This document shows, in pieces, positions 1 through 39,882 of a DNA stretch of 39,882 nucleotides (positions within the stretch are counted from its first letter, which is position 1; each line of letters starts with the position of its first letter). Made by a program: the position numbers and the translations under genes. The notes beneath the pieces are model-generated. The model saw only the letters and a program-made list of their open reading frames with translations. It made no database searches and was not told the origin of the DNA. The DNA comes from Bacteroidales bacterium (GTDB lineage: Bacteria > Bacteroidota > Bacteroidia > Bacteroidales > VadinHA17): assembly GCA_003141415.1 (NCBI GenBank), contig PLLX01000198.1, forward strand, positions 1 to 39,882. Direction: 5' to 3'.

Positions 1-177
1 AAGAAACAAAAAGTACTTCTTAAGCATATGATTTTACAGCTTCGCCAGGGAGAAGTACCTGAATATAACCGTCAACCAGGTGAATATTTTGAGTTAAAGA
101 CTTCTTTTACTCCCAAACCTATTTTTGATATGGGTGAAGCAAGGAGTTTAAAACATTTTTATTACAAAAGCGGGTGA
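1..177 (+). CDS. C-terminal end of an unidentified protein (partial at window edge)
   Basis: An open frame runs from base 1 to a TGA at 175-177 and encodes the last 58 residues of a protein that begins outside the window. It is rich in Lys, Phe and Tyr and ends HFYYKSG. I recognise no domain. The next gene lies on the opposite strand and ends 39 bp away, so the two are convergent. The reading frame is supported only by being open to the window edge and by its tidy end between two genes. Confidence 0.4.
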   Translation, partial: KKQKVLLKHMILQLRQGEVPEYNRQPGEYFELKTSFTPKPIFDMGEARSLKHFYYKSG

Positions 178-216
178 CGTCATAAGCTATTTTGTAAAAG
201 ATTGAATCCAATCAAT

Positions 217-771
217 TTAACCAATGTATTTGCTTTTTAATTGATTAAGCAGTTCGTGGTATTGTTCATGAATTCCGTGACCTACAACATCTTCCTCAAT
301 TTTTTCAAATTGTTCAAAAATCTCTTTTTGTATCTGTTCACTAAGTGTTTTATTTGCCATAGGAAACAGAATGTTTTCTTCCTTTTGGATATGATTTTGT
401 AAAAGGTTTACGTAGTTTGTCAGATTCGCCGCTATTAATTCACTTGAACAAGTGTCGCCTAATTTACAGTTTTCCAGGCCTCTGTTTATTTCTTTTATAT
501 AGCCCCGTCCAAGCGTGTGTTCCTGGAGCATAACTCCAATTGGACCATTTTCTTTTGGTATTCCTGCTAAAACAAGCGCAGGAAACAGGACATTTTCTTC
601 TTTACCGTGATGGCATTTATCAGCAAATATTTTTAGGAAATCAACAATCTGCTCAACATCTTTTATATAATATCCTTTGTTTGCTTTTATGTTCTCAGCA
701 ATTTTGCTCATTATGCTAAGCATCACTTTAATTGCTTTATGTTCATTTATTAAATCTTCTGTTGGTGTCAT
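217..771 (-). CDS. Hemerythrin HHE-domain protein
   Basis: A cytoplasmic four-helix hemerythrin-like protein of 184 residues, or 193 if a TTG at 798 is used. I prefer the ATG at 771 because the protein then begins MTPTEDLINEH, close to the first HHE helix. The expected di-iron ligands are visible: EH in the first helix, HHGKEE in the second, EH in the third and HIQKEE in the fourth. Such domains bind O2, NO or iron, and stand-alone HHE proteins are often linked to nitrosative or oxidative stress. The precise role here is inference. It lies 70 bp downstream of a cupin gene on the same strand and is probably co-transcribed with it. No membrane segment or partner domain is present. Confidence 0.85.
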   Translation of the reverse strand: MTPTEDLINEHKAIKVMLSIMSKIAENIKANKGYYIKDVEQIVDFLKIFADKCHHGKEENVLFPALVLAGIPKENGPIGVMLQEHTLGRGYIKEINRGLENCKLGDTCSSELIAANLTNYVNLLQNHIQKEENILFPMANKTLSEQIQKEIFEQFEKIEEDVVGHGIHEQYHELLNQLKSKYIG

Positions 772-841
772 AATTCGGATTTGTTTAAGTTTTGACAACT
801 AATTACAGGAATTGTTCTTATTAATCGAATGACTTCCTTTT

Positions 842-1207
842 TCATTTGGTTTTGTGAATCTTTCTGACAATATCTCTGTTCTGAGATAAAGACGGATTAG
901 GTGTTTTTACAACAAGGAATCTTAAATCAAAATTGCTGTTGTTAGACCACCCATGAGGAATATTTGAAGGGCTGACAATTAAAGTATCTTTGGAAACTTC
1001 TTTTATTTCATCACCAATTTCCACAGTACCTGTGCCTTCAAGAACGTAAAAAAAGACATCAACCGGCGTGATATGTTTGATAAGCTTTTGACCCGATTTT
1101 AAGAAGATATGAGCCGCCTGGACATAGTTGGTTTCATGAATTTTTTTAGCTTCCACACCATGTGGATTCTTAGTTGCTTCAATTTCGTTATAATTTATGG
1201 TTTTCAT
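842..1207 (-). CDS. Small single-domain cupin protein
   Basis: A 121-residue protein with one cupin fold and an ATG at 1207. Cupin motif 1 is visible around HITPVDVFFYVLEGTGTVEI, and motif 2 around PSNIPHGWSNN. Metal ligands appear reduced compared with the classical two-His-Glu-His set, so an enzyme activity cannot be assigned. Small cupins of this kind are often sugar- or metal-binding sensors or isomerases. It is upstream of and co-directional with the hemerythrin gene, suggesting a two-gene stress operon. No signal peptide is seen. Nothing in the sequence fixes the substrate. Confidence 0.75.
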   Translation of the reverse strand: MKTINYNEIEATKNPHGVEAKKIHETNYVQAAHIFLKSGQKLIKHITPVDVFFYVLEGTGTVEIGDEIKEVSKDTLIVSPSNIPHGWSNNSNFDLRFLVVKTPNPSLSQNRDIVRKIHKTK

Positions 1208-1380
1208 TTTTAATAAATTAAGTTAAATTAAATGCTTCGATGTTTTAATAGTAACCGCATTCATCTGTTTTTGTTTTAGATTAAACTGCCAAATGTGCAT
1301 TGTAAGCGAACTTATCAAATTTGGTAATTAGATTAGGTATCTGCACTATAGTTAAAAATTGTCAATGCCTAGAGATCTCG

Positions 1381-1600
1381 GGGATACAGTCCCTGGCCCA
1401 CATACCCCCTCTGTAGTTGAGAGATGCTACGATAAGATTTCTTTCAAACAAAACAGTATTAGCTCTATTATTTATCATAAATAATAGGAAGGATAGAAAT
1501 CAGGATAAAAACTCAGAAGAAAATTTTTTCCCAAAAATGAAAACAGTTTGTCTAAAATGTCTTTCTGAAAAATTTTTATAAAAAATTATAAAAATTTATA
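1381..1600 (+). repeat. Diverged 220-bp direct repeat, copy A
   Basis: This block resembles 5732-5947 in order and orientation. Both start with GGGAT..C..TCCC..TGG, continue with CTAC..GA..GATTTCTT, and end with AATGTCT.TCTGAAAAATTTTT followed by AAAAATTTATA. Length is nearly identical (220 and 216 bp). The middle is poorly conserved, so the copies are old. Function unknown. It lies just outside a tRNA-end-like scar and may be part of a mobile-element end or replication/transfer region. Confidence 0.5.
1465..1487. repeat. Perfect 11-bp inverted repeat
   Basis: CTATTATTTAT, one C, then its exact reverse complement. With a one-base spacer it is better suited to binding a dimeric protein than to forming an RNA hairpin. 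No adjacent gene is obvious. It lies within repeat copy A but is not conserved in copy B. Confidence 0.5.
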
Positions 1601-1730
1601 GCAAATTGCTATTATGTAATTGATATGTAGATCATAGCAAAGTATTTTTTCAAATGATTATAATCATTATAAAGCCAGACGTTAGGAAAATATTTGTGGC
1701 AGATTTTGCAGATTTTGTGGCAGGAAGCAC

Positions 1731-1756
1731 AAAACCCCTTGATAATCAAGAGGTTT
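1731..1756 (-). terminator. Intrinsic terminator, read on the minus strand
   Basis: Arms at 1732-1743 and 1745-1756 pair over 12 bp with one G-U pair on the minus strand, followed on that strand by four T. It lies 14 bp beyond a tRNA-3'-end-like sequence in the same orientation, which is where a tRNA terminator would be expected. Confidence 0.6.
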
Positions 1757-1770
1757 ATAGTGCTCATGCG

Positions 1771-1790
1771 CGGTGCGGACGGGACTCGAG
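1771..1790 (-). other. tRNA 3'-end-like sequence, candidate attachment-site scar
   Basis: Read on the minus strand it is CTCGAGTCCCGTCCGCACCG. This fits the second half of a tRNA: a T-loop CGAGT, a T-stem strand CCCGT, a 7-base acceptor strand CCGCACC and a discriminator. No tRNA 5' half is found at higher coordinates, where it should be. Integrative elements of Bacteroidota commonly integrate into tRNA 3' ends and leave exactly such a partial copy. The terminator at 1731-1756 supports this reading. The integrase is absent, so the call is tentative. Confidence 0.45.
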
Positions 1791-1967
1791 TAGAAATTTT
1801 AATTGCCATATATTCAGCATTATAGTGGAAAAATCGGACATATTGACCACCCTAGATCGTTTTGGAGAGACCATGCATTTCCGGCTGCCAAAGACCACCT
1901 TAAGTTAACATCCTTTTTTGCCTCATTTTTATCATAATTTACAGGGTGATTCTACAAAGTTATTTTT

Positions 1968-2723
1968 TTAGTCTGTTTCTCCAAGTGATATATTCATTTT
2001 ATTAATGTGTTTCCTCATTGATTCACCAGAGAGTTCAATACGATGAGCCTGATGTACGATTCGATCGAGTATTGCATCCGCGATGGTATTTTCTCCGATA
2101 ATCTCATGCCATTGTAATACCGGAAGTTGTGAAGTGATTATTGTAGAGCGTTTGCCATGGCGGTCCTCGATAATCTCCATGAGTGAAGAACGGTTTTGAT
2201 TATCAAAGGGCTGTATACCAAAGTCATCGAGTATTAATAGATCCTGCTTTTCGATGCGTGCTATTTCTTTTATATACGAACCGTCAGCTTTTGACATTTT
2301 TAGTTTAGCAAATAGCTTTGTGGTATTGGCATATAAAACTTTATATCCCAGTATGCATGCCTGATTACCGATAGCTGAAGCCACATAGCTTTTACCAATG
2401 CCTGTACTGCCAGTGATAATAATGGTTTCTGATTTATCAATAAAATTACAATCGGCAAAACGCATAATTTGGTTTTTGTCGAGGTTCCTGTCTGTTTCAA
2501 AGTCAAGGTGTTCGATATTTGCTTTGTAACGAAAACGGGCTTGATTTATGTGCCGTTCAATACGGCGGTTGTTGCGATAGTCCCATTCCGATTCAACCAT
2601 GAAAGCCACCATCTCATCTGCTGTCATGCTGGCCATACGCCCGTCTTCAAGGGTTGTTTTAAAGGCCGTAGCCATACCATGGAAGTTCATTTGTTTTAGT
2701 TTCTGTAATGTTTGATCATTCAT
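1968..2723 (-). CDS. istB: IS21-family IstB transposition helper ATPase
   Basis: A 251-residue AAA+ ATPase that assists IstA in target selection. The Walker A motif GSTGIGKS lies at about residues 105-112 and Walker B LLILDD at about 162-167. The N-terminal IstB helical region precedes them. Length is normal for the family. The ATG at 2723 gives the typical start MNDQTLQKL. It follows istA by 76 bp on the same strand. No defect is visible, so the element may still be active. Confidence 0.92.
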   Translation of the reverse strand: MNDQTLQKLKQMNFHGMATAFKTTLEDGRMASMTADEMVAFMVESEWDYRNNRRIERHINQARFRYKANIEHLDFETDRNLDKNQIMRFADCNFIDKSETIIITGSTGIGKSYVASAIGNQACILGYKVLYANTTKLFAKLKMSKADGSYIKEIARIEKQDLLILDDFGIQPFDNQNRSSLMEIIEDRHGKRSTIITSQLPVLQWHEIIGENTIADAILDRIVHQAHRIELSGESMRKHINKMNISLGETD

Positions 2724-2799
2724 ATATTTATATTTTAAAAGTTCGTAATTGGATTAATCCAGCCACGGGTTTATCGTGACTGGATATCTGCTAAATTGA

Positions 2800-4332
2800 T
2801 TATTTGTAATATCCCCCTCCTCGTACATTGCGATGGCCAGGCATTTTTTTATTGTCGTCTTCTGAGTCGAAAGGCTCCTGGTCCAGCCTTTTCTCGATGA
2901 TTGTACGGATGGCATTATAACTGAAGTCACCATAATATAAAGCCCTTCTGCAAGTCATGTTCAGACGATCACTGCCCACGCGCGAAGCAAAGCCGAGGAT
3001 ACCCTGGCATGTTTTATAGGCTTGCTCGGGATGCTGCCTTATCTCAAGAATACGGGTTATATAATCTCTGGTATCGCTTCCGATAAAGGTTGCCCTCTGA
3101 ATAAACTTCTCTGGTGTCCAGTCGCTTTTAAACTGGTGGTGAGATGCAAGATGATCCTCGTTGGTAGTGTATCCGTAGAGCTTTAAATTACGTGTGTGGC
3201 TTACTATCTGGTCGTAATGGTAATAGATTTCTACGAGGTCCTGAGTGTAAAGAATGGTAACCTTCTTTCCAATGTAGCGATAAGGAACACTGTAGTAATG
3301 CTTATCTTCCGCCAGACAGACATGATTGTTTTTCATCACTGTAACTACTTTCTTGCGTTTAGCTTGGTATTTGTGTTTCGGCAGTGGCTGAAGATCCGAT
3401 TTCTCTATTTCTTCAAACAATTGCCTTCGGCTATATGGGCGGCCGGTCAATAGTTTGTTGTTGTGATCCTCAAGTGCTTCTCTTATAGCAGTATTTAAAT
3501 CTGTCAAAGAAAAGAAGGTACGTTGTTTTAAGGAGTGAAAAATCGTCCGGTATATTATCTTAACTGCACCTTCCAACAGAGCTTTGTGTTTCGGTTTATA
3601 GGGGCCAGCAGGAAGAGCTGTCATGTGGTAATGTTCCACAAAATCCCGGAACATCTCGTTAAGTGTAGGTTCGTACCTGTCACTCTTTATTACAGCCGAT
3701 TTTAAGTTGTCTGTTACAATGGCCTGTGGCATACCTCCGTAGTAATGAAGGGCATTTTCACAGGAACAGATGAAGTCTTCTTTCCGCTGTGTCATTGAAG
3801 CCTCGACATAGGTCAGTTGGCTGGAACCAAGGATGGAGACAAAAACTTCTACCGGTACCACTTCTCCTGTTGCCTGATCAACAAAGGACAGCTTATCTCC
3901 GGTATAGTCCACATACATCTTGTCACCGCTCTTATGCTCCATGTGCATCGAAGAGTTCACCTTCTTGCTCCATAGATTATAATGTTCATTAAATTGCGTT
4001 TTTCGATAACCATCCGGATGTTTTAAAAAATATTGCTCCCACTGTTTTCCTCTGGTCTCACCTTTGCGTTTGAGAGCTTTTTCCATGCCAGGAAAGAAGG
4101 CCATCAGGTCTGCCTTGCGCTTGTCCGAAGGGACCTCCGGTCGGGGAGTTGAAAACACTGCTTCCAGTTGAGTGTCAGTGAGGTTATTAATCTCTTCCAG
4201 CGTCTTACCCATAGCAATAAATTGCCGGATATACTTCTTTATCGTGTTTCGCGTAGCTCCTGTGCGGAGACTGATTGATTGTTTACTTACACCCTCGGTG
4301 TACATTTTTAAGATAGTTCTTGCTTTACTCAT
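2800..4332 (-). CDS. istA: IS21-family IstA transposase
   Basis: DDE transposase. An upstream ATG at 4392 would give 530 residues, but I prefer the ATG at 4332 (510 residues) because the protein then starts MSKARTILKMYTEG, directly before the helix-turn-helix. Numbered from 4392, the catalytic triad candidates are D162 (VDYTGD), D228 (IVTDN) and E274 (KALLEGAVK). The C-terminal region is complete. The gene is preceded by the multi-repeat end of the element, which IstA is expected to bind. Confidence 0.92.
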   Translation of the reverse strand: MSKARTILKMYTEGVSKQSISLRTGATRNTIKKYIRQFIAMGKTLEEINNLTDTQLEAVFSTPRPEVPSDKRKADLMAFFPGMEKALKRKGETRGKQWEQYFLKHPDGYRKTQFNEHYNLWSKKVNSSMHMEHKSGDKMYVDYTGDKLSFVDQATGEVVPVEVFVSILGSSQLTYVEASMTQRKEDFICSCENALHYYGGMPQAIVTDNLKSAVIKSDRYEPTLNEMFRDFVEHYHMTALPAGPYKPKHKALLEGAVKIIYRTIFHSLKQRTFFSLTDLNTAIREALEDHNNKLLTGRPYSRRQLFEEIEKSDLQPLPKHKYQAKRKKVVTVMKNNHVCLAEDKHYYSVPYRYIGKKVTILYTQDLVEIYYHYDQIVSHTRNLKLYGYTTNEDHLASHHQFKSDWTPEKFIQRATFIGSDTRDYITRILEIRQHPEQAYKTCQGILGFASRVGSDRLNMTCRRALYYGDFSYNAIRTIIEKRLDQEPFDSEDDNKKMPGHRNVRGGGYYK

Positions 4333-4432
4333 AATAATTAAATTGTTAGACATAAATGATAGGTATTGTATAATACCCTCAACGTTAATCATTCAGCCTA
4401 ATAAATCATGATAAAAAAGCAAGACTAAAGGG

Positions 4433-4549
4433 GGGTGGTCTCTTTGCTCCGGTATTGGGTGGTCAATTTGGTCCGGACATGGGTGGTCAGTTTGCTCCGG
4501 CGAAGGGGTGGTCTTTTTACTCCGGTCTTAGGTGGTCATTTTGACCGTT
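4433..4549. repeat. Five tandem IstA-binding-type repeats at about 24-bp spacing
   Basis: Copies of GGGTGGTCnnTTTGnTCCGG start at 4433, 4457, 4481 and 4506, with a terminal variant at 4530. Spacing is 24-25 bp. The opposite end of the element carries inverted copies at 1834-1853 and 1881-1901, plus a weak one near 1863-1874. This asymmetric array marks the istA-proximal end of the IS. Confidence 0.8.
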
Positions 4550-5203
4550 TTTTCCACCTCCATAACTGGTTTTGATACCAGATACTCTTTGTTTTTCTCT
4601 TAGCCTGAAATTTACACGTTCATCACCAATCTTTGCATATGTCGTAAAATGATCGGCTATTACATCATGTTTTCTAGACCTGAGAACCTTAATTATGGTA
4701 TTTAGTAGTCGAAATGCTCTTGGTCGGCTTTCTTCCTGAACTTGGATATTCAGAACATTATTTCTGTCTGGATAGCTTCCATGGTGGCTTTTATAGTATC
4801 TCCGGACAGCATCATAATAGTCCATCGTGCTTCTGATAAGTTTATCCGGCCTGGAGGAAAGTCTGTCCAGAACTGCTAATGGCAAGTCTTTTGTATTTTC
4901 GATAGTCTGAATTAGTTTTCGCTGTTGTACAATGGGAGAATCAACATTAATATCATCTTCTCCTTTTTCGCCAAGGGTTATTTCATCTTTTCCTTCATAT
5001 TTTGTTGGAAGTTTAGTGACGATTACTCGCTTACCATATTGGATTTTTTGCCAATGTCCCATTGCCGGGATCGGAATATTCATTCGCTTGCATATCTTCC
5101 GAAGACCGTTATCAGAAATCTTATACTTTTTTGCAAGTCTTGAGAGTGGTTCCGCCCACACTAAATCATAGAGTTCTTTGCGAGTTAATGTTACCTGTTC
5201 CAT
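4517..5203 (-). pseudogene. Orphan conserved protein truncated by the IS21 end
   Basis: The protein begins MEQVTLTRKELYDLVWAEPL and carries a short helix-turn-helix-like region (SRLAKKYKISDNGLRKICKR) followed by a conserved IPxPxxGHWQKIQYGK block. I recognise this as the N-terminal signature of a widespread uncharacterised family found in genomic islands. Family members are longer than the roughly 216 residues left here. The last dozen codons, before the stop at 4517, are encoded by the inverted repeat of the IS21 element, so the native C-terminus is gone. The missing part is not found beyond the left end of the IS. DNA binding is suggested only by the HTH-like segment. Confidence 0.7.
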
Positions 5204-5296
5204 ATCGTTTCATTAATAATGTTACAAAAAAGGTAGTAATACTACCAATATCGGAACATTTTTAATGAAATGTAGGTTTGTACCATTAGATATTAA

Positions 5297-5767
5297 TCAG
5301 AAATCAAATTCCAGAAGTTCCTCATCCTTGGTTACTTCATACCACAATCTCATGGACATTAGTTCATCGTATTCTTCTATATCCATTATCCTCCAAAGTA
5401 CATAAGTGCCTTTCTGCATAGTATGACGAACTGTAATTATCTTATTCTTAGATGTGAAAAACATGCTGCAGTATAAATATCCTCTTTCTACATGAACATT
5501 AGTTAGTCGTACAATTTCAAGACTAGAACCTTTATTGTACGTGTATAAGCTATTTATTTTAAGCACTTTGCCTAATGTACAAATATTATCACTTTCGATG
5601 AAATACCATGATGAAAAGAAATGACATCCAAGTCGAAGGAACCAGGATTCTAATTGTCTTTTCAGACAATGGAAGAAAAATCGAATTTTGATGCTTAATG
5701 TACACATAATCTGATGTTTTGATGTATCCCCGGGGATCACTCCCCTGGGGTACCCCTGGTCTGCCAT
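5297..5767 (-). CDS. Hypothetical protein of uncertain start
   Basis: An open frame of 156 codons ends in an acidic tail, EELLEFDF. The first 20 or so codons overlap the GC-rich palindromic part of repeat copy B and are unlikely to be coding. A later start, perhaps near 5590, would give a protein of about 95 residues with alternating beta-type sequence and a plausible composition. I recognise no family. It lies 93 bp from the orphan gene start on the same strand, so they may have formed one unit. Confidence 0.35.
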   Translation of the reverse strand: MADQGYPRGVIPGDTSKHQIMCTLSIKIRFFFHCLKRQLESWFLRLGCHFFSSWYFIESDNICTLGKVLKINSLYTYNKGSSLEIVRLTNVHVERGYLYCSMFFTSKNKIITVRHTMQKGTYVLWRIMDIEEYDELMSMRLWYEVTKDEELLEFDF

Positions 5768-5947
5768 GGCAGGGGTACTACAGAGAGGATTTCTTCCATC
5801 AAAATATGCTAGTCCTGTTTACAATAATAAATACCTGGCTGAGTTGAAATGTATTCAATAATTGAATCAAAAAAATATTCCGGAAAAGAAATTTTGATGG
5901 CCAGAATGTCTATCTGAAAAATTTTTCCAAATTTTTAAAAATTTATA
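5732..5947 (+). repeat. Diverged 220-bp direct repeat, copy B
   Basis: Counterpart of 1381-1600, same orientation. The GC-rich start is elaborated into stacked palindromes: CCCCGGGG-like at about 5728-5750 and a second one around TACCCCTG...CAGGGGTA at 5751-5778. The AT-rich end shares AATGTCTATCTGAAAAATTTTT with copy A. The two copies bracket a 4.3-kb stretch that includes the IS21 element. Confidence 0.5.
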
Positions 5948-6120
5948 CTTAAATCCAATTCAGCATGTTCCCGACAGTTTTTCAATTCAGGTATATTATA
6001 GATTATACCCGTATATTTATATATAATACCCCAAATACTATTAAGGATGCTCGACTATTTTATAGAAAATAACTATTTTATATAAAATAATTATCTGAAA
6101 TCATTTACACTTGATAATGA
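5948..6120. other. AT-rich stretch without a gene
   Basis: Between repeat copy B and the coupling-protein fragment. Dense TATA-type tracts, several stops in all frames, no hairpin with a T-run. The breakpoint that removed the N-terminal part of the coupling-protein gene must lie at its right end. Confidence 0.5.
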
Positions 6121-6729
6121 CAGAAGGATCATGAAAGAATAAGCGCCCCCTTTATTTCTGTTATAATAAGCACGGCGATAAACAGTATGCAGATCCGGAA
6201 CAGGCCAGCCAGTTTTCTTTTGTTTGATGAGGGTACAACTTTTTATATTGACGGGATTTCCAAGATCCCGGCAACAATGAGAAGCTATAATATTGCCACC
6301 GTATTTTCAACGCAGGACCGGGCACTGGCTAAAGAAAATTATGGAGACGTGATCACCAGCAGCCTGCTCGCAAACCTTTCATATCAAATGATAGGAAAGG
6401 CTAATGACCCGGATAGTATTAGATATTACAAGAATATAAGCGAGGAAATTGAAAAGAGGACCGTTTCCAGATCCTTTACTAATTCCGTTATTGGAGGTGA
6501 TACCAGAACGTCGGAGGGAACAAGGGAAACATCCAAGTATAAGAATCAGGATTTCACCAGTCTAAAGCAAGGACAATTCTTTGTTTTTGCTGACGGGAAG
6601 GACAAGCTGTATAACTTTGACCTATTTCCTTTTAAACGATTAGAGTTAAAGGTGAAGCACCATATCACAGAAAAGGATCTGAACGACAATTTTAACCGCA
6701 TAATGGAAGATGTAAAAGATATAATCTAA
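6121..6729 (+). pseudogene. C-terminal fragment of a TraG/VirD4-type conjugation coupling protein
   Basis: The homologous frame is open from 6121, upstream of the first ATG at 6187. The first recognisable residues are APFISVIISTAI, then RNRPASFLLFDEG, which is the Walker B region of Bacteroidota TraG/MobC-type coupling ATPases. IPATMRSYNIATVFSTQD and SLLANLSYQMIGKAN follow, as in that family. Coupling proteins of this group are usually 600 residues or more, so only the last 200 or so remain and the Walker A part is missing. The family delivers relaxosome DNA to a type IV secretion channel at the inner membrane. This stub cannot function and marks a decayed conjugative element. Confidence 0.85.
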
Positions 6730-7252
6730 AGTTGAAGAACCCATTTAATCTGGGATTTAAGATTTTTTTCTTACGTGATAATTACCTTGTTTCCAGTTAG
6801 CACTTCTAAAGTGCAAAAGCCAGTTGCCTTGACAATAGCATAGTAAAACGTTTTGAAATGCTTGTTTTTCGGAATAATTACCTCTTTTACTGCAAAAGCC
6901 AAGTGTATTCATCACTAAACGCCAGAGTTAAGTACTTGTTATGCTATGTATGTTAATTGTAATCTGGCTAGCAAAATGATGTCAATACACCCGGCTTTTG
7001 TAATTAGATCTAAATCAATTAAGGCGTTTAAATATTAAAAAGGTATTTTTTATATCTGAATTGTATAAATTTTACATATTATTAAAACAGAGAGACGTTT
7101 CAGATATCAGATACCACACATAACATTTAAGTTTATCGATAGTTTAATATATTAAACTTGCGAATGGGAAGAAAAAACTACATTTGTTTACAAATTTTCA
7201 AAAATTGTGATCAAGAAAAATCTCATATTTGAATTATTATTAATTGAAAAAC
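6730..7252. other. Gene-free stretch with an inverted repeat
   Basis: No gene in 520 bp. CAAAAGCCAAGTGTATT at 6893-6909 matches the reverse complement of 6984-7000 at 15 of 17 positions. A third CAAAAGCC core lies at 6814-6821, next to a small hairpin at 6800-6814. Being next to a coupling-protein stub, this could be left from a transfer origin or recombination site, but nothing proves it. Confidence 0.4.
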
Positions 7253-8239
7253 TTAAGTCAGGAGTGCAAAAACCGGACACTGATTTTTCCACTCTTGCAT
7301 CTGTTTGGGATTTTTCCCAGTTTGAGGGCAGGGTATGTTATTGAGTCTCTCAAGGGTGGATGCCAGATGCTTACGGGCGTCCTCAAAAGTATCAAAGGTA
7401 TCCCGGTCGCAGAAAGATTTTCGCCGAACCACCTCCACCGAGCGTTCCACATGGCCCTTCTCGTTCCCTCTGCGTACGTTGCAGAACCGCCAGCGAAAAT
7501 GGTACCAGCCCGAAAGGTTGGTTAAAGCCTTGGTTGGCTGCTTCTCATGGCGCCCCACAAACTCAGCTACTGCTACCCGCATGTTGTCGTATACCATCTC
7601 GTGATAGATACCTCCGGCTTGAGCGAAGAAGTCATTGTGCGACTCCATATAGGCCAAAGTGTCTTGCCTTTTGTATAGGTCTCCATAGCGGTAGTTGCTG
7701 CTCGAAGCAGTAAATACCGACATATTTAAACGCTTCTGTTCTCCTCCAATTGTCAGCTTCACCTCGCCCCAATCAAACTCACATTCCTCTCCCGGCAGAT
7801 GAACCTGACGGATAAACGCCTCACGTAACATGATTTCATGTTCGCAGATATAGTTACATACGGTGGTGTATCCAATCTTATAACCCTTGGAAAGAAGGTA
7901 CTCGTGTATATCAATCTTACGTTTGATCTGCTTACGAAGTCCTTCGCGCTTTTTGCGATCATTTTCCAAAACCTGCTCCTGGATCAGCGTCTTAATTTCA
8001 TCGGTCAGCTTGCGTTTATACCGACCTGTACTGTTGTAAACCGGAGCACTAGCTGTGTATTCCTGCAAGCTTTCAGTATTGCCTTCATCTTCAGATTTCT
8101 TCTGGACTTTCAGATGTTCCAACAAATACTTCTTGACAGTTTTTCTGTTAATCTGTAAATCACGAGCAATTTTTCGCTCGCTGTCGCCCTCTCGTAAATA
8201 GCGCCTCGTAATCTCTTGTTTCGTATCCATACTTATCAT
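7253..8239 (-). pseudogene. C-terminally truncated IS21 IstA transposase
   Basis: The 328 residues include the N-terminal HTH (SERKIARDLQINRKTVKKYL) and a DDE core with D in EFDWGEVK, D in VYDNMRVA and E in KGHVERSV. Family members run to about 500 residues, so roughly a third of the C-terminus is missing. It belongs to a different IS21 subgroup from the one at 1826-4556, with little resemblance. Both ATGs at 8239 and 8230 are possible starts. It lies upstream of the sigma factor locus and points away from it. Confidence 0.85.
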
Positions 8240-8416
8240 CCTGTTTTGTGTTGCTTGATCTTTGCCAAAGCAACGGGTTGCTATTGATAAGTGGTATACT
8301 TTTCAACGAGAAGGTGGTATACTTTTCAATTAATATATACACTATTTTTGACTAAGTGAAAAATGTACATTCTTGTTGCCATTTTCTGTACATCCTAAAT
8401 TACCGAAAACTGTACA
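7253..8416 (-). mobile_element. Left half of a second, different IS21-family element
   Basis: The right end carries two inner repeats GTGGTATACTTTTCAA (about 8291-8331) and three outer GAAAA.TGTACA-type repeats between about 8358 and 8416. The element probably ends at the CA of TGTACA at 8416. The element stops abruptly near 7253 inside istA. The rest of istA, all of istB and the other end are missing. Confidence 0.7.
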
Positions 8417-8708
8417 TTTGCAATTTCTGGTTACAGGATCTATTCCCTTTACCTGTTCTGATAATAATCAGGGTTATTAGAAATAGATTAACTCCTATTT
8501 AACCTGATATTTTCCGGACTGGGAACTGTCAATCATTTATCATTGGTTATGATATTGTTCGTTTTGCTATTTACTCTGATTAGTTATATCAAGACCATTT
8601 ATTGTTAAGCAATCATTCGTTAAGTAAATTAAGGAATCTGAGGTTGCAATTTTTAAATTAGGTTTAAATTATTGATCTTTACATTGATTTAAGGAAAATT
8701 GATTATAT
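8417..8708. promoter_or_regulatory. Upstream region of the ECF sigma gene
   Basis: About 290 bp of AT-rich DNA between the IS21 remnant and the sigma gene start. The sigma promoter must lie here unless the IS end supplies one. I see no copy of the promoter-like block found at 9503 and 9842, so the sigma gene and fecR do not seem to share a promoter type. Confidence 0.4.
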
Positions 8709-9293
8709 GTGAAAGTGATTTTCGATGATATTGAATTGGTTGAGAAACTGCAAAAAGGCGATATAGATGCATTTGATATGATATATGACAAATATTCAGG
8801 ACAACTTTATGCATTTGGTCTAAAATACCTTCGATCGACAGTCGAAGCTGAGGAACTCGTTCAGTCGGTTTTTGTTAAGTTGTGGGGAAACTATAAAAAC
8901 CTAAAAAAAGAATATTCGTTCAAATCATATCTTTTCACCATAGCCTACAACGATATTTGCAAACTTTATCGGAAAGAGAATTATCGGCAAAAATTCATCA
9001 CCGACACCCTTTATGAAAATTCTCAGTCTTCCACTGAAATGGAAGATGGTATCGGCTCCCGGTCTGTTCTGGAACGGGTCCAACAAATCGTTGATAAACT
9101 TTCTAAAAGACAAAGAACCATCTTCCTGAAAAGCTGGCAGGAAGGTAAATCAACCAAAGAGATAGCTGAAGAAGTTGGTCTCTCCCCTGGAACCGTTGAC
9201 AATTATATATCAGAAGCACTGAAATTTATCCGTAGCCGGTTACGCAACGAGAACTTACTAATACTTCTGCTTTTTTCACTGTTTTTCCTTTAA
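8709..9293 (+). CDS. ECF-type RNA polymerase sigma factor (PUL-associated)
   Basis: 194 residues, GTG start at 8709. Region 2 is visible at YDKYSGQLYAFGLKYLRS and EAEELVQSVFVKLW. Region 4 is at LSKRQRTIFLKSWQEGKS with the HTH STKEIAEEVGLSPGTVDNY. The hydrophobic C-terminal tail LLILLLFSLFFL is common in Bacteroidota SusC-linked ECF factors. It should direct RNA polymerase to the SusC/SusD operon when the FecR protein downstream releases it. It is separated from fecR by 711 bp, much more than usual. A decayed paralog lies at 39437. Confidence 0.93.
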   Translation: MKVIFDDIELVEKLQKGDIDAFDMIYDKYSGQLYAFGLKYLRSTVEAEELVQSVFVKLWGNYKNLKKEYSFKSYLFTIAYNDICKLYRKENYRQKFITDTLYENSQSSTEMEDGIGSRSVLERVQQIVDKLSKRQRTIFLKSWQEGKSTKEIAEEVGLSPGTVDNYISEALKFIRSRLRNENLLILLLFSLFFL

Positions 9294-9502
9294 TCAAAAA
9301 ATCATTCAATTATTTATTTTGAGTTTCGGCAATCATAAATAAACATTTTGTTTTTATGATTTATGGAACACCATTGGTGTTCAAATCAGAAATAGGCATA
9401 ATGATATTTTGTATCACTTAGAGTTTTTTTAACTTACATACCAAATAAAATCATATTTCAAACCCTCCCAAAAATAATGCATGAAATATTTTTGATAATA
9501 TG

Positions 9503-9629
9503 CTTTTAAACAGCGTGTTATATGCTCAATGATATAATCCCGACACAAAAAACAATCATACTGTGAAAAAAAATCACTTTTTATATGAGATTCATTTTAC
9601 TTGCGGGTATAATATTAAAATAAGGGAGA
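9503..9629 (+). promoter_or_regulatory. Promoter-like block, copy a
   Basis: About three quarters identical to 9842-9969 over 127 bp and in the same orientation. Conserved parts include TTTTAAACAGC..GTTAT, a GATACAAAAAA-like segment, ATATGAGATT.....TTACTTGCGgGTATAATATTAA and a purine-rich end. The close conservation of the last 40 bp points to a promoter with start site near 9620. Copy b sits directly before fecR, so copy a should fire under the same condition. Confidence 0.5.
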
Positions 9630-9790
9630 AATGTAAGGATTGAAGTGACTATTTTAAAGGATAAATTAATTAGTGTCATTTAAAAAGAAGATCATAAAGG
9701 TTAGTTAGGGTAGAAGGTTAATTGGGTATGCTGACAGGTACTTGCAGGTCTTATAAATAGTTCTATTTCTGCAATACCTGTCAGTTTTTT
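9620..9790 (+). ncRNA. Candidate small RNA ending in a strong terminator
   Basis: Predicted from layout only. Promoter-like copy a ends near 9620, and a 16-bp stem with six T lies at 9731-9790. The roughly 170-nt transcript has no ORF of note; its only early ATG is followed directly by TAA. Small RNAs near PULs are known in Bacteroidetes, but I cannot assign this one to a family. Confidence 0.35.
9731..9790 (+). terminator. Strong intrinsic terminator between sigma gene and fecR
   Basis: CTGACAGGTA (9731-9740) pairs with TACCTGTCAG (9775-9784), and TTGCAG (9742-9747) pairs with CTGCAA (9769-9774), with C9741 bulged. Six T follow at 9785-9790. It would stop read-through from the sigma gene and from copy a. 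Confidence 0.8.
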
Positions 9791-9841
9791 AATCAAAACC
9801 TTCATGGGAAAAATCAACAATCGACAATTCTTCTGAAATAG

Positions 9842-9969
9842 GTTTTAAACAGCACGTTATGTACGCATTGAGATAATTTCGATACAAAAAAGTGATCATC
9901 CAGTTAAAAACATGCATTTTTCACATGAGATTTGACTTACTTGCGAGTATAATATTAATTAAGGGGAAA
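9842..9969 (+). promoter_or_regulatory. Promoter-like block, copy b, before fecR
   Basis: Second copy of the block at 9503-9629. It ends 35 bp before the fecR start codon and is the likely fecR promoter. The element TTGACTTACTTGCGAGTATAATATTAA could be read as -35/-10-like or as a target of the adjacent ECF sigma. The second reading is inference. Confidence 0.5.
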
Positions 9970-10004
9970 ATCATTTCCCCAGATAGAAATTTAAAATTAC
10001 AATC

Positions 10005-11045
10005 TTGAAAGAAAGCGCTTTTGATAAAATAGAACGCTATATCAACGGATTAGCCGATGACATTGAAAAAGACTGGGTGGAATCTCTATTTTTAAACGGG
10101 GAGGATAACTATACTCTGCAGCAATTGCTTAAAAATGACTGGGACCTTATGCTCAGGGATCCCTCACTTCCTGAGGTTGACCTCAATCACCTTCTTGACC
10201 GGGTTCACCATATAATCCGAAAAAATCAGACTTTGAAAAGTCAGAAACCTTTGCAAAAATTTATACGGATTTACATGAGGGCTGCCGCCATTTTACTTTT
10301 ACCATTACTGGTTGCAGGAGGTCTGGTTTACAGTTACCTGGGCAATCATGGTAAGACAACAACCGACCGGCAGGTCATTTCCACGATCTATGCTCCTCTG
10401 GGCTCACGCGTCTCCTTCAATCTGCCCGATGGCACTACCGGTATGCTCAACAGCGATTCCAGACTCAGCTATTCCCTGCCGTTTACCAATAGTCGCCAGG
10501 TTAAACTTGAAGGCGAAGCATGGCTTAATGTGAACAGAGATGAAGATCACCCTTTTGTAATCAGTACCGATAATTCAACGGTGAAGGTACTGGGCACCAA
10601 CTTCAACGTGAGCGCTTACCCTGCAGGAAATTATGTCGAGGTAGTACTTAAGCAGGGCAGAGTGGAGTTTCAGGATAATAAAGGTGATGAAAAGGTGACG
10701 ATCCTCCCATCGGAAAGGTTGGTTTTTCAAAACGGGAATATTAGCAAGTCGGTTATCGATCCGGCAAAGTACTATGCCTGGACCGAAGGCAAGCTGATAT
10801 TCAGGAATGACCCTATGGCCGAAGTGGCCCGCCGAATTGAACGATGGTACAATATAAAGGTTGAACTGGCCGATGAAGAGCTTGAAAAATATTCTTTCCG
10901 GGCAACTTTTGAAGACGATAAACTTGAAGAGGTACTTCGGTATTTATGTATGACTTCTCCTATTAGATATCAAATTACTCCGCGCAAGCTTTTAACCGAT
11001 GGATCCTTTGAAAAAGAGAAAGTGACATTTTATATTAAAAAATGA
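10005..11045 (+). CDS. FecR-family anti-sigma factor / signal transducer
   Basis: 346 residues with a TTG start at 10005 giving MKESAFDKIERYINGLADD, the usual N-terminal cytoplasmic anti-sigma start. One membrane helix spans about residues 91-111 (RAAAILLLPLLVAGGLVYSY). The periplasmic FecR domain follows from about 125 to 225, with PLGSRVSFNLPDGT and GEAWLNVNRDEDHPFVI typical of the family. The C-terminal DUF4974-like part lies at about 270-346 and should contact the STN domain of SusC. It is followed by susC after 141 bp. No defect is seen. Confidence 0.93.
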   Translation: MKESAFDKIERYINGLADDIEKDWVESLFLNGEDNYTLQQLLKNDWDLMLRDPSLPEVDLNHLLDRVHHIIRKNQTLKSQKPLQKFIRIYMRAAAILLLPLLVAGGLVYSYLGNHGKTTTDRQVISTIYAPLGSRVSFNLPDGTTGMLNSDSRLSYSLPFTNSRQVKLEGEAWLNVNRDEDHPFVISTDNSTVKVLGTNFNVSAYPAGNYVEVVLKQGRVEFQDNKGDEKVTILPSERLVFQNGNISKSVIDPAKYYAWTEGKLIFRNDPMAEVARRIERWYNIKVELADEELEKYSFRATFEDDKLEEVLRYLCMTSPIRYQITPRKLLTDGSFEKEKVTFYIKK

Positions 11046-11113
11046 TAATACTAACTTTAAAAACTAACCCGCTATGAACCCACACCAAGGACCTTAGAAA
11101 TATGGATAAAAAA

Positions 11114-11139
11114 AAGGAAATCGTTAACGCGATTTCCTT
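11114..11139. terminator. Perfect 10-bp hairpin between fecR and susC
   Basis: AAGGAAATCG (11114-11123) and its complement CGATTTCCTT (11130-11139) flank the loop TTAACG. The plus-strand flank is A-rich on both sides, so a T-run follows only on the minus strand. On the plus strand it could be an attenuator, processing site or mRNA stabiliser setting the ratio of FecR to SusC. Confidence 0.55.
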
Positions 11140-11186
11140 AAAAAACATCATTCCGACATTTTTTAACTTAAAAACATTACAAATCT

Positions 11187-14100
11187 ATGAAAAAAAACAA
11201 ACCTTTTGGGGAATTGTTTTATTGTTCTCTGAAAAAAACTCTAAAAATAATGCGTAATACTTTAATCTTATTATTTATAGGAGTCCTACAAGTACACGCT
11301 ATTGACACCTATTCGCAGAAAACCAGGCTTTCCTTAAATTTTTCAGATACACAACTAACTAAAGTTCTCGACAAAATTGAATCGGAAAGCGAATTCTTCT
11401 TCCTTTACAATGAAAAACTACTCAACATTGACCGTAAAGTCAACCTCACTGAAAATGATCAATTAATTACTGTGATATTGGATGATTTATTTGCAGGTAC
11501 TAATGTGAAGTATACTATCATTGACCGCAAGATTATTCTTGCACCGGACTATTTGACGTCTCAACCCCAGCAAAAACAAATTACCGGCAAAGTTACTGAT
11601 GAATCCGGAAACCCATTGCCGGGAGCTAATATCCAGGTTGAAGGTACAACCACGGGTGTTATTTCTGATGCCAGCGGGAAATACTCAATTAATATACCAA
11701 ATGATAATGCCGTACTCATCTTCTCCTTTATAGGGTATAATGCCATGAAAGTATCCGCTACCGGGAAAACAACTATCGATATGACATTAGTCCCCAATAT
11801 AGCGAATTTGGAAGAAGTGGTAGTGATCGGTTATGGAACTGCAAAGAGAAGCGACTTGACGGGTTCGGTTGTGCGAGCTAACATGTCAACTTTAGATGGT
11901 TCTCCCAACGTTAGCGCGTTGGAGGCACTACATGGTACTGTTCCTGGGTTGAATGTAGGAGTGACTACTCAAGCTGGAGCTGACCCCTCTATATCTATTC
12001 GTGGACTCAACTCTCTTTCGGGTTCAACTTCTCCCCTGATTGTTTTGGATGGGATAATCTATAGAGGTAGCATTGTAGATATTAACCCAAAGGATATTGA
12101 GTCTATAGATGTCCTAAAAGATGCAAGTAGTACTGCTATCTATGGTTCGCAGGCTAGCAACGGCGTATTAATTATTACAACTAAAACGGCAAAAGAAATA
12201 TCTAAACCTGTCATTGAGTATAGTAGTTCTTTCTCTATTCAAAGTCTTACGAATAAGGATATGCTTCCTCTAGATAGTAAAGGGTTCATACAGCATCTAT
12301 CAGATGCGGAGTTGGCTAGTAGTAGAACAGGAACGGACATGCTTCAGCTCAATCCCAACTTTGATGTTACAAAATACTTTGGAGATGCAACACTTATTGA
12401 TGGATACAATAATGGTACTAACACGAATTGGTTTAAGCTGCTATCCAACAACTTACCCTACATACAAGACCATAACCTGAGCGTGCGAGGTAAAAATGAG
12501 CTAGCTAGTTACTTCCTTTCTGTAGGTTATACTGACCAGAAAAACCTAATAATAAACGATACCTACAAAAGGTACAGTGTCAGGGTGAATTTAGAAACAA
12601 AAATTACGAATTGGTTTAAGGTCGGAACTCAGTCATTCTTTACGGAGAGTAATATGTCTGGAGTTCAACCATCGTTTTCAAGTCTCATGCTTCTTCCACC
12701 TTTGTCTAGCCCATATGATGCGAATGGAAATCTACTAGTGCAAACCTATAAAGGTACTATCAATCCCTTGATAATGATACAAAATCCTGATTTAGACAAG
12801 CGCTATAACATATCGGGTAACTTTTATGCCGATATAAATATCCCGTTCATCAAAGGATTAAATTACAGGATGAATTTTTCTCAAAATTTGGTTATAGCCA
12901 ACGAGGATAACTTCAATCCTAATGCAAACACCCTCCTTGGTAGTGCTTATAAAAATAATAGTACCTACTATTCATGGACTTTGGATAATATAGTAACCTA
13001 TAAACGCGATTTTGGATTGCATGAAATCAATGCAACATTAGTGTATGGCGTTGAGAAACGGGAGTCTGATGCTACCACTGCTACAGCAAACAATTTTGTT
13101 AACCAAACTTTAGGCTACAACTATTTGGCAGCAGGAACAAGTAATTTAAATGTTTTAGGTTCAAGTGCATGGGAGGAGTCGAGCTTGTACTCCATGGGAA
13201 GGTTAGTTTACATGTACAACAACCGATATATTTTAACGGGAACTTTACGTCGCGATGGCTTTTCTGGATTTGGGGAGAAGAACAAAATAGGATATTTCCC
13301 CTCGGTTGCTTTGGCATGGAAGCTGAGCGAAGAAGACTTTGTGAAAAATAATGTATCCTGGATAAACAACCTAAAACTACGTCTGTCGTATGGTATTAAC
13401 GGTAATCGTACAGTAGGACGTTACGCGACACTAGCTCAGATGTCAACCCAAAATGCACTCGGTACAGGCTATTCTCCAATAGCTGGTGGATACTTGTATG
13501 GCGATGGTGCCTCTCCTGAGTTGACTCAAGCGGTGGCTACAATGTCTAACGCCAATCTAAAATGGGAAACTACAAATGCATTTAATACTGGATTAGATTT
13601 CAGCGTGCTGAAAAATCGCTTATTTGGAAATATTGAGTTTTACAGGACGGAAACCAAAAATTTATTGTATAATGTATCAATTCCTAACATCAATGGAATG
13701 TTTCCCGATGCGAGTGGAAATAATAGTATTACTGTAAATATAGGTAAATTGCAAAACATAGGTGAAGAGTTTAGCATTACAGGTGTTCCTGTTCGTACTT
13801 CCGATTTTGAATGGAACCTTACGTTCAATTTCTCTCGAAACCGAAACAAGGTTATTCGTATTTTAGGCATAATAGATCCCAATACTGGGAAAGAAGGCGA
13901 CCTAATATCCGAAAAAATTTTCATTGGAAAACCTTTCGGGGTATGCTATGATTACAAAATTATTGGCATGTGGCAAATTGCAGATTACAATAATGGAATA
14001 ATTCCCAATGGTTATACTTATGGAACCTACAAGGTTGCAGATCTAAATGGGGATGGTAAAATCTCGGCTGATGAAGACCGTATGATTTTAGGCTATACAG

Positions 14101-14582
14101 ACCCATCGTACAGATTCAGTATTCAGAATACCTTTACCTATAAAAATTGTTTGGATTTGAAAATCTTTATAAATTCAATTCAAGGAGGATCCGATTACTA
14201 CTATGGTCAACCAGCGAACTCAATTCCAAATCCGGACAACATGATCCAGAATAACCTATTTAAATTTGACTATTGGACACCCGAAAACCCCAACGCCAGA
14301 TATAGGCAGATTGGCTCCTATACTGAGGCATTAGGAGGAGGTTTCTCTCCCTATGTGCAGCGTAGCTTTATACGTTTGCAAGAGGTAACACTTTCCTATA
14401 AGTTGCCAACAGCATGGTTAGAAAAAATAAAGATCAATCAAGTTAAGGTGTTTGTTAGTGGCACAAACTTGCTCACATTTACCCATTGGGATGGATGGGA
14501 TCCTGAAACCGGCTCCGGATTAAACTATAATGGTTATCCTCTTATGAAAAACTATACTCTTGGTATTAATGTTGAATTTTAA
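11187..14582 (+). CDS. SusC/RagA-family TonB-dependent outer-membrane transporter with STN domain
   Basis: 1131 residues. After a Bacteroidota-type extended signal region (residues 1-39) comes an STN signalling domain at about 45-118. A carboxypeptidase-regulatory-like domain lies at about 131-205 (ITGKVTDESGNPLPGANI). EEVVVIGYGTAKRSDLTGSV begins the plug, and LKDASSTAIYGSQASNGVLI is a SusC hallmark. The rest is the 22-strand barrel, ending in NVEF with the terminal Phe. It imports oligosaccharides captured by SusD using TonB energy. The STN domain makes it a transducer that reports substrate binding to FecR. susD starts 13 bp after its stop. Confidence 0.96.
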   Translation: MKKNKPFGELFYCSLKKTLKIMRNTLILLFIGVLQVHAIDTYSQKTRLSLNFSDTQLTKVLDKIESESEFFFLYNEKLLNIDRKVNLTENDQLITVILDDLFAGTNVKYTIIDRKIILAPDYLTSQPQQKQITGKVTDESGNPLPGANIQVEGTTTGVISDASGKYSINIPNDNAVLIFSFIGYNAMKVSATGKTTIDMTLVPNIANLEEVVVIGYGTAKRSDLTGSVVRANMSTLDGSPNVSALEALHGTVPGLNVGVTTQAGADPSISIRGLNSLSGSTSPLIVLDGIIYRGSIVDINPKDIESIDVLKDASSTAIYGSQASNGVLIITTKTAKEISKPVIEYSSSFSIQSLTNKDMLPLDSKGFIQHLSDAELASSRTGTDMLQLNPNFDVTKYFGDATLIDGYNNGTNTNWFKLLSNNLPYIQDHNLSVRGKNELASYFLSVGYTDQKNLIINDTYKRYSVRVNLETKITNWFKVGTQSFFTESNMSGVQPSFSSLMLLPPLSSPYDANGNLLVQTYKGTINPLIMIQNPDLDKRYNISGNFYADINIPFIKGLNYRMNFSQNLVIANEDNFNPNANTLLGSAYKNNSTYYSWTLDNIVTYKRDFGLHEINATLVYGVEKRESDATTATANNFVNQTLGYNYLAAGTSNLNVLGSSAWEESSLYSMGRLVYMYNNRYILTGTLRRDGFSGFGEKNKIGYFPSVALAWKLSEEDFVKNNVSWINNLKLRLSYGINGNRTVGRYATLAQMSTQNALGTGYSPIAGGYLYGDGASPELTQAVATMSNANLKWETTNAFNTGLDFSVLKNRLFGNIEFYRTETKNLLYNVSIPNINGMFPDASGNNSITVNIGKLQNIGEEFSITGVPVRTSDFEWNLTFNFSRNRNKVIRILGIIDPNTGKEGDLISEKIFIGKPFGVCYDYKIIGMWQIADYNNGIIPNGYTYGTYKVADLNGDGKISADEDRMILGYTDPSYRFSIQNTFTYKNCLDLKIFINSIQGGSDYYYGQPANSIPNPDNMIQNNLFKFDYWTPENPNARYRQIGSYTEALGGGFSPYVQRSFIRLQEVTLSYKLPTAWLEKIKINQVKVFVSGTNLLTFTHWDGWDPETGSGLNYNGYPLMKNYTLGINVEF

Positions 14583-14594
14583 ATCATTCAGACA

Positions 14595-16283
14595 ATGGAA
14601 CAAATAAAATTCGTTATTCTTTTCATAATGCTTCTTTGCTTTAGCGCATGTAATGAAAAAGATTGGTTAAAAGAGACTCCTCTTGATTTCTATTCACCCG
14701 ACAATTCGTTTAACACCACTGCTCAATTTCAGCAGTCATTAAACGGTCTTTACGATCAGGTAAGAAATATGATTTGGAACACGAACGCTGATTTGGCAAT
14801 GGGATATTACTGTGGAACAGACTTCACATTTCCTGGATCAGATTATCCTGATGCCAAGTTGAATAACTATAGTGCTACTGTAACTCCAACGTGGGCACCG
14901 GCGCAATTGATGTGGACAACTGTATACCTGCAAATTGCAAATGCAAATGTTATTCTACATCGTTTAGACTTGCCAAACAAGGTTGGAGATGCCGATAAAA
15001 CTATCATCAAGGGACAAGCTCTTTTCTTTAGGGCATTTGCCTACCGCCTACTGGCAAATCTTTATGGAGGTGTACCTTTGATCACCGAAGAGATTGCAGC
15101 TCCACGAAGAGATTTTGTCCGTGCTACCCGTGAAGAGGTCTATGATCAATGCAGGATTGACTTAGAAGATGCAATAGGTATGCTTCCCGATATAGAAAAT
15201 GTAAAAGATGGTAAAATTAGCAAGCAAGCGGCTCAACACCTTTTGACCGAAATTTATATTTCTTTAAAAATGTATCCCCAGGCTATTAGTTCGGCAACAA
15301 ATGTAATTACTCATAATGGTATGGGGCTTATGAATTCGCGTTTTGGTTCAGGGAAGACTGTGCCTGGTGATGTTTACGGGGATTTATTCAGGGTAAATAA
15401 CCAAAATAGATCAAGCGGAAACACAGAGAGCATATGGGTTTTGCAGTACGACTATCTAAGTGCAGGCTCATCATATACTGTACCTATGGCCCGAGAGGCA
15501 ATCCCTTACTATTGGAATGCTATGGTTAATGCTATAGCAGGAGGTAACGTTGTTGCTTTTACTTCAATTACAGATGCAAAATGTGGACGAGGCATTGGAG
15601 CTATTCAAGGTACTTACTTCTACTTTAATACCCTTTGGGGCAATGACTTTAATAACGACATCAGAAACTCAAAATATAATATAATTAGAGATTTCCGGAT
15701 TGATAATCCTAAAGCCATAGGTTTTGGCAAATGGTTGGTTGCAGATGGCTATCTACATCCATCCGACACTATTAGACGTTGGTATCCTTTCTCAACTAAA
15801 GTAACACGTGTAGGCAACTTCCCGGTAGATTCGTATCTAAAGGATGCCAATGGGGCGCGTATTACGACAGCTCTTGGTGAGTACGAACTCAACACAGCCC
15901 TTGCTAACGGCTCGTATAGAGATGAATACATGTTCCGATTAGCAGAAACATATCTCCTGAGAGCAGAGGCATATCTAGATAATAACCAAACGGACAAAGC
16001 CGCAGATGATATTAATATGGTTAGAGTTAGGGCAAACGCAACTCCAGTTGATGCCTCAAAGGTTGATATAGATTACATTCTAGATGAACGATTGAGGGAG
16101 CTTAGTTATGAAGAACTGAGAATAGTAACTCTAACACGACTGGGGAAGGAAGTTGAGAGAACTCGAAAATATAACACTACCACTGGTAATAGAATCTTCG
16201 ACTACCAAAATTTATGGCCTATACCATATGGGGAAATAGAGAAAAATATAGATGCTACGTTGGAGCAAAATCCTGGATATTAA
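14595..16283 (+). CDS. SusD/RagB-family glycan-binding lipoprotein
   Basis: 562 residues. A lipoprotein signal ends at the lipobox-like LCFSAC with Cys19, so it is anchored on the outer membrane and caps the SusC barrel. The helical TPR scaffold and the C-terminal RagB domain are evident: ALFFRAFAYRLLANLYGGVPL, ETYLLRAEAYLDNNQTDKA and NMVRVRA. The ending QNPGY is typical. It is translationally linked to susC by a 13-bp gap. Ligand specificity cannot be read from sequence. Confidence 0.95.
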   Translation: MEQIKFVILFIMLLCFSACNEKDWLKETPLDFYSPDNSFNTTAQFQQSLNGLYDQVRNMIWNTNADLAMGYYCGTDFTFPGSDYPDAKLNNYSATVTPTWAPAQLMWTTVYLQIANANVILHRLDLPNKVGDADKTIIKGQALFFRAFAYRLLANLYGGVPLITEEIAAPRRDFVRATREEVYDQCRIDLEDAIGMLPDIENVKDGKISKQAAQHLLTEIYISLKMYPQAISSATNVITHNGMGLMNSRFGSGKTVPGDVYGDLFRVNNQNRSSGNTESIWVLQYDYLSAGSSYTVPMAREAIPYYWNAMVNAIAGGNVVAFTSITDAKCGRGIGAIQGTYFYFNTLWGNDFNNDIRNSKYNIIRDFRIDNPKAIGFGKWLVADGYLHPSDTIRRWYPFSTKVTRVGNFPVDSYLKDANGARITTALGEYELNTALANGSYRDEYMFRLAETYLLRAEAYLDNNQTDKAADDINMVRVRANATPVDASKVDIDYILDERLRELSYEELRIVTLTRLGKEVERTRKYNTTTGNRIFDYQNLWPIPYGEIEKNIDATLEQNPGY

Positions 16284-16556
16284 TGCTTGAGTTTTCTAAA
16301 AGTCAACTATAAAGTTTGGGCAGAATGGAATAGTTTAAATGTTGATTCTCTATTAAAGATATTACCCAATGGAGATGTTACCTTGTTGTTCATTTCTCAT
16401 GCCATTAAGTCAGGTTTTAGACCGTTTAAATTAAATGCAGGAGTAGATAAGAGCCTCACATTTTAATTGAAACTTAGTATTGAAAATTATTGAGTTAAAA
16501 TTGAAAACGCAAATATTCAATGCGCCTAAATTGTTAATGCTAATAATATTACATTT
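16284..16556. other. Intergenic region between susD and the GH2 gene
   Basis: 273 bp. The susD frame stays open for 60 codons after the stop, to a TAA at 16464. The peptide shows no family features and the native susD end QNPGY is already present, so I take it as chance. A promoter or processing site for the GH2 gene may lie within 16480-16556. Confidence 0.4.
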
Positions 16557-18722
16557 ATGAACAAAATAAATATTTATTTTTTGCTGTTGCTTTTAGGGTT
16601 AAGCACCAATGGGCATTCTGAGCAATCATTGCGTACCACCATCAGCTTGAACGGGAGGTGGTCAATTGCCAAAACAAGTGGTGAACTTCCGCAAAACTAT
16701 AGATCTACAATACCAGTTCCTGGGCTGGTTGACATGGCCATGCCACGCGTAGATAGTGTGGGCACGCTGTACAACAGTAAAGAAAGTAAGGGTAATTGGT
16801 ACTGGCATAGGCGTAGCTTCACCTTGAAGGAAAACAATTTCGACATCATTCAACTCAAGGTATTCAAGGCAATGTACTACACTAAAGTCTATTTAAATAA
16901 GCATTTGGTAGGTGAAAATGCCTACTGCTTTACTCCTTCGTATTACGACCTAAAGCCCTATCTTAATGCTGCCGGACAGCCGAATGAAATAGTGATTGGG
17001 GTGGGAACAATTCTCATGCTTCCCGACACGATTCACAACGGGAAAGATGGAGAAAAGTTGTACAGCACCCCTGGTATATACGACAACGTTGAGCTAACCC
17101 TAGCGAATAAGCCATTCATCTCGAATGTACAGGTAGCTCCTGACTTAATAAACGAACAGGTAAGGGTGGTGGCAGAAGTGCAGACAGAAAACAGCTCATC
17201 CTTTGACTTGAAGTACGAGGTAAGCGAGCTGGCATCAAAGAAAGTTTGCTCGCAGGGCGTGGCAAAAGCAAAGCTTACAAAAGGTGAGGACGGTTTGTCC
17301 ATCCTTGATTTTGAGGTAGCCATGAAGGGCGCAAAGCTTTGGTCTCCCGAATCACCATTTATGTACAAGCTAACCCTTGAGACTTCGGGAGATAAAAAAG
17401 AAACGCAATTTGCCATGCGTTCATTTCGATTCGATACATTAAAAAAATGTGCCTTGTTAAATGAAAAACCATACTATTTACGAGGCACAAATATTTGTAT
17501 ATTCCGCTTCTTTGAAGACCCCTCAAGGGGAGACCTACCGTGGAATAATAGTTGGATTATCAAAATAAATCAAAAGATAAAAGGCATGTACTGGAATGCT
17601 ATGCGCTACAGCATTGGCTTCCCCCCCGAAAGGTGGTATGAGGTTGCAGACAGTTTAGGCATTCTCGTGCAGGATGAGTACCCCCTATGGGGGGCGCAAT
17701 CTAGCGTAAAAGACCGCCATTTTGCCCATGAGTTTACACGGTGGATGCGCGAACGATGGAACCATCCATCAGTTGTAATTTGGGATGCCCAGAATGAAGG
17801 GCTCAGTAAGGAGTCAGGCAAGGCTATTGAGCTCTCGCGGAAGCTAGATCTATCCAACCGTCCATGGGATAATGGATGGTCTGAGCCACAATCTCCTACT
17901 GACCCGATAGAGTCGCATCCTTACCTGTTTAATTATTTTAAAAGGAATTCAACTAAGCCGCTACCTGAGGAAGGATACCTGAAGCTATTTTTCGGTGTTG
18001 TACGCAACCCAAACAATGACCCAAATGACCGCTCCGCTACGGTATCTAAAAAGGGCATTGTTTACAGCCCACTACAACCTCCTCCACTTACTTTTAACAA
18101 CCCTTCTATTATCAATGAGTATGGCTACTTATGGATCAATAGAGATGGATCATCCGTCCCACAAACGGATTCGATTTATGTAAAACTCTGGGGTAAAAAT
18201 CTTTCGAATACGGATAGAAGAACCATTTACGCTAAAAATATAGCAATGTTGACCGAATACTGGAGAGCCTACCGTAAGGCTGCCGGCGTACTTTACTTCT
18301 GCGGCTTGGGGTATTCGCGTCCAGCTCCCCCGCGTGGTGAAACATCTGACGCATGGATTAACATTGAGAAGCTGCAGTACGAACCCCAATTCTACAAGTA
18401 TGTTCGTTCTTCCTTTGCTCCGGTTGGATTGATGATTGAAGCCTGGGAAAAATCTTATAAATCCGGTACTAGTTTATTGTTGCCTGTGCATGTTTTAAAC
18501 GATCTGGGAGAAACATATAAAGGAACTATAAAGATAATTCTACAAAAAGAAGGGAAGGTCTACGCTAAAGCCCAAGGGAAAGTAAAAGTTGATGCTTATG
18601 GCAAGCAAATTGTGAATTTTAATCTTGATTTGCCAAAGTCAAAAGGAGTCTATGAACTGAAAGCGCAGATTCAGCTCAAGGGAGAACCTGTTACCAGTTA
18701 TAGAGATTTAACGATTGAGTGA
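16557..18722 (+). CDS. Glycoside hydrolase family 2-like enzyme, periplasmic
   Basis: 721 residues with a Sec signal peptide (about 1-21) and no lipobox. A jelly-roll domain (about 25-190) contains GNWYWHRRSFTL and YLNKHLVGEN. An Ig-like domain precedes a TIM barrel from about 310. The acid/base is most likely E414 in WDAQNEG and the nucleophile E521 in IINEYGYLW, both in typical GH2 context. A beta-sandwich tail follows. Family members cleave beta-galactosides, beta-glucuronides, beta-mannosides and others, and I cannot choose. RGTNICIFRFFEDP replaces the usual RG.N.H motif, which may alter the -1 site. It lies downstream of susD on the same strand. Confidence 0.88.
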   Translation: MNKINIYFLLLLLGLSTNGHSEQSLRTTISLNGRWSIAKTSGELPQNYRSTIPVPGLVDMAMPRVDSVGTLYNSKESKGNWYWHRRSFTLKENNFDIIQLKVFKAMYYTKVYLNKHLVGENAYCFTPSYYDLKPYLNAAGQPNEIVIGVGTILMLPDTIHNGKDGEKLYSTPGIYDNVELTLANKPFISNVQVAPDLINEQVRVVAEVQTENSSSFDLKYEVSELASKKVCSQGVAKAKLTKGEDGLSILDFEVAMKGAKLWSPESPFMYKLTLETSGDKKETQFAMRSFRFDTLKKCALLNEKPYYLRGTNICIFRFFEDPSRGDLPWNNSWIIKINQKIKGMYWNAMRYSIGFPPERWYEVADSLGILVQDEYPLWGAQSSVKDRHFAHEFTRWMRERWNHPSVVIWDAQNEGLSKESGKAIELSRKLDLSNRPWDNGWSEPQSPTDPIESHPYLFNYFKRNSTKPLPEEGYLKLFFGVVRNPNNDPNDRSATVSKKGIVYSPLQPPPLTFNNPSIINEYGYLWINRDGSSVPQTDSIYVKLWGKNLSNTDRRTIYAKNIAMLTEYWRAYRKAAGVLYFCGLGYSRPAPPRGETSDAWINIEKLQYEPQFYKYVRSSFAPVGLMIEAWEKSYKSGTSLLLPVHVLNDLGETYKGTIKIILQKEGKVYAKAQGKVKVDAYGKQIVNFNLDLPKSKGVYELKAQIQLKGEPVTSYRDLTIE

Positions 18723-18740
18723 TGGCGGAAAATTTATAAT

Positions 18741-19777
18741 AACGTGTTGTGCAATTAAGATGCCAACGCATATTTTAAGTGATTTATTGGTTTATTGTTC
18801 TTTGAATTAATGTATTGCAAGAGCGTAACAGCAGTAATCTTAGATAAGATACGAACAGATAACCCCATTATTGTTTTTGCATAATTGCGCCTGAGCATAA
18901 ACTTGTCGCATAATTGTGAAAACAAAGTTTCAATCCGTTTTCTCATTCGCTTAAAGATTGCCGGATATGGTTGTCTTTCCTGATTTGCTCTTTTGGGAGT
19001 TTGCAACTTTACCTGGCATGAATTAAACAAATCTAACTGGTAAGTGCTTGATAAATATCCCTTATTAGCAATAAGTGTGCACATGGACAATCCAGATTTT
19101 TTGACTTCTGATAAATAAAGGACATCATGAACGCTGGCTTTTGTTAAATCCATGCTTTGAAAGATCCCCCTGACAGAAGTTACCAGATGAAGCTTGTCCC
19201 CGTAATAATAAGATTTGCTTACTGCTGAATAACCTTTATCCGGAGCTGTTTCAAAGCACTCTTTACATATTTTACTTCGTTTTTCTCTTGCAATCTGACA
19301 AACTGGAACAGGAATAGAATCAACAAGATAAACATCTTCAGATTCATTAAGTCTATCAGCTAAACATTGATTTAGCTGCTCAATAAAGGGATGAAGATGT
19401 TTGAGTCGACGATTGAAATTACTACTGTCAATTAATCTTGGAAAATCATTTTTATGATCACTTTTAAGTTTTTCCCAAAAGTAGTTTTCACTATCAATCT
19501 CTATTGATTCTCCGGTAACTGACAAAGCAATTATCTCACAATCTGATAGTTTTGGCTTGTTTGGATATATAAAGAAGTTATCAGACTTATTTAAACGTCT
19601 TTAAAAACCAATTTGGTAATGTTTAAGAACTTGTCGAAATTTGTTTTTAAGTTATGCATATCTGAAGTGAATTTGTGGTGAATTACTCTTCTAATATACT
19701 GTATACCAGTATTATGCATAACTTTTTTCATTATAGTTATTAACTTTTTTATTTAATTTTCAACCGCATAACACGTT
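18741..19777 (-). mobile_element. IS982-like insertion sequence
   Basis: About 1037 bp. The left end AACGTGTTGTGC (18741-18752) and the right end GCATAACACGTT (19766-19777) are inverted repeats with one mismatch. The element carries a single transposase gene on the minus strand. It separates the GH2 gene from the UroD and GH27 genes, so transcription from upstream may no longer reach those. Confidence 0.75.
18755..19659 (-). pseudogene. IS982-family transposase with a frameshift
   Basis: The N-terminus starts at an ATG at 19659 and reads MHNLKTNFDKFLNITKLVF, stopping at a TAA at 19591-19593. The remainder resumes in another frame near 19600 as NKSDNFFIYPNKPKLSDCEI and continues to 18755. One extra T in the GTTTAA run would rejoin the two parts into a protein of roughly 300 residues, the usual IS982 length. 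DDE-core residues are visible at VDSIPVPVC and in KGYLSS. The frameshift is either inactivating or a sequence error. Confidence 0.8.
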
Positions 19778-19924
19778 ATATATTAATAAACACATTAAGC
19801 AAAACAGCAATTTATTTATAAGGTACAAATAGAGTACAATTTCTTACCAAAAACAAACTTTTAGAAGGTCAAAAACTCATCAAAACCAAAACCCAGGTTG
19901 AATGAATCCCTAAAATTGATAACT

Positions 19925-21004
19925 ATGAATTCAAAAGAACGCATGTATGCAGCCTTGCAAAAAAAACCAGTGGATAGAATTCCTATATTTATGTGGTATC
20001 ACCCGGTAACTTTTCAAAAGCTTATTCATGCTCTTGAAATACCACCAGATTTTTTTGATCTGGTTATGTGTAATGATGTTAAACAGAAATGGGTTGGTAA
20101 TAATCATGCCATGGAAGGTATTACCCATGAGAACGATGGAGAAGGCCATATCGATCAATGGGGAATTGAATGGGTGCAAGAAGGAGGGTTCAATCAAATC
20201 CGTAAAAGTCCTCTAGAAAATGCATCAGAAAAAGAAATCTTCAACTACAAATTTCCGGTCGAGCATATTGAACAGCTTTTAAAAAGTATGGATAAGATAA
20301 TCCCCTTTTCAAAAGAATACTTTATAGGATGTGATATCTCTCCTTGCCTTCTTGAATTGTTGTTCCGGATTCGCGGAATGGAAAATACATTTTTTGATAT
20401 TCTGGCTTCTCCTGATATCTCAAAAGATTTGCTTTTGAAAGCTGCTACTTTTGCCATTGAAATCGGAGAAAAAGCTTGCAATAAATTTCCACTCGACTGG
20501 TTATGGACAGGCGATGATGTGGGTGGTCAACTATCTATGATGCTCAGTCCTGAGTTATGGCGCGATAGGATTAAACCTCATTTGAAAAACATATTTGATG
20601 TCGGCAAAAGGAAGGGATTATTGGTTGCCTATCACTCTTGTGGCGCCATTCGTCCCATAATTCCAGATTTGATTGAAATAGGATTAGACGTGCTTAATCC
20701 TATTCAATGTAACTGCCCTGGGATGAATCCTATTGACTTAAAAAAGGAATTTGGCAGTAAACTATCATTCATGGGTGGAGTAGATACTCAGCATTTGTTA
20801 CCCAATGGAACTTCAGATGAAGTTTATGAGGAAACTTTGAAATTAATTGAAAGTATGACTGATGATGGCGGAGGCTATATATTAGCGGCATCACACGCCA
20901 TTCCTCCTGAAACGCCAATTGAAAACATATTTGCAATGTTTTTGGCAGCAGGAGTAAGCAGTGAAGAAATATATGATAAGGCAGCTGATGTCCGAAAAAA
21001 GTAG
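19925..21004 (+). CDS. Uroporphyrinogen-decarboxylase-fold protein, MtaA/CmuA-like
   Basis: 359 residues from the ATG at 19925 (MNSKERMYAALQKKPVDRIP), the canonical family start; a TTG at 19898 would add nine residues. This is not a haem-pathway HemE. It resembles the broad UroD-like group that includes corrinoid methyltransferases MtaA and CmuA. The H-x-C metal motif is H237-S-C239 (YHSCG). The third metal ligand, a Cys in MtaA-type enzymes, aligns with H324 in ASHAIPPETP. No corrinoid protein is encoded nearby. It lies 45 bp upstream of the GH27 gene, so both are likely co-transcribed. Function unknown; methyl or C1 transfer from a modified sugar is one possibility. Confidence 0.82.
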   Translation: MNSKERMYAALQKKPVDRIPIFMWYHPVTFQKLIHALEIPPDFFDLVMCNDVKQKWVGNNHAMEGITHENDGEGHIDQWGIEWVQEGGFNQIRKSPLENASEKEIFNYKFPVEHIEQLLKSMDKIIPFSKEYFIGCDISPCLLELLFRIRGMENTFFDILASPDISKDLLLKAATFAIEIGEKACNKFPLDWLWTGDDVGGQLSMMLSPELWRDRIKPHLKNIFDVGKRKGLLVAYHSCGAIRPIIPDLIEIGLDVLNPIQCNCPGMNPIDLKKEFGSKLSFMGGVDTQHLLPNGTSDEVYEETLKLIESMTDDGGGYILAASHAIPPETPIENIFAMFLAAGVSSEEIYDKAADVRKK

Positions 21005-21049
21005 TTTTTTAGGGTGCCCTAAAGTAAAACAATCAAATAAATTGTATCG

Positions 21050-22441
21050 ATGAAAAAGTTGCGTCATTTTAATCATTTAATTTTCCTTGCCAGTGTATCG
21101 TTGTTGATTTCTTGTGCCGAAACAGGTTCAAAACATTCGGATAATCCACCCTTAAGCAATTCTTTTTCTGAAATTGCAAAACGACCTCCAATGGGCTGGA
21201 ACAGTTACGATTGTTTTGGTGGAAACGTCACTGAACAGGAAGTAAAGGCAAATGCCGATTACATGTCTGAAAAACTGAAACAATATGGATGGGAATATGT
21301 AGTGGTCGACTTCCTTTGGTATTGCGACGACCAAGATTCCTGGGAAAAGTTCGCCAACCGCCGCCCGGCACAGCATATTGACGCATATGGCCGGCTTATT
21401 CCTTCCGAAAAATTGTATCCTTCATCGGCTGAGGGAAAGGGCTTTAAACCACTTACTAATTATATCCATAGTAAAGGATTGAAATTTGGAATCCACATCA
21501 TGCGCGGGATTCCTCGTCAAGCCATTGAACAGAATACTCCAATAAAAAACTCCACTGCAAAAGCTGCCGCAATAGCTAATTTACCCGATACTTGTGTTTG
21601 GTATGGTGGCCTTACCGGAGTAAACATGACTAAAAAAGGCGCACAGGAATATTACAATTCGTTATTTGAGCTATATGCCTCTTGGGGAGTGGATTACATC
21701 AAGGTAGACGACATTGTTGATCAATATCATGCCGATGAGATTGAAGCAATTCACAAAGCCATCCTTAATTGTGGCAGACCAATTGTATTAAGTCTGTCTC
21801 CTGGACCGGCATTTATCGGAAATCCAAAACATTTACGCGATAATGCTAACTTGTGGCGTATTTCAGGCGACTTCTGGGATAAATGGTCATCGTTGAAACG
21901 TCAATTAGAGCTTTGCCGCGATTGGGCTCCGTTGGTAACCGAAGGTCATTGGCCCGATGCAGACATGCTTCCATTGGGAAAACTCAATATTCGCACCGTT
22001 TCAAAAAATAGAAAACCACATTTGACCAACTTTACAAAAGATGAACAATATTTTTTAATGACCCTATGGTCAATCTTCCGATCGCCTTTGATGTTTGGTG
22101 GGAATATGCCTGAAAACGATGAATTTACGCTCTCTTTGATTACCAATAAAGAAGTGATCCGTATTAACCAAAATTCAAAAAATAACAAAGAGATTTTTTT
22201 TGTGAATGGGGTGAGCATCTGGACTGCGGATGACAAAGAAGATTCTGTAAAATACATGGCCATATTGAATATCAATGATACACCACAAACCGTTGTCCTT
22301 CCGCTAGAAGTTGCTGGCATTAAGGGGAATCCAACAGTTAAGGACTTATGGGCCAAAACCTATTTGACAAAAAAAGACAAAGGGTTTGAAATAACGCTGG
22401 CTACGCATGGAATAAGTTTGTTATCTTTTAAAACCAATTAA
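21050..22441 (+). CDS. Glycoside hydrolase family 27 (alpha-galactosidase-like) lipoprotein
   Basis: 463 residues with a lipoprotein signal ending LLISC (Cys22). The GH27 opening PPMGWNSYDCFGG is clear. The nucleophile is D220 in YIKVDD and the acid/base D274 in WRISGD. The C-terminal antiparallel beta domain (about 375-463) is present. The family removes terminal alpha-galactose, alpha-N-acetylgalactosamine or beta-L-arabinopyranose with retention. It lies downstream of the UroD-like gene on the same strand and is the last gene of the plus-strand locus before an IS. Lipidation suggests action at the cell envelope. Confidence 0.93.
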   Translation: MKKLRHFNHLIFLASVSLLISCAETGSKHSDNPPLSNSFSEIAKRPPMGWNSYDCFGGNVTEQEVKANADYMSEKLKQYGWEYVVVDFLWYCDDQDSWEKFANRRPAQHIDAYGRLIPSEKLYPSSAEGKGFKPLTNYIHSKGLKFGIHIMRGIPRQAIEQNTPIKNSTAKAAAIANLPDTCVWYGGLTGVNMTKKGAQEYYNSLFELYASWGVDYIKVDDIVDQYHADEIEAIHKAILNCGRPIVLSLSPGPAFIGNPKHLRDNANLWRISGDFWDKWSSLKRQLELCRDWAPLVTEGHWPDADMLPLGKLNIRTVSKNRKPHLTNFTKDEQYFLMTLWSIFRSPLMFGGNMPENDEFTLSLITNKEVIRINQNSKNNKEIFFVNGVSIWTADDKEDSVKYMAILNINDTPQTVVLPLEVAGIKGNPTVKDLWAKTYLTKKDKGFEITLATHGISLLSFKTN

Positions 22442-22553
22442 CTGTAGGCGTAATTATTCATCATCATAAAATTAGTTTTAAAGGTTTTATAGAGCACCCA
22501 TGTAGTTGATTTTTTACCTGTAAATAAAGCCTTAACAATTTTTAATAGTCTAC

Positions 22554-24232
22554 TTAGGGTTTGCTGAAAAAGTAAATACATGCATGTATAATATTAATAA
22601 TCAACGTTATATGTTAATATCTTTAGCTTAAGTAAATAGTAAAAATGCAAATTAAAACATAAATTCCGATAAAAATATTTGCATTTATGGTAAAGTATAA
22701 TTCAGAACGGCAGTTGACAATTGAAGAGTTAAAAACTTCTTTTCAAACTTCATTACTAGCTGATAATCGGTGGGTTAAGCTTAGCAAAGTGGTTCCGTGG
22801 GATAAATTTGCTTCAGCTTATATGTCCATGATGACTGTTGATTTTGGACGACCGGGTATTTCTCCACGGATTGTTCTTGGGGCCCTAATCATAAAGCACC
22901 TTGAAAAACTGGATGACAGAGGTGTGATCGCTGCAATACAGGAAAACCCCTATATGCAGTTTTTTATTGGACTGAAGGAATTTACTACTCAGCCTGTGTT
23001 TGATCCTTCACTCTTTGTAGATATCAGTAAACGGGCCGGGAATAAAGTTTTCGATTCTCTCAATGTTGAACTGATAAAATCAGTTAGCAAAAAAGATGAT
23101 AAAAAACTGAACCGGAAAGGAAAAGATAAAAACAACACTCCCCCCAAAAAATAAAGGGAAAATGCAGGCAGATGCCACCGCTGCTGATCAGTATATTACC
23201 TACCCAACCGACAATGGAATTTTAAATCAAAGTCGCAAACAGTGCGAAAAATTTATCGACAAGCTCTATGACCTGAGTGGTAAAGAAGGCCAAAAGTCCA
23301 GGACCTACCGACGGAAAATAGATAAGGCATACTTGGATTACTCAAAGAAAAAGAAGAAAAGAGAGGCCACACATCGGAAGATGACAAGAAAATTATTAGA
23401 ATGCGTTAATCATGATATCAAGCAGATAAACAATATGTTGGATGTTTTTGAATCGAAAGGATCCCGTTTTCCACTAAAGCACCTGGAACAACGGATGTTT
23501 TGGGTAATCAACACGGCCTATGCCCAACAGAAACTTATGTACGATTCAAAAACACATAGTTGCACCGATAGAATTGTAAGCATATTCCAGCCTCATGTAA
23601 GACCAATCCCAAGAGGCAAGACGAAAGCGCAGATAGAGTTTGGCTCAAAATTGGAAGTTAGTCTTGATAAAGGTTTTGCAAGAATAAATACATTCAGTTG
23701 GGATGCTTATCATGAAGGAGGTGATTTGATTAAACAAGTTGAATCATACAAGGAATTACATGGACATTATCCCGAACTGGTTCAGGTAGACAAGATGTAT
23801 GCTACAAGAGAAAACAGAAGCTGGCTAAAGGAAAGGAATATCAGAATAACTTCACTATCTCTTGGCCGCAGAAAAAATAAAGAGAATGAGACCTATTATC
23901 AGAAACGAAAACGTAGAAAGGAAGCAGCCGAAAGAAATCATATTGAAGGTAAGTTTGGGCAAGGGAAAAATGGATACAATCTGAATGAAATAAGGGCGAG
24001 ACTAAAGAATACTTCAGAGAGTTGGGTAGCATATATCTTTTTTATAATGAACTTAATACTCTATGAGAAGGGATATTCTTTTGGCTCAATTTTGGCAAAG
24101 GTTAGTATAATGGGCGTAAGAATTATGGAAAGCCTAGAGCAAATCTTGGTCAAAGTTTTTCCCAAGGAAGGTTACCAGTCCTATAAAATTGAGGTAAAAT
24201 ATTTATAAGATTAACTTTAACAGCAAACCCTA
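22554..24232 (+). mobile_element. IS5-superfamily insertion sequence
   Basis: About 1.68 kb. The left end TTAGGGTTTGCTGAAAAAGT (22554-22573) and the right end ACTTTAACAGCAAACCCTAA (24214-24233) are near-perfect inverted repeats. It lies between the convergent plus-strand PUL and minus-strand operon. The contents are one transposase gene split in two frames. A related solo end lies at 30747-30770. Confidence 0.8.
22687..24208 (+). pseudogene. IS5-like DDE transposase, split by a frame change
   Basis: The first part (22687-23154, 155 residues) holds the DUF772-type N-terminal domain and ends KDKNNTPPKK. The second part (ATG at 23162 to 24208) starts MQADATAADQYITYPTD, which contains the first catalytic Asp. 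It continues with D in QVDKMYATR and E in HIEGKFGQGKNGYN. In full-length relatives one frame reads straight through PPKNKGK into DATAADQ. The break lies in a C6A6 tract at 23140-23151 and is equivalent to one extra base. Programmed shifting, a real indel or a sequencing error are all possible. Confidence 0.85.
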
Positions 24233-24275
24233 ATTAATTTTTTCTTTGTACTTTCATCTTGAAACTCTGTTGTTC

Positions 24276-25697
24276 TTATTTTTGTTTATTATCTGTTCTT
24301 CCAATTTTTAAAAAGGCTTCCACTTCTTCAAGGCTTTTCCCTTTGGTTTCAACAAGGAATTTCCTGATGATGAAAAATCCGACAAAGCAAATAATTCCAT
24401 ATATCCAGAAAGTCCATGCTGTACCAATTCCATCATTAAGAATCGGGAAAGTATAACTCAGAGTGAAAGATCCGAGCCAGAGGGTAAAAACCGCAATTGA
24501 CATGGCCGCTCCCCTGATCCGGTTTGGAAACATCTCGGATAACAATACCCAAACGACAGGTGCCAGCGAGAAAGAATAGAAAGCAATGGCCAAAACCGTT
24601 AATATCAGTACATGAAACCCGGTAAAATGCAGCAGGTAGCTTAACCCGATTAATCCATAACTCAACGACAGTCCCAGCGAACCTATTAAAAGCAAGATTT
24701 TCCTACCGTATTTATCAATCGTACCAATGGCTACAAATGTAAACATCATCATTACGGTGCCTGTTATGACGATGTTAAGCATCACTCCCTTTAAATCGAA
24801 GCCGGCAGCTTTAAAAATATCATCGGCATAATAAAAAATGGTATTGATGCCACACCATTGCTGAAAGAAAGCCAGGAACATCCCTAGTCCCAGAATTTTC
24901 AACATTCCTTTATCGAATAATTCCTGAAAATGGACCCTTCCAATCTCATTCTTAAGAGTTGCTTCTATTTGAATCAACTCTTCTCGGGCATATTGTTCTC
25001 CACCAATCTTTTTCAATACCTTAAATGCCTTTTCACTTTTACCGCTTTTCACTAACCAGCGGGGACTTTCGGGTATCACCATCGAAAATATAAAAAACAA
25101 TATGGCCGGAATTGCACAGGCTGCAAACATCCAACGCCATCCAATTCTCCCGTTCCAACTTTCAAGAATTTGAATGATAGTTGCATTATGGGGCATTTCG
25201 TGCGATACGGAAATCAGCCAGTTCACCAATTGGGCGACCAGTACACCAATCACAATAGTTAACTGGTTTATGGAAACAAATCGTCCACGAACAGAGGCGG
25301 GTGAAACTTCGGCAATATACATGGGCGACAGGTTTGAAGCCAGACCAATGCCAACACCACCGACAATACGATAGATGACAAATGTGGTAAACTGATTGGC
25401 CAATCCGGCACCAATGGCCGAAATGGTAAACACCATACCAGAAAGAAGCATCAGTCGTTGTCGTCCGTAGCGGTCAGAAAATGCGCCACTGAATACGGCT
25501 CCGATTAAACAGCCAACCAAAGCAGAACTGGTAGCCCAGCCTTTCATGGCTGGTGTAGTCAGGTTAAAGAAGGGTTCATAAAAGGGTTTTGCCCCGCCAA
25601 TCACGACCCAGTCGTAACCAAACAGAAAACCACCCATAGCTGCGACTAATGATATCAGCCAGATGTATTTGTAGTTATAAGAATTGATTTGTTTCAT
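24276..25697 (-). CDS. MFS sugar-porter family transporter
   Basis: 473 residues with 12 predicted membrane helices in the inner membrane. Sugar-porter signatures are present: GGFLFGYD in TM1, DRYGRQR between TM2 and TM3, PESPRWL in the central loop, FQQWCGINTIFYY in TM7 and VETKGKSLEEVE at the end. It resembles XylE-type proton symporters. It starts one base after the UroD-like gene ends, so the two are tightly coupled, and it is the last gene of the minus-strand operon. It should import a monosaccharide released by the locus; the sugar is unknown. A paralog lies at 36256. Confidence 0.93.
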   Translation of the reverse strand: MKQINSYNYKYIWLISLVAAMGGFLFGYDWVVIGGAKPFYEPFFNLTTPAMKGWATSSALVGCLIGAVFSGAFSDRYGRQRLMLLSGMVFTISAIGAGLANQFTTFVIYRIVGGVGIGLASNLSPMYIAEVSPASVRGRFVSINQLTIVIGVLVAQLVNWLISVSHEMPHNATIIQILESWNGRIGWRWMFAACAIPAILFFIFSMVIPESPRWLVKSGKSEKAFKVLKKIGGEQYAREELIQIEATLKNEIGRVHFQELFDKGMLKILGLGMFLAFFQQWCGINTIFYYADDIFKAAGFDLKGVMLNIVITGTVMMMFTFVAIGTIDKYGRKILLLIGSLGLSLSYGLIGLSYLLHFTGFHVLILTVLAIAFYSFSLAPVVWVLLSEMFPNRIRGAAMSIAVFTLWLGSFTLSYTFPILNDGIGTAWTFWIYGIICFVGFFIIRKFLVETKGKSLEEVEAFLKIGRTDNKQK

Positions 25698-25698
25698 A

Positions 25699-26973
25699 TC
25701 AGAAATCTGATTTAATGCCCCGTGCGTCGTTTACTCCGCGAAACATGGCCAGAATATTTTCCACCTGTAGGTTGATTAGGATATTGTGAATTGAATTAAA
25801 TACATACCCTCCGCCTTCACTGAAAATATCGATGCGCTCACGAACTTCGCGATAAACTTCTTCCGGTGTTCCGAATGGCAATGTCTTTTGCATATCAAGC
25901 CCGCCACCCCAAAATACCAGATCTTTGCCGAATTCTGCCTTCAGCCTTTTGGCATCCATTCCGGTAGTCGAAACCTGTATGGGATTCAATACATCAAAGC
26001 CCGCTTCAATCAAGTCGGGAATCAGGTCGTAAATTGCTCCGCAATTGTGAATAAAAATTTTCCAGTCAGTCAGTTCATGAATTTTGGTATTGATAGCATT
26101 TTGGAATGGTTTAAACAACGAGCGATAGGTTTCCGGATCAAGGAACAGGCTGTTCTGAGTACCGAAATCAGTCCCACTGACGAAAACCACCTGAGCATGA
26201 TGGCCTATGACTTTGACCAGCAATTCAACATTCTTCAGGGCTATCTCACATTGTTTTTCGAATACCTGATAAATATAATCAGCGCGCATAATCAGCGACA
26301 TATACCATTGCTGAATATCACGAATGCGCTTCGTTTGTTTACGCCATGTGGCCGGCACCAGGGCAATGTCGCCAAAAGCCATTCCCTGAATCGTTATGTA
26401 GATACCATAATCGGTTTCTTCATAAAGTTTCCGAGTAGTTTGGGCATAATATTTCAGATCCTTTTCTGACGAAATCCCAAAATCGTCAGCATTGTCCTGC
26501 AGCTTTAAGCGTTCGTCATCGATTGGTTCCTGCCTCATTATAGCGTCAAAAAAGAACCTTGATTCAAGCATTTTTGCACTGGGCAGGACGGATAAATCAC
26601 CTTCCGGATAGATCAGGAAAGCGCCATTTTCATCATTTGTGTAATTAAAATTACCAGATACCAAAATTTCCGTTCCATCAGGCATTGTAAATGGTTTCCA
26701 ATTCTCATTCCTGAACTCGAACAAGGTGGCCGAGCCGGGAACTCCTACAACATCAAGATGTAGCTTTTTAGGGAGTGGTTCTTCCACTTCGCCCAGCATA
26801 TGGTAGGGCTCAATAATCATTACTTTCTCTTTGTATCCCGGCAACGAAGCCTGATTAAAGTAATGCAATGCTGTTGCACCAATGCCTGTCTGTCCACCTG
26901 CTCCCATATCTACGCACAAACGGTTGGGCATTTCATGACTTAATGTCTTGATCAGTTGTTCTCTGGGTGTCAT
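25699..26973 (-). CDS. Second uroporphyrinogen-decarboxylase-fold protein
   Basis: 424 residues, ATG at 26973 (MTPREQLIKTLSHEMPNRL). It belongs to a longer subgroup than the one at 19925, with an insertion of about 60 residues in the N-terminal half. H309-N-C311 (FIHNCG) matches the H-x-C metal motif, and H396 (FNSIHNILINLQVENI) stands where MtaA-type proteins have the third ligand Cys. It sits 14 bp after the lectin-like remnant and one base before the MFS gene. Operon position with a sugar transporter and hydrolase suggests a role in sugar processing in the cytoplasm. No haem gene is near. Confidence 0.82.
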   Translation of the reverse strand: MTPREQLIKTLSHEMPNRLCVDMGAGGQTGIGATALHYFNQASLPGYKEKVMIIEPYHMLGEVEEPLPKKLHLDVVGVPGSATLFEFRNENWKPFTMPDGTEILVSGNFNYTNDENGAFLIYPEGDLSVLPSAKMLESRFFFDAIMRQEPIDDERLKLQDNADDFGISSEKDLKYYAQTTRKLYEETDYGIYITIQGMAFGDIALVPATWRKQTKRIRDIQQWYMSLIMRADYIYQVFEKQCEIALKNVELLVKVIGHHAQVVFVSGTDFGTQNSLFLDPETYRSLFKPFQNAINTKIHELTDWKIFIHNCGAIYDLIPDLIEAGFDVLNPIQVSTTGMDAKRLKAEFGKDLVFWGGGLDMQKTLPFGTPEEVYREVRERIDIFSEGGGYVFNSIHNILINLQVENILAMFRGVNDARGIKSDF

Positions 26974-26987
26974 AGTATAGTTTGTAA

Positions 26988-27452
26988 TTATTTTACTTCA
27001 ATATTATCAAAATCAACCGGGTGAAAACTGCTTCCTAAACCGACCATTCCATGAGTATAGGTCGAATCGGTGATGTAGGCCACAACCTGCTCATTAATAA
27101 TTGCTTTTATTTTGTCTCCTTTTGTGTTAAGCAGAATAAAATGCCCGCTGTTTTCATTCAAGGCAATTAGTCCTGATGCCAGTTTTTACTGTCCGCTATT
27201 AGTTCCCATTTGCCTAATGATTGCAGTTTTAATAGATAAGCTTCAGGTAATTTGTGAGACTGGTGCATTTCGGTTGCACGGCATAAAATTGTGGCATAGC
27301 TGTATGACTCGGAAAAAAATATTTCGCGGCTCATCGCATAATCAGTCCATGACGAATCACCCACAACAGTTTGGTTAAAAACCGGGGTATCTTCCCATTC
27401 GATTGTTTGCCTATTTTGCTTTTTTTGGATAGACAAAATTTTCGTTTTTCAT
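26988..27452 (-). pseudogene. Frameshifted lectin-like (GH59/LamG-type) domain gene
   Basis: Three reading-frame pieces form one domain of about 150 residues. An ATG at 27452 opens MKNENFVYP. The next frame carries EWEDTPVFNQTVVGDSSWTD to a stop at 27167. A third frame carries ASGLIALNENSGHFILLN and ends FHPVDFDNIEVK at 26988. Both changes of frame are single-base differences in A-runs (one extra, one missing). The pattern resembles the C-terminal lectin-like domain of galactocerebrosidases (GH59) or related concanavalin-like domains. No catalytic barrel or signal peptide accompanies it. Confidence 0.65.
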
Positions 27453-27491
27453 TATTTTAATTATTTCCTTATCAACTATATCGCTCAATTT

Positions 27492-30400
27492 TCAATAAGA
27501 ATAGTTCCTGTTTTTCTCTGACAGGACAACTTCAATTGCATGAATTCCCGGTTTTTCTATCTTAATGATTTTGATTTCTGATTGATTTTCGCAGAAAATC
27601 TTCAGTTGATCTTTCCCGGTAGTTTGAATAGCAAAGGTACACCGATTCCCTTTAATTTCCATTCCCAAAATATCGGTAGTCATGCTGTCTGGCATTACAG
27701 CGATACCATTGGAAACGGTAATTGTTTCAAGGTAATTTCGCCTGACATCAACCTTAAATCGCTGGTTGCCGAGTGTCAGGGTTGCCTGATGAACTATCGA
27801 ATCGCTCCACCAGTCAATATTGAGCAGATAAATGGTTCTGTGATTCAAATCATTCCAATCCCAAGCAGCAAATTCTATGTTTGGTGAATTTTCAATCCAC
27901 CCCTTCTGATGTTCATTTGCTATAGCATTGGCCCCAATCTCTTTCAGTGCTTCCATGTAACGATCTTTTATCGAAGCATCAACCGGATATTTCTTTTCAG
28001 GGAAGAAAATAACTTTTCCTTCGCCAACTTTATTCTCGTAGGGTTGGGTTGCTATTTTGTAATTTGCTCCGAGAAGTTCTTTTAATACTTTATCTTTTTT
28101 TGGGAAAACAACCGGCTTATTATGGATCAATTCTGTATTCAGGTGTGCTCCGGTCAACAATAAAGTTTTGCCTTTTTTTACAAAGTTAAATAATTTTTTG
28201 AAATCTTCATCTGAGTAAGTATTCCAACCCAGAAAAGCAATTGCTTTGTAGTTGTCCAGTATTTCCTGAGGGGCTTCGATTGGGAGCAAATCAATTAATC
28301 CGTATGGAGTTGAAGAGTACCATCCCTGCGGGGATTTTGGAGTAGGAAATTTGTAGATTGGTTGTAACCTGTTCCCGGGATAAAATACATTGAGCAGATC
28401 AAAGCTCTCTTCTGCGGGTCCGAAATTCCATTCTTCATTTTTTTGCGACCACACATTATTGCGCCCAAAACATTTCCATGCATCATTCCGGCCCTGAAAT
28501 AGAGCCACCGGAATAACCAGGTTCCCTCTTCTTTCGTGAGTTTGAATGTATCGGAACATATCCCGCTGGGCTTTGATATGTTCCTGCCCCGATTGACTGA
28601 ACCGGTCAATGCCGGTTTCTGTATTCCATAACCCATCTTCGGTATTGATATGTGTTGCCCCATGTATATACGAGATAGCGAGCGATAGGAACAGGCGTGT
28701 GGCATGTTCGGGAGCATCGAATGGTCCAGACGCCCACTGGGTGGCCAGATGCGTGCCGTAATCGTCTTTGCCATATGCCCGGCAGGCGCCCCTTATCGAC
28801 GACATGATTACTTCTTCGGGACCATACATCTGCTCAGCGCCCAACCATTCGTACCCGGCTTGAAACAGGTACCGGAACATGGTGGAAGGACCAGTATGCC
28901 TGATACTTGGTCCTTTTGCCTTGCTGAGGTTATCGACAAAGTATTTTGGGCCTTCTTCCATATTCTTTAATTTGAAAGGATCGTAGAAAACAAAGATTCC
29001 TTTTTCGTTCCGTATGGGCCTGTTTTTTGCAAAAATTCCTCCTTGTGGCCGGTATTTGGCTGCCAGGTCGGAGTATAGCCATTCCCATCTGAAATTGGTC
29101 CAGTAGTAATATCCGCCATCGTTTTCGTGTGCCTGGCGTCCCATATACAAGGGGCCCTCCATCCAACTTTCTTCCGGATTTATGTTCCTGCCGGTGATGG
29201 TACGGCCTTCAATCATTAAGGAATATGGCATCTGCAAATCGTTAAGAATTTTCAGTGACCGCTTATAAAACTCCGGATTAGCAACTTTTACATCGCTCCA
29301 CTGTTCGGATGGCCGCCAGCAAAAGGCGTTTCCTATTCCTTCGCGTACATACCAGACAATGTAATCTGAAAATTTCCTGAAGTTTTTATCAATGTAAACA
29401 TCATCGCCGGTGGAAATATATACTCGGTCGTTTTTTTGGGCTATAATCTGGTTGATTGCACATTTTATTTTCCGTGTTCCGTCAGTAATGCTTATGAATT
29501 GATTTAGACTTGCATCAACAGCAGTGAAAGTCAGGGTGTAAAGTCCGGTTTCATCAAATTGTTTTTCGTTTTCGGTAGCCGATATGTTTTTACTAGTTTT
29601 TATACTAAGTTTAGTGCCGGGACGGTTAATTTCGACCAAAAGAGCAAATTTTTTATTGGCATGAACGAATTGTGGTATGGCCACCACTTCAAAATCGCGA
29701 GCGCTGGTTTCGAGTAGCTCAACTGTTTTAATGGCATAAGGATACCGGGACGGAAAACCATCTTTCAACCGGATGTTAAGCTCAGCTTTCCCCACGATAG
29801 GTTCAGGAAGCTCAACTTCAAAATCGCCTACATTGGAAGCTCTGTCGAATACTTTCCCGGTAAAGAAAGTGTTTCCGTTAAGACTCATCTCAAATTCGGG
29901 CCATTCTTTTGTTGACAAGTTTTCGCCTATCCAGTTTTTCCGGTCTTTCTGATAAGGCTGAAAAGGAAGGAGTTTAAAGGAAGTGCTAGCATAGGTCAGC
30001 GAAGGCGTTCCAAAATGACATTGCCCCGAAATATCCTTACTGGCAAGCCTGAATAGAATACAGGCAATATCTTCGGGTATTTCGACATCATCCGAAAAAA
30101 CAAACCATTCCGGATGATTTGTGGGAATCTGGATTACTCTGATTTGGTCGGCATCGTCGTAAATATCATCCGGATGACGATCAGCCTTTTTCCTGTAGAG
30201 TTGGAGTTCAAGTTTCAGATATCCATTTTCAGGAATATTCAGTTTATTGGTTTTTACCGGAATCTCAACTTTTATTTTTTTGCCTTTAAAAGATTTTAAT
30301 TCATCTTCCGATATCCGATAGAAAACATTTCGTTCCAGCTTTCCGCCATTGCCCATAAAAACCAGTGAATACTTTTCGTTGTATGTCATGGTTGAATCAA

Positions 30401-30731
30401 GATAATCGTCAATATGGAAAGCAAAGTTCCGGAAAACATCTTCGCCTCGTCGGGAAAAAGGTTCAGGCAAAACACCAAAGCCGGTTATCCTGATGGATTG
30501 CTTGACAGGGTAGTCTTTCTTGCCAAAATCAAAAGTGACGTTTTGGGTTTTCCCAGGAAGGAGCAAAAATCCAGAGTCGGATTGGCTTACGAACATGACC
30601 TGCCGGTTCTCAATGGAGATATCTTTTGACCCTGTTGAAAGCTTGGTGCAGCCGAAATTTGACAGCAGAGTAGCAAGGATTGTCATCCTGAAAAGATTCA
30701 ACAAACTTTTTTTAAGTGGCAAATTATTCAT
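27492..30731 (-). CDS. Large lipoprotein, candidate clan GH-A glycoside hydrolase
   Basis: 1079 residues with a hydrophobic signal ending SNFGC (Cys28), a weak lipobox. The first 400 or so residues look beta-rich (CBM or Ig type). A central region from about 440 to 720 resembles a TIM barrel. Two Glu stand out: E633 in WLGAEQMYG and E698 in HINTEDGLW, spaced like acid/base and nucleophile of clan GH-A enzymes. From about 820 to 930 an AIAFLGWN...KKGKTLLLTGAHL segment resembles the glutamine-amidotransferase-like domain of GH42. A beta-type tail follows. I cannot place it in a named GH family. It heads the minus-strand operon and is probably exported to the cell surface or periplasm. Confidence 0.65.
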   Translation of the reverse strand: MNNLPLKKSLLNLFRMTILATLLSNFGCTKLSTGSKDISIENRQVMFVSQSDSGFLLLPGKTQNVTFDFGKKDYPVKQSIRITGFGVLPEPFSRRGEDVFRNFAFHIDDYLDSTMTYNEKYSLVFMGNGGKLERNVFYRISEDELKSFKGKKIKVEIPVKTNKLNIPENGYLKLELQLYRKKADRHPDDIYDDADQIRVIQIPTNHPEWFVFSDDVEIPEDIACILFRLASKDISGQCHFGTPSLTYASTSFKLLPFQPYQKDRKNWIGENLSTKEWPEFEMSLNGNTFFTGKVFDRASNVGDFEVELPEPIVGKAELNIRLKDGFPSRYPYAIKTVELLETSARDFEVVAIPQFVHANKKFALLVEINRPGTKLSIKTSKNISATENEKQFDETGLYTLTFTAVDASLNQFISITDGTRKIKCAINQIIAQKNDRVYISTGDDVYIDKNFRKFSDYIVWYVREGIGNAFCWRPSEQWSDVKVANPEFYKRSLKILNDLQMPYSLMIEGRTITGRNINPEESWMEGPLYMGRQAHENDGGYYYWTNFRWEWLYSDLAAKYRPQGGIFAKNRPIRNEKGIFVFYDPFKLKNMEEGPKYFVDNLSKAKGPSIRHTGPSTMFRYLFQAGYEWLGAEQMYGPEEVIMSSIRGACRAYGKDDYGTHLATQWASGPFDAPEHATRLFLSLAISYIHGATHINTEDGLWNTETGIDRFSQSGQEHIKAQRDMFRYIQTHERRGNLVIPVALFQGRNDAWKCFGRNNVWSQKNEEWNFGPAEESFDLLNVFYPGNRLQPIYKFPTPKSPQGWYSSTPYGLIDLLPIEAPQEILDNYKAIAFLGWNTYSDEDFKKLFNFVKKGKTLLLTGAHLNTELIHNKPVVFPKKDKVLKELLGANYKIATQPYENKVGEGKVIFFPEKKYPVDASIKDRYMEALKEIGANAIANEHQKGWIENSPNIEFAAWDWNDLNHRTIYLLNIDWWSDSIVHQATLTLGNQRFKVDVRRNYLETITVSNGIAVMPDSMTTDILGMEIKGNRCTFAIQTTGKDQLKIFCENQSEIKIIKIEKPGIHAIEVVLSEKNRNYSY

Positions 30732-30900
30732 TCGAAAATAAATTAGTTAGGATTTGCTGATAAAGTTAGCTTAATAATGTGAATTAAGAGTTGAAATAGA
30801 ATAAGTTATTAACATATAACATACAGATTGTCAGTAAATTATATATTATAAAATTAATTAAAACCTTGGAAATAAGTATATTATGACATAACTCTTAAAT
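30732..30900 (-). promoter_or_regulatory. Upstream region of the minus-strand operon
   Basis: This 170-bp AT-rich stretch must hold the promoter of the lipoprotein operon. It includes a solo IS end (30747-30770) only 16 bp from the start codon, and GTTATATGTTAAT on the minus strand near 30810-30822, a sequence that recurs near 22604 inside an IS end. No clear -7/-33 pair. Confidence 0.4.
30747..30770 (+). repeat. Solo inverted-repeat end of an IS5-like element
   Basis: TTAGGATTTGCTGATAAAGT matches both ends of the IS at 22554-24232 (TTAGGGTTTGCTGTTAAAGT) almost exactly. No partner end or transposase of that type follows. It is either the stub of a deleted copy or a non-autonomous relative. 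Confidence 0.55.
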
Positions 30901-30932
30901 ATGTCAGTCAATATGATTCCTAAGGTAAAAGA

Positions 30933-32394
30933 CTGGAGTTTCCTCAAAAATAATCAATCAGGGAATAATGATAATTGAAAAGTGTCATAATGGGGTCCAA
31001 TTCTACTCTTAAATCCAATTATTCCCTGCTTAGAATGCCTTAATAGTTCAAAGATGCCATCAGCCATGGCATAATTATAGAACGAAGATACTCCAAAAAA
31101 TCTTTTCGACAGGATAAAAATTTTCTGTACCATAATTATCAATTTTATGGATATTCCGAGGTATATACTTGAAAAGTAAGCGATTGCATGCACCATTACA
31201 GTTATGTTGCGAATGGAATTATAACCCAGAACTCTAAAGTCTTCCATGTTGTAAGACTGTTTGATATATCGGTAACACTCATAACATTTCCAACGGGTTA
31301 AATAAATTTCGACAATCTTCCAAAGTTGTTTATTGTTGTGGATATTCACTTGTTTATTTGTTAAAAGCAGCATCGGTTGTTGTCCAAACCCTTTAACGAT
31401 CACGAGCGTATAACAGATATCGGGGTATTCTGGTAAAGCCACAGTAATAGCCCCATAGTTTAAATGGATAAATTCCTCTTTGCCGTCTTTAGCAACATAA
31501 ATGTGGGCCTTATGATTAAGCTCTACATGACGATTAATGCGCTCTGCCTTTACCTGTCTGGCTGTATTCTTACCGTAATGTAGGTAACGGTTCATTTTTA
31601 ATCGGGTCACAAATTGCAGGGACTCATTGGTAAAGCTACGGATAAGATCAATGTCATCACCCTGCCGGTCAATTGCCTATGTGCCTTTTGTACCTGTAAA
31701 TGTTTTGACTTTTTTGATAATCTCTGTCAGCTTTTCGGTGCTACCCGGATAATCCTCAGTTTCTGTTGAGTATGCTTCACAATACAATGGGACAATCCTG
31801 TCATGAGCCAGGTTTGCTGCGGTTACCTGGCAAAGATGATAGCCCTTTGCATGTACATGATTGCTGCCATCATAAATGTTACATAAGTTTTCCATTGCTT
31901 TTGCGCATGGCTTCATCATGTCGCCCGGGTCGATTGCTATAACCATTGTGTCATCAATCTTATCATCTGTCAGTCGCATTATATGATTATTTATTGTGCA
32001 GGTCAGGTCTTCGTCACTTAGATTTCGACTCAGCCTATCTTCGGTCTTAATCAGTGGTATTCCATTAAAGCCCGGCTTATATTTGATAGCTTAACATCTT
32101 TCGATGCCTGTATTCCGTAAATCATCTCTTTAACTAATCGCTTTTTAACTTTGCCAAGATTTTTTGAAATAGTTCCTGAAAAAATTTATTACATTGCATC
32201 TTGAACCGGTTCATTAATAAAGAATTTGCGTCCATAAGCGTCTTGTGGTTTTGGTCAAATGCCAAGTTCGTGATTTGGACGCAATTTTTTTAAGGAAACT
32301 CAATTATTAAATAGTTTTCACTTGTAAAAGTTCTTAATGCCTCACCATATCATTATATCAACGTTTTTACCTCTAAATATTGAGGAAACTCCAG
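30933..32394 (-). mobile_element. IS4-family element nested in an older transposase gene
   Basis: 1462 bp with perfect 15-bp inverted repeats CTGGAGTTTCCTCAA at both ends. The 7-bp direct repeat TAAAAGA flanks it (30926-30932 and 32395-32401). Removing the element and one repeat restores the reading frame of the host transposase (PKVKELKLIS). The internal gene is broken, so it can move only if helped in trans. Confidence 0.88.
30954..32240 (-). pseudogene. IS4-family transposase, broken
   Basis: The main part is in one frame from about 32090 to 30954 but has an amber stop at 31677-31679 between TGTKGT and AIDRQGDD. Relatives usually have Trp there, so TGG to TAG is likely. The first catalytic Asp is in VIAIDPGDMMKP and the second in AIDRQGDD. 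The Y-R-E-K region is YLTRWKCYECYRYIK, with Glu one place off the consensus. Upstream, EMIYGIQASKDVKLSNISRA lies in another frame, so at least one frameshift is also present near 32070-32100, and another farther upstream. Confidence 0.82.
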
Positions 32395-33257
32395 TAAAAG
32401 AACTTAAATTAATTTCTATCTATTTGTATAACTGTGATAAATATAATTCAAAATTATAAAACGTCTGTAATCGTTTCTGCAATAATAATCATCCTGATTT
32501 TACTGATCAGGAGGTTATAAAAATCTATCTGTATGCAATGAACATCGAACGGTGATTAAAGATAAAACAAATATACGAATACACAAGCGACCATCTTTAC
32601 TCTTGGTTTCCATTATTGCCCACCTATGAAGTATTTATTATGAGAATAAACCGGCTAAGTGAAGCGTTCGGGAATTTAGCTTATGTGCCGCTTTCGGGAT
32701 ATTGTCCACAGGATTGCGATCTGAATACCAGTTTGATGGATCCCTTACCCATAATTACCTGTTAAGGGAAACGCATGCCATCGGTAGCAAAAGAGATATC
32801 CAATAAAGGATTTTGCTCAACTAAAAGCATATACTACTATAGTTTAAAATTGCATGTACTGGCTTTTCATCGGTCAGATCATCTACCTTTCCCGGAAAGC
32901 ATAGTTATTATTTCGGCTTCTGAGAATGATTTGAATGTTCATAAGCAAAACTGGTGTAACATACTCAACCATAGTTTCTTTGGTAACAAAATTTATCATG
33001 ATAGTGAACTACTAAAGGATATGATAAGTTTCAGTAATTCTCAAATATTAACACCGGCTAAAACGGTTAAAACCAGCCGGAGCTAATAGAACAATAGGAC
33101 AAGGCGGCTAATGACCTGTATTCAAGGGCTATTTCAAGTATAAGACAACCGATTGAATCGTTGTTTAACTGGATCATTGAAAAAACAGATATTCAGAGAG
33201 CGTCAAAAGTGCGTTAATTTAAAAGTGGGTTGATTTATGATACAGATGCATAACGAT

Positions 33258-34430
33258 TTATATTAATTTTTCTTCTATTACGGAGTTAATTATTCTACTG
33301 CTCGCATTCAAAATAGTACCATAGGCTCCATACATTTCTTCATGCTTGTACCATTTAATGTTTTTAGGTCCGCCGGCCCATGTATCATTTCTTATATCAC
33401 TTTCTATTCTTTCTTTTAACTTCGGGTAAAATACTTCTAAAACAGGCCCTCCTATGATGATAGTATTGGGGTCCAGAATATTTATCGCCACTATCAAGAT
33501 ATATCTAACAGCATTATAAACGTGATCAAGAAGACGATCATCTTTCTTTAATACATCTGGTACCTCATTAATGTTATTTATTTCAAGTCCATAACTTCTA
33601 TTTATAAAATTAAGAATCCCTTTCATAGATATTGCAGATTCTACGCTCTGAAGCTCTCCTTTTTCACAAGGGGATTGATAGGGAATATGCCCAATTTCAC
33701 CTGCGAATCCTCTATCTCCAAGGTATAATCCATTATTAAAAATTGACATTGAAATACCACTTCCTATATGTAGGAATATATAATTTGTATCATTCCATTT
33801 TCGTTGCCGTATTACTGAAGAGGCTTGAGCATGTATATCATGCTCAATAAACGTATATTGAATAGAAGGTAGAATTTTGAAGAATTGGCTAAAACTATAA
33901 TTATTAATAGATTTTATACGTGGAGCAAAGAGCCATGTTTTTGTTACAACATCTACTCCCCCAGCAAGAGCTATTGACAAACCAATTATTGATTCGGGTT
34001 TTATGCCAGCTACAATAAGTGAGTTAAAATAGGCAGAAGAAACCATTCCTGCAATATTTGAATGATTAATTTCAACCTGATAAGGGTAAGTATATCTTGA
34101 TATCTCATGTTCCCCCCAGTTAATAATTGAACAAAGGATTTCATCTTCCCTGATTTCTATGCCAAATAATAGATTTTTTTGGCTATTAAAATGATATTCT
34201 GAAGTTTTTCTACCTTTCCCAACACTTATTTTATTATTAGTCTTTATGACTATCTCTTTTTGATACAAAAGGTTCATGATGCTACTACATGATCCCCAAG
34301 AAAGATTTGTTTCTGAAACAATCCCATTTTTTGTATAAATTCCTTTTTTCAAAGCATAAATAACTTTTTGAATTGAAGTTATTCTCATTTCTCGATGAGA
34401 TGATTGATCAATTTTCTGTAGGCCAGCCAT
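33258..34430 (-). CDS. ROK-family transcriptional regulator (NagC/XylR-like)
   Basis: 390 residues. An N-terminal winged HTH (about 15-75; KNGIVSETNLSWGSCSSIMNLL) precedes a ROK sugar-binding domain (about 85-380). FLHIGSGISMSIFNNG and GFAGEIGHIPY are typical. The zinc site CxCGxxGCxE is degraded to CEKGELQSVE, keeping only the first Cys and the Glu. It is transcribed divergently from the kinase-SIS-MFS operon, with a perfect palindrome between them at 34516-34542. It most likely represses the operon until a sugar or sugar phosphate binds. Confidence 0.88.
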   Translation of the reverse strand: MAGLQKIDQSSHREMRITSIQKVIYALKKGIYTKNGIVSETNLSWGSCSSIMNLLYQKEIVIKTNNKISVGKGRKTSEYHFNSQKNLLFGIEIREDEILCSIINWGEHEISRYTYPYQVEINHSNIAGMVSSAYFNSLIVAGIKPESIIGLSIALAGGVDVVTKTWLFAPRIKSINNYSFSQFFKILPSIQYTFIEHDIHAQASSVIRQRKWNDTNYIFLHIGSGISMSIFNNGLYLGDRGFAGEIGHIPYQSPCEKGELQSVESAISMKGILNFINRSYGLEINNINEVPDVLKKDDRLLDHVYNAVRYILIVAINILDPNTIIIGGPVLEVFYPKLKERIESDIRNDTWAGGPKNIKWYKHEEMYGAYGTILNASSRIINSVIEEKLI

Positions 34431-34515
34431 AATTAATTATTATACATTTTGGTGCAAATATAAAAATCCCACTTGTAAAATCAAGCACATGCAATATTTT
34501 ATATTCTTTAAAAAA

Positions 34516-34542
34516 TAATTATATCAGATCTTGATATAATTA
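34516..34542. promoter_or_regulatory. Perfect 27-bp palindromic operator candidate
   Basis: TAATTATATCA (34516-34526), GATCT, then its exact reverse complement (34532-34542). It is 47 bp before the kinase start and 86 bp from the regulator start. NagC-type regulators bind AT-rich dyads of similar size, so this is the probable site for the adjacent ROK protein on both divergent promoters. Confidence 0.65.
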
Positions 34543-34588
34543 GAATTTTATCTAGATTTGCTGAATAATTTTAATTCTATTAAAAAAA

Positions 34589-35527
34589 ATGGAGAAAGCA
34601 TATTTAGGTATTGAAATTGGAGGTACAAAACTTCAACTTTCTTTAGGGAATGCTCATGGTAAGATAATTTACAGATATAAGGACAATGTTGGAAAAATAA
34701 AAGAGGCCTCTTATATAAAGAGTGTTATCGAAGAAGCCTTAAAAACTAAGATTCTTCCACTTGATTATGATATCAAAGCCATTGGAATAGGATTTGGAGG
34801 ACCAGTCGATAAAGACAAAGGGCAGATTATTAATTCTTATCATATTAATGGATGGAAAAAATTCGAAATAACCGAGTGGATAAAACAAATAATTAATGTA
34901 CCTGTGTTCCTCGAGAATGACGCCAATTTGGCTGCATTGGCAGAAGCCCATATTGGTGCAGGTAAGGAAGTCAATTTAGTTTTCTATATAACTATTGGAA
35001 GTGGAATTGGAGGAGGTTTTATTATTAATAAATCAATCTACCATGGAAAAGCAATAGCCGAATCTGAAATCGGACATTTCAGATTAACAAAAAAAGGTAA
35101 TACTTTTCAGTCTGAATGTTCAGGATGGAGTATTGATAAAAAGATACGAAATGCAATTCAAAGATTTCCTGATAGTGAATTAGCACACTTAGTGAAAGGG
35201 GATACTAATTCTGAAGCAAAATATTTAAAACAGGCTTTATTCAACAATTGTCAAATCGCTAATCAAATTTATTCTGAACTAACGGATAACATTGCCTATA
35301 GTCTTTCACATGTTATCCATTTATTAAATCCTGAAATCATCATAATCGGAGGTGGATTATCGCTTATGGGGGAGATGCTAAGCCAGTCCATAGAACAAAA
35401 AATCTCAAACTATCTAATGGATGCCATGCTCCCAGGTCCTAAAATCTGCCTATCTGAATTAAAGGAAGATGTAGTGGTAATTGGAGCTTTATTGCTAGCT
35501 ATTGAAAAATATAATTCCAACAATTAA
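34589..35527 (+). CDS. ROK-family sugar kinase
   Basis: 312 residues, cytoplasmic. The ATP phosphate-binding motif IEIGGTKLQLSLG is at about residues 8-20. The catalytic Asp is D111 in LENDANLAAL. IGSGIGGGFI follows, and ESEIGHF gives the sugar-binding Glu/His. The usual zinc-binding Cys cluster is absent; SECSGWSIDKKI stands in its place. It should phosphorylate a hexose-like sugar, usually at O6. It is first in an operon with the SIS isomerase (12-bp gap) and MFS porter. Confidence 0.9.
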   Translation: MEKAYLGIEIGGTKLQLSLGNAHGKIIYRYKDNVGKIKEASYIKSVIEEALKTKILPLDYDIKAIGIGFGGPVDKDKGQIINSYHINGWKKFEITEWIKQIINVPVFLENDANLAALAEAHIGAGKEVNLVFYITIGSGIGGGFIINKSIYHGKAIAESEIGHFRLTKKGNTFQSECSGWSIDKKIRNAIQRFPDSELAHLVKGDTNSEAKYLKQALFNNCQIANQIYSELTDNIAYSLSHVIHLLNPEIIIIGGGLSLMGEMLSQSIEQKISNYLMDAMLPGPKICLSELKEDVVVIGALLLAIEKYNSNN

Positions 35528-35539
35528 AAAATTGACACA

Positions 35540-36127
35540 ATGATCGAAAAATGGATTCAGGAGTACATTACTTCTCAAAAATTAAATTTGGAAAATTTTC
35601 CAAGCAAGGAAGTCACAAAACTTATAGAGACCTTCAGAAAAGCAAATATCGAAGGGAAGCAAATTTTTGTTTTTGGCAATGGAGGTAGTGCAGCAAATGC
35701 TTCTCATTTTATTAATGACCTTGGGAAAAACGTGACAGGTGAAGGTATAAAAAAATTTAAATGTCGTTCGATGAACGAAAGTATTGCATGGATGACTGCT
35801 ATCGGAAATGATTTTTCTTATGAGGAGTTATTTTGTAAACAACTTGAAAATTTTACTACCCCAGGAGATATAATTTTAATCATGAGTGTCAGTGGAACTT
35901 CTCCAAATATCATTAAAGCAGTCGAATGGTCAAAAGCTAATGGATTATATGTTGTTGCACTAATAGGTAATAAAAAAACGCCGCTCTATTCAATAGCAGA
36001 TCAGGTAATTCCAATTCATGACAATCATTATGGTCGAGTTGAAGACCTTCATATGCTTATATGCCATGTGGTGGCCTATGCATTTATTGAAAACCCTGAA
36101 TTAGTTCGACAATCTTCTTCTACATAA
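35540..36127 (+). CDS. SIS-domain sugar-phosphate isomerase, GmhA-like
   Basis: 195 residues, one SIS domain. FGNGGSAANASHFINDLG (about 45-62) matches the phosphate loop and active site of phosphoheptose isomerase GmhA. TAIGNDFSYEELFCKQL, SVSGTSPNIIKAVEW and the C-terminal DLHMLICHVVAY follow in the GmhA order. The catalytic Glu of E. coli GmhA (E65) aligns with D60, while the catalytic C-terminal His has a counterpart at H171. No heptose kinase or nucleotidyltransferase is nearby, so LPS-heptose synthesis is unlikely. It probably isomerizes the product of the upstream kinase. Confidence 0.85.
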   Translation: MIEKWIQEYITSQKLNLENFPSKEVTKLIETFRKANIEGKQIFVFGNGGSAANASHFINDLGKNVTGEGIKKFKCRSMNESIAWMTAIGNDFSYEELFCKQLENFTTPGDIILIMSVSGTSPNIIKAVEWSKANGLYVVALIGNKKTPLYSIADQVIPIHDNHYGRVEDLHMLICHVVAYAFIENPELVRQSSST

Positions 36128-36255
36128 GAATTAGGGCAATCCAGATTAATTGGGAAGAGACGGGTAAACTTTATTTATCATCTTACCTGTTTCTGCTTCA
36201 ATGAATCTGTGTACAAACGGATTAATAGAAAAAATATTATTTATTATTTAAAAAC

Positions 36256-37644
36256 ATGAAAGCAAATAATCAAAATAAGAAACTTGTTATCATTATTGCG
36301 GCTATTGCTTCAACTGGCGGTCTACTTTTTGGATTCGATACGGGGGTTATATCTGGAGCAATCCCATTTTTGCAGCAGGACTTTGGATTAAAAGATAGTC
36401 AAATTGAAAATATTACTGCATTTGGGTTAATTGGAGCGGTATTAGGAGCACTTATTGGAGGTAGAATCTCTGATATTTTGGGCAGAAAAAAAGTTATCAT
36501 TTCTGCAGCTATTGTATTTATCACCGGAGCACTTTGGTCTGGAATTTCACTAAATCCTACTCAATTACTTATTTCCAGGTTTTATATAGGCATAGCTATA
36601 GGAATTTCTTCTTTTGTAGTCCCACTTTATATTGCAGAAATTTCACCAACAAAAATGAGGGGAACTTTAGTTTTTCTCTTTCAATTTATGATTACCGTCG
36701 GAATACTGGCCTCTTACTTGAGCGATAGTGCTTTTGCAAATGACACTAACTATGAAAGCTGGCGTCCAATGTTTTATATTGGAGTCATTCCTGCTTCAAT
36801 CTTGTTAATAGGCGCATTTTATCTCCCAGAAACACCAAGATGGTTAATGAAGAAAGGTAAGGAAGAAGAAAGTAGAAAAATTTTAGAGACAATCGAAGAA
36901 AAGGATCAGGTAGAAAGTATTTTCAAAGAAATGAAAGATGATATCTGTAAAGATTCCGGAAAAACGAGTTGGAAAATTATATTTAAACCATGGTTGAAGA
37001 ATTCATTAATTATTGCTGTTGGTATTATGTTTTTCCAACAATTTGTTGGCATAAATACAGTAGTTTATTATAGCCCAAAAATATTTTTAAAAGCAGGTTT
37101 TGAAGGGAATGAGGCAGCAATTTGGGCATCAGTAAGCGTAGGAATAATAAATGTCTTGTTTACAGTACTTTCTATATATCTAGTGGACAAAATTGGTAGA
37201 AGAAAGTTATACTTTATTGGTTTATCCGGTATTATTATTTCACTGATATGCATGGGTTTATTTATTATTCCCCCAGATGTACATGCGTCAAATTATAAAT
37301 GGTTCCTGGTTATTTCTATGCTTAGTTATGTCGGATTCTTTACGTTAAGCATTGGACCACTTGGTTGGCTGTTGATATCTGAAGTCTTTCCTTTAAAAGT
37401 TAGAGGGTTGGGATCTTCTATTGGTTCATTATCAAATTGGGGGTTTAACGCTTTAGTTGTTTGGTCCTTCTTCAAATTAACAAGAATTATAGGAGATGCG
37501 GAGGTTTTCTGGTTATTCGCCCTGATAGGGTTGTTTGGTCTACTATGGGGATACTATTATATACCTGAAACAAAAGGGGTTTCACTCGAAGAAATAGAAG
37601 AACATTGGAGGTCTGGGAAATCCCCTAAGGAATTAAAAAAGTAA
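36256..37644 (+). CDS. MFS sugar-porter family transporter
   Basis: 462 residues with 12 membrane helices. GGLLFGFDTGVISGA begins TM1, DILGRKK lies in the 2-3 loop, PETPRWLMKKG in the central loop, FQQFVGINTVVYYSPKIF in TM7 and IPETKGVSLEEIEEHW at the C-terminus. All are sugar-porter signatures of the XylE/AraE/GalP type. It ends the ROK kinase-SIS operon after a 128-bp gap that includes a hairpin near 36159-36192. It should import the sugar that the kinase phosphorylates. Confidence 0.93.
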   Translation: MKANNQNKKLVIIIAAIASTGGLLFGFDTGVISGAIPFLQQDFGLKDSQIENITAFGLIGAVLGALIGGRISDILGRKKVIISAAIVFITGALWSGISLNPTQLLISRFYIGIAIGISSFVVPLYIAEISPTKMRGTLVFLFQFMITVGILASYLSDSAFANDTNYESWRPMFYIGVIPASILLIGAFYLPETPRWLMKKGKEEESRKILETIEEKDQVESIFKEMKDDICKDSGKTSWKIIFKPWLKNSLIIAVGIMFFQQFVGINTVVYYSPKIFLKAGFEGNEAAIWASVSVGIINVLFTVLSIYLVDKIGRRKLYFIGLSGIIISLICMGLFIIPPDVHASNYKWFLVISMLSYVGFFTLSIGPLGWLLISEVFPLKVRGLGSSIGSLSNWGFNALVVWSFFKLTRIIGDAEVFWLFALIGLFGLLWGYYYIPETKGVSLEEIEEHWRSGKSPKELKK

Positions 37645-37647
37645 AAA

Positions 37648-37677
37648 CTATCACTCTCATTTGCGATAGATTTTTTT
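37648..37677 (+). terminator. Probable terminator after the MFS gene
   Basis: CTATC (37648-37652) pairs with GATAG (37665-37669), extended imperfectly inward, followed by seven T. It is short but lies directly after the stop codon of the last gene of the operon. Confidence 0.5.
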
Positions 37678-37881
37678 GAATGTATTTTTATTCAATATTT
37701 ATTAACTTGGGAATTGATATATTTAATAACTCATTCTATACATATCATAAGATTAATAATATTGTTTTTCTCAACAAGTATAATCTTAAAACTATGGAAG
37801 CTAGTTGAAAATTATCAATTATGTTTTAATCGGGAAATTCAAATAATGACATCTTCAAGTTTCTGAAAGTTGAGGTCACAT

Positions 37882-39418
37882 GATATTGCTGCCGAAGAGA
37901 TACAATGCCTCTTTGACTTTTTCAACACCCTCAGTATTAAAAAGTATAAACGAACTTATGACATATTACATTTAGGTCTTAAAAACTACTGTTATAAAGC
38001 ATATCTTTACATTAATTAACCCCTGTACCTCAGCTATGTTTTATATGAGAAACTAGCCAAAGTCGAACCAGCCTCTTGCAAAAAGAGGCTGATAAGTTAT
38101 CTTATTGAATATGAGAGTCTTTTTCGAAACAAGACCAAAAAGTTCTTTGATAAGGCTGAAAAATATTCATTAGGAATTTTAAAAAGTCAAATGCGGAACA
38201 TAGAAAGGATAAGCGAAGAATTAAGTGTTGATTATAATCAAATGCAACATTTTATCACCGAATCCAACTGGGATGCTCGGGCGCTCGTAGACCAGGTTGC
38301 CCGCAAAGTAAGTTCTATTTTGCCGAAAAGAAAACTTACAGGGTTGATCATAGATGAAAGCGGATGGGTAAAGAAAGGAGATAAGAGTGTTGGAGTAGGG
38401 CCGCAATATTGTGGCAATATTGGGAAGATAGCCAACTGCCAGGTAGCAGTATTTGGATGTTTAAGCAATGGAGATTTTGCATCCATAGTAGATGCCCGTT
38501 TATATCTTCCAAAGGAATGTTGTAATGATCCAAAGTGTTGTGAAGAAGCAGGCATCCCAAAGGAAACAGGGTGTTCAAGACAAAAATAGGACTGGCTGAA
38601 AACATATTAGAGCAACAAAAAAAGAACGCAATAAAATTTGATTTTGTCACAGCCGATGGATATTATGGTAATGATGTTGATTTTGCTAGGAGAATAGACA
38701 GCATGGGCTATCTGTACATGTTGGATATACATTCTGATCAGGAGATATATCTTGAAAAACCTGACTTATTTCTTCTGGAACGAAAGAGCGCCAGGGGGAG
38801 AGAACCCAAAGACTAAAGGCAACAGCAGATGGCATAAAGGTCTATGAATATTTTAAGACGTTGAAAGCCGATAAATGGCAAACACTAAAAGTTCGTAATA
38901 CAACAAAAGGTAAGCTCATTGGTGAGTATCATTTTGTAAAAGTATTTATCTGGAACAAAGGATCTAACCTGATAGAATCACGTATGCTTGTGATCAGAAA
39001 GACAAAATCAGGTAAGGGTTCATGGGAAATCAAGTACTCGTTTACCAATGGTAACCTTGAGCAATATACGCCGGAAGTTCTGGCATACATGCAGGCGGAG
39101 AGATATTTTATAGAGCACAGCATAAAAGAGTAAAAACAAATTCTTGGACTGGATCAATATCAGACACGTAAATGGAATGCATGGCAGCATCAGGTTGCGC
39201 TTAACTTTCTGGTATCATCGTTTATATTAATGGAAAAGCTTCAAAATTTTGAAGATCTCCCATTACTGTCGGCAAGAGATATTAAGGAAATGGTTGTCTT
39301 CGAACTGTTCAAACAAATGACTGAAGAAGATATGATGGATCGAATACTAAACAGGCACCTTTTACGGCAAAAGGATATCAATCAGTCATTTACTAAATTT
39401 TTAAATCTGTCAAAGTAG
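37882..39418 (+). pseudogene. IS701-like DDE transposase, multiply broken
   Basis: Homology starts about 37882 (AAEEIQCLFDFF), continues past a stop near 38017 and includes ISYLIEYESLFRNKTKKFF and YNQMQHFITESNWDARALVD. The catalytic Asp candidates are in GLIIDESGWVKKG and FVTADGYYGND. A frameshift near 38575 moves the frame to 38571-38816. A second near 38810 moves it to 38861-39133, and an in-frame TAA at 39131 separates KQILGLDQYQTRKWNAW and the end at 39418. No terminal repeats were recognised. Clearly inactive. Confidence 0.8.
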
Positions 39419-39436
39419 AACTAAATAAGAACATCA

Positions 39437-39706
39437 TTGAAATTGTTTCCTGATGATATCGAATTAGTCGGCAGACTACAAAAAGGCGACATAGGAGCTT
39501 TTGACCTGATATAAGAAAGGTATTCAGGGAAACTATTTGCTTTTGGTATGAAGTACGTTCGATCGACGGCCGAGGCAGAGGAACTCGTTCAGTCGGTTTT
39601 TCTAAAGTTGTGGGGAAACCATAAAAACCTGAAGAAAGAATCATCATTCAAATCATATCTTTTTAGGGATTTTCGGGAATAGAGATTAATTTTAAAAAAA
39701 ATGAGT
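39437..39706 (+). pseudogene. Decayed paralog of the ECF sigma factor
   Basis: From a TTG at 39437 the frame reads DDIELVGRLQKGDIGAFDLI, then a TAA, then ERYSGKLFAFGMKYVRST and AEAEELVQSVFLKLWGNHKN up to FKSYLF. This matches residues 1-76 of the sigma factor at 8709 in the same order, with long identical DNA runs such as GAGGAACTCGTTCAGTCGGT. Homology stops at about 39663; region 4 is missing. The copy is truncated and has a nonsense codon. Confidence 0.9.
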
Positions 39707-39738
39707 AAGATTCAAATGATTGAGTTTTACTCATTTTT
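39697..39738 (+). terminator. Bidirectional terminator-like hairpin
   Basis: AAAAATGAGTAA (39697-39708) pairs with TTACTCATTTTT (39727-39738) over 12 bp with an 18-nt loop. A-rich and T-rich arms make it usable on either strand. The remaining 144 bp to the window end show no gene. Confidence 0.55.
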
Positions 39739-39882
39739 CAATTTAACGATATCCAGATAGGTTGTTTGACTGATTTTTTACAAAAGTGTAATTATAGGGC
39801 AAAATAATCCCAATGATGTTTTTGTTTTACATCATTTACATTTATTAAGATGCCAGTAATTCGACCCTTGAGACAGCTAAAC

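Follow-up and report, generated by a model that had tools for sequence, protein, structure and literature searches.

Two UroD-fold proteins in a Bacteroidales glycan-utilization locus as candidate methyltransferases of corrinoid-dependent O-demethylation

The window analyzed here, a stretch of 39,882 nucleotides from a Bacteroidales genome, contains two genes for UroD-fold proteins, UroD-A and UroD-B, within a glycan-utilization locus. Judging from their sequences and from the genes that surround their relatives, both may serve as MTI, the first and substrate-specific methyltransferase, in corrinoid-dependent O-demethylation, together with a corrinoid protein encoded elsewhere, a reading that we consider plausible, if a little short of probable. 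The linkage of the two proteins to corrinoid chemistry as such is fairly supported, more strongly for UroD-B than for UroD-A.

Organization of the locus

The features of the window that bear on this reading are as follows.

11187 to 14582, plus strand: SusC-like ORF, 1131 aa (named by eye)
14595 to 16283, plus strand: SusD (Pfam SusD_RagB and SusD-like_3)
16557 to 18722, plus strand: GH2 gene, within the glycan locus (Pfam)
18755 to 19525: transposase-like ORF, left of UroD-A (by eye)
19925 to 21004, plus strand: UroD-A, UroD-fold protein, 359 aa (ORF; Pfam URO-D; best PDB fold match MtaA)
20633 to 20641, plus strand: codons of UroD-A H237-S-C239 (coordinates computed from the ATG)
20894 to 20896, plus strand: codon of UroD-A H324 (aligned with an MtaA Cys)
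21050 to 22441, plus strand: GH27 gene, 463 aa (Pfam Melibiase_2 and Melibiase_C)
22687 to 24208: IS1182-like transposase between the locus halves (by eye)
24276 to 25697, minus strand: sugar porter of the MFS type (Pfam Sugar_tr, 377.5 bits; subfamily TIGR00879, above cut-off)
25699 to 26973, minus strand: UroD-B, UroD-fold protein, 424 aa (ORF; Pfam URO-D; alignment; best PDB fold match MtaA)
25786 to 25788, minus strand: codon of UroD-B H396 (same alignment column as UroD-A H324)
26041 to 26049, minus strand: codons of UroD-B H309-N-C311 (coordinates computed from the ATG)

An earlier sequence-only reading had placed one UroD-like gene ahead of the GH27 gene on the plus strand and another coupled to a sugar MFS gene on the minus strand, and the ORFs, strands, and neighbors agree with this. 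The gap between UroD-A and the GH27 gene is 45 bases, and that between UroD-B and the sugar porter is a single base. The length of UroD-A is counted from its ATG, with an in-frame TTG also present 27 bases upstream. That reading had further taken the occurrence of such genes in both halves of the locus as an argument against chance, which is weakened here, since the IS1182-like transposase lies between the two halves and a further transposase-like ORF is found to the left of UroD-A, so that the pair need not share an origin.

Fold class and the H-x-C...H motif

URO-D is the sole Pfam match of both proteins and scores above its cut-off, at 87.8 bits for UroD-A and 54.7 bits for UroD-B. Against NCBIfam (E value of 0.001), UroD-A matched four families and UroD-B three, all of them methyltransferase models, with best scores of 68.9 and 39.8 bits, respectively, of the 244 bits needed. 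The sequence-only reading had suggested structure prediction as a check; in Foldseek searches, the model of UroD-B and the low-confidence model of UroD-A both match MtaA best in the PDB, followed by human UROD. A phmmer search of UroD-B found no PDB relative of this family. The N-terminal substrate motif of HemE is RQAGR. It is absent from all 105 UroD proteins (0/105), including UroD-A and UroD-B, and no hemE model is among the NCBIfam families matched at the above E value. Placement of the two proteins in the UroD fold, apart from HemE-like enzymes, is thus supported, and despite the Pfam URO-D match, a role as uroporphyrinogen decarboxylases is virtually excluded.

The proposed metal-site residues are where they had been placed, H-x-C being kept at H237/C239 in UroD-A and H309/C311 in UroD-B. 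His also occupies the position of the MtaA-type Cys ligand, as had been claimed: H324 of UroD-A pairs with a Cys of Methanosarcina mazei MtaA (4ay7) in a phmmer alignment, and H396 of UroD-B falls in the column that it shares with UroD-A. All three triad columns are common to UroD-A and eight B-type proteins. Among 104 UroD-family proteins longer than 250 aa, taken from 93 loci without de-duplication, 102 have the first His, whose column ranks second in conservation among 353 well-filled ones; 87 have Cys and 17 have Asp at the middle position, and 93 have His at the last, which ranks 12th. The full H-x-C...H is kept in 79 of the 104, and this conservation indicates that the motif is not due to chance.

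Phylogeny and gene neighborhoods of the relatives

The better of two trees covers 103 of the 105 UroD proteins, with L120, whose pieces are 76 to 79% identical to UroD-A, excluded owing to a run of N. The UroD-B clade comprises 49 rows with 100% support and includes the UroDs of L083, L085, and L092, which are 43 to 47% identical to UroD-B. The UroD-A clade comprises 25 rows with 98% support and includes L144, L149, L150, L127, L124, and L142; UroD-A itself forms a long branch with no supported close sister. A fast tree had hinted at a close sister relationship with the galactokinase-cluster genes, a hint that the better tree weakens.

The strongest evidence for a putative link of the UroD-B type to both corrinoid and sugar comes from the gene content of L092, where one strand carries a UroD-B-type gene (8726-9982) and genes for a corrinoid protein, a methyl-THF methyltransferase (NF005719, 262.2 bits; cut-off, 259), an MTHFR-like protein, a lipoprotein, a sugar porter, and a GH2 that extends past the contig end. 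Corrinoid, MtrH-like, and formate-THF ligase genes are present in the L083 and L085 clusters. Corrinoid genes adjoin or lie near the UroD gene in L083, L085, L092, L127, L149, and L150, and galactokinase genes are found in the L149 and L150 neighborhoods.

A same-strand sugar porter adjoins 26 of 50 UroD-B-type genes, nine of these pairs being spaced by -4 to +1 base. The wider survey used 75 randomly chosen neighbors within two genes on either side for each set, from 177 (B) and 135 (A) neighbors of at least 120 aa and free of N, with window genes and UroD genes excluded; 64 proteins from 12 of 20 arbitrary stretches served as the control. Sugar_tr was matched by 12 of the 75 B-set neighbors and by none among the best 25 of 116 control families, giving a Fisher p of 0.0004 with zero control matches and 0.003 with the one match that is possible. 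The A-set neighbors, with MFS, GH2_N, and BNR_2 in three each and galactokinase in two of 75, show no clear carbohydrate enrichment. The association with carbohydrate genes that the sequence-only reading had proposed to look for therefore holds for the UroD-B type, with its sugar porters and one GH2, and is not clear for the UroD-A group.

Corrinoid and C1 genes

No corrinoid gene was found among the window ORFs examined, and none lies near UroD-A or UroD-B. The earlier statement that a corrinoid protein is lacking is correct for the window ORFs and incorrect for the genome, which encodes two stand-alone corrinoid proteins, on C181 and C206. The C181 row contains genes for a corrinoid protein, an MtrH-like protein, an MTHFR-like protein, a MetH-activation-like protein, an FGGY kinase (xylulokinase-like), and xylose isomerase, and its MtrH-like gene is the candidate methyl-corrinoid:THF methyltransferase (MTII) of this genome. 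The second corrinoid protein adjoins a third H-x-C...H UroD, one of seven UroD paralogues in the genome. In this 82%-complete assembly, RACo (PF14574) has no match, and formate-THF ligase is represented only by a small fragment, which does not establish a methyl-to-formate route. The MetH-activation-like protein on C181 could serve as the activating enzyme.

Across 198 sampled genomes of the order, stand-alone corrinoid proteins are present in 21 of the 27 genomes with UroD-A-like genes versus 14 of the 171 without them; six of the 27 have no stand-alone corrinoid match at 1e-40, and three of these six are 92 to 100% complete. Within the family, the corresponding counts are 67/73 versus 27/44 for UroD-A-like genes and 53/58 versus 41/59 for UroD-B-type genes. 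MtrH-type methyltransferases were considered as a marker of the UroD system and rejected, their association in the family being not significant with either UroD-A-like (49/73 versus 24/44; p = 0.24) or UroD-B-type genes (40/58 versus 33/59; p = 0.18). Because the genomes are related, p values in these comparisons overstate the evidence. The 24 family genomes that have UroD-A-like genes and lack an MtrH-type methyltransferase would need another acceptor.

Proposed function and alternatives

In the proposed pathway, a glycan would be taken up by SusCD and trimmed by GH2 and GH27, and the porter next to UroD-B would carry the products into the cytoplasm. There, each of the two UroD proteins would use a metal with His, Cys, and His ligands to bind a methyl ether of a sugar and would hand the methyl group to a corrinoid protein in its Co(I) form, encoded outside the window on C181 or C206. 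The MtrH-like methyltransferase of this genome would then move the methyl group to tetrahydrofolate, a MetV/MetF-like reductase would oxidize it, and the demethylated sugar would enter ordinary catabolism. The metal, the direction of transfer, and the service of several UroDs by one corrinoid module are presumed in this scheme, as is a methylated sugar as the donor. Demethylation of a modified sugar by the pair, an idea raised by the sequence-only reading, is the best-supported interpretation, given the MtaA fold, the sister clusters, and the porters and GH2; this support does not extend to a particular sugar, and O-methyl-galactose is a guess and the weakest link of the scheme. More tentatively still, Bacteroidota polysaccharide loci may have taken up a His-Cys-His (or His-Asp-His) branch of UroDs, whose members would act as exchangeable sugar O-demethylases, each specific for its substrate, around a common corrinoid and THF hub and without oxygen.

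Both proteins could instead be corrinoid-free, as metal-dependent UroD-fold enzymes of the lyase, isomerase, or decarboxylase type acting on a sugar or sugar acid. Most loci have no corrinoid gene nearby (one lies within three genes of the UroD in only 3 of 50 B-set cases and 3 of 44 A-set cases), the three near-complete genomes mentioned above lack a stand-alone corrinoid match although they carry UroD-A-like genes, and the lower ranks of the Foldseek lists include sugar epimerases and isomerases, as generic TIM barrels. However, a methylcorrinoid methyltransferase is the best fold match of both models, the sister clusters carry the whole corrinoid and THF module, and UroD-A-like and corrinoid genes co-occur in the order, so we regard this reading as rather unlikely. 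It is also unlikely that the proteins are corrinoid linked but take the methyl group from a methoxylated aglycone, or from a methyl glycoside, that the porter imports as a glycoside and the hydrolases release. The UroD-superfamily MTI described in PMC13222342 demethylate methoxylated aromatics or haloalkanes, and the sister clusters show a porter and a hydrolase, not which part bears the methyl group; the sugar porters, SusD, the galactokinases of L149 and L150, and the xylose genes beside the C1 module point to sugar, as context only.

Decay is improbable as an explanation. Several transposase-like ORFs, recognized by eye, lie around and between the two genes, which could be decaying passengers of no use in an IS-rich region. 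Of nine relatives, UroD-B departs uniquely at the largest number of invariant columns, 16 of 114 (next, 14 of 112). Against this, both reading frames are intact, the triads are kept, and the dN/dS of UroD-B is 0.09 with L072 and 0.05 with L073, although synonymous sites are near saturation. Thiol or selenol methyl transfer, as catalyzed by MtaA and by Mlps from type 1 mlp clusters, would fit the shared superfamily and the MtaA fold match. It is disfavored by His at the MtaA Cys, given that His-Cys-Cys marks S- and Se-methyltransferases (PMC10418091), by scores far below the cut-offs of the NCBIfam MtaA-type models, and by neighbors that are sugar genes, not sulfur genes, and we consider it highly improbable.

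Comparison with known systems

CmuA is a UroD domain fused to a corrinoid-binding domain, and an enzyme of this type is rejected here, as UroD-A and UroD-B carry URO-D alone by Pfam. MtaA and MtbA resemble the two proteins in the best fold match and the H-x-C half of the metal site and differ in the third ligand position, which is His and not Cys in UroD-A and UroD-B, with scores far below the curated cut-offs. According to PMC13222342, MtvB, OdmB, VdmB, MtoB, and CdmBCA represent systems in which a UroD-superfamily MTI, a corrinoid protein, and a methyl-THF methyltransferase act together on methoxy-aromatics or haloalkanes, and CdmB and a Moorella enzyme are reported to lack zinc. The same parts as in these three-component O-demethylases and dehalogenases occur in L092, L083, and L085 and, minus the UroD, in the module of this genome, whereas the window UroDs differ in their H-x-C...H, their sugar-gene context, and the lack of partner genes nearby. 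The type 1 mlp clusters of Kountz and Balskus combine UroD-superfamily methyltransferases, corrinoid proteins, and activases, in many cases lack a THF methyltransferase, and are defined by Mlp2 and Mlp3, a corrinoid protein, and an activase in one cluster (PMC10418091). Their Mlps have His-Cys-Cys almost invariably and are tied to sulfur and selenium genes, and the replacements that this paper names for O-methyltransferases do not include His for Cys. The window ORFs do not form such a cluster, having His-Cys-His triads and sugar genes instead.

Many plant and algal sugars carry methyl ethers. The methyl-removal step for one such sugar is called undiscovered in a recent paper. In marine bacteria, a P450 demethylates 6-O-methyl-galactose oxidatively to galactose and formaldehyde, as described in PMC10033563; that route likewise ends in a free sugar made from a methoxylated one, whereas the route proposed here would be independent of oxygen. 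Among the literature matches listed, in which subscription journals are thinly covered, no paper deals with corrinoid or UroD sugar demethylation. If the proposed function is correct, anaerobes could draw both carbon and C1 units from methoxy sugars without oxygen, UroD-A and UroD-B would be candidates for an undiscovered kind of sugar demethylation step, the seven UroD paralogues would be explained, and a family easily mistaken for haem synthesis would acquire a testable function.

Distribution of UroD-A

No UroD-A relative was found in viral contigs. Among 395 genomes of the phylum, the A1 profile (E value of 1e-70) matched this genome and one other, G326. In the matched region of G326, the longest ORFs lie on the opposite strand.

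Gene content of the window and identity of the UroD-fold proteins

The genome to which the window belongs (as contig C61) comprises 5.26 Mb on 279 contigs and is rated 82% complete. The window contains the following genes:

Left end: sigma factor, FecR-like and SusC-like ORFs (named by eye)
Right of the SusC-like ORF: SusD, then GH2 (Pfam)
Right of GH2: transposase-like ORF, then UroD-A (19925-21004, plus strand), then GH27
Between GH27 and the sugar porter: IS1182-like transposase, split over two ORFs
Right of the IS1182-like transposase, minus strand: sugar porter and UroD-B (25699-26973)
27492-30731, minus strand: 1079-aa protein adjoining UroD-B

The coordinates, residues and partner genes that the sequence-only reading assigned to UroD-A and UroD-B were confirmed by ORFs, Pfam, motif positions and an alignment with MtaA. 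The 1079-aa protein has no Pfam match at an E value of 0.01 and no NCBIfam match at 0.001, and could represent a glycan enzyme not yet described. The locus is broken up by several transposase-like ORFs (IstAB-like, IS1182-like, and others; by eye) at 1968-4392, 7253-8239, 18755-19525, 22687-24208, and 30954-31610. A second sugar cluster (33258-37644) encodes a ROK protein on the minus strand and, on the plus strand, ROK kinase-like and SIS-domain proteins (Pfam) and another MFS protein (by eye).

URO-D, in the C-terminal half, is the sole Pfam match of both UroD-A and UroD-B, and their NCBIfam matches are methyltransferase models only, every one far under its cut-off. AlphaFold models of UroD-B (pLDDT 68, pTM 0.74) and UroD-A (pLDDT 57, pTM 0.64) have Methanosarcina mazei MtaA as their best PDB match (E values of 1.6e-11 and 3.4e-7, respectively), with human UROD ranking below. 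A role in haem synthesis was rejected, hemE being absent from those NCBIfam models, and an MtaA-type role is disfavoured by the low NCBIfam scores and by the third triad residue being His. The nearest named relatives of UroD-B, in MAGs that carry the labels uncultured Bacteroidia (76%) and Tangfeifania diversioriginum (80%), suggest Bacteroidota as the source, as does SusD.

Metal-site triad

In a set of 104 proteins of the UroD family, drawn from 93 loci, 79 have the pattern H-x-C...H, 14 have H-x-D...H, 3 have H-x-C...C, and 8 have others; over 353 columns, the first His ranks second in conservation and the last His twelfth. The window's genome encodes seven URO-D proteins, with H-C-H in UroD-A, UroD-B, a C206 gene adjoining a corrinoid protein, and a C260 gene, and with H-C-C (C197), H-C-N (second C206 gene), and H-D-G (C60) in the others. 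Kountz and Balskus (PMC10418091) link His-Cys-Cys sites to S- and Se-methyltransferases, and the replacement of Cys by His points away from thiols. We infer that it favours oxygen; this preference is our own suggestion, since the replacements that they name do not include His.

Sugar genes beside UroD-B-type genes

The sequence-only reading held that both genes are built into a glycan-utilization locus. A gene-neighbourhood survey bears this out for UroD-B-type genes (50 genes, each 405 aa or more), and the UroD-A group shows no clear enrichment of carbohydrate genes. Sugar-porter genes of a single cluster adjoin 26 of the 50 UroD-B-type genes on the same strand, and none of the 44 genes of the UroD-A set; in 9 of the 26 pairs, the gap is -4 to +1 base, and it is 1 in the window. 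A GH2 cluster member lies on the same strand within three genes in 17 of 50 cases, and Sugar_tr was found in 12 of 75 neighbour proteins versus no more than 1 of 64 in the control. In cassette L012 of the same genome, GH35 precedes a member of this GH2 cluster, which scores 1292 bits (cut-off, 1500) with the BT4151 exo-beta-1,4-galactosidase model. In locus L073, 108 bases separate the end of a GH27 gene from a UroD-B relative further along the same strand; beyond a downstream AraC gene lie class II aldolase, fucose-isomerase-like, FGGY kinase, and mannitol-dehydrogenase-like proteins (12848-19085), which might form a pathway for the sugar once released.

Corrinoid and C1 genes

The sequence-only reading saw no corrinoid protein. 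Corrinoid genes do occur on contigs C181 and C206 of the same genome, and the missed partner is therefore present in trans. On C206, the corrinoid protein follows an H-x-C...H UroD, and C181 carries the following module:

G000:C181 (L160:762-7596), one strand, near the contig start: corrinoid protein, MtrH-like, MTHFR plus DUF5981, MetH-activation-like, FGGY kinase, xylose isomerase

This acceptor module has no UroD of its own and lies directly ahead of the kinase, whose best model is xylulokinase (308 bits; cut-off, 380), and the xylose isomerase, which scores above its cut-off; ORFs resembling arabinose catabolism (by eye) lie further along. In 20 module loci, namely this one and 19 picked nonrandomly among the higher-ranking MtrH matches, the kinase cluster occurs in 10, the isomerase cluster in 10, the GH3 cluster in 6, and the GH116 cluster in 5 (Pfam on one member each); without the C181 locus, the kinase and isomerase counts are each 9 of 19. 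An apparent remnant of formate-THF ligase, a C-terminal piece alone (33 positions, 24 bits, under the cut-off), sits in a 55-aa ORF of C31 (33684-33782; L231:1495-1662), away from the contig ends.

A corrinoid gene lies within three genes of 3 of the 50 UroD-B-type genes (L083, L085, and L092). The most telling of these clusters for a link to B12 is L092, where UroD (8726-9982), a corrinoid protein, a methyl-THF methyltransferase above its curated cut-off, an MTHFR-like reductase, a lipoprotein, a sugar porter, and a GH2 cut by the contig end all lie on one strand, so that the sugar cassette and C1 module form one cluster. A member of the formate-THF ligase cluster occurs in both L083 and L085 (Pfam on the L085 copy), and L085 additionally encodes a second UroD along with MTHFR-like and MetH-activation-like proteins. 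Likewise, 3 of the 44 genes of the UroD-A set (L127, L149, and L150) lie no more than three genes from a corrinoid gene; the order in L149 and L150 is galactokinase, UroD, corrinoid protein, second UroD, CobW, MetH-activation-like protein, and RACo (Pfam on one member per kind). Beside the corrinoid protein and RACo, these two loci encode a UroD with F-x-C...C rather than H-x-C...H (L149:8511-9866 and L150:4527-5885); the L149 copy has a thioredoxin-like end (24.1 bits; Pfam cut-off, 24.8), which is perhaps a thiol methyl acceptor.

Among 117 genomes of the family, UroD-A-like genes occur in 73, UroD-B-type genes in 58, the corrinoid protein in 94, and MtrH-like genes in 73 (E limits of 1e-20, 1e-60, 1e-40, and 1e-50, respectively). 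The corrinoid protein is present in 67 of the 73 UroD-A-like genomes (p 0.0002) and 53 of the 58 UroD-B-type genomes (p 0.005), these and all other co-occurrence p-values being inflated by relatedness. MtrH is not significantly tied to either in the family (49/73, p 0.24; 40/58, p 0.18), and each of the 73 genomes with MtrH also has the corrinoid protein. The six UroD-A-like genomes lacking it are each <90% complete. Among 198 genomes of the order, 27 have UroD-A-like genes, 35 the corrinoid protein (best E <= 1e-40; two in long frames, G018 and G111), and 21 both (p 4e-14); the UroD-A-like genomes without it are G029, G045, G052, G136, G143, and G164, of which G029, G136, and G143 are 92 to 100% complete. 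The corrinoid link holds better than the THF link; many UroD genomes outside the window's genus lack this MtrH type and would need another methyl acceptor.

Proposed function and possible substrates

The simplest account is that UroD-A and UroD-B are first methyltransferases for a methylated sugar or glycoside, with the corrinoid protein supplied by a gene elsewhere. This is supported for UroD-B by a clade of 49 rows (100% support) that includes all three corrinoid-linked cassettes, whose UroDs share 43 to 47% identity with UroD-B; within the clade, UroD-B belongs to a group of 6 rows, and the cassettes belong to its 40-row sister group. The account is less secure for UroD-A, which forms a long branch without a supported close sister and whose relatives show no neighbour enrichment.

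Three-component systems of the UroD superfamily are known for methoxy-aromatics and haloalkanes, as stated in an excerpt of PMC13222342, whereas the donor proposed here is a methylated sugar or glycoside. Among the papers listed in our literature search, none dealt with corrinoid or UroD demethylation of sugars, and an excerpt of PMC12316285 names the anaerobic demethylation of methyl-galactose as unsolved.

GH27, galactokinase, and galactosidase-like GH2 hint at galactose as the sugar; the presence of xylose genes next to the C1 module suggests that it may instead be a pentose. The GH115 family has known links to glucuronoxylan and 4-O-methyl-glucuronic acid. The divergent C60 paralogue (L009:9442-19001) lies near GH10 and GH115 genes and a LacI-like regulator and transporter (by eye), a glucuronoxylan-type context in which the methyl group could come from 4-O-methyl-glucuronic acid; we draw nothing firm from it, since this UroD has H-x-D...G.
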